DNA of 48,237 bases from a virus. Positions 1 through 48,237 of the stretch are shown here, one piece after another. Under the pieces are notes generated by a model. The model was not told the origin of the DNA. It worked only from the letters and a program-made list of their open reading frames with translations, and searched no databases. The translations under genes were made by a program, and so were the position numbers. The stretch lies in IMG/VR virus record IMGVR_UViG_3300008114_002917, positions 1-48,237 of that record. One strand, 5' to 3'. The stretch's first letter is position 1; each line of letters begins with the position of its first letter.

Positions 1-1
1 G

Positions 2-1096
2 CAATATTTTGGTGGAGTGGTACTCTTCACAAAAGACCAAGTCTTAAAAACCAATGGTTATTCAAACGACTATTGGGACTGGGGTCAAGAAGACGATGAT
101 TTATTTTGGAGAGCGTATTTTGAAGGTCTCACAACTTACAAAGTGTTCAAAAAATATGAGAATAGAAAAGTTGCTCAGTTCAATGGAAATGATTCTTATT
201 TAGCGTTTAAAAGTAGTAGAGAAATAAGTTCTTGTTTTCACCAAGATCATACCATATCAATATTATTTAGTGCGGATCAACAACCCGATAAAGTTCCGAT
301 TTGGTTAGTCGGAGACGAAGAACGAAAATTCGTAGAATACCCATTATTGAGAAAAGATGGTAGTTTCAATTGGGGAATTTCATTCAACAATTCTAGAGCG
401 ATTTCATCCATAGTTTATGATAGAGACAGTAATCATCACTACAATTACGCTAAACGATATGAAAATGAATGGACATGGGTTACTCTAACTTATGATTCAG
501 AGAATGGGGATTATTACCTATATGTTAATGATGAATTGAATTACAATATGAATGGAGTTAAAGAAAACAAACCCTTACATATTGAAAAAAAATTAAAAAT
601 ACACGATTCAATCAAACCAATTTTACTAGGTGTTTGTAGTCATACTGCAGTTTTTCTAAAAGGAAAAATAGCCGAGGTTAAAATTTCCAAAAAGTTTTCA
701 ACAAATATAAATGAAGTTTTCGAAAGTAATGATGACTTGGTTCTTCATTATAATTTCGATTTGTCAGACAAAGATTTGGTAAATGATTATGAATTCTATA
801 ACAATAATACTATATTTGTAAATGAAGATATTGAAGTTAAGGATATTATTCTCCCTTATCGTAGAGAAGGATCATTTGATTGTATCTACCATGTTGATGA
901 AGGTTTTGTGAATGGTAAATGGGCAAAAGGAGAAACCACTGCAAGAAACGAGAAACGGTTTGTAACTGAAATGCAACAAAATAAAATTGAGTACAAAGAT
1001 GAAGGATATAATAAAATAATGGATGTTACTGAGTTAATTGATATTAATGAATCATTATACCCGAACACAAGGTTTATAAATGTAAAAATGAAGTAA
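2..1096 (+). CDS. GT7 (beta-1,4-galactosyltransferase C-domain type) glycosyltransferase with inserted LamG domain, 5' partial
   Basis: The frame is open from base 2, so the gene starts upstream of the window; a GTG at 17 is internal. The first residues read QYFGGVVLFTKDQ, followed by NGYSNDYWDWGQEDDD and a short helix. This is the acceptor-site and metal-binding block of the Glyco_transf_7C family. About 35 residues later a concanavalin-like LamG/laminin-G fold begins (AQFNGNDSYLAF; WTWVTLTYDS; ILLGVCSH; KGKIAEVKIS) and runs for roughly 220 residues. The protein then returns to YRREGSFDCIYHVDE and NEKRFVTEM, matching the block that normally follows EDDD directly in beta4GalT proteins. I infer that the LamG domain is nested inside the transferase domain. 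The likely role is hexose transfer to a glycan, with LamG binding carbohydrate. The stop overlaps the next start (TAATG). Confidence 0.8.
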   Translation, partial: QYFGGVVLFTKDQVLKTNGYSNDYWDWGQEDDDLFWRAYFEGLTTYKVFKKYENRKVAQFNGNDSYLAFKSSREISSCFHQDHTISILFSADQQPDKVPIWLVGDEERKFVEYPLLRKDGSFNWGISFNNSRAISSIVYDRDSNHHYNYAKRYENEWTWVTLTYDSENGDYYLYVNDELNYNMNGVKENKPLHIEKKLKIHDSIKPILLGVCSHTAVFLKGKIAEVKISKKFSTNINEVFESNDDLVLHYNFDLSDKDLVNDYEFYNNNTIFVNEDIEVKDIILPYRREGSFDCIYHVDEGFVNGKWAKGETTARNEKRFVTEMQQNKIEYKDEGYNKIMDVTELIDINESLYPNTRFINVKMK

Positions 1097-3189
1097 TGAA
1101 AATAGAATATGAACAACCTTGGTTTTTGAACCCTAAAATCGGGCAATCTTCGGCTAATATTATAATGAATTCATCATATACTATTAGTTTATCATTCTCC
1201 ATTGGTGAAGATTATAAAAAAGATGATAAAGTAGGGTTTTTTGGAGTACCAGGTAAAAATTTCGGAGTGAGTTACGATTGTACAAAACAACTATTACTTT
1301 TTGAATTTTGGACAAAAGATTATGAAGGTAATCCTGTGTTCAATCATCAAACTTATGAAGTTTACTTCGAAAATATTTTTGGTAAGGAAATTAATATTAC
1401 ATTAAGTTATAATGGTTCAGAGTATAGAATTTTCTTCAACTTTAAACACTTGGGGTCAATCAAATGTGATTATCCTTTAGTGGATGATTACATTAATGAA
1501 CCTTTATACATTGGGTGTCAGAACATTGACAGCGTCAATGTTGACCACAGAAAATTGACTGAAATGGATGTATTTCATTTCTCAGTTTTCGAAACAACCT
1601 TTCCGATAAATTTAATCAAAACATTTGTAAACCAAACAAATCGTGATTCTGAACTTTTTGATGACACCCTTTTGTGTGTTTTTGATTTTGAAGACAAAAC
1701 TGGATCGGAGCACATAATACATGATGAATATAAGAAAAAGTATTTCCTGAAGAAAAAAAATACAAGTTCAGCTCAAGGATTTGAAGATGTTAAAAATAAA
1801 TTAGATAATGTAGGATGTGGTTTTTGTCTGGCGAAATGGACTCAGGTGACCATGCATTTACATAATGGTACGACCCATTCTTGCCACCATCCCGAACCAC
1901 ATAAAGTCTCTTTAGATGAAATAGCAACTAATCCTACTGCACTTCATAATAGTAAAATCAAAAAACAAGCTCGAAAAGAAATGTTGGAAAACGAACGTCC
2001 GAGCGAGTGTTCGTATTGTTGGAACGTTGAGGACAATTCTAATTCATTTTCCGACAGAGTTTTCAAATCTTCAGAGCCTTGGTCTGAACCATTCTTCGAT
2101 GAGATTTCAAAGTCAGATTGGGATGCGGACTACAACCCTAAGTACGTAGAAGTTAGTTTTTCAAACACTTGTAATTTCAAATGTGCCTATTGTGGGCCAG
2201 AGTATTCGTCCAAGTGGATGGAAGAGATTAATGATTATGGTCCATACCAACTTTCAACCTTTGAATACAATGGGATAAAAAGGATGGAGGAACGTGATTC
2301 TAAGCCATATAAAAATTCTGAAAATAACCCTTATGTAGAAAGTTTTTGGGAATGGTTTCCTGATCTTTACCAAAGTATGGATACTTTTAGAATCACTGGA
2401 GGAGAACCTTTATTGTCAAAAGATACATGGAAAGTTTTGGATTTTATTTTGGAAAGTAAAGAACCGAATAGAAACCTAAAATTTTCTATAAATAGTAATT
2501 TAGGTGTACCAGATAATTTGATTGATAAACTAATAGAAAAATTAGATAAAATAATTAATCAAAATTTGGTTAAAGAAATAATCATATTCACTTCATGTGA
2601 TGGGTATGGAATACAATCTGAATATACTCGTTATGGGATGAATTTTGAAAAGTTATTCCAAAATATTGATAAAATACTGGGTAAACTACCGACAGTCACT
2701 ATTGTAATAATGTCGACTTTTAATATTTTCAGCGTTTTTTCTTATGAATCACTGATAAAAAAAGTTTATGAGTTGAAAATAAAACATTACAATCCCGACA
2801 GATATTGGAGTTCGGCATTGATTTTAGATACTTCATATCTACGACAACCATCTTTTATGAGTTTCAGATTGTTAAAAGGATATATCAGTGAAGAATATTT
2901 TGATAGATGGATAAAATTCATGAAATTCAATTCAACCTATAGAAGTTTAAATTTTTTACAAGTTCAAACTGTAACTGATGTTGGATTTTCTATACAGGAA
3001 ATTGAAAAAGTTTCTAGATTACGAGATATTTTTATCTCAGACAAAAATGTGGATGATTCTACTTTTACACAACATAAAGAAGATTTAAACAATTTTGTTA
3101 AACAATATGAAAAACGAAGGGGGTTGAAAGTTTTAGAAATTTATCCTGAAATGAAGTCTTTTTTTGAACAAATTGAAAATGAAAATTAA
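1096..3189 (+). CDS. LamG-radical SAM fusion protein
   Basis: A 697-residue protein. Residues 1-220 form a LamG-like beta-sandwich (GVPGKNFGVSY, FEFWTKD, PLYIGC). Residues 240-310 carry an accessory cysteine region: C241-x2-C244, C263 in SCHHP, C305-x2-C308 in ECSYCW. The radical SAM cluster motif is C359-x3-C363-x2-C366 (CNFKCAYC), followed by RITGGEP at about 434. The layout resembles the short twitch/SPASM-type radical SAM proteins seen in marine phages, but with the auxiliary cysteines before the core and LamG fused in front. It presumably cleaves S-adenosylmethionine to a 5'-deoxyadenosyl radical; the substrate is unknown, and LamG may present a glycan or glycoprotein. It shares the TAATG junction with the upstream gene and overlaps the next one. 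The pair at 3179 and 3933 looks like an unfused copy. Confidence 0.85.
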   Translation: MKIEYEQPWFLNPKIGQSSANIIMNSSYTISLSFSIGEDYKKDDKVGFFGVPGKNFGVSYDCTKQLLLFEFWTKDYEGNPVFNHQTYEVYFENIFGKEINITLSYNGSEYRIFFNFKHLGSIKCDYPLVDDYINEPLYIGCQNIDSVNVDHRKLTEMDVFHFSVFETTFPINLIKTFVNQTNRDSELFDDTLLCVFDFEDKTGSEHIIHDEYKKKYFLKKKNTSSAQGFEDVKNKLDNVGCGFCLAKWTQVTMHLHNGTTHSCHHPEPHKVSLDEIATNPTALHNSKIKKQARKEMLENERPSECSYCWNVEDNSNSFSDRVFKSSEPWSEPFFDEISKSDWDADYNPKYVEVSFSNTCNFKCAYCGPEYSSKWMEEINDYGPYQLSTFEYNGIKRMEERDSKPYKNSENNPYVESFWEWFPDLYQSMDTFRITGGEPLLSKDTWKVLDFILESKEPNRNLKFSINSNLGVPDNLIDKLIEKLDKIINQNLVKEIIIFTSCDGYGIQSEYTRYGMNFEKLFQNIDKILGKLPTVTIVIMSTFNIFSVFSYESLIKKVYELKIKHYNPDRYWSSALILDTSYLRQPSFMSFRLLKGYISEEYFDRWIKFMKFNSTYRSLNFLQVQTVTDVGFSIQEIEKVSRLRDIFISDKNVDDSTFTQHKEDLNNFVKQYEKRRGLKVLEIYPEMKSFFEQIENEN

Positions 3190-3916
3190 CTATAGAGAAC
3201 CATATTGGATTAAGTTTGAATGGGATGTTAAGGAACATACGGACAATCAGTTCGTAACCAATTATAATAAACACACCAACAATGAATTTGTCGACTTTTT
3301 TCATAACAAATCATTTGTAATCAGTTGTAATTTCAAAATTGAAAAAGAATACAAAAAAGATGAAATATCGATGGTTTATGGGAAACCTGGAAAACCCATG
3401 GGTCTTACATATAATGCTTCGAACGGAATCTGTGCATTTGAATATTGGGTCACAAACAAAGGAAATGATGAATTCAAATACTTCCATGTAAAAAATGTTG
3501 GATTTGAAGATGTTGAAAATGGAGTGACAATAACGATTATCAAGAAAAAAAATATGTTGTTTGCTTACAAAAATTTTAAAGAGGTAAATAAGATGGAAAT
3601 AGAGGGTGATTTTGTTGAAGACTATAAAATTCCTGAACTGTTTTTAGGATGTGCAAGCCCTCAAGCGTGGGAAGAAAAACATAGATATTTCTGTGAAGTT
3701 GATTATAATTTTTTTACCATGGTAAAGAATTTAAGTAATATCGAAGAAGTGAAATTGATTCACAATTCTGAAAATGAAAAGTTAATAAACAGTAATTACT
3801 ATAGTAATATTCTTTGTCTATATAATTTCAAAACAATCAATAATATTGGGATAGTCTATGACGATTCCAAAAATACTAATTTTTTAGAACGAGTACCTAA
3901 CGAGTTTATTTTATAA
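3179..3916 (+). CDS. Stand-alone LamG/concanavalin-like domain protein
   Basis: About 245 residues with no enzyme motif. I chose ATG 3179 (MKINYREPYW) because the upstream paralogue begins MKIEYEQPWF; a TTG five codons earlier is in the same frame but less convincing. It overlaps the preceding stop by 11 bases. GKPGKPMGLTYN, FEYWVTNKG, ELFLGCASPQ and the closing LYNFKTIN align by eye with the N-terminal domain of the protein at 1096, so it is a paralogous LamG fold. It lies directly before a radical SAM gene and probably supplies in trans the carbohydrate-binding domain that is fused in the neighbouring protein. Its function is otherwise unknown. Confidence 0.75.
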   Translation: MKINYREPYWIKFEWDVKEHTDNQFVTNYNKHTNNEFVDFFHNKSFVISCNFKIEKEYKKDEISMVYGKPGKPMGLTYNASNGICAFEYWVTNKGNDEFKYFHVKNVGFEDVENGVTITIIKKKNMLFAYKNFKEVNKMEIEGDFVEDYKIPELFLGCASPQAWEEKHRYFCEVDYNFFTMVKNLSNIEEVKLIHNSENEKLINSNYYSNILCLYNFKTINNIGIVYDDSKNTNFLERVPNEFIL

Positions 3917-3932
3917 TCAAACAGAAAAAAAA

Positions 3933-5396
3933 ATGTCAGAGCAATTAGCAAATTGGAGAGATAAAAATTTAAATTCTATTAGCTGTAGTTTTTGTGCTGC
4001 AAAATGGTACAACGTCAGTCTACACTTGGGTCACGGGTTTACAAATTCTTGTCATCTACCATTACCACATCCAATTGATTTGGAAAAAATAAAAACAAAT
4101 CCTTCAGCGTTACACAATACTGACTTCAAAAAAGAAATCAGAAAAATGATGTTGGAAGGCGCAAAACCTGCAGAATGTTCTTATTGTTGGAAAATTGAAG
4201 ACATCGGTAGAAATAACATTTCTGACCGTGTCTATAAAAGCCAAATATATACCGAAAAAGAAATTGCTGCATTGAAAGACTTACCATGGGATGCGGATAT
4301 TACACCAAAAACAATCGAGGTGAGTTTTGACCGAACATGCAATTTTGCTTGTTCTTACTGTAATTCAGGTTATTCAACTACGTGGGGTAAAGACATAAAA
4401 AAGAATGGACCTTATCAAAAATTCAAAACTAGTAGTGCTGGTGCGTATTATGCTGATGGATCATGGTCTGAAATTTATGGTAAACATAATGAAAATAACC
4501 CATACGTTGCCGCTTTCTTAGAATGGTGGCCTGAACTAACCAAAACCCTACAGGAAATTAGAGTTACTGGAGGGGAACCGACCCTGAGTCGTAACTTTTG
4601 GCAGTTTATGGAGGAAGTTAAAAAATATCCATCACCTAGTTTAAGAGTTGCAATCAATTCTAATTTGGGGGTAAGTCAAGAAACTATTGATAAGTTGATA
4701 AATGTGACTCATGAAATCAAGGTTAAAGAGTTTGATATATACACTAGTTGCGAAGCGTATGGAGCACAGGCAGAATATATTCGTGATGGTTTGAATTACG
4801 AAGTTTGGAGAAACAATTTGGTACAAGTAATCGAAAAGGCGAATATAAGACAAGTTGTTATAATGATGACAATCAATAGTTTATGTTTGTTCAGTATCAC
4901 TGAATTTTTGGATGATATGTTGACACTCAAAGCAAAGTATGGATGGAATAAACCAATTGTTGATTTCAATATTCTAAGATGGCCTGCGTTTATGTCTCCA
5001 TTAACTTTACCTGATGACATCAAACAAGATTTACATGGTAAATTATCAATGTGGTGGAGAAAAAATAAAAAAAATCCATTAATCAACATGTACGAAGGAG
5101 CACAAATCCAAAGACTTGTTGATTACATCGAAGTTGTCAACAGGGGTCATAATACCACTGAAATGGATTTGGAATTACAATTCCACGATTTTAAAAGTTT
5201 TTACAGTCAACATGATAAAAGGAGAAACAAAAATTTCGTTAAAACCTTTCCTGAGTTGGAAGAATGGTATAATTCGATTAAAGTTGACCAATCAATACCT
5301 GACGTAAGAATGACAGACGGGAGAATCACACACTTCGAACCTGGTGAATACGTTTCAGATAAACAAAATTACAATTTAGATGGAGACAAATCATAA
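3933..5396 (+). CDS. Radical SAM protein with N-terminal auxiliary cysteine region
   Basis: 487 residues. The auxiliary cysteines are C18-x2-C21 (CSFC), C40 in SCHLP and C82-x2-C85 in ECSYCW. The radical SAM motif is C136-x3-C140-x2-C143 (CNFACSYC), with RVTGGEP downstream as the SAM-binding GGE block. It is clearly paralogous to the radical SAM half of the protein at 1096; NPSALHN, ECSYCW and the SDRV.KS stretch are all shared. The gene begins after a 16-base gap rich in A with no Shine-Dalgarno sequence. Its 3' end overlaps the next gene by 17 bases. It likely modifies a peptide or glycan; the substrate is not visible from sequence. Confidence 0.85.
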   Translation: MSEQLANWRDKNLNSISCSFCAAKWYNVSLHLGHGFTNSCHLPLPHPIDLEKIKTNPSALHNTDFKKEIRKMMLEGAKPAECSYCWKIEDIGRNNISDRVYKSQIYTEKEIAALKDLPWDADITPKTIEVSFDRTCNFACSYCNSGYSTTWGKDIKKNGPYQKFKTSSAGAYYADGSWSEIYGKHNENNPYVAAFLEWWPELTKTLQEIRVTGGEPTLSRNFWQFMEEVKKYPSPSLRVAINSNLGVSQETIDKLINVTHEIKVKEFDIYTSCEAYGAQAEYIRDGLNYEVWRNNLVQVIEKANIRQVVIMMTINSLCLFSITEFLDDMLTLKAKYGWNKPIVDFNILRWPAFMSPLTLPDDIKQDLHGKLSMWWRKNKKNPLINMYEGAQIQRLVDYIEVVNRGHNTTEMDLELQFHDFKSFYSQHDKRRNKNFVKTFPELEEWYNSIKVDQSIPDVRMTDGRITHFEPGEYVSDKQNYNLDGDKS

Positions 5397-6666
5397 AGTA
5401 TATTGTTCTCTTGAAGACTGGGACACTGTTTTAGATTATTATAGACCAAATGGAGCATCAAAATCTTGGTATTTGAGAGAGACTGGAGTATTCGATTACC
5501 CCAAAATGTGGGGGGTTTGGAATTTATTCGATATAGAAAATGGAAATAAACCATTTGGTCACGATGTAATTGTTGAAAATATTACTCCGAGATATAATGA
5601 TAATATAGTTTTTCAAACCAAAGAAGAAATAAATGGGAAAGACCATTTGTATATAATTAATATTTTTGATAATTGGTTTTTCAAAAAAAATGAAAAGATT
5701 GGATTCAAGTGTATTTCCGAACAATATATCAACGATATAAGAAATGGAAATTGTAAGATAGTAATGATACATCAATTCGAAGGGTATAGTGCCTCGTCAT
5801 CCGAAAACGATGATTTGGGGATTATAGATTCTTGGATAAAAGAGTTGGACTTACCTGAAGAATCGATTTATTATATACATGGTAATTTACTTATTGATGA
5901 GGTAAGAAAAGAAAAGGGATTCAAGTTCAATTGTATTCCTATTTCGATTTTCGATTCTTGGATAGATTATAGAATTTTTAACGATGACATGGCTGATTTT
6001 GAACCTGTTGATAATCAGTTTCTTTTTTTATCCTATAACCGAAATCCAAGACCTCATAGAATTTATTTGGTTTCGGAATTATTAAGACTAAACTTACTAG
6101 AAAAAGGTAGATTGAGTATTGGTAAGTTTGAAAGTAAAGAAACAGAATCAATATCTAAATTGTCGGAAATGACCCCCATAATGATCGACAGGACATTGGA
6201 CATCAATTGGGCGGGTAATCTTGAATTATCCGATCACAAGGCTACATTCATGTCAATAGTCACTGAGACATTGATTGATGAATCAGTTTTATTTATTTCT
6301 GAAAAAATATGGAAACCAATAGTAGTTGGGCATCCATTCATGATTTTAGGTAATGTCAATACTTTGAAATATATTAAAGATTTAGGGTTTAAAACTTTCG
6401 ATAAATGGTTTGATGAAAGTTACGATAATGAACCAATTCATCATAAGAGGGTCGACATTATTGTGAAGGAAATCAACAAATTCAGAGATAAATCAATTGA
6501 GGAATTGAAGTTAATTAGGGAGGAAATGAAAGAAATATGTGTCTTCAATAGAAATAGATTCATTGAAATTATTAAAGATAAGTACGATTATGATGGTATG
6601 GGTTGGAGTAACAATAAAAAGCCTTTGATAAAGATTTTCAAAGAAATTAATAATAGTTTTCAATAA
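5380..6666 (+). CDS. GT10-like glycosyltransferase-type protein (paralogue 1 of 5)
   Basis: 428 residues. The central block LSYNRNPRPHR (about 217-228) and the C-terminal block TETLIDESVLFISEKIWKP then GHPFMILGN, with a closing GFKTFDKWFDESYD, define a family present five times in this window (5380, 6666, 9119, 20519 and 29615). The ISEK-x3-P...GHPF block resembles the sugar-nucleotide site of fucosyltransferase-like GT-B enzymes (GT10: TEKIW...G.P...G). The GT assignment is inference from that resemblance and the glycan context. ATG 5380 lies inside the upstream gene, overlapping by 17 bases, which suggests translational coupling. Confidence 0.6.
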   Translation: METNHKVYCSLEDWDTVLDYYRPNGASKSWYLRETGVFDYPKMWGVWNLFDIENGNKPFGHDVIVENITPRYNDNIVFQTKEEINGKDHLYIINIFDNWFFKKNEKIGFKCISEQYINDIRNGNCKIVMIHQFEGYSASSSENDDLGIIDSWIKELDLPEESIYYIHGNLLIDEVRKEKGFKFNCIPISIFDSWIDYRIFNDDMADFEPVDNQFLFLSYNRNPRPHRIYLVSELLRLNLLEKGRLSIGKFESKETESISKLSEMTPIMIDRTLDINWAGNLELSDHKATFMSIVTETLIDESVLFISEKIWKPIVVGHPFMILGNVNTLKYIKDLGFKTFDKWFDESYDNEPIHHKRVDIIVKEINKFRDKSIEELKLIREEMKEICVFNRNRFIEIIKDKYDYDGMGWSNNKKPLIKIFKEINNSFQ

Positions 6667-7955
6667 TGAACTTTGTTTTTGAAGAAGTTTCGTCCCATAG
6701 AAATTTTGTTGACAATTGGGAACTTAATGGTATAGGTGCATATAGATTTACGGTTTGTCCACTTTTCAATCGAATGAATGTAATTCGGTTTGCGGTGAAA
6801 GACTTGAACCCTAACATCGAAATAATCGACATTAATGATAGACCAGAGGTTTACGTAATTCCTATCGGGGTTAATAATGACCCACATTGGTGGGCTGGGG
6901 GAGAATTTTCCTCCAATCCCAACGTAGTGAGTTTTTTTGAATTTCTGAATGAAATTTATCTCAATGACTTGATTAGTGGGGGGGCTTTTTTACTTATCGA
7001 TTCTAGTTTTGAAGGCTACCATAGTGATTGGGTTTTCAATTTTTTCCATAAAGAATGTGAAAAAAGGAATATACCTGCAAATAAAATTATTTTCGTTACA
7101 GGAAATTCAATCGTTGAACAAAGATATGAGGAATGGTTGAAAACAAACCCTAAGGAAATAAAGATAAATCCTTTACCTTACTCTCATTTTGAAAATGATG
7201 TTTTCCTTAAATCTCAAGAAATGATACAGAGTAATGATTTACCTTCGTTTGAAGAACAACTGGTATATAAAAAAAATAATATTGATAATATAAAACTTTA
7301 TAACAACTTGAATAAAAAACCAAGGGAACACAGAATTTGGTTTTACAGTAGATTATTTTACAATAATTTATTAGATAAAGGATTGGTAAGTATGAATAAA
7401 ATTCCCATTTCACAAAGGCTGTATTGTGGTGAATTTATGGAACAACAATCTGTTGAAAACTTTGCAAAAACTTTGCCATCATTAATTTATGGAGTATCGA
7501 ATGAAATTGAAGACACAGGTTTTTACATCAATAGAATAAATCATAAAGTTTGTGATGACAGTTGGATTTCGGTAATTAGTGAGGCGAGATTTGAAGATGA
7601 GGAAGGAACAGTTTTTTTGAGTGAAAAAGTTTTTAAACCTATAACATCTCATCACCCTTTTATAGTCATGGGAAACAAACATAGTTTAAAAGAGTTAAAA
7701 AAATTAGGTTATAAAACGTTCTCGAATTGGATTGATGAAAGTTATGATGAGTTGGACAATTTACAACGAATGGATGCAATTGTTAAAGTATTAAATGATA
7801 TTGATAAAATTGAGAATAAGTTTGAGTGGTTCAAAAGCATGGAGGAAGTTTTGAAACATAATTATGAAATTTTGAGACGGAATGTGACAAAAAAATATCC
7901 CTACGCATATAATAAAATTATTGAAATTTGTTCAAACACTAAAAAAATTATCTAA
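6666..7955 (+). CDS. GT10-like glycosyltransferase-type protein (paralogue 2 of 5)
   Basis: 429 residues, joined to the previous gene by TAATG. It has the family blocks LNKKPREHRIWFYSRL and ISEARFEDEEGTVFLSEKVFKP, then HHPFIVMGNKHSLK and GYKTFSNWIDESYDELD. The N-terminal half differs strongly from paralogue 1, which suggests different acceptors. The next gene starts immediately after its stop. The glycosyltransferase role is inferred; no biochemical residue can be assigned with certainty. Confidence 0.6.
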   Translation: MNFVFEEVSSHRNFVDNWELNGIGAYRFTVCPLFNRMNVIRFAVKDLNPNIEIIDINDRPEVYVIPIGVNNDPHWWAGGEFSSNPNVVSFFEFLNEIYLNDLISGGAFLLIDSSFEGYHSDWVFNFFHKECEKRNIPANKIIFVTGNSIVEQRYEEWLKTNPKEIKINPLPYSHFENDVFLKSQEMIQSNDLPSFEEQLVYKKNNIDNIKLYNNLNKKPREHRIWFYSRLFYNNLLDKGLVSMNKIPISQRLYCGEFMEQQSVENFAKTLPSLIYGVSNEIEDTGFYINRINHKVCDDSWISVISEARFEDEEGTVFLSEKVFKPITSHHPFIVMGNKHSLKELKKLGYKTFSNWIDESYDELDNLQRMDAIVKVLNDIDKIENKFEWFKSMEEVLKHNYEILRRNVTKKYPYAYNKIIEICSNTKKII

Positions 7956-9122
7956 ATGAAAGTAGGTTTTATTGGAATTGGAAAATTGGGGAGAGATGCC
8001 GCAGAGGTCATGAGTGACGCTGGTCATGAAGTTTTTGGGTACGACACACATGAAAGGTTAGGGGTAAACTTTGAAATGAAAACAACCATAAAAGAAGTTT
8101 GTTTTGAAAGAGAAATTATTTTTATCGCGGTTCCAACACCACATGACCCACTATATGATGGAAAATATCCAACTTCACACCTTGAACCAAAAGATTTTGA
8201 CTATAGTATCGTTAAAGAAGTACTGACTGACGTGAATAATCACACAAATAGAACCCAATTAGTTGTTCTAATTTCTACAGTACTTCCTGGCACAATAAGA
8301 AAAGAATTCATTGATTTATGTACTAATTTCAGGTTCATTTATAATCCATATCTCATTGCAATGGGGACTGTCAAGGAAGACATGGTTAATCCCGAAATGG
8401 TTATTATTGGAACAGAAGATGGTACTTTTACAGGAGATGCAAATTTGTTGATTGATTTTTATAAAACGTTTGTTAATCCTGAAACTAGATTCGAAGTGGG
8501 AACTTGGGATGAAGCTGAAGCAATAAAAATATTTTACAACACGTTCATTTCCACCAAAATCGCATTAGTGAATATGATTCAAGATGTTTCGGAAAAAAAA
8601 GGAAATATCAATACAGATGTTGTTACTGGGGCATTAGAAAGAAGTACTAAAAGAATTGTAAGCCCATACTACATGAAAGCTGGTATGGGTGATGGAGGAG
8701 GATGTCACCCGAGGGACAATATTGCTTTAAGAACCCTATCAAACGAGTTGGGTTATGACATATTCGATACAATTATGAAAGCCAGAGAAAAGCAAGCGGA
8801 AAATTTGGCTGACAAATTAGTGATATTATCTGAAAAATTTCAACTTCCGATTGTTATTTTGGGTAAATCTTATAAACCGAATGTTGATTACACTGAAGGG
8901 TCGACCTCAATACTAACAGGTTTTTATTTAGAACAAAAAGGAGTCGATTTTGAATTCGACTGTGAACCTAAACAAGCCATTTATCTATTGGCTCACAGAG
9001 GAAAATTTTATAACTATTTATTTCCAAAAGGGAGTATAGTATTGGATGTTTGGAGAGAATTCAAATCGGATGACGAGAATGTTGAAGTTATTCAATACGG
9101 AAATACACGGAATTTATTATGA
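7956..9122 (+). CDS. UDP-glucose/GDP-mannose dehydrogenase family protein
   Basis: 388 residues. The N-terminal Rossmann motif is GFIGIGKLG at 4-12. STVLPGT (108-113) and AEAIKIFYNTF, with the family Lys and Asn at 191 and 195, come next. The catalytic cysteine is C250 in GGGCHPRD, corresponding to the GGSCFPKD signature; here F is H and K is R. A C-terminal UDP-binding domain follows (LGKSYKPNVDYTEGS). The family oxidises C6 of a nucleotide sugar to a uronic acid with two NAD+. Substrate choice (UDP-Glc, UDP-ManNAc or GDP-Man) cannot be told. The length is slightly short of the usual 400-440. The stop overlaps the next start by ATGA. Confidence 0.85.
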   Translation: MKVGFIGIGKLGRDAAEVMSDAGHEVFGYDTHERLGVNFEMKTTIKEVCFEREIIFIAVPTPHDPLYDGKYPTSHLEPKDFDYSIVKEVLTDVNNHTNRTQLVVLISTVLPGTIRKEFIDLCTNFRFIYNPYLIAMGTVKEDMVNPEMVIIGTEDGTFTGDANLLIDFYKTFVNPETRFEVGTWDEAEAIKIFYNTFISTKIALVNMIQDVSEKKGNINTDVVTGALERSTKRIVSPYYMKAGMGDGGGCHPRDNIALRTLSNELGYDIFDTIMKAREKQAENLADKLVILSEKFQLPIVILGKSYKPNVDYTEGSTSILTGFYLEQKGVDFEFDCEPKQAIYLLAHRGKFYNYLFPKGSIVLDVWREFKSDDENVEVIQYGNTRNLL

Positions 9123-10456
9123 GAAAACTGAATTTAATTTATGATCATTGGATTGAGGGGGAAGATGTTCCTGTTGCTAATGGTGTAAAAATATATGGAG
9201 ATGTTTTTTGGGATGGGAGTAGGCTGATAATGAACTATACAAATAGGGGTCTTTCATTTGGATTTTACGAAGATCAATTCCCAAATCAATCCGATAGATT
9301 TGAAACCGTGAATTGTAAATTAGAGAATATTGATGAGAATCCGCACGAAAAATTCTATTATATTTTGGATTATTATCAATTTGACTTGTGCAAAGCTGTT
9401 TCCTGTGGGCCTATTGATTTTGCGGAAAAGATAGAGGCGGTTTTGAATGGTACACCGCCAATAAGTGAAGAAGTGTTGAATCGTTTGAGAAACAATGACA
9501 ATTTTTTTCTTATGTTACTTACCGCGCATGAACCAGAAGGAGTTAGGGCCTTTAAATGTTTAAAACAATTTATCGAAAAACACAACTTGTCCCCGAAAAA
9601 AATATTTGTTGTGAATAATAATAGCAAGTTGAATGAATTGAAACATACTTATATTCCCGATTTGAATGTACATTCTATTAAATTCATACCCATTACATCT
9701 AATTTCACCTTATCAAAAATTGAGAGTAATTTCGTTGAAAATAAAAGAGGAAAATTTTTCTTGTGCCATAACAGATCACCTAAACCACACAGATATTCAA
9801 TTTTGATTTTGATGAAAAATGAAAATTTAATTGATGATGTTAATTGGTCTTTGGTTTCAGGTTTCCAATGCAAAAATGAACTTTTTTTCTCTCAAATTTT
9901 TACCAAAGATGAAATGAAGAAATACAAGAGTGATATAGATTATTTCATGTCAATAGAGATTAAAAAAAGTGATTTTGAAATTGAAGAAGATTGGTTTAAA
10001 CCGAATTCTCATGAAATAAATGTGAAAGGTTTACCTATTTGGATGAGAGTTCCTGAAAAAGTGGAAACATTTGAGAACTCTTATATTAATATTGTAACTG
10101 AATCGTCTTATCTTGATAGTGAATTGATAGTACATATTACTGAAAAATCATTCCGTCCATTCTATTTTTATCAACTACCGATTTTTGTTGCATCGCACCA
10201 TCATGTTAAACATTTGAAAGAAATTTACGGATTTGACATGTTTGAAGATATAATAGACCATTCTTATGACAATATTGTGAATGACAGGGATAGATTATTT
10301 GAAATTTTGAATGAGATAAAAAGACTGAGTGGAAATAAAGAAAAAGTTAAGGAGTTTTATAAAAGTAACTACGATAGATTCGAAAAAAATAAAAATATTA
10401 TTTTGAATATTTTAAGAAATACAGATGATTATAAATTTTTCAGAAGTTTAATTTAA
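9119..10456 (+). CDS. GT10-like glycosyltransferase-type protein (paralogue 3 of 5)
   Basis: 445 residues, coupled by ATGA to the dehydrogenase. Family blocks are CHNRSPKPHRYSILIL, then INIVTESSYLDSELIVHITEKSFRP and LPIFVASHHHVKHLKE, ending GFDMFEDIIDHSYDN. It is closest by eye to the copy at 20519: both begin with a short LNLIYD or LNLVYD strand and share INIVTE...EKSF.P and DHSYDN. As in the other copies, activity is inferred from the TEK...P block and the surrounding sugar genes. Confidence 0.6.
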   Translation: MRKLNLIYDHWIEGEDVPVANGVKIYGDVFWDGSRLIMNYTNRGLSFGFYEDQFPNQSDRFETVNCKLENIDENPHEKFYYILDYYQFDLCKAVSCGPIDFAEKIEAVLNGTPPISEEVLNRLRNNDNFFLMLLTAHEPEGVRAFKCLKQFIEKHNLSPKKIFVVNNNSKLNELKHTYIPDLNVHSIKFIPITSNFTLSKIESNFVENKRGKFFLCHNRSPKPHRYSILILMKNENLIDDVNWSLVSGFQCKNELFFSQIFTKDEMKKYKSDIDYFMSIEIKKSDFEIEEDWFKPNSHEINVKGLPIWMRVPEKVETFENSYINIVTESSYLDSELIVHITEKSFRPFYFYQLPIFVASHHHVKHLKEIYGFDMFEDIIDHSYDNIVNDRDRLFEILNEIKRLSGNKEKVKEFYKSNYDRFEKNKNIILNILRNTDDYKFFRSLI

Positions 10457-10458
10457 TT

Positions 10459-11196
10459 ATGAGTAAATTATGGGTTTTCGGGGACAGTTATACTGCAGAA
10501 TATTATCCTGTTGGGGAAAGTTTTGTTGTCAGTAATTATGACCATTATAAAAAATACAAGGGTGGTTCATTACCCGATGTTTGGCCAACAATTTTGGCTA
10601 AAAAACTTGGATTCGAAGTGGTAAATCTTGCAGTCGGAGGGTCATCCAATGCGAATATTTTCATTAGTATTACAGACGTTTGTGACCAATTCGAAGAAAA
10701 TGATAGAGTAATAGTTGGATGGGCAAATAATAAAAGATTTATTGCCGCAAATTTTAGGGATAATAACTTAAACAATATTTTACCGTGTGATAGTGATTTT
10801 CCTGATACATTACTTTCGAAGAATACTATAGATGAGATTTTTTATAATAGAACCCATCCAATATGGCATAAAGAGATTTATGGATGGATGAAAATAATTA
10901 ATCTTATTTGTGATATGAAAAAAGTAAAAATTCATCATTGGACAAGTGATTACGACATTACATCGGATTTCAATAAAATTGATGATGAAAAAATCATAAG
11001 TGTTTTGGATTCTGAAAATAGAGGATTGGGTTTAATGGAGCGTATTTCAGAAATCTGTTGGGAAGAGACTGGAACTCATGCTCGTATTGTTCACGAAACT
11101 AACAATGTAGTTAACGATGGACATTTTGGTGAATATGGTCACATAGCACAGGCTGATTTTTTTTATAAATTCATACAAAAACACAAAAAATGTTAA
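10459..11196 (+). CDS. SGNH/GDSL-hydrolase-fold protein
   Basis: 245 residues with no signal peptide. Block I is FGDSYT (nucleophile S10), block II AVGGSSNANIF, and the C-terminal Asp-x-x-His block is DGHFGEYGH. The family includes esterases and acyl or acetyl hydrolases that act on glycans; some members act as transferases. It is the first of four consecutive SGNH genes, two bases after the previous stop and preceded by an A/T-only leader. A role in adding or removing acyl groups on the glycan is inferred. Confidence 0.75.
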   Translation: MSKLWVFGDSYTAEYYPVGESFVVSNYDHYKKYKGGSLPDVWPTILAKKLGFEVVNLAVGGSSNANIFISITDVCDQFEENDRVIVGWANNKRFIAANFRDNNLNNILPCDSDFPDTLLSKNTIDEIFYNRTHPIWHKEIYGWMKIINLICDMKKVKIHHWTSDYDITSDFNKIDDEKIISVLDSENRGLGLMERISEICWEETGTHARIVHETNNVVNDGHFGEYGHIAQADFFYKFIQKHKKC

Positions 11197-11924
11197 ATAT
11201 TGGAGTCGCAGGATGTTCACATTCGGGAGGTAGTTTTGGTAAACCGTGGTCTTATTATATGTCTGAAAATTTAGGATGTAATATTATTGATGTGACCGCA
11301 CCTGGTGTTGGAAATGAAATGATGGTAGAGAAAATAAAATTAACTTTAGATACTCACACTTTAGATTTTTATGTATTCCAAATAATTGAACCATCAAGGT
11401 TAGTTTTAGGATTAAATGGAAATGACCCTAAAGATGAATATCAAAAATATTTCAAAGGTTTGGAATATAATGAAAATAAAATTTGTTGTTGGAGACAAAC
11501 AAAAGGTATTTCGTATTTTACTTTTCAACATTCATTTGCAAATGACGATATAAATAAACTTATTGATGGAAATTATGATGTATCCGAATTTATGACAAAT
11601 CACATAATAACTTCTGACTTTAACATGAAAATTAAAGTATTTCATACAATGATGGCAGTTCAAAACTTATTTAATTTTTATAAAAAGAAAGTTTTGTTTT
11701 TTTCATGGGCCGTTGACATCAAGGAACTTGCGAAAGAAGTTGGATATGAGAAAATACTAGACTCTATGGATATTATAGATGGGTCTGTTGAGTCATTTGC
11801 GAAAAAAATAAATTTGAAACCAATAAGTGAAACAAATTTTCATTATGGGTCCGATGCGCAAAAAATTATTTACGAAGAGTATCTTCATGAAAACATAGTC
11901 AAATTCATAAATGAAAAATTATGA
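11190..11924 (+). CDS. SGNH-like protein, divergent
   Basis: 244 residues; ATG 11190 overlaps the previous stop by seven bases. The block I equivalent is AGCSHSGGSF (S10) and the block II equivalent is APGVGNEMM. The C-terminal His lies in NFHYGSDAQ rather than a clean DxxH. A central region (MAVQNLFNFYKKKVLFFSWAVD) matches the fourth-strand area of other SGNH folds here. It is probably an SGNH protein, but the weak final block leaves its catalysis doubtful. The stop overlaps the next start (ATGA). Confidence 0.6.
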   Translation: MLNIGVAGCSHSGGSFGKPWSYYMSENLGCNIIDVTAPGVGNEMMVEKIKLTLDTHTLDFYVFQIIEPSRLVLGLNGNDPKDEYQKYFKGLEYNENKICCWRQTKGISYFTFQHSFANDDINKLIDGNYDVSEFMTNHIITSDFNMKIKVFHTMMAVQNLFNFYKKKVLFFSWAVDIKELAKEVGYEKILDSMDIIDGSVESFAKKINLKPISETNFHYGSDAQKIIYEEYLHENIVKFINEKL

Positions 11925-12559
11925 GATTGTTGGCGTTCGGAGATAGTTGGACGGCTGGACATGGAGTTGAGTCAGATATCAAATATAAGGAAAATCCACA
12001 TCCAACCCAAGGAAAAAATTTCATTGTCAATCTAAGAAAGTTTAATTCTTGGCCGAGATATGTTGCTGAAAAATTGAATTGTCCATTTGTGAACAATGGG
12101 TATTGTGGGGCAGGTAATCATGACATTTACAATGAAGTAAAAATATTGTTTGATGATAAAATGGTTGAAGATGAAGATGTTTTCATTATTATGTTTTCAT
12201 ATCCCCATAGATACAGAGTAAAAAAACCTGAGAATAACCCCGTCGAAATTTTCGAAAAATTAGAGAAACTACTAAAATTACATAAACGATTTTATTTTAA
12301 TAGTTTTTATCCTACGTTTAAAGATGAAAATGATTTTGATGTAACAACACTTCCTGACTATTTTATAAATCCGAATGGTACTATGGTGGATATTTTAAGA
12401 GAATATGAAATTATTAACGATGTTTCGGTTTGGGAATATGAAAGTAGAAGTGTTTGGAAAAATGAGGAAAATCTTTTTTGGGGGGATTATCATCCGAATA
12501 TTTTAGGATATAAATTAATTGCTGAAGAAATTTTTAAGAAAATTCAACACCAAATATAA
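11921..12559 (+). CDS. SGNH/GDSL-hydrolase-fold protein
   Basis: 212 residues. FGDSWTAGHG carries nucleophile S9, GYCGAGNHDIY is the block II Gly/Asn region, and WGDYHPNILGY is a good Asp-x-His block followed by a helix. It is compact and lacks a leader peptide. It sits in the middle of the four-gene SGNH run, coupled by ATGA to the gene before and four bases from the gene after. Glycan or lipid ester chemistry is inferred from the family only. Confidence 0.72.
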   Translation: MRLLAFGDSWTAGHGVESDIKYKENPHPTQGKNFIVNLRKFNSWPRYVAEKLNCPFVNNGYCGAGNHDIYNEVKILFDDKMVEDEDVFIIMFSYPHRYRVKKPENNPVEIFEKLEKLLKLHKRFYFNSFYPTFKDENDFDVTTLPDYFINPNGTMVDILREYEIINDVSVWEYESRSVWKNEENLFWGDYHPNILGYKLIAEEIFKKIQHQI

Positions 12560-12562
12560 AAA

Positions 12563-13336
12563 ATGAAAAAGTTACATTTATTCGGAGATAGTTTTACCGA
12601 AGGTCATAAACTTGATTTGACATTCCCACCATTTAAAGAATGGAAAAAATATAGAGGAGGGGATTTTCCTCCATGTTGGGGAGAATTACTTTCAGAAAAG
12701 TTAGGCATGGAAATGGCAAATCATGCGATTGCAGGTATGTCAAATTCAGAAATTTTCCAAACAATTTGTAGACACTCTCATGAATTTAAAAAAGATGATA
12801 TAGTGATTATAAATTGGACCTATCCAAGTAGGTTTCGTTGGGTTACTTGGTCAGATGATGACCGAAATTATAAATGGGTGAGATTAGGAGGTAATCCTCA
12901 TGATGGAACTGTAATTTCAGAAGACACTAGAAACGATATTGCTTTACATAAACTTCTTCCTCCTTGTATCGAAGAAATTTATGAAAATGAAAATTTAATA
13001 TTCGAATATTCAAAATCAAAAGGGTTTGAAGTTTTTTTTTGGTCGGCAGACGTAGACATAATAAATGATTTACCAACGGAACGATTAATTGACAGAAAGT
13101 ATATTTTGGGTGACCTAATAAATAATATACCATTTGCAATCCCTTATGAAAAACATATACAAATACATCGAACAAGTATGAAAAGGACGATATTTGATGT
13201 TTTTTACGAATATGGAGGAGTAACAGTTGGGGAAGAAACCAATTGGCAAGTTGTTGATACACATATGGGGGAAAAAGGACACCTTGTTCAGTTCGAACTA
13301 TTTTACAAACACATAATTGAAAAAAAGTTGATTTGA
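12563..13336 (+). CDS. SGNH/GDSL-hydrolase-fold protein
   Basis: 257 residues. LFGDSFTEGHK (S10), AIAGMSNSEIF and VVDTHMGEKGH supply the three catalytic blocks. It shares with the protein at 10459 the layout KYRGGDFPPCWGE versus KYKGGSLPDVWPT after block I and an Arg-rich WTYPSRFRW versus WANNKRF stretch. These two are therefore close paralogues separated by two more divergent members. The start follows an A-rich leader (AAATATAAAAA) with no Shine-Dalgarno. Confidence 0.75.
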   Translation: MKKLHLFGDSFTEGHKLDLTFPPFKEWKKYRGGDFPPCWGELLSEKLGMEMANHAIAGMSNSEIFQTICRHSHEFKKDDIVIINWTYPSRFRWVTWSDDDRNYKWVRLGGNPHDGTVISEDTRNDIALHKLLPPCIEEIYENENLIFEYSKSKGFEVFFWSADVDIINDLPTERLIDRKYILGDLINNIPFAIPYEKHIQIHRTSMKRTIFDVFYEYGGVTVGEETNWQVVDTHMGEKGHLVQFELFYKHIIEKKLI

Positions 13337-13342
13337 AAAAAA

Positions 13343-14077
13343 ATGACCCTTCAACACTCCATACTAAACGACTACTTGAATAAATTTTGTGAAAAAACAA
13401 AGGAGTTCAAACCTTTATTAAAAAAAAATTCCGATTTCAATTCAATAATAATTGAGAATAGAACTGTGATTAATTTTGAACAAATTTTGAAAAATCACAT
13501 TTATTTTTTAAATAAAAATAATTCTGAGATAAAGTGGGGGTTACAAATTTTTCATAGTAAAAGTAATAAAAATTTTATTAGTAAAATTGTCAATGATTGG
13601 GAAAATGTAATCTTGACTGAATTGGATATAGAAGATATTGACAAAATATCTCATACTGAATTATTAAAAAGTTTAGATTTTTGGGAGTTAGTTGAAGGGG
13701 ACACAATACTTAATTTTCAAATTGATTCGTTGTTGTTGAGAGAAATTCCTGAAAATTTTTTGAAATATGATTTTATTGGAGCACCTTGGTCAAAACCTAA
13801 AGAGGGTAAGTTTGTAGGGAACGGAGGTTTATCGATTAGAAAAAAATCAAAAATAATCGAATATTTAAAAAAACATGAAACAGAAAAAGATATTTGGGAA
13901 GATATTTTTTTTGTTAAATATATGAATGAAAATGAACTACCTGATATACTGACAGCAATGCAGTTTAGTGTTGAAGATATTTTCTATCCAACCCCAATCG
14001 GTCTACACAATCCGATAAACATACCCATACATCTTTTGAAATTAATATTGGATAAGTCTTTGACTTCAGTCGAATAA
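13343..14077 (+). CDS. DUF5672-like putative glycosyltransferase
   Basis: 244 residues. The C-terminal half carries YDFIGAPWSKP, VGNGGLSIRKKS and WEDIFFVKYM, the order of conserved blocks in DUF5672 proteins, which usually sit in surface-polysaccharide loci and are thought to be glycosyltransferases. The first 100 residues are charged and not recognisable. The start at 13343 follows a run of eight A and no Shine-Dalgarno. It closes the SGNH run and precedes the deoxysugar set. The enzymatic role is inferred. Confidence 0.6.
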   Translation: MTLQHSILNDYLNKFCEKTKEFKPLLKKNSDFNSIIIENRTVINFEQILKNHIYFLNKNNSEIKWGLQIFHSKSNKNFISKIVNDWENVILTELDIEDIDKISHTELLKSLDFWELVEGDTILNFQIDSLLLREIPENFLKYDFIGAPWSKPKEGKFVGNGGLSIRKKSKIIEYLKKHETEKDIWEDIFFVKYMNENELPDILTAMQFSVEDIFYPTPIGLHNPINIPIHLLKLILDKSLTSVE

Positions 14078-14094
14078 ATTTTATTTTTATTATT

Positions 14095-15282
14095 ATGGGA
14101 AAAACTTATAATTGGCCTCTTATCAATGACAACGTGAGTCGAGAGGATAGGGAGATTCTATCAAACTTTATTTTATCAAATCAAAGATTGACAAATGGGA
14201 CCAAAGTACAAGAATTTGAAAAAATTTGGAGTAATTGGTTAGGAGTGAAACATAGTACAATGTTAAATTCAGGAAACTCTGGAAATTTTCTTTCTATTGC
14301 AATTGTCAAGGAACTCAAGGGTATAGGGGAAGTAATTGTACCTCCATTGGGATGGGTTTCAGACATTTCTTCCGTCGTTCAGTTAGGGATGACTCCCGTA
14401 TTTGTTGATATATCTTTGGATAATTTGGCAATAACATCAGAGAATATCAAAAAAGCTATAACCAACAAGACTAAAGCTATTGTTTTAGTTCATTGTTTGG
14501 GATTTAATGGAATTAATGAAGAAATTATAAAAATTGCTAAAGAACATGACATACTTTTAATTGAAGATTGTTGTGAAGCACATGGTGCGGTTTACAATGG
14601 TGAAAAAGTAGGAACTTTTGGGGACATTTCAATTTTCTCATTTTACTTTGGGCATCACATTACCACTATTGAAGGTGGGATGATTTGTACTAACAATGAA
14701 AAAATCGATGAGTTGTCAAAATTGTTCCGATCGCATGGTATGACAAGAGAAGTGTCGGAAAAAACTCAAAATCACTACAAAACAAATTATCCTGAATTAA
14801 ATCCATTGTTTACCTTTGCTGTTGCAGGATTCAACATGAGGAGTACAGAATTGAATGCTGTTTTAGGAATCGAACAAATGAAAAGAATCGACAGTTATGT
14901 CGAAAAACGAAAACATAATTTGTCTATTTGGTTACGAAATTTAGACAGTAAAAAATATTTCACTGAGTTTGAAGTTGAAGGTAATAGTAGTTTTGCTTTA
15001 CCTCTCATAATTCGTCCTCTCTATAAAGATAGATTCCATATCAATGATGATTTTGACAGTGTTTGTGACATTTTAGACTTACATGGAGTTGAATATAGGT
15101 TAGGAACCGCTGGTGGAGGTAATCAAGCAATCCAACCTTACTTAGACAACTTTCCTTTTAAAGTAAAAGGAGAATTGGATATTGTTAATTATGTTCACAA
15201 TAATTCTCTCTACATTGGGAATCACATTGATTTGACTGATGAGCAAATTATAAATCTAACTAAAAGACTTAATAATGTTTAA
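14095..15282 (+). CDS. DegT/DnrJ-fold PLP/PMP sugar dehydratase, ColD-like (His replaces the PLP lysine)
   Basis: 395 residues with the full aminotransferase fold I of the DegT/DnrJ/EryC1 family: TNGTKVQEFE, LNSGNSGN, IEDCCEAHG with D158 for the pyridine nitrogen, then FYFGHHITTIEGGM. The position of the Schiff-base lysine is H188. A His there is the hallmark of the 3-dehydratases ColD (GDP-4-keto-6-deoxymannose, catalytic His188) and E1/RfbH rather than aminotransferases. There is no N-terminal [2Fe-2S] domain and no RfbH-type cysteine set visible, which favours the ColD type: PMP and glutamate used to remove the C3 hydroxyl. A GDP-mannose 4,6-dehydratase lies 2.6 kb downstream and could make its substrate. 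It overlaps the next gene by eight bases. Confidence 0.8.
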   Translation: MGKTYNWPLINDNVSREDREILSNFILSNQRLTNGTKVQEFEKIWSNWLGVKHSTMLNSGNSGNFLSIAIVKELKGIGEVIVPPLGWVSDISSVVQLGMTPVFVDISLDNLAITSENIKKAITNKTKAIVLVHCLGFNGINEEIIKIAKEHDILLIEDCCEAHGAVYNGEKVGTFGDISIFSFYFGHHITTIEGGMICTNNEKIDELSKLFRSHGMTREVSEKTQNHYKTNYPELNPLFTFAVAGFNMRSTELNAVLGIEQMKRIDSYVEKRKHNLSIWLRNLDSKKYFTEFEVEGNSSFALPLIIRPLYKDRFHINDDFDSVCDILDLHGVEYRLGTAGGGNQAIQPYLDNFPFKVKGELDIVNYVHNNSLYIGNHIDLTDEQIINLTKRLNNV

Positions 15283-16246
15283 AGGACAGAAAGTTTTGGT
15301 CACAGGTGGGTCAGGAATGATTGGGAGACAACTTGTTAAAAAGTTGTTGGATAAGGGTGCTCAGGTTACTATTGCAGATTTAACCGACCCGATAGATTTA
15401 CCTGATAATGTAGAGTTTGTTAAAACTGATTTAAGACATTTCAATAACTGTTTGGAAATTTGTAAGGGCAAAGACTATATTTTTCATTTAGCAGGCGTGA
15501 AAGGTTCTCCAGTAATGTGTATGAACCAACCTGTTGATTTTATGGTCCCAATGTTACAGTTCAATACCAATATGACTCAGGCGGCATTTGAGTCTGATGT
15601 CAAATGGTATATGTTTACAAGTTCAGTTGGAGTTTATGCTCCTTCTGAAATTTTTTATGAAGAAAGTGTGTGGGGTACATTTCCATCACCGAACGACATG
15701 TATGCTGGATGGGCAAAAAGAATCGGGGAATTACAGACTGAAACCTACTCCAAACAATATGGTTGGAACCGAGTGTCGATAGTAAGGCCTGCAAACGTTT
15801 ACGGACCCTATGACAACTTTAATCCAGCGAATGCAATGGTTGTGCCTTCTTTGATACGCAAAGTTCAAGAGAACGAAGTTTTAGACGTTTTTGGAGACGG
15901 GTCTCAAATCCGTGATTTCATTCACGCTGAAGATGTCGCTAATGGTATGATATTCGCGGTTGAAAATAAAATTACCGAACCAGTCAATTTGGGTTCAGGA
16001 GAGGGAAATTCAATAAAGGAATTAGTTGAATTAGTCATTAAACACTCTGGTAGAAAAATTGATGTAAAGTGGCACACAGATATACCAAGTGGTGATAAAA
16101 AAAGATTGATGAGTATGAATAAAATGAAGAAATATGGTTTCAAAAATCAAATTTCTTTGGAAGATGGTATTCAAAAAACTACAGATTGGTTCCTTAATAA
16201 TAAAAACATTTTAGATAAGCGTTACAACCCTTTTGTAAATCATTGA
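15275..16246 (+). CDS. NAD(P)-dependent sugar epimerase/reductase (extended SDR; fucose/colitose-synthase-like candidate)
   Basis: 323 residues. Nucleotide-binding TGGSGMIG at 10-17, HLAGVKGSP at 71-79, TSS at 115-117, then VRPANVYGPYDNF and GDGSQIRDFIHAEDVA, all typical of extended SDRs of the GDP-fucose-synthase and UDP-galactose-epimerase group. The active-site Tyr/Lys is unusual: MYAGWAK has Y143 and K148, a spacing of five instead of four. It overlaps the dehydratase gene by eight bases, so it may catalyse the next step, 3,5-epimerisation and/or 4-ketoreduction of a 3,6-dideoxy sugar, as ColC does. That pairing is inference. Confidence 0.75.
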   Translation: MFKGQKVLVTGGSGMIGRQLVKKLLDKGAQVTIADLTDPIDLPDNVEFVKTDLRHFNNCLEICKGKDYIFHLAGVKGSPVMCMNQPVDFMVPMLQFNTNMTQAAFESDVKWYMFTSSVGVYAPSEIFYEESVWGTFPSPNDMYAGWAKRIGELQTETYSKQYGWNRVSIVRPANVYGPYDNFNPANAMVVPSLIRKVQENEVLDVFGDGSQIRDFIHAEDVANGMIFAVENKITEPVNLGSGEGNSIKELVELVIKHSGRKIDVKWHTDIPSGDKKRLMSMNKMKKYGFKNQISLEDGIQKTTDWFLNNKNILDKRYNPFVNH

Positions 16247-16914
16247 AAATAATTGACAATTCATATTCAATATATTCTCAGTATGGAGAAGATGGAGTTT
16301 TGCAATTTTTAATCGATGAGTTAAAGTTGAATAACAAACAGTGTTGTGAGGTAGGAATGAATCATCTTATTTTCTCCAATACATATAATTTAGTTCAAAA
16401 CTACGGATGGTATGGAGTTTATATTGATAAAAATCCTTTTCATTTACCACAGTTAGAGGGGGGTATAATTATTCACGAAGAAATAACTCCACTTGGAGAT
16501 AGTCGATTGGATAATGTTTTGAAAAAAACTGATTTGGAATTAAATTTTGACATACTTAGTATTGATATTGACGGAAATGACTATCATATATGGAATAGTC
16601 TTAATGATTATACTCCTAATGTTGTTGTTATAGAAATAAATCCCTTTTTCGATTGTCAGACTGAACATGTCTATGATGGTAAAACTTTCAGTAGTAGTTT
16701 CAAGTCGACTGTTGATTTAGCTAAAACTAAGGATTATTCGTTAGTTTGTATGACGGGAAACTTAATTTTTGTGAAAAATGAATTATTATATGGTAGTTCA
16801 TTGTCAAATTATATTCACAATGACCCATGTGATTTATTTTTGGATGACGCAATAGGAATAGGAAAACGTGAAATTTCATACAAAAGATATATCGAAACAA
16901 ATAAATTGATATGA
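16243..16914 (+). CDS. FkbM-like methyltransferase
   Basis: 223 residues beginning with TTG at 16243 inside TTGA, which is also the stop of the gene before; no ATG gives the full domain. YSQYGEDGVLQFL, CCEVGMNHLIFSNTY, GWYGVYIDKNP, DILSIDIDGND and VVVIEINP follow the order of blocks in FkbM-type SAM-dependent O-methyltransferases, although the glycine-rich loop is weak (EVGMNHL). The family commonly methylates sugar hydroxyls. Its position between two SDR genes makes a deoxysugar or the finished glycan the likely acceptor. The next gene overlaps by ATGA. Confidence 0.65.
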   Translation: MKIIDNSYSIYSQYGEDGVLQFLIDELKLNNKQCCEVGMNHLIFSNTYNLVQNYGWYGVYIDKNPFHLPQLEGGIIIHEEITPLGDSRLDNVLKKTDLELNFDILSIDIDGNDYHIWNSLNDYTPNVVVIEINPFFDCQTEHVYDGKTFSSSFKSTVDLAKTKDYSLVCMTGNLIFVKNELLYGSSLSNYIHNDPCDLFLDDAIGIGKREISYKRYIETNKLI

Positions 16915-17867
16915 AAGATTTTTTTAAAAATAAAAAAGTTGTAGTCACAGGTGGGTCAGGATTCATTGGTACTCATTATTTGATTGAACTTGTAAATCAA
17001 GGAGCAAAAGTTGTAACACATACTCACAAATCTCCATTACAGTATAATCATGATGATATTTTCGTTCATGAAAATTTAGACTTAACAAAACTGGAAGATT
17101 GTTTCAAACTTGTTGAAGGGTCAGATTACGTAATTCATTGCGCAGGGCAAATAGCACATCCATCGACAGTTCCAACAGACGTACAAATTTCTCTGAAACA
17201 AATACAAATAATTGGAAATGTGTTAGAAGCATCTTACAAATCAAAAGTAAAAAGATTCTTAGATTTGAATAGTTCCACTGGCTATCCCGACATAAGAAGA
17301 CCATTGACCGAAGATGAGTTTTGGATTGATGAACCTTATAAATCTTATTATGGGTATGGGTGGATGAGAAGATATAGAGAAAAACTTATGGAGCACGTAT
17401 CACGGTTGGGTGATATGGAGATCTGTATCGCAAGAGGTACTGCAATATTCGGACCTTATGACAATTTCGATTTGAAAACTTGTCATGTTGTTCCAGCACT
17501 AATTAAACGATTATTAAGTGGTGAAAACCCGTTCGTAGTGTGGGGTACTCCCGATGTTGTAAGAGATTTTTTATATGTAAAAGATGTTGTTAAAGGAGGT
17601 CTTTTGATTCTTGAAAAAGGAGAATCAATGAGACCATATAATTTAGGTTACGGAGGTGGAATCTCTATTGGAGAAATATTGAATACTATTTTGGAAGTCA
17701 CAGATGAAACACCTAAAATTGTTTGGGATGATTCAAAACCGACAACAATACCTTTCCGAGCAGTAAGTATTGATAGGATAAAAAATGAATTGGGATTTGA
17801 ACCAACACACACTTTCAAAGAAGGAATAAAAGAGACGATTGATTGGTATAAATTAAAATTTAAATGA
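16911..17867 (+). CDS. NAD-dependent epimerase/dehydratase (extended SDR)
   Basis: 318 residues. TGGSGFIG at 13-20, HCAGQIAHPS, LNSSTGYPD at 119-127, RGTAIFGPYDNFD, GTPDVVRDFLYVKDV and YNLGYGGGIS. The catalytic Tyr region reads YYGYGWMRRYREK: Y149 with R153 at the usual lysine place, as in the YGWMRRY subgroup of SDRs found in polysaccharide loci. It is a paralogue of the gene at 15275. It may act as an epimerase, reductase or dehydratase on a GDP- or other nucleotide sugar; the exact reaction cannot be read. It is ATGA-coupled on both sides. Confidence 0.75.
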   Translation: MKDFFKNKKVVVTGGSGFIGTHYLIELVNQGAKVVTHTHKSPLQYNHDDIFVHENLDLTKLEDCFKLVEGSDYVIHCAGQIAHPSTVPTDVQISLKQIQIIGNVLEASYKSKVKRFLDLNSSTGYPDIRRPLTEDEFWIDEPYKSYYGYGWMRRYREKLMEHVSRLGDMEICIARGTAIFGPYDNFDLKTCHVVPALIKRLLSGENPFVVWGTPDVVRDFLYVKDVVKGGLLILEKGESMRPYNLGYGGGISIGEILNTILEVTDETPKIVWDDSKPTTIPFRAVSIDRIKNELGFEPTHTFKEGIKETIDWYKLKFK

Positions 17868-18871
17868 ACGTATTAATTACTGGTGTTTTAGGGATGGTTG
17901 GGTCCCACATGTTGGATTTTTTGTTAGAAAAAACTAACCTGAAAATATATGGATTCTGTAGATGGAACGAATCAATGGACAACATTGAACATTTAACTGA
18001 GGTGATTAACACTACGGACAGGATAAAACTGATTTATGGAGATTTAAATGATTACAGTTCAATTGTTAATGCAATAGAAATTTCCAAACCTGATTATGTT
18101 TTTCACCTTGGGGCTCAATCATACCCGCAAACAAGTTTTGATTCCCCGATTGAAACTTTGCAGACGAACATAATTGGAACCGCAAATTTATTAGAAGCCA
18201 TCAGAAAATCCCCACATAAAGACGCGTACATCCATGTGTGTGCCTCAAGTGAAATATTCGGTAGAGTTCCAAAAGAAAAATTACCCATCAATGAGGAATG
18301 TTCCTTACATCCAGCATCACCATATGCAATTTCAAAAGTTGGAACTGATTTAATAGGAAGGTATTACGGAGAAGCATACAAAATGATGGTAATGACGACT
18401 AGAATGTTTACACATACAGGTCCAAGGAGAGGTGATGTTTTTCACGAATCAACTTTCGCAAAACAAATTGCGATGATTGAACACGGGTTACAACAACCGC
18501 AAATATTTGTGGGTAATTTAGACTCCCTTCGAACTTATGCCGATGTTAGAGACGCAGTGAGAGCATATTGGATGTTATTGAACATCAATCCATCACCTGG
18601 TGCGTATTATAATATTGGTGGTACTCATACATGTAAAGTGGGAGATACTTTGAATTATCTTATTTCTAAATCTACAGTGAAAGACATAGATATTGTTGTT
18701 GATAAAAGTCGTCTTAGACCTATTGACGCAGATTTACAAATACCTGATACAACAAAATTTAGAGAGATGACAGGGTGGGAGCCAACAATAAACTTCAATC
18801 AAACAATGGATGATTTATTGGAATATTGGAGAGATAGAATTAATAAAGGAAGAAAATTTTTAAATAGATAA
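17864..18871 (+). CDS. gmd: GDP-mannose 4,6-dehydratase family protein
   Basis: 335 residues. ITGVLGMVG (G7, G10, G13), HLGAQSYPQTSFDSP, GTANLLEAI, CASSEIFG (S128, S129, E130) and SPYAISK with Y154 and K158 are all in place. HTGPRRG and SLRTYADVRDAVRAYW follow, then LRPIDADLQIPD, typical of Gmd and close relatives. The reaction would be GDP-D-mannose to GDP-4-keto-6-deoxy-D-mannose with enzyme-bound NADP. This is the exact substrate of ColD-type dehydratases, one of which is at 14095. Length is slightly below the usual 340-370. CDP-glucose dehydratase is the main alternative. Confidence 0.8.
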   Translation: MNVLITGVLGMVGSHMLDFLLEKTNLKIYGFCRWNESMDNIEHLTEVINTTDRIKLIYGDLNDYSSIVNAIEISKPDYVFHLGAQSYPQTSFDSPIETLQTNIIGTANLLEAIRKSPHKDAYIHVCASSEIFGRVPKEKLPINEECSLHPASPYAISKVGTDLIGRYYGEAYKMMVMTTRMFTHTGPRRGDVFHESTFAKQIAMIEHGLQQPQIFVGNLDSLRTYADVRDAVRAYWMLLNINPSPGAYYNIGGTHTCKVGDTLNYLISKSTVKDIDIVVDKSRLRPIDADLQIPDTTKFREMTGWEPTINFNQTMDDLLEYWRDRINKGRKFLNR

Positions 18872-18872
18872 A

Positions 18873-19280
18873 ATGGAAAAAAGAAAGTACCTACCAACAT
18901 TAGCGGAACTGATTGACAGATTAAGTATTTCTCAGTTGAAAGAAGTTTTTATTCCCGAACATAAAGAGGAATACGCACAAGAAATTAGAGACATTGAACA
19001 TGATATTGATTTGATTCTTAAAGAAGAAAATGTGGTGATTGACGCAAAGACTTTAAGATCGATTGTAGTTTTAGCTCAGACTAATTTACATATATGGCAC
19101 AATGAATCCAATTACAGAAAAGGAATTAAAGAAGGAAATAATTTGGAACTGACTCATGGATTGAATGGAGTTCGTAACACAGCAAAAAATAGAATACAAG
19201 AAATTGTAGGTGGCAGAAAAGATTATAAAACTGATTGTTTGGCTGCGGAGTTCAAAGATTGGGGTATTAGTTGGGAATAA
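18873..19280 (+). CDS. Conserved-looking small protein of unknown function
   Basis: 135 residues, soluble and mostly helical by appearance. Visible features are an N-terminal TLAELIDRLSISQLKEVFIP helix pair, an acidic helix EIRDIEHDIDLILKEE, a hydrophobic LRSIVVLAQTNLHIWHNE segment, and a C-terminal basic stretch with KNRIQEIVGGRKDYK. I do not recognise the family. It begins one base after the gmd-type stop, with AGATAAA as leader, and is followed by a 2OG oxygenase. It may be an adaptor or regulator in the sugar operon, but nothing in the sequence shows a function. Confidence 0.7.
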   Translation: MEKRKYLPTLAELIDRLSISQLKEVFIPEHKEEYAQEIRDIEHDIDLILKEENVVIDAKTLRSIVVLAQTNLHIWHNESNYRKGIKEGNNLELTHGLNGVRNTAKNRIQEIVGGRKDYKTDCLAAEFKDWGISWE

Positions 19281-19289
19281 ATTATTCAT

Positions 19290-19901
19290 ATGTTAGATAA
19301 GGTTAGATACGAATTAGGTGAAATCGGGTATTCGATAATTGACAACTTTTTACCAATCGATGTTGCAAAAAATATACAAGATTTGTTCACTTCAGAAAAT
19401 TCTTGGGAAAAAATACATCAGGTGAGAGAAAATCATTATGAACATGTGTTCAAAACGAAATCACCCTATTTACCAAAGAACGACGAAGTTTATTCAACAA
19501 GATTTAGTAGGTCATTCATTTTGGAAAAAAACGAGGGATTAAAAAATATCTATAATGAATTTTTTGTTCCCTTCCTCAAAAAAGTTTCTCCCTTTGATTT
19601 AACCGAATTTGACATAAGATGTCACAAATCAGATAAAGGGGACTACTTTAGAACTCATGTTGATGATTATGCTGGTAATATCAATTTAATATATTATGTT
19701 AATGAAGAATGGATTTGGGATTGGGGAGGTATTCTCAACATTACAGACGATAATGATTACGAATTTAACAAACAAATTTTACCCAAATTTAATCGAGTGA
19801 CATTATTGAACAATAAAGTCTTCAGGTCTCCTCATTTTGTTTCTTCAGTTGAGGAATTTGCCAAAAATTCGAGGTACTCAATTGTATCTTTTAATAAATA
19901 A
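19290..19901 (+). CDS. 2-oxoglutarate/Fe(II)-dependent oxygenase (prolyl-4-hydroxylase-like fold)
   Basis: 203 residues with the iron facial triad H123-x-D125 ([10 protein letters not shown]) and H182 (FRSPHFVS), and R195 (NSRYSIVSF) for 2-oxoglutarate. The stretch [10 protein letters not shown] matches the GGxL strand after the HxD. This is a complete small double-stranded beta-helix oxygenase. The family hydroxylates proline or other residues and small molecules; the substrate here is unknown. It is one of seven DSBH proteins in the window and the only one on the left plus strand. Confidence 0.78.
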
Positions 19902-19904
19902 GTT

Positions 19905-20534
19905 ATGACAAAAAATTTAGAGCAATATCCAATAGTTAGAGAACACAACTGGAATGAAGAGGAACTTATTCATTTTGAAAATAAAATAGTTGAACATTGG
20001 GAGTCAGGTAAAATACGAGGCCCTGTTCATTTGAGTGGAGGTAATGAAAAACATCTTGTTGAAATATTCAAAAGAATTTCAAGGAAAGACTGGGTATTTT
20101 CAACGTGGAGGTCACATTATCATGCTTTACTGAAAGGAATATCTCCTGAATGGTTGGAAAAAGAAATATTGGAAGGTAGGTCGATTACAATCGTCAATAA
20201 AGACGAGAAGTTTTATAGTTCGGCAATTGTTGGTGGTATAATACCAATAGCGGTTGGTGTTGCGATGGCAAACAAACGAAAAGGTATTGATGAAATGGTG
20301 TGGTGTTTCGTTGGAGACATGACATTCGAAACTGGTACTTTCATGGAAAATTATAAGTACGCTAAAAATTTCGATTTACCTATTAGATTTGTTGTGGAAG
20401 ATAATGAAGTTTCAACTAATACACCAACTATTGAAACATGGGCTAAGAAAACCGAAATTCCTGAAGATGTTATTTGGTATAAATATAAAAAAGAGTGGCC
20501 GCACTACGGAACTGGAAAATGGGTAATTTTTTGA
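19905..20534 (+). CDS. Thiamine-diphosphate-dependent dehydrogenase E1 alpha-like subunit, minimal
   Basis: 209 residues against about 330 for usual E1 alpha. STWRSHYHALLKG (about 67-78), SSAIVGGIIPIAVGVAMANK and FVGDMTFETGTFMENYKYA are E1-alpha blocks. The ThDP/Mg motif GDG...NN appears as G137-D-M to E165-D-N167, so the second Gly is Met. The C-terminal third of a normal E1 alpha is missing. The partner with the pyrimidine domain lies at 21733, with an unrelated gene between. The enzyme could decarboxylate a 2-oxo acid and pass a two-carbon unit on. Its 3' end overlaps the next gene by 16 bases. Confidence 0.75.
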   Translation: MTKNLEQYPIVREHNWNEEELIHFENKIVEHWESGKIRGPVHLSGGNEKHLVEIFKRISRKDWVFSTWRSHYHALLKGISPEWLEKEILEGRSITIVNKDEKFYSSAIVGGIIPIAVGVAMANKRKGIDEMVWCFVGDMTFETGTFMENYKYAKNFDLPIRFVVEDNEVSTNTPTIETWAKKTEIPEDVIWYKYKKEWPHYGTGKWVIF

Positions 20535-21736
20535 ATTTAGTTTATGATGAGGTCGATGTATTCAAACAGGATGTAATCAATTATTTTGATTGTTATGTAG
20601 GAATGCGTAATCCTGAAGGGTTCAAATTCAAAGTTTTCAACATCAATGAAATTCCTAACGATAATCAAAAGTATTATTATTTTTATGAATATCGATATTA
20701 TTTAGTGGCAGAAATTGTTTCAAAACAAGATTTACCCTTCAGTGAAAAGGTAATTGACTTATTAAAATTCAATCCGAATTTTTATGTGATAGTTAAGAAC
20801 GATGCTGAATCTGATGATGATAATTTAATCAATAGTCTCGATGCCCTATTGAAAAAAATGGGTATTCCTACCAAAAAATTTGTAGTAATTAATTGTAATG
20901 AAATCAATCATGATGTAAAAACAAAGTTTGATGTTGATTTGATTACTCATACAACTAATAATGGAAAGTTCGCAATTGCTAATGAATTGACCAGATTTCC
21001 TTACAATTACAAAAAAGAGAGAAATTTTTTATTCATGTCATATAATCGAAAGGTGAAAATACATCGGTTCGCTCTATTAGTTTATTTGATGTACCATAAC
21101 ATAGTTGACGATACAGATTGGAGTTGGATAAGGGGATATGAAATGAGAGAACTTTTCATCAATTCGGGCAGTCTTTCAAATTTCAAACCATATTTGAGTC
21201 AATTCTTTACTGAAAGTGAGGTTTTGATATATGAAAAAGAAATTATCAAACTTCTTGATGTTCAAATACATAATAGCATTTACGAAAAAAATTATCAAGT
21301 TGATTATCCTCCTCATACATTCGACACAGTTGCCTCTTATTCAAACAATCCATACAAAAATTCATACATTAACATAGTTACTGAAACCAATTTTGAAAAA
21401 AATGATATTATAATCCTGAGTGAAAAATCTTTTATACCTTTATATTTTTCTCAAATTCCAATCATAATGGCAAGTGCAAATCATATTAAAAAAATGAAGG
21501 ATAGGTATAATTTTGATTTTTTCGATGATATTGTCGATCATAGTTATGACAATGAACCAAATGCAAAAAAAAGATTTGAAATGATTATCAATGAAATCTT
21601 AAGATTGAACACCAAAAAACAAGATATAATAAGTTTTTTCAAGAATAATAAAAATCGTTTCGATAAAAATATTCAAATTTTCGAAGACATCAAAAATGAC
21701 AAAACAGACTTTAATTTCTACAATAGTTTAATATGA
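20519..21736 (+). CDS. GT10-like glycosyltransferase-type protein (paralogue 4 of 5)
   Basis: I chose ATG 20519 (MGNFLNLVYDEVDVF) because the sister at 9119 starts MRKLNLIYDHW; a GTG at 20495 would add eight residues. About 405 residues. Family blocks: MSYNRKVKIHRFALLVYLM, INIVTETNFEKNDIIILSEKSFIP, IPIIMASANHIKKMK, FFDDIVDHSYDNEP. It is inserted between the two halves of the thiamine-diphosphate enzyme and overlaps both (16 bases before, ATGA after). The glycosyltransferase role is inferred. Confidence 0.6.
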   Translation: MGNFLNLVYDEVDVFKQDVINYFDCYVGMRNPEGFKFKVFNINEIPNDNQKYYYFYEYRYYLVAEIVSKQDLPFSEKVIDLLKFNPNFYVIVKNDAESDDDNLINSLDALLKKMGIPTKKFVVINCNEINHDVKTKFDVDLITHTTNNGKFAIANELTRFPYNYKKERNFLFMSYNRKVKIHRFALLVYLMYHNIVDDTDWSWIRGYEMRELFINSGSLSNFKPYLSQFFTESEVLIYEKEIIKLLDVQIHNSIYEKNYQVDYPPHTFDTVASYSNNPYKNSYINIVTETNFEKNDIIILSEKSFIPLYFSQIPIIMASANHIKKMKDRYNFDFFDDIVDHSYDNEPNAKKRFEMIINEILRLNTKKQDIISFFKNNKNRFDKNIQIFEDIKNDKTDFNFYNSLI

Positions 21737-22272
21737 ATCAAGATACAAGTTATAAGGATGCATTGACAAATGCAATGACTTTTTTAGCCGAACAATCCGA
21801 TACAATTTTTATTGGACAACAAACTCTTTATCCAGGAAACCCAATGAGTACAACGTTGGGAAATGTTCCAAAAAATAAAATTATTGAATTACCAGTAATG
21901 GAGGATTCACAAATGGGTATGTCTTTGGGAATGGCGATGACTGGACATTTCGTGATTACTTTTTACCCCAGATGGGATTTTTTGATTTGTGCTACAAATC
22001 AATTATTGAATCATTTGGACAAAATAAAATTGATGAGCAATAATCAATTCAATCCCAATATAATTGTCAGATTAGGTAAAGGGTCGGATTATCCGATAGA
22101 CCCAGGACATCAACACAAAGGGGATTATTTCACTGAGTATCAGTCACTTTGTAAAAATATTACATTTCATAATCTATTATCTCATGAATTAATTGAAGAT
22201 AAGTACAAAGAAGCTTACAATGAAGGAGGAATTCATGTTATTGTTGAATATCCCCAATTATACACAAAATGA
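21733..22272 (+). CDS. Thiamine-diphosphate-dependent dehydrogenase E1 beta-like subunit (pyrimidine domain only)
   Basis: 179 residues. SYKDALTNAMTFLAEQSDTIFIGQQ followed by IIELPVMEDSQMGMSLGMAMTG matches the E1-beta start, with E57 as the conserved Glu that activates the thiamine ring. FYPRWDFLICATNQLLNH and IIVRLGKGSDYPIDPGHQH match the following beta-alpha blocks. The C-terminal transketolase-C domain of standard E1 beta (about 150 residues) is absent. With the gene at 19905 it would form a stripped two-chain ThDP enzyme. It is coupled to neighbours by ATGA on both sides. Confidence 0.75.
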   Translation: MNQDTSYKDALTNAMTFLAEQSDTIFIGQQTLYPGNPMSTTLGNVPKNKIIELPVMEDSQMGMSLGMAMTGHFVITFYPRWDFLICATNQLLNHLDKIKLMSNNQFNPNIIVRLGKGSDYPIDPGHQHKGDYFTEYQSLCKNITFHNLLSHELIEDKYKEAYNEGGIHVIVEYPQLYTK

Positions 22273-23060
22273 AAAAACTGAGAGATTCCATAGAATTCCT
22301 TGATAATAGAGTTGGTTTACATCCAACTGTTGGAATTATATTGGGGTCTGGTTTAGGTGAAATTGTAGAAAAAGTAAGTGACCCAATCATAATAAATTAT
22401 CGAGAAATTCCTCATTTTTTGAATACAGGTATTGAAGGACATAGTGGTAATTTAGTATTCGGTCAAATAGGTGAAATCAATTTAGTTTTGATGCAGGGTA
22501 GGAATCATTATTATGAGGGTCATACGATGCAGGAAATTACATATCCCATAAGAGTTATGAAATCTTTGGGGGTAAAAACTTTGATTACCACAAATGCGGT
22601 CGGAGGTATAAATGAATCTTTCGAAGTCGGAGACATCATGTTAATCAATGACCACATAAATTTGATGGGAACCAACCCATTGATTGGAAAACTCGAAGGT
22701 GAAAGATTTATTGATATGTCATCTGTTTATGATAAAGATTTGATAGATGTAGGATTACTCACTGGTGATAAGAATAATTTCAGAGTCAAACAAGGGGTTC
22801 TTACCGCATTATCGGGGCCAACATACGAAACACCCGCTGAATGTAGATTCTTGAAATTAATAGGGTCTGATGCTGTTGGAATGTCAACCATACCTGAAGT
22901 CATTGTTGGGAAACAATTAGGGATGAAAATATTTTCTATGTCCGTGGTTACAAATATTGTTGGGAAGTCGGGTGTAAACCATAATGAAGTACAGGACACA
23001 GCAAATAAAGCTGTTGAACGTGTGTGGTTGATATTGAATGATGTTTTAAGATGTGTTTGA
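22269..23060 (+). CDS. Purine nucleoside phosphorylase (trimeric type)
   Basis: 263 residues, full length for the class. Phosphate-site ILGSGLG (S27), GRNHYYEGH (79-85), TNAVGGIN, GPTYETPAE with E187, GMSTIPE (204-210) and VVTN with N229. The Glu/Asn pair is the one that selects 6-oxopurines in trimeric PNPs, so inosine and guanosine are more likely substrates than methylthioadenosine. The reaction is a phosphorolysis releasing ribose 1-phosphate. It is ATGA-coupled to the E1 beta-like gene and overlaps the next gene by ten bases; the link to the sugar genes is unclear. Confidence 0.88.
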   Translation: MKKLRDSIEFLDNRVGLHPTVGIILGSGLGEIVEKVSDPIIINYREIPHFLNTGIEGHSGNLVFGQIGEINLVLMQGRNHYYEGHTMQEITYPIRVMKSLGVKTLITTNAVGGINESFEVGDIMLINDHINLMGTNPLIGKLEGERFIDMSSVYDKDLIDVGLLTGDKNNFRVKQGVLTALSGPTYETPAECRFLKLIGSDAVGMSTIPEVIVGKQLGMKIFSMSVVTNIVGKSGVNHNEVQDTANKAVERVWLILNDVLRCV

Positions 23061-23485
23061 GTAATCGCAAAGTTTATACTGGTGGTACTTTTGATTTATT
23101 CCATAGTGGACATGTAAACTTCTTGCGTCAATGCAAAGAGGTTGGAGACTATGTGGTAGTATCTTTAAACACGGATGAATTTATACACAGATATAAAGGA
23201 GAATATCCCATCATTAGTTATGAAGATAGGAAAAAAGTATTAGTAAGTTGTAAATATGTTGATGAGGTGATTCCGAATAGTGAAGGTGAAGATTCAAAAC
23301 CTACAATACTTTCTGTGAATCCAAAATTTATTGTCATTGGAAGTGATTGGGCTAAAAAAGATTATTACAAACAAATGAATTTTACACAAAAATGGTTGGA
23401 TGATAATGAGATCGTTCTTATTTACCTTCCATATACTGAAGATGTTTCCACAACAGCAATTAAAAAAAGATTAAAACTTAATTGA
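23051..23485 (+). CDS. Cytidylyltransferase-family nucleotidyltransferase (TagD-like)
   Basis: 144 residues. GGTFDLFHSGH gives the HxGH nucleotide motif (H18, H21), SYEDRKKVL is the conserved Arg helix and VSTTAIKKR (S133-T135) is the ISTT end motif. The size fits glycerol-3-phosphate or ethanolamine-phosphate type cytidylyltransferases. The phospho-substrate cannot be assigned. The expected central WxxG...RTEGIST stretch is partly altered (IGSDWAKKDYYKQMN). The gene starts inside the nucleoside phosphorylase gene and ends before a 30-base A/T-only gap. Confidence 0.8.
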   Translation: MCLSNRKVYTGGTFDLFHSGHVNFLRQCKEVGDYVVVSLNTDEFIHRYKGEYPIISYEDRKKVLVSCKYVDEVIPNSEGEDSKPTILSVNPKFIVIGSDWAKKDYYKQMNFTQKWLDDNEIVLIYLPYTEDVSTTAIKKRLKLN

Positions 23486-23515
23486 AAATTTGTATAATTT
23501 AATTATATTAAAATT

Positions 23516-24256
23516 ATGAAGACTGCGGTATTAGTTTCAGGAATGTGTAGACAATTTGACATTGCGGTCAAGTCTTGGAAATTTTTGAATGACTTGGATT
23601 GTGATGTATATTTTTCGACTTGGAAAAAATCAGTCCAATCGAGCAAAGTTTTAAACATGCATATCGAAGAAGATATTACCGAAGACATGATTCTTGAACA
23701 TATACCCAATGCAAAAATCAAAATGTATGATGTCAATGATTTTGATTTTTCGGGAGATAGGGCCTTTCACAACGACAAACATCTATTTTTGATGAAGAGT
23801 TCATTGGAGATGATTAAAGAAAGTGGAGTTGATTATGAAATGTTAATCTTAACAAGACCTGACAATTATTCGTTCTACAACTATACTCCTGATTTCTATT
23901 CGACATTCGTAAAAGAAGATGTAATCTACGGGTTAACTCCAATATATATTACTGGCAAGCCATCAAAAGAAGAATATTATTTAGTAGAATATTTTTTTAT
24001 GGGGCATTTCAAAACATTATTTAATGTAATTGATAGTCTTCCAACTACAATGCCAGGTAATATTCATACTGAATTTGCAAAAGAAATATTGAAGTTGGAC
24101 TATTATGTTGTTCAATTACCAAATTTTGATTTAAAATTAGTAAGACCAAACGTGAGAGGCTTAAAACCTGAAGAGATTACTAATGCTTCAATTTTTGATA
24201 AATTCATGGATTGGGGGCAAAATGAAGGATTTAAAAGAGATAGAAATTTAATATGA
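23516..24256 (+). CDS. Putative glycosyltransferase-like protein, family uncertain
   Basis: 246 residues. It opens TAVLVSGMCRQFDIAVKSWKFL with DVYFSTWKKS after it, a pattern known from uncharacterised capsule- and virus-encoded glycosyltransferase-like proteins. DYEMLILTRPDNYSF may hold the DxD-type acid position (RPDN). GNIHTEFAKEIL and VRPNVRGL close the fold. No standard family signature is clear. It starts after a 30-base gap (23486-23515) that is entirely A/T except three G and has no Shine-Dalgarno. It is ATGA-coupled to the methyltransferase that follows. Confidence 0.5.
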   Translation: MKTAVLVSGMCRQFDIAVKSWKFLNDLDCDVYFSTWKKSVQSSKVLNMHIEEDITEDMILEHIPNAKIKMYDVNDFDFSGDRAFHNDKHLFLMKSSLEMIKESGVDYEMLILTRPDNYSFYNYTPDFYSTFVKEDVIYGLTPIYITGKPSKEEYYLVEYFFMGHFKTLFNVIDSLPTTMPGNIHTEFAKEILKLDYYVVQLPNFDLKLVRPNVRGLKPEEITNASIFDKFMDWGQNEGFKRDRNLI

Positions 24257-25482
24257 AAAAATTATTTAGCTTCGGTGACTTATATGTATCCGATTTCATC
24301 AAACAAGATGAAGAAGGAAGAGCTGGAAAACACGATTTAACACTAATGATTGATGAACGGTATGGAGCTGCAAGATTGGAAAAATGTACTCCAATCCATT
24401 CAATGTTCGGGAAATATTGGTATAGAAGTGGAACCAACACAACCATGAGAAATGAATTGATGGGTATTGTTGAAAACATTTTGAAAGTACAAAAATTAGA
24501 AGAGAATGATTTATGGTTGGATATCGCGTGTAATGACGGAACTCTTTTCAAATACGTACCTAGTCATATTAAAAAATTGGGAATCGACCCGACAGATGAT
24601 ACATTTACAGTTGAATCAAGACAGGTTGCTGATGAGATAATTCAAGATTATTTTACTTTGGAATCTTATAAGAGATCTCAGTTTGCGGAAAAAAGGGCTA
24701 AGGTAATTACCTGTATTGCAATGTTTTATGATTTGGATGAACCGATTGATTTTCTGAATGATGTCAATGAAGTTCTTGATGATGATGGGTTATTTGTTAT
24801 ACAAATGAGCTACACTCCATTGATGATTAAACAGTTGGCGTTTGACAATATAACTCACGAACATGTTTATTATTGGTCTCTTTCTTCACTAAATAAACTA
24901 ATGGTTGAGGCGGGATTAAAAATTGTGGATTGTCAACTTAATGATGTGAATGGAGGAAGTTTTAGAATTTATATTAAGAAAGAAAATTCTGATGAAACTA
25001 AATTTGCGACTAGACCATATCGAGATGTTTGTAATGTTAGAGTTGAATCAATATTGAATTGGGAAAAAACTCAAAATTTGGACTCAGAAGAAACATGGTC
25101 GGATTTTTATCAAAGAGTACAAGATTTGAAAAAACAAACACTAGATTTTTTAAGGGAAGAAAAGGCAAAAGGGAAGAAAATTTGTGGTTACGGAGCTTCG
25201 AGTAAAGGAAACACCTTGTTGCAATATTTTGGTATAGACAACACTTTAATTGATGTAATCGCTGAACGAAGTCCTTACAAATATGGGTATAAGACAATAG
25301 GTACAAACATTCCAATATTATCTGAAGATGACGTTAGAAAAATGAACCCAGATTATATGTTAGTATTGCCTTGGCATTTTATTTCTGAATTTATTGAAAG
25401 AGAACATGAATTTTTAGAACGTGGAGGTAAATTTATTGTACCATGTCCAAAATTCGAAATAATCGGTAAAGATAATATATAA
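24253..25482 (+). CDS. SAM-dependent sugar C-methyltransferase-like protein
   Basis: 409 residues with the three-part layout of NovU/TylCIII-type C-methyltransferases. The N-terminal part lacks the usual zinc CxxC pair. The SAM-binding core has LDIACNDGTLF (89-99) and FVIQMSY. The middle block ITHEHVYYWSLSSL (H202, H204, Y206) is the catalytic HEHxxY segment. The C-terminal Rossmann-like domain has CGYGASSKGNT at 311-321. The family adds a methyl branch to C3 or C5 of a 4-ketosugar; the genes at 14095 and 17864 would provide such 4-keto sugars. The stop overlaps the next start (TAATG). Confidence 0.8.
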   Translation: MKKLFSFGDLYVSDFIKQDEEGRAGKHDLTLMIDERYGAARLEKCTPIHSMFGKYWYRSGTNTTMRNELMGIVENILKVQKLEENDLWLDIACNDGTLFKYVPSHIKKLGIDPTDDTFTVESRQVADEIIQDYFTLESYKRSQFAEKRAKVITCIAMFYDLDEPIDFLNDVNEVLDDDGLFVIQMSYTPLMIKQLAFDNITHEHVYYWSLSSLNKLMVEAGLKIVDCQLNDVNGGSFRIYIKKENSDETKFATRPYRDVCNVRVESILNWEKTQNLDSEETWSDFYQRVQDLKKQTLDFLREEKAKGKKICGYGASSKGNTLLQYFGIDNTLIDVIAERSPYKYGYKTIGTNIPILSEDDVRKMNPDYMLVLPWHFISEFIEREHEFLERGGKFIVPCPKFEIIGKDNI

Positions 25483-25724
25483 TGTACGTACTTGGTATTT
25501 CATCCTTTTATCACGATTCATCCGCCTGTCTATTCAAAGACGGGGAGTTGGTGTTTGCTTGTGAAGAGGAAAAATTTACGGGAATTAAACACGATAGTTC
25601 TTTTCCAATTAATACAATTGAATACATCTTTAGTCATTATAGTATTACCTATGATGATATTGAAATGGTTTGTTATTATGAAGACCTCAATCTGAAACTA
25701 AAAAGAGTACTGAGTAACATTTAG
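25482..25724 (+). pseudogene. NodU/CmcH carbamoyltransferase, N-terminal fragment (frameshifted)
   Basis: Eighty residues starting MYVLGISSFYHDSSACLF, then ACEEEKFTGIKHDSSFP: the ATPase-like start of NodU/CmcH carbamoyltransferases. It stops at TAG 25722-25724. One extra T in the TTT at 25720-25722 would turn the stop into a Leu codon and read straight through LVKILKNISDVNKHLKPF into the next frame, joining the two pieces into about 541 residues. A single-base deletion, natural or an assembly error, is therefore the simplest explanation. No convincing slippery heptamer sits in the seven-base window where a ribosomal -1 shift could work. Confidence 0.8.
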
Positions 25725-25762
25725 TTAAAATTTTAAAAAATATTTCAGATGTAAATAAACAT

Positions 25763-27106
25763 TTGAAACCATTTAAGGGGAGAGTGTTTTACTCCGAACA
25801 CCATTTGTCCCATCAGTATTATTCTTTTTTCACTTCCGATTTTGAAAGGGCGATATGTTTGTCTATTGATGGTGTTGGAGAAATTGATACATTATCTTTT
25901 GGTTTAGCAGATGATGATGGAATTGAATATCATGATTTAGGGAAATATCCAAATTCATTAGGACTTTATTATTCTACAATGACTTCGTATTTGGGGTTCA
26001 AGCCAAATGAAGGGGAATATAAATTAATGGGTTTGGCGTCATACGGAGACCCTCAAGAGTATATTGAAAAAGTTAGAAGTTTAATAAAATTCAAAGATGG
26101 GGAATTAATCTGTGATATGAATGTTTTTTGTTGGGATAAGTCAGAAAAATTGATGTTCAACGAAAAACTAATAGTACATTTAGGTATTTCGCCAAGATTA
26201 ACTGACGAAGAAATTACAACAATTCATCAAAATTTAGCAGCTGCAGTTCAACTAAGATACGAAGAAGTTTTATTCGATATTATCAAAAGTTTGAAAAATC
26301 TTGGTAGTAATAATCTTTGCTTAGGAGGTGGTTCGGCATACAACGGTACTGCGAATGGGAAGATAGTATCCAACTCTGATTTTGAAAAAATTTGGATTCC
26401 AGTTGCTCCATCAGATGCGGGGTCCTGTGTTGGTGCTTGTATTCATTACCTTGTAGAAAATAAAAAAATAACAAAAAGAGTTACTAAGAATCCTTTTTTA
26501 GGACCAAAGTACGATGTTGAATTTTATTTGGGTCACACTAAAAATTTGAATTTTTTTGAAATTCACGATTACAATACATTAATAAAATACATCGTGACAA
26601 AAATTCATGAAGGAAAAGTAATTGGATGGTATAGAGACAGAATCGAATTCGGAGCAAGAGCCTTAGGACACAGGTCTATTTTAGCAGACCCTACTGTACC
26701 CGATATGAAATCAAGAATTAATAGATTGATTAAGAAACGAGAGGGGTTTCGTCCTTTCGCTCCTATGGTAGTCAAAGCGAAACAAAATAAGTTTTTTCAT
26801 GCTATTGATGACGTACCATATATGAATCAGATTGTTAAAGTTAGAGAAGAATATGTTGATAAATTATCGGCTGTTGTTCACGTGGACGGAACCTCAAGAA
26901 TTCAAACTGTCTATGAAAATACTGTTATTCACGACTTATTAATCGAGTTTGAAAAACTAAGTGGATTTCCAATTATATTGAATACATCCTTCAATGTTAA
27001 AGATAAAACAATGGTATTGACTCCCTATGACGCAATAGAAACTTTCAAGGACACTGATTTAGACTTACTAGTTTTAGATAACTATATAATACACAAAATA
27101 CTATGA
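25763..27106 (+). pseudogene. NodU/CmcH carbamoyltransferase, C-terminal fragment (frameshifted)
   Basis: 447 residues from a TTG codon; the same frame is open back to 25718. YSEHHLSHQYYSFFTS holds the metal-binding His pair of the ATP/carbamoyl-phosphate domain, then LSIDGVGEIDT and EGEYKLMGLASYG. LGGGSAYNGTANG and the C-terminal carbamoyltransferase block GWYRDRIEFGARALGHRSILADP, FRPFAPMV and LNTSFNVKD are intact. Together with the fragment at 25482 it is a complete enzyme that transfers carbamoyl from carbamoyl phosphate to a sugar hydroxyl. If the frameshift is real, this fragment alone lacks the N-terminal strands and is probably inactive. Confidence 0.82.
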
Positions 27107-27219
27107 AAAAAATTATAGATTGGTTCCTTAAAAAAATTAAGGAACGAAAAAGAAAAAAAGAATTGAAAAAGAAAATTGAAGAATTAAAGAAAAGAGATCC
27201 TTTTATTTACAACCATTAA
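27103..27219 (+). CDS. Small basic helical protein after the carbamoyltransferase
   Basis: Thirty-eight residues. The ATG overlaps the carbamoyltransferase stop (ATGA), a junction used throughout this block, which supports it being real. The sequence is amphipathic and very lysine-rich (FLKKIKERKRKKELKKKIEELKK) and ends RDPFIYNH. It could be a coiled-coil accessory peptide. Its stop codon overlaps the end of the minus-strand SGNH gene by four bases, so this is the convergent meeting point of the two operons. Confidence 0.55.
   Translation: MKKIIDWFLKKIKERKRKKELKKKIEELKKRDPFIYNH
27123..27145. terminator. Perfect 9-bp hairpin at the convergent operon junction
   Basis: GTTCCTTAA pairs with TTAAGGAAC around a five-A loop. 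It lies inside the small gene at 27103, about 70 bases past the end of the minus-strand operon. Read on the minus strand, a run of T follows within roughly ten bases (CAATCTATAATTTTTTT), so it could stop leftward transcription. On the plus strand it is followed by A-rich sequence and would not be a classical terminator. Function is inferred; an A/T-rich hairpin in a lysine-codon region could also be chance. Confidence 0.3.
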
Positions 27220-28016
27220 ATCAAATTACTTGTGTAAGTTTGATTTTCATTTGGTAAATAGCTTGGAAAGTTTGTCTCTATGTGTTTGAATAGTTTTTCT
27301 GCATATGTTTTATTGTGTTGGGGGCCAGGATGGCCTCCATCAGTACCGTAATCCACAAACTTTCCATATAACCCATCAAATCGATTAAATTCTAAATATT
27401 CAGGAGGAATGTTAAACCAACCATTCCATATCCAATTACATTTTTTTGATTCTAAAAATAATTTAATTAATAAATGATTCTTATACCAATTCATAAAATC
27501 TTCATTCTCATTTTGTAATAGAAGTAAATTATTTTGAATCATTTTGCCTTCTTCGGCCTCACGCAAAAATCCCCAAGAATCTTCATACAGAAAAGGTTTT
27601 ACTCCTGAATTTTTTGTATATACCTCGCGTCTTTGAGGTGAAGTGTACATTATCAAAATTAAATCAGGTTTTATCAAGTCATAATAACTTAACAAACATC
27701 TTGAAATATAATCGTTACTTCGACCCGATGCACCGAAATTTAAATCTATTCCATTGGAAATCAATTTAGAAAATTGATGAGGCCAAGTTTGATTATCATT
27801 CACACCTACTCCTTCAGTGTTTGAACAACCTATTGACATGATTTTGAATCCCTTATTGTATATTGAATCACTCCTGAATCCGAGTTCATTATAGGTGTAA
27901 GTACATAATCCAGTATTATCAGTCCCCAGTTGAATCTTTTTTTTGTTTATTTTGAATCTCATGGACGAAGACTCAAATTGATTGGGAGTCCAATATCGTA
28001 GTGAGTCTGAATTCAT
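27216..28016 (-). CDS. SGNH-fold protein, tandem copy 3 (last in the minus block)
   Basis: 266 residues. An N-terminal module of about 55 residues (LRYWTPNQFESSS; TYTYNELGFRSDSI) precedes block I SIGCSNTEGVGV with S65. Block II is NFGASGRSND and the C-terminal His block is DGGHPGPQHN. The two sister genes upstream share this layout and nearly the same wording, so the three are a recent tandem triplication. This copy has Ala where the others have Cys in GxGGRSND. It is ATGA-coupled to the copy before it and runs into the convergent junction. An esterase or acyl-transfer role on glycans is inferred. Confidence 0.78.
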   Translation of the reverse strand: MNSDSLRYWTPNQFESSSMRFKINKKKIQLGTDNTGLCTYTYNELGFRSDSIYNKGFKIMSIGCSNTEGVGVNDNQTWPHQFSKLISNGIDLNFGASGRSNDYISRCLLSYYDLIKPDLILIMYTSPQRREVYTKNSGVKPFLYEDSWGFLREAEEGKMIQNNLLLLQNENEDFMNWYKNHLLIKLFLESKKCNWIWNGWFNIPPEYLEFNRFDGLYGKFVDYGTDGGHPGPQHNKTYAEKLFKHIETNFPSYLPNENQTYTSNLI

Positions 28017-28795
28017 TTGATTAAATAATTCGGGAAATTGTCTTGTATATGGTTCATCAATTTATCCACATAAGATTTATTATGTGTTGGACCAGGATGT
28101 AAACCTTCAACACTCAAATCCAAAAATGGTTCATTCATATAATCACCATCAAACCTATTGAATTCCGAGTATTTTTTAGGTATACCAAATGATCCATTCC
28201 ATAACCAATTACAATTTTTTGATTCCAAAAATAATTTTGTAGTTATGTGATTTTTATACCAATTGATAAAATCTTCATTATCATTTTGTAATTCTATCAA
28301 GCAGTTTTGGATTTCTCTTCCTCTTTCAGTCTCATCCATATACCCCCAAGATAATGTTGGAATAAATGGTTCAATCCCACCATTATCTGTATATATTTCT
28401 CTTCTCTGAGGAGAGGTATACATTATTAATACCAAATCAGGATTAATTAAATCATAGTGGGTGACTAAGCATCTGAGTATATAATCATTACTCCTACCAC
28501 CACACCCAAAATTTAAATTCACACTGTCGGGTATGAGTTGGGTAAATTGGTAAGGCCAAGTTTCATCGTCATTTACACCGACTCCTTCGGTTAATGAACA
28601 CCCGATCGACATTACTTTGAATCCAGATTTATTGATTGAATCTCCCCTAAATCCTAATTCATTATATGTATATGTACACAATCCTGTATTATCACTTCCT
28701 GATGTACTAAAGGATTTATTTTTCTTACCGTCAAGGTGATATTTGTATGAAGAAATTTCGAATGTTTCAGGTTTCCAAAATTGGAGAGATTTCAT
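28013..28795 (-). CDS. SGNH-fold protein, tandem copy 2
   Basis: 260 residues. LQFWKPETFEISS, TYTYNELGFRGDSI, SIGCSLTEGVGV (S67), NFGCGGRSND, IMYTSPQRREIY and EGLHPGPTHN. The TSPQRRE motif after block III is shared with copy 3, while copy 1 has TSLERRE. It starts two bases after the stop of copy 1 and shares ATGA with copy 3, so all three are probably translated from one message. Confidence 0.78.
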   Translation of the reverse strand: MKSLQFWKPETFEISSYKYHLDGKKNKSFSTSGSDNTGLCTYTYNELGFRGDSINKSGFKVMSIGCSLTEGVGVNDDETWPYQFTQLIPDSVNLNFGCGGRSNDYILRCLVTHYDLINPDLVLIMYTSPQRREIYTDNGGIEPFIPTLSWGYMDETERGREIQNCLIELQNDNEDFINWYKNHITTKLFLESKNCNWLWNGSFGIPKKYSEFNRFDGDYMNEPFLDLSVEGLHPGPTHNKSYVDKLMNHIQDNFPNYLIK

Positions 28796-28797
28796 TT

Positions 28798-29610
28798 TTA
28801 AAATAATTTTTGGTTAATAGAATGGTGATCATTCGATAAATAATTCGGAAAGTTTTGGTTCAAATGATTGAATAATTTAATAACGTATTCTTTATTATGT
28901 TTTGGGCCTGGATGGGACTCATCAGATGCTAAGTCAATAAATGAATCACTCATATAATCTCCGTCAAATCTATTGTATTCCTTGAACTCTTTATGAACTC
29001 CAAACGAACCATTCCAAATCCAATTGCATTTTTTTGATTCCAAGAATAATTTTATTAACAAATGATTTTTATACCAGTTTATGAAATCAGAATCACCGTT
29101 TTGTAAATCAATCAAATTATTACATATTTTTTTTCCTTCATCAGTTTCTCTTAAATAGCCCCAACAAGGAGGCATAAATGGTTTTACCCCATCAATTTTA
29201 GCCCAAACCTCCCGTCTTTCCAAAGAAGTGTACATTATTAAAACTAAGTTGGGTTTAATCAAATCATAATAACTCAACAAACACCGACTAATATAATCGT
29301 TACTCCTTCCTCCACAACCAAAGTTTAAATCTACACCATCAGTAATCATTTTTGTGAATTGATTGGGCCATGTTTCATCATCATTAATACCAACTCCTTC
29401 AGTCAATGAACATCCAATTGACATAATACGAAAGCCCTTTTTATGCATTGAGTCTCCTCTATATCCCAAATCATTGTAGGTATAGGTGCAAGATTTAGTT
29501 TCAGTGCTTGTTGGAGTTCTAAACTCTTTTACTCTTTTTTGACCATTAAGTTTATATCTTAATGATGAAATTTCAAAATCATTGGGAGACCAGTATTTCA
29601 ATGATTCCAT
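28798..29610 (-). CDS. SGNH-fold protein, tandem copy 1
   Basis: 270 residues. LKYWSPNDFEISS, TYTYNDLGYRGDSM, SIGCSLTEGVGI (S68), NFGCGGRSND and DESHPGPKHN. In copies 2 and 3 the stretch before the N-terminal motif reads GTDNTGL or GSDNTGL; here it is TSTETKS. The remaining backbone aligns without gaps of note by eye. It starts four bases after the glycosyltransferase-like gene at 29615. There is no signal peptide, so it acts in the cytoplasm of the infected cell or on the virion. Confidence 0.78.
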   Translation of the reverse strand: MESLKYWSPNDFEISSLRYKLNGQKRVKEFRTPTSTETKSCTYTYNDLGYRGDSMHKKGFRIMSIGCSLTEGVGINDDETWPNQFTKMITDGVDLNFGCGGRSNDYISRCLLSYYDLIKPNLVLIMYTSLERREVWAKIDGVKPFMPPCWGYLRETDEGKKICNNLIDLQNGDSDFINWYKNHLLIKLFLESKKCNWIWNGSFGVHKEFKEYNRFDGDYMSDSFIDLASDESHPGPKHNKEYVIKLFNHLNQNFPNYLSNDHHSINQKLF

Positions 29611-29614
29611 AAAT

Positions 29615-30781
29615 TTAAATTAATGAACTAGAATGTGATTTATCTTTGATTTCATGTAATTTGTCTAAGAAAAATTCTTTACAAATTTTCTTACGAAATT
29701 CAGGGTTAAAATATAATTCTTTATTAAATTTACATATTTCTAATACTTCAGGGTTGTCATAGACATTTGATAACTCGATTGCGGCATCAACAACGTGTTT
29801 TATTTTATTTTTACCACTCATTCCATCATAATCCTCATTTATGATTGAATTAAAGGTTTTGAACCCCATGTCTCGTAAATGTTTCAGATGTCCTTTGGTC
29901 GCGGATACAACAAATGGTAATCCTAAATAAATTGATTTGTAAGTTTTCTCGGTGATATGTATTGCCTCGTCATATAACATTGTTTCAGTAATTATATCTA
30001 CTTTACTCTTGTAATACCATTCTGGGTTAATTGTAAATAAGAATTCGTCGTGATATGATAGTCTACTACCGTACATGACATCACCTTCTAATTGTATGGA
30101 TTTGAACTCGAGACCATTTAATTTTAGTTTATGTGCCAAATCTAAATCGATCATTTTGAGAGGGGTATAATTGTCCACCCAAGTTAGCCGTGTTTCATCC
30201 AATAAACCTCTTTTGAACAACTCTTCAATAATTTGATACTTGTGATAAAATACCCTCCGATTTAAACACAGAAATTTTTTATCTGGTTCTATTTTTGTCC
30301 TTTCGTTTTCGGGGTTAATATATTGTTTGAGATGGTTATATGTTGATAAGAAAAAGTGGGGAAAGAAAAATGTATTCAATGTAAAATTCTCATATTTCAT
30401 TTTGTGTAAACCGATTTTTGAGGAATCATTTTTTACAAGAATTAATCGGTTGATGTCTATTCCATTGGATTTCAATTTATTTAAAAAAGACAAGCTCAAA
30501 TCGTCTACTCTGTTATGGGCTTCTCTTGAAAAATCCGCCATGAAGTAAAACTTTTCATTCTGAAGTTTTTTGAGTAAATCTATAAATTCATCCGAAGTAG
30601 TGTATGTTGTGTATGGAAGTTTTGGACTTGTTTCCCAAACAAAAACTAATAGGTTCAATTTATTTGAATCAATTACGTCTGTATCAACATTTTTGAATGA
30701 AATATTTGTGTCTATTTTTTCTAGCATTTCTTGAATACCTGACCCTTTGAATATATCTGTAAACCAAAAATCTATTTCCAT
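29615..30781 (-). CDS. GT10-like glycosyltransferase-type protein (paralogue 5 of 5)
   Basis: 388 residues, the only copy on the minus strand and the most divergent. CLNRRVFYHKYQIIEELFKRGLL stands where the others have NRxPRPHR. VDIITETMLYDEAIHITEKTYKS and LPFVVSATKGHLKHLRDMGFKTF with NEDYDG keep the C-terminal family block. The N-terminal region (LNLLVFVWETSP, FYFMADFSREAHN) is distinct. The gene abuts the upstream stop directly. The glycosyltransferase function is inferred as for the plus-strand copies. Confidence 0.58.
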   Translation of the reverse strand: MEIDFWFTDIFKGSGIQEMLEKIDTNISFKNVDTDVIDSNKLNLLVFVWETSPKLPYTTYTTSDEFIDLLKKLQNEKFYFMADFSREAHNRVDDLSLSFLNKLKSNGIDINRLILVKNDSSKIGLHKMKYENFTLNTFFFPHFFLSTYNHLKQYINPENERTKIEPDKKFLCLNRRVFYHKYQIIEELFKRGLLDETRLTWVDNYTPLKMIDLDLAHKLKLNGLEFKSIQLEGDVMYGSRLSYHDEFLFTINPEWYYKSKVDIITETMLYDEAIHITEKTYKSIYLGLPFVVSATKGHLKHLRDMGFKTFNSIINEDYDGMSGKNKIKHVVDAAIELSNVYDNPEVLEICKFNKELYFNPEFRKKICKEFFLDKLHEIKDKSHSSSLI

Positions 30782-31279
30782 TTAAATTATTGTTTTTGTA
30801 ATCAAATTATCTTTCTGTAAAAACCATAACAGAGAATATCTTTCTCCACTTAAAATTGGTGTGATTTCATGGTCTATGTTTACTTCAAATATGTAACTGT
30901 TTCCAATAGTTTTATTTAACGTATACTCGTGGGGATTGTACAATTTAAAGTCACCACCCTCAAAATTTTCATTCAATAGAACCCCAACCGCATAAACTCT
31001 GTTGTCAATTGCATCATTATGTTTTCCAAACCAATCTCCAGCAACGAATTTATGAAAGTGGATTTTATTTTTGATTGTAGTAATTTTTAACTTAGTTTCT
31101 TCTTGAAAAAACTCAGATATTTTCTCAAATATCCATTTAGTATCTTCACTATAGTTTATTGGCTGTGAGTTATATCTTCTATCACTTACATAGGAATGAT
31201 TATTTATATTTTTGGTTTCGTCCCAAATTATAGATTGACATTCCTTCGCACTAAATAATATCTTTTCTTTCAAAATCAT
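30782..31279 (-). CDS. 2-oxoglutarate/Fe(II)-dependent oxygenase, small phage type
   Basis: 165 residues. HKFVAGDWFGKHNDA gives H87-x-D89, NIDHEITPI gives H137 and SGERYSL gives R147. GGDFKLYNPHEY is the strand that follows in prolyl-hydroxylase-like DSBH proteins. The triad is complete, so catalysis is likely. Its ATG lies 29 bases inside the sulfotransferase gene, and its stop abuts the start of the next gene. It resembles the oxygenase at 35234 (both have GGDF..YNP and a DHE motif). Confidence 0.78.
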   Translation of the reverse strand: MILKEKILFSAKECQSIIWDETKNINNHSYVSDRRYNSQPINYSEDTKWIFEKISEFFQEETKLKITTIKNKIHFHKFVAGDWFGKHNDAIDNRVYAVGVLLNENFEGGDFKLYNPHEYTLNKTIGNSYIFEVNIDHEITPILSGERYSLLWFLQKDNLITKTII

Positions 31280-31811
31280 GAATCAATTGGAATCTATCTT
31301 TTCTATATTTTTTAGTGTAATCAAGTAAATGTAAATGTTGGGGGCTTGTAATATTCAGGTAGTCAGTTAATAATTTCAATTCTGTTTTATTGATATAAAT
31401 GTTTTCATATTTTAATTGTAGTACATCATATTTTTTTAGGACTGATTTCATACTATCATACCAATTTTTCCTCCGTATTATTTCATTTTTATTTTCAATA
31501 ATCCAATCATTAGTAATATCATATTCGACATGCCATTTATCAGTTTTTTTTGCCATGATGAAACTTATCGCAGTTTCAACACTATCATCACGGGTCAAAC
31601 AAATTACTTTATCAAATTTAAGAATTACATGGTTTGGAGGTGTGAATTCCTCAATGACTATTTTTCTAACTATATCTTTCTTATCAAAAACTGAATAGAA
31701 AGTTTTTTTATTATATGGAGTTTCATCCAACTCAATCTTCATCTCCCTCGAAATCCATTTACATAAGGTAGTAGAACCACTTCTAGTATGAGATAATACC
31801 AATATTTTCAT
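31251..31811 (-). CDS. Sulfotransferase-like P-loop protein
   Basis: 186 residues. The N-terminal KILVLSHTRSGSTTLCKWI carries the PAPS 5'-phosphosulfate loop (R10-SGSTT). KVICLTRDDSVETAISFIMA matches the 3'-phosphate-binding R...S helix of Stf0 and related sulfotransferases. The length is short against the usual 220-280, and the C-terminal part is reduced to one helix pair. The likely role is sulfation of a sugar. It sits directly after a radical SAM gene (one shared base). Confidence 0.72.
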   Translation of the reverse strand: MKILVLSHTRSGSTTLCKWISREMKIELDETPYNKKTFYSVFDKKDIVRKIVIEEFTPPNHVILKFDKVICLTRDDSVETAISFIMAKKTDKWHVEYDITNDWIIENKNEIIRRKNWYDSMKSVLKKYDVLQLKYENIYINKTELKLLTDYLNITSPQHLHLLDYTKKYRKDRFQLIHDFERKDII

Positions 31812-32860
31812 TATATCAAAGTTTTGGTTTTATCTGTAAATTCGTGTAAGTTATGGAACATATATTTGTTCTTACTAATTTTATTGAATTCTTCTTTGAA
31901 TAATTCATGTTCGGGATGCGAATTATCCCATACTTGTTTCGATTTAAATTCATCTTCACCGAATGTTCCCCAGTTAGTTATTTTTCCAAAGAACACCCCA
32001 ACTTTTTTTCCGAAAATTGAGTACATTATATTGTAGAATAATTCCATCTCCCTGTAGTTCGAATCTTGTACTACAAATGATGTTTTGACATATTTCAAAC
32101 TCGGAATTGTATTTATGAAATTTAAATTTTCTATAAGATTATCCCACTTTCCTCCTAATCTTGTTTTGTTTTCGTAAGTATCTTTTGTCCCAGCATCTAT
32201 ACTTATCTCACAACTTTTGACGTATTTGTGAACATTTGGCATACTATCCCACATTTCTTTATTCCACATCGATGCATTAGTATGAAAATGAATCGACTTC
32301 AGTTTAGGATATTTCTTGGGGTCAAAATTACGCAAGTAGTTTCTGAAACCTACGGATATAAATGGGTCCCCTGAACCTGTTATATATAATGTCTTAACGT
32401 CCTTGGAGTAAAAGGAATCTATTTCCTCTATTGTTTTTTCTACTCGTTGTATTCCTTTTTTATCCTCTACAATCAAATCTACTCTACAAGATGGACATTT
32501 ATAATTACAAGTCCTATCGAAATTCATTACCAAGACTTTTGGTCCTTCATTCAAAAATGGAGATTTAGGTGTAGATTCAGTTTTCAATTGGACGGGGCCA
32601 GATGTTTCACCAAAGTTGATAAGTTTACTCAAATAAGGACATAATTCTTTATCACAGTATTTGAAGGATCCATCAATTATTGATTCCCGAATGTCAGTCA
32701 TTGGAGTACTATTCCAAACTTCCTTCAAAGGAACTTCTGAGGTTTCTATTTTGTTTGGCAACCAAGATGGACAGCATGCAAAACAGACATTAGTGTGAAT
32801 CTCCAAGTTTTTGAATGGTACTGTACAAAAATATTTTTTTAAGTCTACCTCTGAGTTCAT
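31811..32860 (-). CDS. Radical SAM protein with N-terminal Cys cluster region
   Basis: 349 residues. FCTVPFKNLEIH (C12), CFACCPSW (C26, C29, C30) and FKYCDKELCP (C69, C74) form a SPASM-like cysteine set in front of the core motif CNYKCPSC (C118, C122, C125). ITGSGDP is the GGEP equivalent, and HFHTNASMW and SIDAGTKDTYE follow as in peptide-modifying and Fe-S radical SAM enzymes. It belongs to a different subgroup from the two at the left end. Its start lies after a 36-base A/T-rich gap with no Shine-Dalgarno. The substrate is unknown. Confidence 0.83.
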   Translation of the reverse strand: MNSEVDLKKYFCTVPFKNLEIHTNVCFACCPSWLPNKIETSEVPLKEVWNSTPMTDIRESIIDGSFKYCDKELCPYLSKLINFGETSGPVQLKTESTPKSPFLNEGPKVLVMNFDRTCNYKCPSCRVDLIVEDKKGIQRVEKTIEEIDSFYSKDVKTLYITGSGDPFISVGFRNYLRNFDPKKYPKLKSIHFHTNASMWNKEMWDSMPNVHKYVKSCEISIDAGTKDTYENKTRLGGKWDNLIENLNFINTIPSLKYVKTSFVVQDSNYREMELFYNIMYSIFGKKVGVFFGKITNWGTFGEDEFKSKQVWDNSHPEHELFKEEFNKISKNKYMFHNLHEFTDKTKTLI

Positions 32861-32896
32861 AGATATATAATAACAAAAATTTTTTTTTTATCATTA

Positions 32897-33721
32897 TTAG
32901 ATAGGTATTTTGACTTCACGTAAATGGTTAAAAATTGGATAACCATCCCATTTGGATTCAAATTTGTTTGGTTTTTTATCTGAAATAATTTCGGGATTAT
33001 TTGTTTTAATCCAATTATATAAATTATCAGAGACATATTGATAACCAAGTTCATTTGGATGACTACAAACAAGTGATTTCATATTTGAGTTTTCTTCGAA
33101 GTTAGGGAAAATAGATTGATTAAATTTCATCATATTATTTATATTGTGAAATTTTTCAAAAAAAGTATTTTGACGGTAATCAATTGGAGTATACAGAAAT
33201 TTGTATTTCTTGGAAATACAGTGTTCTTCTATAATTTTGACATAAAAAATTTGTTCAAGAATTGGGTCCATATCTAAATCATTTATGAATTTCAAATATT
33301 CTTTTCCGATTTCGTAACTATGAACATTGTAAATGTTTTTTTCCATCAGTGGGTTTATATTCATCAGTGTGGAATCTCTGTAGAATGAAAATCTAGTTGG
33401 AGATGGTAATAACCAAAGAACTAAAACGTCAAACTCGTCAGAAAAATTTTTATTATAGTATTTTTCAAACCAAACTTTTACATTACCTGAGGTGGATGAC
33501 CCACCGAACCCTAAATTGATTAGAGTATCATAATTGAGTTGTTTTTGAAGATGTGATGGCCAAGAGTATCTGTGAAATCTTTCTTTACTAATGTAATAAA
33601 CTTCTTCTGTTTTTTTATACTTTGTTTTATCACCAACTTTGTATGAGACAACTTCAGGGTCATAACATCCTACTCCCTCTGTGAAGGAACATCCCATTGT
33701 TATAAGAAGTTTTTTTTTCAT
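32897..33721 (-). CDS. SGNH/GDSL-hydrolase-fold protein
   Basis: 274 residues. MGCSFTEGVGCYD (S12), NLGFGGSSTSGNV and VCSHPNELGYQ give all three blocks. It is the eighth SGNH protein of the window and unrelated in detail to the tandem triplet, lacking their N-terminal TYNELGFRGD module. RFHRYSWPSHLQKQL is the usual segment naming the companion of block I in phage SGNH proteins. Its ATG overlaps the stop of the DSBH gene upstream (ATGA). The 36 bases after it are A/T-rich and hold no gene. Confidence 0.75.
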   Translation of the reverse strand: MKKKLLITMGCSFTEGVGCYDPEVVSYKVGDKTKYKKTEEVYYISKERFHRYSWPSHLQKQLNYDTLINLGFGGSSTSGNVKVWFEKYYNKNFSDEFDVLVLWLLPSPTRFSFYRDSTLMNINPLMEKNIYNVHSYEIGKEYLKFINDLDMDPILEQIFYVKIIEEHCISKKYKFLYTPIDYRQNTFFEKFHNINNMMKFNQSIFPNFEENSNMKSLVCSHPNELGYQYVSDNLYNWIKTNNPEIISDKKPNKFESKWDGYPIFNHLREVKIPI

Positions 33722-34164
33722 ATAAGAGTGTTTTTTTTTACATTCATTGGGTTATTGTGCATAAATCCAACTAAGGTATATCTATTTCCAATACAATTAT
33801 TGACTTTATGGTTTTCTTCACCTGAAAAATAAATCATATCTCCTGTTTTGGGGGTATAGCTTATTTTGTCAAAAATTACTTCACCTCCTGTAAAATTATC
33901 GTTAAGAAAAATAATGAAAGACCAAGGATTTACGTGCCGATGTGGGATAGTAGACTGATTTATTGATTCGTTGAGCATTTGAACTCTAAACTTCTTGAAT
34001 ATAAAGGTTGAAAACCTATCGGTAATTAATTCTCTTCCTATTAAATTAATAAAATAAAATTTGTAAATATCATCATCGCAATACTGGTCGTTTTCTATTT
34101 TATATAAATCCGTAAAGTACTCACATTCTGATGAATTCAAAAAATTTTCATAATAAACAATCAT
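33718..34164 (-). CDS. Small DSBH oxygenase-like/cupin protein with altered iron site
   Basis: 148 residues. PHRHVNPWSFIIFLND gives H75-x-H77-x-N79 where an HxD pair would sit. GGEVIFDKISYTPKTGDMIYFSGEENHKVNNC gives the distal H119, and IGNRYTLVGF gives R128. The fold matches the 2OG-Fe(II) oxygenases next door, but the acidic ligand is missing, so it may be a three-His cupin-type metal protein or bind metal without oxygenation. It is a close paralogue of the next gene to the right. Confidence 0.65.
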   Translation of the reverse strand: MIVYYENFLNSSECEYFTDLYKIENDQYCDDDIYKFYFINLIGRELITDRFSTFIFKKFRVQMLNESINQSTIPHRHVNPWSFIIFLNDNFTGGEVIFDKISYTPKTGDMIYFSGEENHKVNNCIGNRYTLVGFMHNNPMNVKKNTLI

Positions 34165-34171
34165 TCCACAT

Positions 34172-34648
34172 TCAAATTAATTTTCCTGTTTTCACGTTTA
34201 AAGGATTATTTTGCATCCCTCCGATGAGAGTATATCTATCACCGACACAATTGTTAAGTTTGTGCCTCTCTTCCCCAGAAAAATAAACCATATCTCCTGT
34301 TTTTGGTTCATATTCGATATTATCGAAAACTAATTCTCCCCCAATGAAATTTTCATTCAGGAAAATAACAAACGACCATGGATTCACATGAGTGTGTGGA
34401 GCTTTACATTGGTCTATAGATTCGTTCACCATTTGTATTCTTAATGTTTTGAAAATATAATTTGGAAATTTATCGGTTTCAAATCTATTCTCTGTCAAGT
34501 CGTTATAATAAAATTTTAGCACATCATCATCACCAAATTTATTATACGTTTGAATCCATTCCATAAATTCTACATCATTTGATTTGAACAAATCAATATA
34601 ATATTCACATTCGGGGTTACTTAGAAAATTTGGTATGTAAGTTATCAT
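34172..34648 (-). CDS. Small DSBH oxygenase-like/cupin protein with altered iron site
   Basis: 158 residues from ATG 34648 (MITYIPNFLSNPECEYY), chosen because the paralogue at 33718 starts MIVYYENFLNSSECEYF. The longer frame to 34753 runs into the upstream gene and looks unrelated. PHTHVNPWSF gives H85-x-H87-x-N89, EERHKLNN gives H129 and VGDRYTLIGG gives R138. The missing Asp is the same as in its sister, so the change is conserved between duplicates. Substrate unknown. Confidence 0.66.
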   Translation of the reverse strand: MITYIPNFLSNPECEYYIDLFKSNDVEFMEWIQTYNKFGDDDVLKFYYNDLTENRFETDKFPNYIFKTLRIQMVNESIDQCKAPHTHVNPWSFVIFLNENFIGGELVFDNIEYEPKTGDMVYFSGEERHKLNNCVGDRYTLIGGMQNNPLNVKTGKLI

Positions 34649-34653
34649 GTCTA

Positions 34654-35208
34654 TTATATCAATGAGGTATTTAATAAAAATTCCGAAGTTATGTTTCCTG
34701 CAATAACAATTCTGTCGATAGTTGCTGTCGGTGTGTGTGTTGGAACATGCCATAAATATCCAGGAAAAAAAATGATTTCTCCTTCTTTTGGGGTTATTGT
34801 GCGAATGGAATTATCATTATCTTTTATTAATAAGTCACCTTCTCCATTTTCTAAATTGGGAGGTATTTGTACATAGAAAACAAATGTGTAATCAGTTTTT
34901 AATTGGGTTCTACCACCATCTAATTTTGAGTGCGTGTGCCAAATATAATTTGATGGAGGTAAATTTTTTGTTTGAATGTAGGACCACATACTGACCGCAT
35001 AATCCACCTTTTCAGTTTCTTTCAATTTAAAATATTGATTAACGACAAAATTTTTGATGGAGTCAAATTCTTTACAACAAAACATTAATTCATCTGTGTT
35101 TTGTGATGTATTACCGTTAAGTTGTTTTAGAAAAGTTTTATTTTTATAAATTTTTTGAACTATTTCTTCTTTATTGAACTCCCAATTATATTTTACACTG
35201 TGTGTCAT
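34654..35208 (-). CDS. Cupin/2OG-oxygenase-like DSBH protein (HTH subtype)
   Basis: 184 residues. IWHTHSKLDGGRTQLKTDYTF gives H91-x-H93 and a possible D97; WHVPTHTPTATIDRIVIAGNI gives H154 and R166. The EGEIIFFPGYLWH stretch is the usual second beta-helix face. It resembles phage proteins labelled 2OG-Fe(II) oxygenase, but here His replaces Asp in the first pair. It aligns with the protein at 35743 (KSDYTFTFYVQ; PTPK..ELRVVYAGNI). The gene is preceded by a 25-base A/T-rich gap. Confidence 0.65.
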   Translation of the reverse strand: MTHSVKYNWEFNKEEIVQKIYKNKTFLKQLNGNTSQNTDELMFCCKEFDSIKNFVVNQYFKLKETEKVDYAVSMWSYIQTKNLPPSNYIWHTHSKLDGGRTQLKTDYTFVFYVQIPPNLENGEGDLLIKDNDNSIRTITPKEGEIIFFPGYLWHVPTHTPTATIDRIVIAGNITSEFLLNTSLI

Positions 35209-35233
35209 TTTTTTTTCGGTAAATTATAACTCA

Positions 35234-35734
35234 TCATAATAATTTATTATTCGATGAAATCACATCTTCGTGATTTATAAACATTACAACACTTCTCCGA
35301 GTCCCACTAGTCACAATTTTTACCTCGTGGTCTCTATTAGCTTCGAAAACATAAGGGACCCCAATTTCTTTGGTGAGGACGTATTTTGGATTATATACAA
35401 TGAAATCTCCGCCAGTATAGTCATCATTTAAATGAAATCCAGTGACCAAATATCTATTTTTACCAAATGCGTTTCGGTATTTAATGTCGTCATCGTTATG
35501 ACGAAGAAAAAAATCATTCGTATCGTATCGTAAAATTTGAAATTTTTGATTGAAAGAGTGGAATTTTAAATTTAAAGATTCTGAAACCCAATTCAATAAC
35601 TTGATTTTTATTGGGATAATGATTTCTGATTCGATAATTTTGACCTCATAACTTCTATCTCTTTTTCGGAACTCGTTTAATCCATAAAAAAGACTTTCTA
35701 TTAACGAAATTTCTTCTGATGTTATTAATTTCAT
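35234..35734 (-). CDS. 2-oxoglutarate/Fe(II)-dependent oxygenase, small phage type
   Basis: 166 residues with a full triad: FFLRHNDDD gives H79-x-D81, NRDHEVKIV gives H136 and SGTRRSVVMF gives R146/R147. GGDFIVYNPKYVL follows the first pair as in prolyl-hydroxylase-like enzymes. It is a paralogue of the oxygenase at 30782. It sits between two HxH-type DSBH genes, so the block mixes complete and altered iron sites. Confidence 0.77.
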   Translation of the reverse strand: MKLITSEEISLIESLFYGLNEFRKRDRSYEVKIIESEIIIPIKIKLLNWVSESLNLKFHSFNQKFQILRYDTNDFFLRHNDDDIKYRNAFGKNRYLVTGFHLNDDYTGGDFIVYNPKYVLTKEIGVPYVFEANRDHEVKIVTSGTRRSVVMFINHEDVISSNNKLL

Positions 35735-35742
35735 TAGGGAAA

Positions 35743-36330
35743 CTAAATTAAATTGAGATTTTTAGGGGATTTATCCAAAAAGTTATATGCAATATTTCCC
35801 GCATAAACTACCCTTAATTCGTCATTTTTCGGCGTTGGTACTGCCGTATGATACATGTCTGCAGGGAATATAAATAAGTCCATTTCCTGAGGTAAAAATT
35901 TATGAATATTTCCATCCTTGGTCTTAAAAACTATTTTTCCTTCATCTTCTGTCAAGTTACTTGGTTGTTGTACATAAAACGTAAAAGTATAGTCAGATTT
36001 TATAGTAGATCTATTTGTACTTGAGTGTAATAGAAGATGTTGATGCATATACGTCATATCAAATCCTTTTTTTTGTGTGTAAACCCAAGAATGTTTCGCG
36101 TAATAATTAAATTGACTCCCAACAATTTCTCGTTCAATCAAGTCTATTATAAAAGAATCAATCGATTTAAATTCGGAACATTCAAATTCAATCCAAATAG
36201 AATTATCATCTGGAATTGTGCTAATTTTTTTGTTTTGTGCAAATCTGTATAAAAAATCATTTTTGGTAAACAATCCGTGGTACTTACTTCTGTAAACAAA
36301 TTCATTTTCTCCGATTCGTATTTTTTCCAT
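35743..36330 (-). CDS. Cupin/2OG-oxygenase-like DSBH protein (HTH subtype)
   Basis: 195 residues. TYMHQHLLLHSSTNRSTIKSDYTF gives H96-x-H98. IFPADMYHTAVPTPKNDELRVVYAGNI gives H161 and R173. The match to the gene at 34654 covers the second half well and the first half poorly. The His-x-His pair is kept, so this subtype probably uses three histidines. It starts one base before the SET gene's stop codon and has no leader signal. Confidence 0.65.
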   Translation of the reverse strand: MEKIRIGENEFVYRSKYHGLFTKNDFLYRFAQNKKISTIPDDNSIWIEFECSEFKSIDSFIIDLIEREIVGSQFNYYAKHSWVYTQKKGFDMTYMHQHLLLHSSTNRSTIKSDYTFTFYVQQPSNLTEDEGKIVFKTKDGNIHKFLPQEMDLFIFPADMYHTAVPTPKNDELRVVYAGNIAYNFLDKSPKNLNLI

Positions 36331-36331
36331 A

Positions 36332-36772
36332 TTATATTAAGTTAACTTTTTCTAACTTTTCATATCTTGGATAGTTGCTAAACAACTCTTCTCCTTTTCG
36401 TATAAAACGTAAGGATTTCATACTATCTTTGTCCACGTTAGATTTTTTTTCGTAGATTCCACTGTTTATAAAATAATATGGATTTGTATAAATCCAATGA
36501 CATCCATTTGTTAGTTTCACATAAACGTTGGTGTCTTTAGGAAAATCAGAGGAATAAATAAAAATTTCTTTGATATGATTCGAGACTTCATAGTCCAATT
36601 CATTTAACTGATTTTGTGTGATTGGGAAGTATCCAGTTTCACCTGACCAATTTTCGAATAAAAAAATATCGTGAGGGATATCTTTGAGTGCAAAAACACC
36701 TATCCCTGAAATATTACTCGGTTTTAACTTTACAAAAACACAATTTTTTATGTAATTGTATGCGTCCATCAT
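36332..36772 (-). CDS. SET-domain protein (putative protein methyltransferase)
   Basis: 146 residues, a bare SET domain. VKLKPSNISGIGVFALKDIP is the opening S-adenosylmethionine-binding strand (SGxGVFA). INSGIYEKKSNV stands where NHSCxPN occurs in active enzymes, so the Asn and Cys are changed. LRFIRKGEELFSNYP is the closing GEEL..NY block with the catalytic Tyr. SET proteins methylate lysine, or in phages and bacteria sometimes ribosomal or other proteins. The weak NHSC block leaves catalysis uncertain. It is ATGA-coupled to the small gene before it. Confidence 0.72.
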   Translation of the reverse strand: MMDAYNYIKNCVFVKLKPSNISGIGVFALKDIPHDIFLFENWSGETGYFPITQNQLNELDYEVSNHIKEIFIYSSDFPKDTNVYVKLTNGCHWIYTNPYYFINSGIYEKKSNVDKDSMKSLRFIRKGEELFSNYPRYEKLEKVNLI

Positions 36773-36921
36773 AAATGTTTATTTATGAACAATTCGAAAA
36801 ATTTACCAATTACATTCTCAACTCTTTGTTTTTCAGTATTTGATAATTGAGAAGTTGTTCTGTTTTTAACTTCCGATAGTGGTTTTTTTTTATATAATGT
36901 TGGGTGTTTTGACGTATCCAT
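36769..36921 (-). CDS. Small hypothetical protein (50 residues)
   Basis: Reads MDTSKHPTLYKKKPLSEVKN, then RTTSQLSNTEKQRVENVIGKFFELFINKHL. It is mostly a basic N-terminal tail followed by an amphipathic helix. The stop overlaps the SET gene start (ATGA), and the start lies ten bases past the end of the Hint gene with an A-rich leader (AAATTTTGAAAA), so the placement in the operon supports it. No family is recognised. Confidence 0.5.
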   Translation of the reverse strand: MDTSKHPTLYKKKPLSEVKNRTTSQLSNTEKQRVENVIGKFFELFINKHL

Positions 36922-36931
36922 TTTTCAAAAT

Positions 36932-39670
36932 TTATTTGTTATGTACTAAAATTTTATTTGCGTAAAAATTGTGGTTATCTTCTACCGAAATGATGTATGT
37001 TTGAGTATCAGTTCGACTTAATTCGACTATAGATTCAATTTTTGATGTTGTATTGTCAGACAGATTTACAAAATCTCCAATTTTAATTTCAATTACATTG
37101 GAAGGTAAATCGTATCTTTCATTAGTCCAATCTGGTTTGTAAGACGCAAGTTGTAAACCATTAATATAATACGGGTGGTCAAAGGTTGAAGTAATTTGAA
37201 TCCCATTCGATAAGGTGTATTCGACTAAGTCATCATGTATTGGTGTGAAAGTGTTTGTTACTTTTTTTAATTCCTGTGATTTTTTTTCTTCGTTATACGA
37301 TAGTATCATATCACCGATTTGTATATCTTCTATGTGCTTTTCAACGCCGTCTTCTACTGAAATTTTTGTTCCTGATATGAAACAGAATTTGTTGTGAGTT
37401 AGAATTCCGTTTGCAAAAAAGTTATGATTATTCGACACTTCAAATATGAAAGTTTGTGTTGGGTTCGATTTTAACTCTTCAATATTAACAATTCTTGTAT
37501 TGGAACCATCAACTAAAGTTACACTATCTCCAAGTTCTATTTGTGAAACATTTTCTCCAAGATTGTATCTATCATTTGTCAAAAGAGGTTTATATGATGC
37601 TAAATTGAAACCATTTACAAAATATGGATGGTCGAAAGTACAAACTAATTCAGTTCCGTTTTCAAATGAATACTTTACAATATCATCATGAATCGGGGTA
37701 ATTACGTTTGTAACTTTTTGTTTTTCTTTAGTATTATTTTGAATATTCAATGAAATGACTTCATCTCCAACACTAATTTCTTCAATTGGTTTGACTGTAC
37801 CATCCCCCATTTCAATCATGGTTCCTTTAACAAAACAAGCTCGATTATGTACTAATATATCGTTTGCAAAATAATTATGGTTTATCTCAATTTTGGATAG
37901 ATTATAAACTCTAGTTTCTTCGTTTAATAATGTAATCTTCTCTAAAACTGCATTAGTGTTGATAAGTTTTACTGAATCTCCTATCTCAATTTTTAGCACT
38001 GGAGAATCTAATTGATATAAGTTGTTAGACAATACATTATCAAACGCAGACCACCCTTTACCATTCACAAAAATTGGATGGTCTAATGTGGATTTCAAAG
38101 TACCTCCATTATCGAACTCATAGATTACTATTTTATCTACTTTTTTGGAAAATATATTTAAAACCTTATTGATTTTTGTTTCATCATTTTTGAAGTCGAA
38201 TGAAACAATTGAATCCCCAACTGAAACATCTTCAATATTTTTTGTTGTACCATCCTCCATTTGAATTTTGGTTCCTGCCACAAAGCAAGGTGCATTGTGA
38301 GAGACTAAACTATGAAAGGCGGTGGATCCATTTATAATGTATGTATCTGAATCTTCAACATCTAATTCAACAAAAGATAATCCACTGTCTGACGACACGT
38401 AAAAGTTTAATTCATCAACTTGAATTAATTCGCCGTTCAAATCGTAAAGATAATCTGTGATCGCGTTAATTTCGGCAATGTATTTATAACTACTTTTGTT
38501 AGTTAAACTGTTGTATACCAAATATTTTTTATTAATTCCTGAAAACAAAGAATCACTATCTACCACCATTTCCATCATAGAGTGATATTTCAGATTTGCA
38601 ACATCTCTGAAAACTACACTCGAAGTTGTGAGAAAAGACCCCTCAGGGAATTCACTACCCTCGTAGTTCCAAGTCAATGAATTCAAATCAGACTCACTTT
38701 GGGGTGATCCACTTATCGAATAAGATTGGATTTCATCACCAACTTGAATGTTGGAAATTTCTTCCCAAGTTTGGTCCGCCATTAGAACTTCATGTGTAGA
38801 TAAGATGCCAGCCGAATCATTTTTGAACATGTTTGTTGCAAATTCGTAAAAATGGTAATCTTTTATCTTATTTGAATTTTCTTCTAAATTAACCGTAGTT
38901 GGTAATTCGAATATCGAACTTATTTTGTAACTGTGTAGAGGAAGTATATCCAAATTCGAACCATAAACTATTGCAAAAAATCTTATGGATGTGACGTGGT
39001 TATTTTCATCAACGGTGGACGAATGAAAATGGTATTGTTCAATAAGAGTATCTTCAGAAGATTTACCTTGAATAAAATTATTCCAATTTTCTTCAACTGT
39101 TCCATTCTCAACGTTTATTTTGTAAAAATTAATTGGATTGAATGATTCATAAACGTCTTTTATCGTGGCATCTGGTATATTAGAGGCATTTACTTCTTTT
39201 GTCAATGTGTCAAAAGTTCCTAATGATGAAGAGTGATAATATCCAACACAATAGTCGGTGATTGAATCTTCAGTGAATAGGTTATAAACATTCAATCTAT
39301 TTTTACAATAAACGCTATCAAATATTGCGGTTTCGTCGTAAGCCAATCTCAACACAAATTTATCTGCTGCATCTGGAACTGATGTCGGATAGATTGAATT
39401 AATGTTTTCATCATGTAAGGTGATTGAAATAAGTGGTAAGGTATTATTCACCTCTTCTATCAATTTATTAACAAAATCAATGTGCAAAAATGGTTTATAA
39501 ATAATGTCTAATGTTGTGATGTTATTAGAAGACAATACAGTCAAGAATCCATTGAAATCAAAATTTACTAATTCCTGATCTATAAACCCTGTATCCGTGT
39601 TCAGTTCTAATAATCTTAAGTTTCCGTTAGAGTCTTTGACAAAATCGGCTGAGAATACTGTTCCTTTCAT
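36932..39670 (-). CDS. Tandem Hint (hedgehog/intein-like) protein, three intact and one degenerate domain
   Basis: 912 residues. Residues 1-280 are a unique N-terminal region with LRLLELNTDTGF at 18-29 (resembling the metal-binding end of ATP-grasp proteins). Then come four Hint domains: 288-459 (first Cys lost; ILSTHEVLMADQTWEEISNIQVGDEI; ends SHN), 462-609 (starts CFVAGTKI, ends VHN), 612-760 (starts CFVKGTMI, ends THN) and 763-911 (starts CFISGTKI, ends VHNK at the very C-terminus). Each intact domain has the internal TxDHP block. The linkers are two residues, and no nucleophile follows the final Asn. This fits bacterial intein-like self-cleaving domains rather than splicing inteins. What is released, and why, is unknown. 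Confidence 0.85.
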   Translation of the reverse strand: MKGTVFSADFVKDSNGNLRLLELNTDTGFIDQELVNFDFNGFLTVLSSNNITTLDIIYKPFLHIDFVNKLIEEVNNTLPLISITLHDENINSIYPTSVPDAADKFVLRLAYDETAIFDSVYCKNRLNVYNLFTEDSITDYCVGYYHSSSLGTFDTLTKEVNASNIPDATIKDVYESFNPINFYKINVENGTVEENWNNFIQGKSSEDTLIEQYHFHSSTVDENNHVTSIRFFAIVYGSNLDILPLHSYKISSIFELPTTVNLEENSNKIKDYHFYEFATNMFKNDSAGILSTHEVLMADQTWEEISNIQVGDEIQSYSISGSPQSESDLNSLTWNYEGSEFPEGSFLTTSSVVFRDVANLKYHSMMEMVVDSDSLFSGINKKYLVYNSLTNKSSYKYIAEINAITDYLYDLNGELIQVDELNFYVSSDSGLSFVELDVEDSDTYIINGSTAFHSLVSHNAPCFVAGTKIQMEDGTTKNIEDVSVGDSIVSFDFKNDETKINKVLNIFSKKVDKIVIYEFDNGGTLKSTLDHPIFVNGKGWSAFDNVLSNNLYQLDSPVLKIEIGDSVKLINTNAVLEKITLLNEETRVYNLSKIEINHNYFANDILVHNRACFVKGTMIEMGDGTVKPIEEISVGDEVISLNIQNNTKEKQKVTNVITPIHDDIVKYSFENGTELVCTFDHPYFVNGFNLASYKPLLTNDRYNLGENVSQIELGDSVTLVDGSNTRIVNIEELKSNPTQTFIFEVSNNHNFFANGILTHNKFCFISGTKISVEDGVEKHIEDIQIGDMILSYNEEKKSQELKKVTNTFTPIHDDLVEYTLSNGIQITSTFDHPYYINGLQLASYKPDWTNERYDLPSNVIEIKIGDFVNLSDNTTSKIESIVELSRTDTQTYIISVEDNHNFYANKILVHNK

Positions 39671-39718
39671 ATTTTTTTGTTTTTTCCTTAAGTATAAATA
39701 TAGTGCAACTCAAAGTCT

Positions 39719-40390
39719 TTATCTATTATCAATGTATACCATAACTTCATTATAGTACGGAATAAAATCCTCATTCCAAATTGACCAAGTAATATCAACT
39801 CCATCGAAAGAAAATATTTTGAAGTTTGGGAAAAATCGTAGGTAAACATCTCTAAAAATCTTAAATTTTTCTTTAAGTTCAGGAGTTCTCAAGTGCCACT
39901 CACCTGATATTTTTTTTACGTTGTTTTTAATCCAAAACAAATTATCTAAAGTGAAAATCTCATACTCACCACTTTCACAATCCGTTTTCAAAAAATCAAT
40001 TTTTTTGATTCCATAATCTTCAATAACTTTTTTAAATGTTGTTGAATATAGTTTGTGATTCCCTGTCAAATCGAATACGTCTGTAAAATTAAATTCTCCT
40101 ACAATGTTACTAATGCCCTTATTGATATGAGTTACGTTCCCATGCCTTGTGTTAAGGACCAATGTTTTGAATTCTTCGTAACTTGGTTCGAAGGCAAAAA
40201 CTTGTGACGGGGATTTATCTAATATAGAAAATGTGAATGGCCCCAAACTTGCTCCAATGTCAAAAACTACATCACCTTCTTCAACTCGAACATGTCTTTC
40301 ATAAATTTTATCAATAAAAATTTCTTGTTCTACGGTTTCGCGGAATCCATTATAACATTTTGGTTCCCATACAAATTGGTCTAAGTTCAT
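39719..40390 (-). CDS. FkbM-family methyltransferase
   Basis: 223 residues. VVFDIGASLGPFTFSIL (D44-IGA) is the SAM-binding loop; FAFEPSYEEF, IDFLKTDCESGEYEIF and VKKISGEWHLRTPE follow the FkbM block order. The family transfers a methyl group to a sugar or related hydroxyl. The gene sits directly after the five-module enzyme (ATGA overlap at 40387) and before the Hint gene, from which 48 A/T-rich bases separate it. It is a second FkbM copy, better conserved in the SAM loop than the one at 16243. Confidence 0.8.
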   Translation of the reverse strand: MNLDQFVWEPKCYNGFRETVEQEIFIDKIYERHVRVEEGDVVFDIGASLGPFTFSILDKSPSQVFAFEPSYEEFKTLVLNTRHGNVTHINKGISNIVGEFNFTDVFDLTGNHKLYSTTFKKVIEDYGIKKIDFLKTDCESGEYEIFTLDNLFWIKNNVKKISGEWHLRTPELKEKFKIFRDVYLRFFPNFKIFSFDGVDITWSIWNEDFIPYYNEVMVYIDNR

Positions 40391-43300
40391 TTTAATAAGT
40401 GTTGTATTTTATTTATCACCATTTCAGATGTTATTGATGTGTGACATTCAAATTGGCGAGTTGTTCCTTTATGAACTGGACACCAATTCCAATCTCCTTT
40501 ATCAAACTTGTAGTTAGGGTTATTCCAGCAACTGTTACAAACACTTGGATTCGTAATTCTTGTGCAATTCGATGTGAATTCGTGGTCGGCTTCTGTAAAG
40601 TTACTAATCATAACCACATGTTTTCCAATTCCCCATGACAACCAAGACAATCCACTTGAGAGTCCAATAAAAAATTCACTGTGGTGAATAACATTGATTG
40701 TATTTTCAATTGAAGTATCTTGCAATTTTGCACAGTTGTCGAAGGGATTATTTTCTTTCGAGACATTGACAACTTTATATCCTATTGAGTTTAGATAATT
40801 TATCAATTGTTGCCAACCTTCTTTAGTCCAAAATTTACATCCCGCTGTGGAATTTGTTGCAATTGTAATGTACTTCTCGGAGTATGGTCTTTCACCTATT
40901 TTATAATGGATTCTTGGTTTGATTTCACTAAAAGGTAGACCCAATATATTCGATGCGGCTTTTTGTAATGGGATTGTATTAGGTAATTCAGGTTCCTTGC
41001 TTTCGTCCCAAAACCACCCAAGATTATATTGCCCAAAAATATTGTGTACTACAGTTCCTGGTTGGACAAATTCTAATTCAGGATAAACTTCCTTAAATAG
41101 ATGGTTCCAATACGTTGAAACAACTACATCACAGTTGTGAGCTTTTTTAAATTCGAGTGCATAAGGAATCCAAGAAACAGTATCACCCAAAGATTTACTA
41201 TCGAAGTTAATGAAAACCCTTTTATCACTATAATTCAAAGTTTTATCATATATCAAAAGACCATTTTCATAAATCTTTGTATTCCATTTAGTAAAGTATT
41301 GTCTATTCAATCTAACCCAATGGTTTGACTTTATTTTGTTGTCATAATGACAAACACCTTTTTCATCGAAAAATTTGACTTCGAACTCACTATCACTTTC
41401 TCCAATTATTTCTAAGAAAGGTTGGGTGATGAAGTATTTTTTGATTTTCACATTCGAATTTTTTTTCACGTTCTTTGTTGGTGATTGGGTAATAATTGAT
41501 TTATATAAGTCGTAATGTTTTTTAGCAAATTCCGAGGTCATTCCATCCAAAACTTTATAATTTCGTGTTGATGAAATGAGCCTTTTCAACAAATTGACAT
41601 TCGAAAGTAGATCATTCTCGAGTGGGCAAATAAGTCCCTTGAACATTCCAACATATTGAGGTAAGTCCCGAGCAATAATTTTAAGACCGAATGAAGCGGC
41701 TTCTCTGATTACTAGAGGATTACATTCCCAAGTGGAATTGAACATCAAAACATCTGAAGCTTTCATGAAAGTTTCAACATCACTTCTTTCGCCCCAAACT
41801 TTGACGTTTGAAGGTAAATCGTTCATCAACGGTCCCCAATAGCTTTCAAAGTTGGATGCTTGATTACCAACAAAATGGAATTCTACATTGTCATTTTGGA
41901 ACTGTCTTGCAATTTCAAGACCTTCTTTCTGATTTTTTCCTGAAGTCCAAAGCCCAACATTAAGGATATGAACCTTCGAAGTGTCCAATCCCAAAGTTTC
42001 CAAACAACGAACTTGTTCTTCACGAGTTCTGAATTGATTTTCAATCGGAAATTCGAAAACCTCTTTCCGAGACGGCATGTTTTTGAATGAAACCTCCTTA
42101 TGGTATGGAGTGCAAAAAGCATATGCATCTGGATTGAACAATTTGGAAGTGTTGGGATCGAACCAAATATTATGACAAGTCTCGACAACTCTCCATGTTC
42201 TATCATCAGTATATAGTGCGTTTTTCAACTCATTTGGCATTTTATTAAATGAATCGAATCCCTCCACCATTTCATCAATATGAACAACATCTATTTGATT
42301 TTCATTGATGATGTCTATAACCTTCATTGAATTTTCAACAGTGTGATTACCCAAAGTATTAATTGTCCAAAATCTATTTTCAGGTATGAGTTGTTTTATC
42401 CTATCCCTCTGAACTGTATAGAGAGTTGAATATTGACAAAACTCCGCAACATAAATTTCAACATCAGAATACAATGAAATTAAAGATTCGATTCTCTTTA
42501 ATAGATAAGATGGCATCCCACCCGTTGAAAGATGGGGTGCCAAAAATAAAATTCTAAGTTTTTTTTCCGATGTACTATTGAAAATATCACATTCGGGGTC
42601 ATCCCAAGGGGCGTTTTCTAACAGTTTTTCAGAAATTGAAGTATCTCCCACTTCGAACTCCAATTCTTCAATTTCATCCATTGTTGTGTCTACCTTCAAC
42701 TCGAATCTTGGGTAGTACTCCCTCTTTACTGAAGCGTAATAATCTAAGTATTTGAAATCTCTACCTAATATTAAATTTTGGATTTCCATTCTATAATTTG
42801 GAATTCCGTAAGCGTCGGCGACTATTAGACCGTGTAAGCTTGATGATAATATTTTTTCACACTCTAATACTTCATCTATAAATTCATACAATCCTGATGT
42901 TACGTTTATTATTTTGAATCCCAAATCTTCTAAATTATTAATACATTTCAAAGAAAAATTACTATTGTAATCTACATAATGAGGAATTAATCCATACTTA
43001 TATTTTTTTTCCACTTTTGGATGGTATATTTTCGGGAATAGAAGAGCTGGATCTCCGTATTTTTCGGGTACATCCCAACCTGCTTCTAAAAGTAACCCTC
43101 GAGTTATAGGACCTCTTACAGAGTAAACCTTTTTTGGGATTTCGTTAAAACCAATTTTACTTATAAGACCTGTACCCCATACATAATCATTTGGTTGAGT
43201 GAACACCATTGAGCTTCCTGCACCGATTATTTTACCATTTTTAAAAGGGACTAAACCTGCTTCGTCAAAATAAAAAACATCATCATCGTTTAATTTTTTT

Positions 43301-44808
43301 CCTGAAAAATGTTCTAAAATGAATTTAGTGATGATGTCCCCCCAGTTTTTGCTTGGGTCTATATTAGGATATTTTCTTACATTTTCATCTATATAATTGT
43401 ACTTCTTGATTTCATCTACCATTTTCTGCATCACCTGTGGATTTTTTTCTCCATGGAAAAAAAGAAGATGTGACTTTTCTTCTGGTACTCTCAACCAATC
43501 ACCCAAAAAATTAAACACTCCGAACCCTTTGTATTCCGCTTCCTCATACATTTTTTTCACAGTCTCGAGAGTTCCATTAACATATATGTAAGGTAAACCC
43601 TTGTCAATTTTGTATTTCCACAACAAAACGTTTGAAATGGTTTCCTCGTTGAATGGGGCGTACAAATCATTATTTTTCAAAACCTTCGGATTATTACACA
43701 TCCAATACCATTCATCCAAAAAGTCATATGTATTTTGACCAGCAACAAAATATCCAGTCTGTCTATAATATTTTCGAACCGACTGGTCGACATTGAATAA
43801 TTCGCAAGCTGGATGTTCCAATGTAGATTCCCATGTACCACCTAATGATGGACCTCCTCCACCTCTACCATTATGTCTCAAATACTCATATATTCCCTCA
43901 ACAAAATATGGGTGTGTGGATTCCTCATCATAGTGGGAGAATATTGTGTCTACCAATGGGGTTGCGACCGAGTCACTGTCAACGTAACAAACTGTTTTCG
44001 CATGTTTTTCTAATGCATCTTTGATGATTAGAGGTCTTTGAGATAAGATTTTATATATTGTAGGGTTTTCTCTTTTAATATAGAAATTTTCATTGTTTTT
44101 GATGTAAAGGTCATCTGTCAATTGTCCAACATTACAATTCCATTTTATTGTTTTAGTATTTGGTACTTCGACTTTTCTATCTGAATCTATGAGATAAACT
44201 ATAATTGGTAATTCACTGAATTCTCTGATTGATTTCACACATTCAGTTACTATGTCGAAATAGTTTTCGGTTGAATATAATACGTAAGACTTTTCATCTT
44301 TCGGTTTTTGATAGGATATGAAATATCCATAGTAACGATTTGAATAAATCATCATTAGTTGGGGAAATCTTTTTCCCATGATGTCCAATGTTAGATCTGG
44401 TTGTAAATGAGTTTCATATACATTTCCATAATATTCGCCTTGTTCCATTGTGTATGGAACGGCAACCAAACATCTTTTACCCGAATCATAAATCTTGGAA
44501 ATCAATTCAGTTGCATCTTGAACTGAAAGGTGTTCTAATACATCTCCCAATATAATAAAATCATATCCGCTAATGTCAAAATCAACAATATTTCCCAAAA
44601 AAACATTATCATATTTATTTTTCAAATCGAACTCATGGATGTATGGTTCCCAAATTTCTACACAATCCATCTTATATCCAAAATCTCTTAACAATTCTGA
44701 ATATGTGCCACGACCTGGTCCAACATCTAATATTCTATGTTCAACGGGAACATGTTTTTGTAAGTAAGCTTTTACTTCTTGTTTAAAAAAACCATAACTT
44801 TCTGGCAT
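40387..44808 (-). CDS. Five-module glycan enzyme: methyltransferase, GT-A-like, pyruvyltransferase, GT4, TibC-like O-heptosyltransferase
   Basis: 1473 residues. 1-170: SAM methyltransferase (ILDVGPGRGTYSELL, LGDVLEHL). 175-470: GT-A-like transferase with a DxD-type VCYVDSDSVATP at 273-284. 487-720: polysaccharide pyruvyl transferase (NWGDIITKF, SSSLHGLIVADAYGIP). 750-1110: GT4 (LAPHLSTGGM, NVGLWTSGKNQ, STWECNPLVIREAASFGL). 1120-1473: resembles autotransporter O-heptosyltransferases such as TibC (KSLGDTVSWIPYALEF, GCKFWTKEGW, SSGLSWLSW). It ends with a C1424-x2-C1427...C1443...C1455 set comparable to the iron-binding cysteines of that family. The neighbours are a heptosyltransferase gene and a Thr-rich surface protein. 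Each module is standard; the fusion is the unusual part. ATGA-coupled to the FkbM gene. Confidence 0.85.
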   Translation of the reverse strand: MPESYGFFKQEVKAYLQKHVPVEHRILDVGPGRGTYSELLRDFGYKMDCVEIWEPYIHEFDLKNKYDNVFLGNIVDFDISGYDFIILGDVLEHLSVQDATELISKIYDSGKRCLVAVPYTMEQGEYYGNVYETHLQPDLTLDIMGKRFPQLMMIYSNRYYGYFISYQKPKDEKSYVLYSTENYFDIVTECVKSIREFSELPIIVYLIDSDRKVEVPNTKTIKWNCNVGQLTDDLYIKNNENFYIKRENPTIYKILSQRPLIIKDALEKHAKTVCYVDSDSVATPLVDTIFSHYDEESTHPYFVEGIYEYLRHNGRGGGGPSLGGTWESTLEHPACELFNVDQSVRKYYRQTGYFVAGQNTYDFLDEWYWMCNNPKVLKNNDLYAPFNEETISNVLLWKYKIDKGLPYIYVNGTLETVKKMYEEAEYKGFGVFNFLGDWLRVPEEKSHLLFFHGEKNPQVMQKMVDEIKKYNYIDENVRKYPNIDPSKNWGDIITKFILEHFSGKKLNDDDVFYFDEAGLVPFKNGKIIGAGSSMVFTQPNDYVWGTGLISKIGFNEIPKKVYSVRGPITRGLLLEAGWDVPEKYGDPALLFPKIYHPKVEKKYKYGLIPHYVDYNSNFSLKCINNLEDLGFKIINVTSGLYEFIDEVLECEKILSSSLHGLIVADAYGIPNYRMEIQNLILGRDFKYLDYYASVKREYYPRFELKVDTTMDEIEELEFEVGDTSISEKLLENAPWDDPECDIFNSTSEKKLRILFLAPHLSTGGMPSYLLKRIESLISLYSDVEIYVAEFCQYSTLYTVQRDRIKQLIPENRFWTINTLGNHTVENSMKVIDIINENQIDVVHIDEMVEGFDSFNKMPNELKNALYTDDRTWRVVETCHNIWFDPNTSKLFNPDAYAFCTPYHKEVSFKNMPSRKEVFEFPIENQFRTREEQVRCLETLGLDTSKVHILNVGLWTSGKNQKEGLEIARQFQNDNVEFHFVGNQASNFESYWGPLMNDLPSNVKVWGERSDVETFMKASDVLMFNSTWECNPLVIREAASFGLKIIARDLPQYVGMFKGLICPLENDLLSNVNLLKRLISSTRNYKVLDGMTSEFAKKHYDLYKSIITQSPTKNVKKNSNVKIKKYFITQPFLEIIGESDSEFEVKFFDEKGVCHYDNKIKSNHWVRLNRQYFTKWNTKIYENGLLIYDKTLNYSDKRVFINFDSKSLGDTVSWIPYALEFKKAHNCDVVVSTYWNHLFKEVYPELEFVQPGTVVHNIFGQYNLGWFWDESKEPELPNTIPLQKAASNILGLPFSEIKPRIHYKIGERPYSEKYITIATNSTAGCKFWTKEGWQQLINYLNSIGYKVVNVSKENNPFDNCAKLQDTSIENTINVIHHSEFFIGLSSGLSWLSWGIGKHVVMISNFTEADHEFTSNCTRITNPSVCNSCWNNPNYKFDKGDWNWCPVHKGTTRQFECHTSITSEMVINKIQHLLK

Positions 44809-44815
44809 ATTATTT

Positions 44816-45175
44816 TTATATCAATTCTAAAACTTTATTGAAGACTTGTGAAACGTTTGGGTGACACACAAATTCTGATTTATTTTCCAAACAACCAACA
44901 AGTGGGGGAATTCCTCGAATGGAATTCCAATGTTTCACACCATACCGCATGTCAGAGGCACATGCAATCTTACATTCACCATCAACATAGTGATATTTGT
45001 AATCTTGGGTTCCATTTCTGAATGGAGATCTTAATTTCCAATTTATTGAGCCACCAAGTTGTATAATTTGAGCGTCAGTTGTCCCTGCCAAATGTAACAA
45101 TCCAGAGTCCATCGTAATCAATGCTGAACTTTTTTGTATTAACCACCATGTTTGTGATATGGTTGTTTGGTTCAT
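44816..45175 (-). pseudogene. GT9 heptosyltransferase-like, C-terminal fragment
   Basis: 119 residues. TTISQTWWLIQKSSALITMDSG with LLHLAGTTDAQIIQLGG is the GT9 ADP-heptose-binding block, followed by YHYVDGECKIACASDMRYG and CHPNVSQVF. It begins with ATG at 45175 inside the last codons of the N-terminal fragment (ATGA), so restart translation is possible. GT9 enzymes normally have about 25-30 residues between the VVS strand and the TTIS segment, and these are absent here. An internal deletion plus frame change is the simplest reading. Confidence 0.72.
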
Positions 45176-45669
45176 GAAACCACAGCAATTCCTTGGTCAT
45201 TCAACATAGAAGTTAGTAATTTCCATTTTTCAACATCCCAAGTTCTCGATGCCCAACTTTGAACAGGGTGAATAAGGACAAATTTATTTGGCAAATTTTC
45301 GATTGGGTTCCATTCGTCAGGAATAAAGTCTGTGTGACATTCCTCAGGTAATAGTGAAAACCCCAATCCCGATGCATGAAACTGTCGGATGTCCATTGTA
45401 TTATGTCGTAGTCCTAATTTGTATTGGTTTTCCAAATTCGGAGCAAAACTCACTAATAATTCATAATTTTCTGCCAAATCTTCACGACTAACTTCGGAAG
45501 TATCAAAAACTTTGTCTACATAGTTATTGTTTTTGAAAATTTCGGGATGGTCTGTCAGTACAGATATTTTTCTACCGTACGAAAAAAATAGTTTACGAAG
45601 TGCTGGTGTTGATGAAATTGTGTCTCCGAGTCCTTTGGACAGATGCAAATCCAATAATGGGTCTTTCAT
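45172..45669 (-). pseudogene. GT9 heptosyltransferase-like, N-terminal fragment
   Basis: 165 residues. LHLSKGLGDTISSTPALRKLFF is the N-terminal glycosyltransferase Rossmann motif of ADP-heptose:LPS heptosyltransferases; VLIHPVQSWASRTWDVEKWKLL is the linker block before the C-terminal domain. The frame stops at TGA (45172-45174) after GIAVVS. With the following fragment the total is 284 residues, below the usual 310-360. It may be a broken gene or a two-chain enzyme. Its start is preceded by a CT-rich leader lacking a Shine-Dalgarno. Confidence 0.72.
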
Positions 45670-45705
45670 ATTGGAGAAATATACGAAAGACGGTTGGAAA
45701 ATCTA

Positions 45706-45879
45706 TTATTTACTTTTCTTTTTTTCTTCTAATCGATACAATTTCATCAGTTTTAAAGAATCTTTGTATTGTTTTTCTAATTTGTCTATTTCTTCAATTG
45801 GGACACAAGATTCACAAGCAAGATGGTATTGTTCCTCAGCTTCCTTAATAATGTTTTCAATTGTCTTTAAAAGTTTCAT
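45706..45879 (-). CDS. Small coiled-coil-like protein (57 residues)
   Basis: Reads MKLLKTIENIIKEAEEQYHL, then ACESCVPIEEIDKLEKQYKD and a lysine-rich tail. Heptad-like spacing of L/I and charged residues suggests a coiled coil, with one CxxC in the middle. It is the first gene of the minus-strand block. The open frame, the A/T-rich leader and its filling of an otherwise empty 319-base gap support it, but no family is recognised. Confidence 0.5.
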   Translation of the reverse strand: MKLLKTIENIIKEAEEQYHLACESCVPIEEIDKLEKQYKDSLKLMKLYRLEEKKKSK

Positions 45880-45988
45880 ACAACAATAAATATTCTGTTG
45901 ACTCCACTTTATTTGTTTTTTGATAAAACTATATTACTGAATGTGTAAAAACCTGTAATCAGGTTATTTATATAGGAACAATACTTTC
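45880..45988. promoter_or_regulatory. Divergent intergenic region with late-promoter-like box and small hairpin
   Basis: 109 bases between the minus-strand block and the plus-strand Thr/Pro gene, so both operons probably start here. A perfect hairpin AACCTG-TAAT-CAGGTT lies at 45950-45965. Directly after it TATTTATA at 45965-45972 reads TATAAATA on the minus strand, the consensus of T4-type late promoters, 86 bases before the small gene. A match is expected by chance several times in sequence this A/T-rich, so it is weak support. No clear plus-strand promoter was seen. Confidence 0.3.
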
Positions 45989-47971
45989 ATGGGAATAATA
46001 TCAGTAAATTTTTATAGTGGAGGAACGGATTTATATCTTAAGGCACTAACGTGTGGGGCAACATCATATAATTTACAATTTGATGGTGACCCAGGTAATC
46101 CTAATCCTAACTTCTGTGACCTTGATGAATTATTGTCTTGTGACATCACACCATTCGAATCTCAAATATCTGTAGGTCAGGCATTTTATCTGGCATCAAG
46201 TGGTCAAATAAGGGAATTTATTAGACCTTTTGCTGCTCCAATAGCATATCAGAACGATAGTTTTGCGGGAGGGTGCCAGCCTTGTGCTTTGGAAACTCCC
46301 ACACCTACTCCTACTCCGACAGTAACTCCAACTCCGACTTCAAATATCGGAGAATGTCATAGGTTACAATCGGCTCCATTCGGAGGATGTACATTCGTTT
46401 ATATAAATCAATTTGGTTCCACAATAACCCTAAACATTCCACCAGAAGACGTAGGATTGTGTTTCACAGAGTGTGTAGTATCAGTAATAAGTGATGACTG
46501 TGGGTTTGTTAATGAATTAATTCCTTGCAATGACCCACAATGCGATTGTAGCGCCGTCACACCGACGCCAACACCAAGTATTTCGGAAACTCCTAATCAA
46601 ACTCCAAGTAATACACCAACACCAAACGAGACTCCTTCACAAACACCTACTAATGGAACTCCAACACAAACTCCTACTCATACCGAAACTCCAACTCCGA
46701 CACCAACAACAACTCCAACTCAAACCTTGGGTCCTGGTCAATGTTACATTTTACCTATAGCTCCATTTGGAGGATGTAGTGTTCAATATGTCAATCAATA
46801 CGGGTCAACAATAACTCAAAATATACCAGCTGAAGATGCGGGGTTATGTTTTACGCTTTGTGCTGTATCAATAATTAGTGATACGTGTAATTTCACTGAT
46901 TTAGGGGTTGATTGTTTAGACAGTCAATGTGATTGTAATCCTCCGCCTCCAAATACTCCAACTGCAACTACCACTGAAACTGCTACGCCAACAGAAACAC
47001 CAACTCAGACCGCTACTCCAACAGTAACACCAACTCCAAGTGTTACAATTGGTTTGACACCAACTGCTACTGAAACTTCAACACCTACACCTACTGAAAC
47101 CCCAACTCAAACCGCAACTAATACTCAAACTCCCACAGAAACACCTACTCAAACTTCAACTGAAACTCCAACTCAAACCGCAACTAATACCCCAACCCAA
47201 ACCGAAACTCCAACGCAGACTCCTACTGAAACCGCTACTCAAACTCCTACAGCGAGTATTACTCCTACGAACACAGAGACTTCTACACCTACTCCAACGC
47301 AGACTTCTACAGAAACTCCAACTCAAACACCAACTGAAACTCCGACTCAGACTGCTACGAACACGTCTACACCAACAGAAACTCCAACTCAAACCCCTAC
47401 AGTAACTCAAACTCCCACAAATACTGCAACTCAGACACAAACTCCTACTAATACATCAAGTCAGACTCAGACTCCAACCCAAAGTCCTACTCCGACAATG
47501 AGTAAAATCGTACAGTTCCAAGACTGTACAAATGGGTCTAATATTTTCAGGTTCGGAGGACCAGGTATTCCTGATGTAATTGGAAATACCTACTACATTA
47601 CGGGCAGTACAGAATTTGAGGGATGTGCAACTATTGTAAGTGGATTCACCACTGGAACTTTATACAATTCGCTTGGAGTAACATTCACTCAAGTTCCAAC
47701 TTGTGCGGACTCTTTATGTCCAAGAACAGCTTTGACTGCGAGTGTTATAGTTTTGTCGAGTTTTCTGGTCCAGGTGGTCCCGATTTTGGAGCTCCTGATT
47801 TTGATAATTGTATATTATGTGTTCCAACTCCAACACCAACCAATACTCCACAACCAACGCCAACAAATACTCCAACAGTATCTGCATCACCGTCAGCTTG
47901 TACATATTCTGATTTTTGTTTATATACCACCCTTCCTGCGTTCTCAGGATACAACGGGAACTACAGTTTAG
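45989..47971 (+). CDS. Thr/Pro-stalk and cysteine-module surface protein (fibre- or mucin-like), frameshifted near the 3' end
   Basis: ATG 45989 starts an N-terminal domain of about 100 residues (CGATSYNLQFDGDPG; CQPCA). A Thr/Pro stalk covers 103-117, then a 67-residue cysteine module at 122-188 and a second stalk at 191-246. A near-identical module follows at 251-317, a long T-P-T/E-T-P-T-Q stalk at 319-503, and a third globular part starting KIVQFQDCTNGSN. No signal peptide is present, which suits a virion protein. After residue 581 (about 47730) the frame becomes nonsense (LTASVIVL...), while the sense sequence continues in the -1 frame, so the last 80 residues listed to 47971 are an artefact of an indel. 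The Thr density makes O-glycosylation plausible. Confidence 0.8.
   Translation: MGIISVNFYSGGTDLYLKALTCGATSYNLQFDGDPGNPNPNFCDLDELLSCDITPFESQISVGQAFYLASSGQIREFIRPFAAPIAYQNDSFAGGCQPCALETPTPTPTPTVTPTPTSNIGECHRLQSAPFGGCTFVYINQFGSTITLNIPPEDVGLCFTECVVSVISDDCGFVNELIPCNDPQCDCSAVTPTPTPSISETPNQTPSNTPTPNETPSQTPTNGTPTQTPTHTETPTPTPTTTPTQTLGPGQCYILPIAPFGGCSVQYVNQYGSTITQNIPAEDAGLCFTLCAVSIISDTCNFTDLGVDCLDSQCDCNPPPPNTPTATTTETATPTETPTQTATPTVTPTPSVTIGLTPTATETSTPTPTETPTQTATNTQTPTETPTQTSTETPTQTATNTPTQTETPTQTPTETATQTPTASITPTNTETSTPTPTQTSTETPTQTPTETPTQTATNTSTPTETPTQTPTVTQTPTNTATQTQTPTNTSSQTQTPTQSPTPTMSKIVQFQDCTNGSNIFRFGGPGIPDVIGNTYYITGSTEFEGCATIVSGFTTGTLYNSLGVTFTQVPTCADSLCPRTALTASVIVLSSFLVQVVPILELLILIIVYYVFQLQHQPILHNQRQQILQQYLHHRQLVHILIFVYIPPFLRSQDTTGTTV
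46295..47497 (+). repeat. Thr-Pro coding minisatellite (ACN-CCN based) interrupted by two 67-residue modules
   Basis: Three stretches, 46295-46339, 46559-46726 and 46943-47497, are built from ACx/CCx codons in short units encoding TPT, ETPTQ and NTPTQT. Between them the segments 46352-46552 and 46739-46939 encode two similar cysteine modules (GECHRLQ...CDC and GQCYILP...CDC). The units vary in codon choice, so it is an old, drifting repeat rather than a fresh slippage product. Such arrays change length by recombination and lengthen or shorten the protein stalk. Confidence 0.8.
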
Positions 47972-48237
47972 CGGGTACTTATAATTCTAAAAATTATTAT
48001 TCGGGAGACGGTACGACTTATGCTGTTATTTATTATACATCTCAATATTGGTGTTTGAGTACCTCATTGGGAGGAAGTTGTTTGTTGAGAGGAGCCTACC
48101 CTTGTAGATCACAATGTCCTGATATTTCAGCAACTGATTTCACGGGAGGAATTTGTCCTACACCTACACCAACTCCAATCGATTGTTCGACATTTGATTT
48201 CAATGCTTACTTCGATTGTGATTGGGAACCAATTCCT
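47716..48237 (+). pseudogene. Continuation of the Thr/Pro-cysteine surface protein in the -1 frame, 3' partial
   Basis: From about 47731 the frame reads FDCECYSFVEFSGPGGPDF, then a new Thr/Pro stalk (CVPTPTPTNTPQPTPTNTP), and a cysteine-rich globular part (CTYSDFCLYTTLP; YWCLSTSLGGSCLL; CPDISATDF). A further PTPTPTP stalk follows, open at the window edge. This continues the repeat logic of the gene at 45989, so the two belong together and a single base is missing between about 47724 and 47732. ATG 47716 lies in this frame but is probably not a real start. The C-terminal end lies outside the window. Confidence 0.75.

Follow-up and report, generated by a model that had tools for sequence, protein, structure and literature searches.

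The stretch of DNA analysed here, referred to as the window, is the complete virus record IMGVR_UViG_3300008114_002917 (48,237 bases), a phage genome fragment that is best explained as part of a fibre-and-glycan island in a large phage. Nucleotide-sugar and glycan tailoring genes lie on the plus strand at 7956..27106 and encode a UDP-sugar dehydrogenase, GDSL esterases, a DegT aminotransferase, epimerases/dehydratase, a C-methyltransferase and a split carbamoyltransferase. The product of 23051..23485 (plus strand) is a nucleotidyltransferase resembling both glycerol-3-phosphate cytidylyltransferase and the heptose-1-phosphate adenylyltransferase domain of RfaE/HldE. On the minus strand, a 1473-aa ORF (40387-44808) is directly followed downstream by an FkbM-type methyltransferase gene (39719..40390; Methyltransf_21, 5.7e-7). 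A GT9-type glycosyltransferase gene (44816..45669, minus strand) and a Thr/Pro-rich protein gene (45989..48237, plus strand; phrog_15511) complete this end of the window.

The first-pass annotation had described a 1473-residue enzyme with methylation and pyruvylation functions and a TibC-type last module. The ORF is real, and Pfam searches assigned to it Methyltransf_23, polysaccharide pyruvyl transferase, GT4 and C-terminal GT9-like modules, so that modules of the methyl- and pyruvyltransferase type are indeed present. From the N-terminus, the enzyme consists of the methyltransferase module (44299..44808; Methyltransf_23, 2.2e-6), a module of unknown family (43369..44298), the pyruvyl transferase module (42589..43368; PS_pyruv_trans, 2e-12), the GT4-type glycosyltransferase module (41404..42588; Glycos_transf_1/Glyco_trans_1_4), and the TibC/Aah-type module (40390..41403; TIGR04414), which carries the catalytic Asp and a four-Cys motif, all on the minus strand. 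The GT4 module weakly matches solved PglA-type structures (E 1e-4). The unknown-family module is presumably a GT-A glycosyltransferase; a search of solved structures returned no solved relative. It is present in relatives, with a diverged version in its place in close ones. Modules have been swapped among relatives of the enzyme: compared with the window, the L005 enzyme is 99% identical in the terminal module and 96% in GT4, dropping to 29% in the next module, and most relatives compared across 83 loci lack the pyruvyl transferase module. An FkbM-type methyltransferase of the same cluster as that of the window lies within 5 ORFs of the terminal module in 33 of 84 sequences compared (window included).

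The terminal module belongs to the TibC/Aah family (bacterial autotransporter heptosyltransferases, BAHT; TIGR04414; PDB 4RAP, 4RB4). It scores 274.5 bits against TIGR04414, above the curated cutoff of 200, and matches the TibC chain with an E value of 1e-48. Its AlphaFold model (pLDDT 87.5) superimposes on TibC chains with TM scores of 0.79-0.88 over 351-388 columns. As in TibC, the model begins with an N-terminal domain of seven or eight strands followed by a GT-B fold, fitting the description of an N-terminal beta-barrel plus GT-B. The equivalents of Asp110, Lys230, Trp305 and the four cysteines are kept in 99 of 99 viral modules. In the window these cysteines are C288, C291, C307 and C319, whose 3/16/12 spacing is that of TibC and predicts an iron finger. 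The Thr226 equivalent is conserved in the window and in all 99 viral modules; autotransporter-side sequences carry Ser here. The kinship with protein O-heptosyltransferases proposed by the first-pass annotation is thus borne out. Clustering with LPS heptosyltransferases only, which it had named as counter-evidence, was not what we found: WaaC/WaaF/WaaQ-type models gave 13-20 bits (19.6 for the best), and the structural model reached TM scores of only 0.40-0.52 against other GT9 structures (WaaC, 0.40-0.46; heptosyltransferase II 1psw, 0.52; 3tov within the range). An LPS heptosyltransferase identity is therefore rejected, although a distant GT9 fold is shared. The phage protein A0A6J5SVC1 in the structure library is already named 'Glycosyltransferase Aah/TibC', so the homology of phage proteins to this family had been noticed by annotation.

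The phage module differs from TibC/Aah in several respects. It forms the C-terminal part of a multi-domain enzyme. Arg286, which binds the sugar in TibC, is Thr in the window module and is kept in only 2 of 99 viral modules. Autotransporter-side modules have it in 20 of 20 cases and other bacterial modules in 6 of 20, so the donor may differ. The segment corresponding to the beta-hairpin thumb of dodecamer assembly has 38 residues in the module versus 48 in 20 of 20 autotransporter-side sequences, and the AlphaFold model has no two-strand hairpin at this position. HldD-, HldE-N- and HldE-C-like genes adjoin the module in five loci, although those tested score below the curated cutoffs. The nucleotidyltransferase at 23051..23485 likewise scores below both curated cutoffs and clusters with the HldE-C-like genes found beside the module in relatives.

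Both genes upstream of the enzyme are disrupted. The GT9 gene, which had been described as broken, indeed consists of two ORFs in the window and lacks approximately 26-30 residues that are present between the two matching parts in all six relatives compared (L005, L006, L009, L010, L011 and L013), whose ORFs are intact and 312-318 aa long. The ORF at 45989 is Thr/Pro-dense as noted before, with 88 Thr, 32 Pro and 11 Ser in residues 321-515, and a Pfam search with it gave no match. The coding pattern (Thr-Pro)3 occurs five times in the window (two matches overlapping) versus none in 100 shuffles. While the first-pass annotation was correct about the enzyme, the TibC/Aah-type module and the Thr/Pro ORF, the 660-aa ORF is not the entire protein. 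The reading frame breaks off near 47.74 kb, and the homologous sequence carries on in a different frame until it is cut by the end of the contig. Uncut relatives have 973-1101 aa (L005, L009, L010, L011 and L013).

Co-occurrence across phage contigs had been proposed as a check on whether the Thr/Pro protein is the partner of the enzyme, and we ran it on viral records. Of 50 records picked for Gly-[Ser/Thr]-[Ser/Thr] arrays, 23 encoded the module; of 49 chosen for Thr-Pro arrays, 2 did (p 1.1e-6), and one of these two also has a Gly-Ser/Thr array. Many of the 27 array-picked records without the module are fragments. The module therefore tracks Gly-[Ser/Thr]-[Ser/Thr] arrays rather than Thr-Pro arrays, and the Thr/Pro protein is unsupported as its specific partner and a weak candidate for a general one. 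It is probably not the acceptor, and at most a second one.

The association with triplet repeats also held when the viral loci were searched from the module outwards. At least five consecutive Gly-[ST]-[STA] triplets flank the module in 44 of 89 non-redundant viral loci (within 5 kb in 41), and 28 of the 31 viral records known to carry the module also have strict arrays, with three lacking them; related phages enter these associations, so they are not independent counts. Of 16 long contigs, 11 have a stalk ORF rich in Ser/Thr, of Gly- or Pro-type, within 5 kb of the module, where 20% would be expected. The result is only modest once random positions from the same contig serve as the reference for each (Fisher 0.0037); binomial figures were stronger, but the genomes are related. 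A terminase scan found the module in 19 of 32 records of at least 10 kb (from 80 loci, mostly short contigs) and is no independent control, since the query was taken from a module-bearing phage. In one viral clade of 16 groups with stand-alone modules of 382-385 aa, no stalk ORF above threshold was found in the flanks fetched; a member of this clade, L328, has seven triplets 6.2 kb from the module. Overall, the module is associated in phages with giant repeat proteins. Its other neighbours include a tail sheath gene (L073), a tail-fibre-like gene (L058) and an endolysin-like gene (L069). In Microcystis phage Mel-JY01, for which a search of an open-access library gave no paper, it lies near an annotated 'structural protein'. 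An ORF rich in Gly/Ser/Thr that we called ourselves is also found there, 1.7 kb from the ORF of the module, at a place where the deposited annotation has other genes. The window itself holds no Gly-[Ser/Thr]-x array. In three close relatives (G017, G003 and G001), a GTS/GSS protein is encoded 6-7 kb past the position of the window's left end. Some 46-49 kb separate this GTS protein from the module in the relatives, a greater distance than that of the Thr/Pro protein, which speaks against the pairing. The SLS passenger repeat of autotransporters (TIGR04415), with which the family is usually partnered, was also considered as a phage acceptor and rejected, being found neither in the window nor in 24 module-bearing phage records, most of which may be fragments; in this, too, the phage system departs from TibC/Aah.

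The same pairing is observed in bacteria. Scanning bacterial genomes with the window module alone gave no match, while an alignment retrieved 44 loci; conversely, the bacterial module L229 found no match in the viral contigs scanned. A triplet-repeat protein adjoins the module in loci L224, L229, L230, L232, L234 and L235, and in the genomes of L224, L229, L234 and L235 no strict array is farther than about 1.5 kb from it. A GTS protein also neighbours the module in Methylobacter. In one bacterial family, a small triplet-repeat protein lies beside the module in seven of nine triplet-type loci (L230 and L232 among them), and three loci of another type have SLS-like neighbours. A loose array pattern for this family has a high background, as reading it backwards matched 16 of 151 genomes, the same as forwards. 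SLS repeats were positive in 8 of 20 bacterial genomes. Some of the bacterial partner repeats are GTA/GTT, which suggests that Thr may be an acceptor in the TibC-like subfamily.

We consider it probable that the modular phage enzyme glycosylates a GTS/GSS fibre of the phage itself, and that exchange of its modules varies the glycan. The reaction, its donor, the residue that accepts the sugar, the sequence of steps and the presence of the product in the virion are set out here as we infer them. The 1473-aa enzyme would be a modular protein-glycosylation machine, in which the TibC-like module starts the glycan by transferring an ADP-heptose-type sugar to Ser/Thr within the Gly-[Ser/Thr]-x triplets of a fibre protein synthesised in the cytoplasm of the host. 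Extension and capping of the glycan would then fall to the GT4 module, the second transferase of unknown family, the pyruvyl transferase and the methyltransferases. The acceptor would be a GTS/GSS repeat protein encoded just off the contig, as in the three close relatives. The structural and tail-gene neighbours and the giant repeat proteins make virion self-glycosylation plausible. Virion proteins bearing glycans made during infection have been described for mycobacteriophages (Freeman et al. 2023, as cited in PMC12619734). There, according to the citing text, the acceptors are different, namely capsid and tail tube C-termini; the likeness to the present proposal lies in the idea.

Several other readings were weighed against this one. 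Glycosylation of the adjacent Thr/Pro stalk into a mucin-like virion spike would account for a recurrent neighbourhood, as 18 of the first 83 loci have Thr/Pro proteins close to the module, and the GTA/GTT repeats allow for Thr as acceptor. It is nevertheless unlikely given the 2/49 versus 23/50 distribution of the module; moreover, according to PMC4358343, the sites used by TibC in the TibA peptide that was mapped were Ser and not Thr, and the Thr/Pro stalk is Ser-poor. Alternatively, the target of the island could be the LPS or exopolysaccharide on the surface of the host, whose modification would keep out coinfecting phages or alter adsorption; the module would then act on a glycolipid or protein of that surface. 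In pelagimyophages the host recognition cluster, likewise a large variable island of tail fibres and glycosyltransferases, is interpreted in this way in PMC7029224, which takes the transferases to act on host LPS and reads rfaE and UDP-glucose 6-dehydrogenase genes along similar lines. The many nucleotide-sugar genes in the window would also suit such a role. The module, however, is kin to protein O-glycosyltransferases and not to LPS heptosyltransferases, and it tracks phage-encoded repeat proteins; we thus find this reading improbable for the module, though other island genes could still act on the host.

It is similarly doubtful that the module retains only the fold and uses another nucleotide sugar and acceptor, its link with Gly-Ser/Thr arrays being a by-product of phage lineage and shared fibre loci. 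The replacement of Arg286 in 97 of 99 viral modules, the shortened thumb and the phylogenetic correlation of the phage counts would fit. Against this, triplet-repeat pairing recurs in bacterial genomes of several lineages and donor-like genes adjoin the module in five loci.

Fibre glycosylation by the phage enzyme may be part of something broader. Searches of an open-access library showed no paper that connects the TibC/Aah family with phages or with triplet repeats. We give roughly even chances to an unrecognised protein O-glycosylation system, formed by a TibC-like subfamily with Gly-[Ser/Thr]-x as the acceptor. In bacteria the system would be a cassette of two genes, one of them for a small secreted repeat protein; in many large phages, a modular recombining enzyme with the module as its constant C-terminal part would coat giant GTS/GSS fibres. 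If true, this would make Gly-Ser/Thr-x the acceptor code of a large branch of the TibC family and explain why giant GTS/GSS proteins and the TibC-like transferase travel together in phages. It would also make testable whether phage glycosyltransferases serve to modify the surface of the host or the virion. Many large phages would then sugar-coat their own fibres, and many of their glycan islands supposed to modify host LPS would instead be virion-coating factories.

The 1473-residue core ORF (40387-44808, minus strand) contains several enzymatic domains. Pfam assigns residues 21-108 to a methyltransferase, 559-672 to a polysaccharide pyruvyl transferase, 940-1052 to a GT4 transferase and, weakly, 1309-1416 to a GT9 enzyme. 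Residues about 171-480, presumed to form a GT-A transferase, matched no Pfam family and nothing among solved structures. The first-pass annotation had described the last module of this ORF as resembling TibC-type O-heptosyltransferases. For this terminal module (40390-41403, minus strand) a TibC/Aah-type identity is now near certain. In NCBIfam it scores 274.5 bits with TIGR04414 (Aah/TibC, protein O-heptosyltransferase; cutoff 200), whereas the best LPS heptosyltransferase model reaches 19.6 bits. Of the proteins with solved structures, TibC alone gives it a real sequence match (E 1e-48). A phage protein labelled Aah/TibC is already present in a structure library. TibC chains take the first 21 places among the matches of a structure model built from 15 sequences (pLDDT 87.5, pTM 0.87; query TM 0.79-0.88), and GT9 enzymes come next (0.40-0.52). 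Identity as an LPS heptosyltransferase was rejected on these bit and TM scores.

The module was compared with TibC at the residues that the TibC publication singles out (PMC4358343). Asp110, Lys230, Trp305 and the four iron-finger cysteines (TibC numbering) are kept in 99/99 viral modules, including that of the window. By contrast with TibC, the window module has Thr at the position of Arg286; this Arg is reported to bind the sugar, and TibC is inactive or far less active when it is replaced (PMC4358343). Arginine occupies this position in 20/20 autotransporter-side modules, 6/20 other bacterial modules and 2/99 viral modules. The stretch bearing the β-hairpin thumb, required for the TibC dodecamer (PMC4358343), measures 48 residues in 20/20 autotransporter-side rows, 37-45 in viral modules and 38 in the window. 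By these family matches and kept residues the window module belongs to the TIGR04414 sequence family, while the Arg286 and thumb differences place it outside a stricter definition of autotransporter heptosyltransferases. In a tree made by a quick method, with long branches and a midpoint root, it lies within a virus-only set of 43 rows, separate from autotransporter-side bacteria, and the viral rows do not form a single clade.

Because Arg286 is lost, ADP-heptose is only a candidate donor. Genes clustering with HldD, HldE-N and HldE-C lie 3' of the module in five module-bearing loci (L066, L068, L069, L076, and L077); all scores obtained, for the three genes of L077 (168, 138, and 92 bits) as well as for the HldE-N-like gene of L069 (128 bits), are below the curated cutoffs. 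In L313, L332, and L338 the module and a terminase-like gene share an operon, in which genes similar by eye come after the module. These loci, with L328, belong to a clade of 16 stand-alone modules in whose fetched flanks no Ser/Thr stalk was found by the threshold used. A window gene (23051-23485) groups with HldE-C-like genes, yet scores higher as a glycerol-3-phosphate cytidylyltransferase.

To survey relatives, three viral contig scans were made: the first gave 247 relatives (80 kept), the next, which used the module of Microcystis phage Mel-JY01 as query, 334 (80 kept), and the third three loci. The resulting 166 loci, including three phage records, formed 98 groups at 90% identity. SLS repeats (TIGR04415), the usual partner of TibC-type enzymes, were found in 0/24 phage records bearing the module. 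Giant low-complexity proteins adjoin some viral modules, as in L031, where a 3117-residue protein of GSS/GTS triplets (42% Ser, 29% Gly, 13% Thr) lies beside the module. A flank of at least 8 kb was available for 89 groups. Ser/Thr-rich stalk ORFs occur in 54 of these, and in 51 they lie within 5 kb; 48 groups have the Gly-type and 13 the Pro-type. Runs of at least five Gly-[ST]-[STA] triplets occur in 44/89 groups, in 41 within 5 kb. The distance from the module to the closest stalk, Gly- or Pro-type, was measured on 16 long contigs: it is within 5 kb in 11 and within 9 kb in 14, where random positions give 20% and 28%, respectively. In the linear records of G013 and G015 about 100 kb separate the two. 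Strict arrays of consecutive Gly-[Ser/Thr]-[Ser/Thr] triplets are present in 28/31 module-bearing records chosen for length, two with one match only, and the reversed control pattern gave none. L085 (LR756501, a 735 kb phage) has 1278 overlapping matches to the strict pattern.

The association was also examined in reverse. Viral contigs picked by an eight-triplet run, blind to the module, gave at least 120 rows, with 80 loci listed. Among these, 23/50 records of 26 kb or more encode the module, compared with 2/49 records picked likewise by five Thr-Pro pairs, one of these two belonging to both sets (p 1.1e-6; both sets are non-random samples of related phages, and the patterns are of unequal length). 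The proportions are 15/39 versus 1/44 for records below 100 kb and 8/11 versus 1/5 for those of 100 kb or more.

Bacterial and archaeal genomes scanned with an alignment yielded 44 loci, of which two without a called module ORF were dropped. SLS repeats occur in 8/20 module genomes, all eight Acetobacteraceae or Trinickia: 0/9 viral-side genomes versus 8/11 others (the misses are L252, L260, and L261). A Ser/Thr-rich ORF lies at most three ORFs from the module in 7/19 viral-side loci and in 1/23 other-side loci, against 4/134 and 0/91 more distant ORFs, respectively, the units being loci in one case and ORFs in the other. These neighbours are short proteins of GTS, GSS or GTA triplets, and by eye several of them seem to begin with a signal or lipoprotein leader. 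Genome-wide, strict arrays were found in 7/8 viral-side genomes, seven of the eight having been picked for a Ser/Thr-rich-looking neighbour, versus 1/8 autotransporter-side genomes (reversed control 0/16). All arrays listed for L224, L229, L234, and L235 sit within about 1.5 kb of the module; those of L223, L230, and L232 lie elsewhere, about 6 kb off in L223, and none was found in the L233 genome. In the family of the L230 genome (151 genomes), 12 carry the module, 16 a loose array and six both (p 0.0003), although this count alone is weak, since the pattern read backwards also matches 16/151 genomes, three of them module-bearing. In 4/6 genomes with both, no more than 0.7 kb separates the loose array from the module. 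Among the 12 loci, the immediate neighbour of the module is a triplet-repeat protein in seven (including L230 and L232), two of triplet type (L356, and L359 with a partial gene) have no such neighbour, and three, at 36-39% identity, adjoin proteins that look SLS-like by eye. TibC-like modules in long ORFs also occur in L231 and L245, on contigs binned as archaea (Thermoplasmatales, Nitrosotalea) that are perhaps viral. Taken together, these sequence comparisons make it likely that the module subfamily pairs with Gly-[Ser/Thr]-x repeats. Term searches of an open-access library gave no paper that connects the TIGR04414 family with phages or with triplet repeats, and the available text of a review describes autotransporter O-heptosylation in bacteria only (PMC8498110).

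At the window itself two acceptors come into question. The first-pass annotation had proposed the Thr/Pro protein (from 45989 onward, plus strand). Thr-Pro selection recovered the module in only two of 49 records; this protein is a possible, not a favoured, acceptor. No Gly-Ser/Thr array lies within the 48,237 bases. The window, a complete virus record, is a fragment of a larger phage genome; one relative, G017, matches its DNA (88-95% identity in the four longest matching stretches). In three close relatives, whose fetched contigs have maps matching the window, a GTS/GSS protein lies beyond its left end, at 6.3 kb (G017), 7.1 kb (G003) and 6.3 kb (G001), continuing past the contig end in G017 and G003. 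The island therefore appears to lie between two such proteins, the GTS/GSS protein at one boundary and the Thr/Pro protein at the opposite one. The tie to the GTS/GSS protein is the weakest link for the window, as that gene is about 46-49 kb from the module in the relatives; for G001 this requires a circular reading, which its split match to the window suggests, and G001 has a second GTS protein elsewhere.

The island further includes an FkbM methyltransferase gene (39719-40390) adjoining the core ORF, a GT9 gene split into two ORFs (44816-45669) and, from 8 to 27 kb, genes for nucleotide sugars and glycan tailoring. The GT9 and Thr/Pro genes have lost frame in this record and miss some 20-30 residues relative to relatives; compared with L005 and L009 the Thr/Pro gene is short of about 21 residues, and of fewer when compared with L011. 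A third broken gene encodes a carbamoyltransferase (25482-27106, plus strand; ORFs of 80 and 447 residues). Six genes at 30782-36330 (minus strand), in or near a row, match the 2OG-Fe(II) oxygenase family PF13640, four above the Pfam cutoff and two below; they could possibly hydroxylate the Pro-rich protein or sugars. A 912-residue protein (36932-39670, minus strand) has three tandem Hint/intein-like domains (Pfam Hint, Intein_splicing) and ends in HNK; by eye, a 1442-residue Thr/Pro protein of L020 has a similar end.

The ORF is uncut in 92 groups. In 83 of these at most 30 residues separate the module from the C-terminus, the other nine having some 200-234 residues beyond it, and at least 150 residues precede it in 72/92. 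N-terminal modules differ between relatives: the window and L005 enzymes share 99% identity in the last module, 96% in GT4 and 29% in the next, and the L005 enzyme has no pyruvyl transferase. The DNA match of the window to G001, G017, and G003 breaks at one place, 42563-42565, close to where the GT4 module begins. Virion glycosylation is known in phages (Freeman et al. 2023, as cited in PMC12619734), and fibre-plus-glycosyltransferase islands of pelagimyophages have been interpreted as modifiers of host LPS (PMC7029224). That the window phage glycosylates its own virion is more likely than not. An enzyme whose end stays the same while its upstream modules are exchanged has the build that would be expected of a glycan-varying machine.
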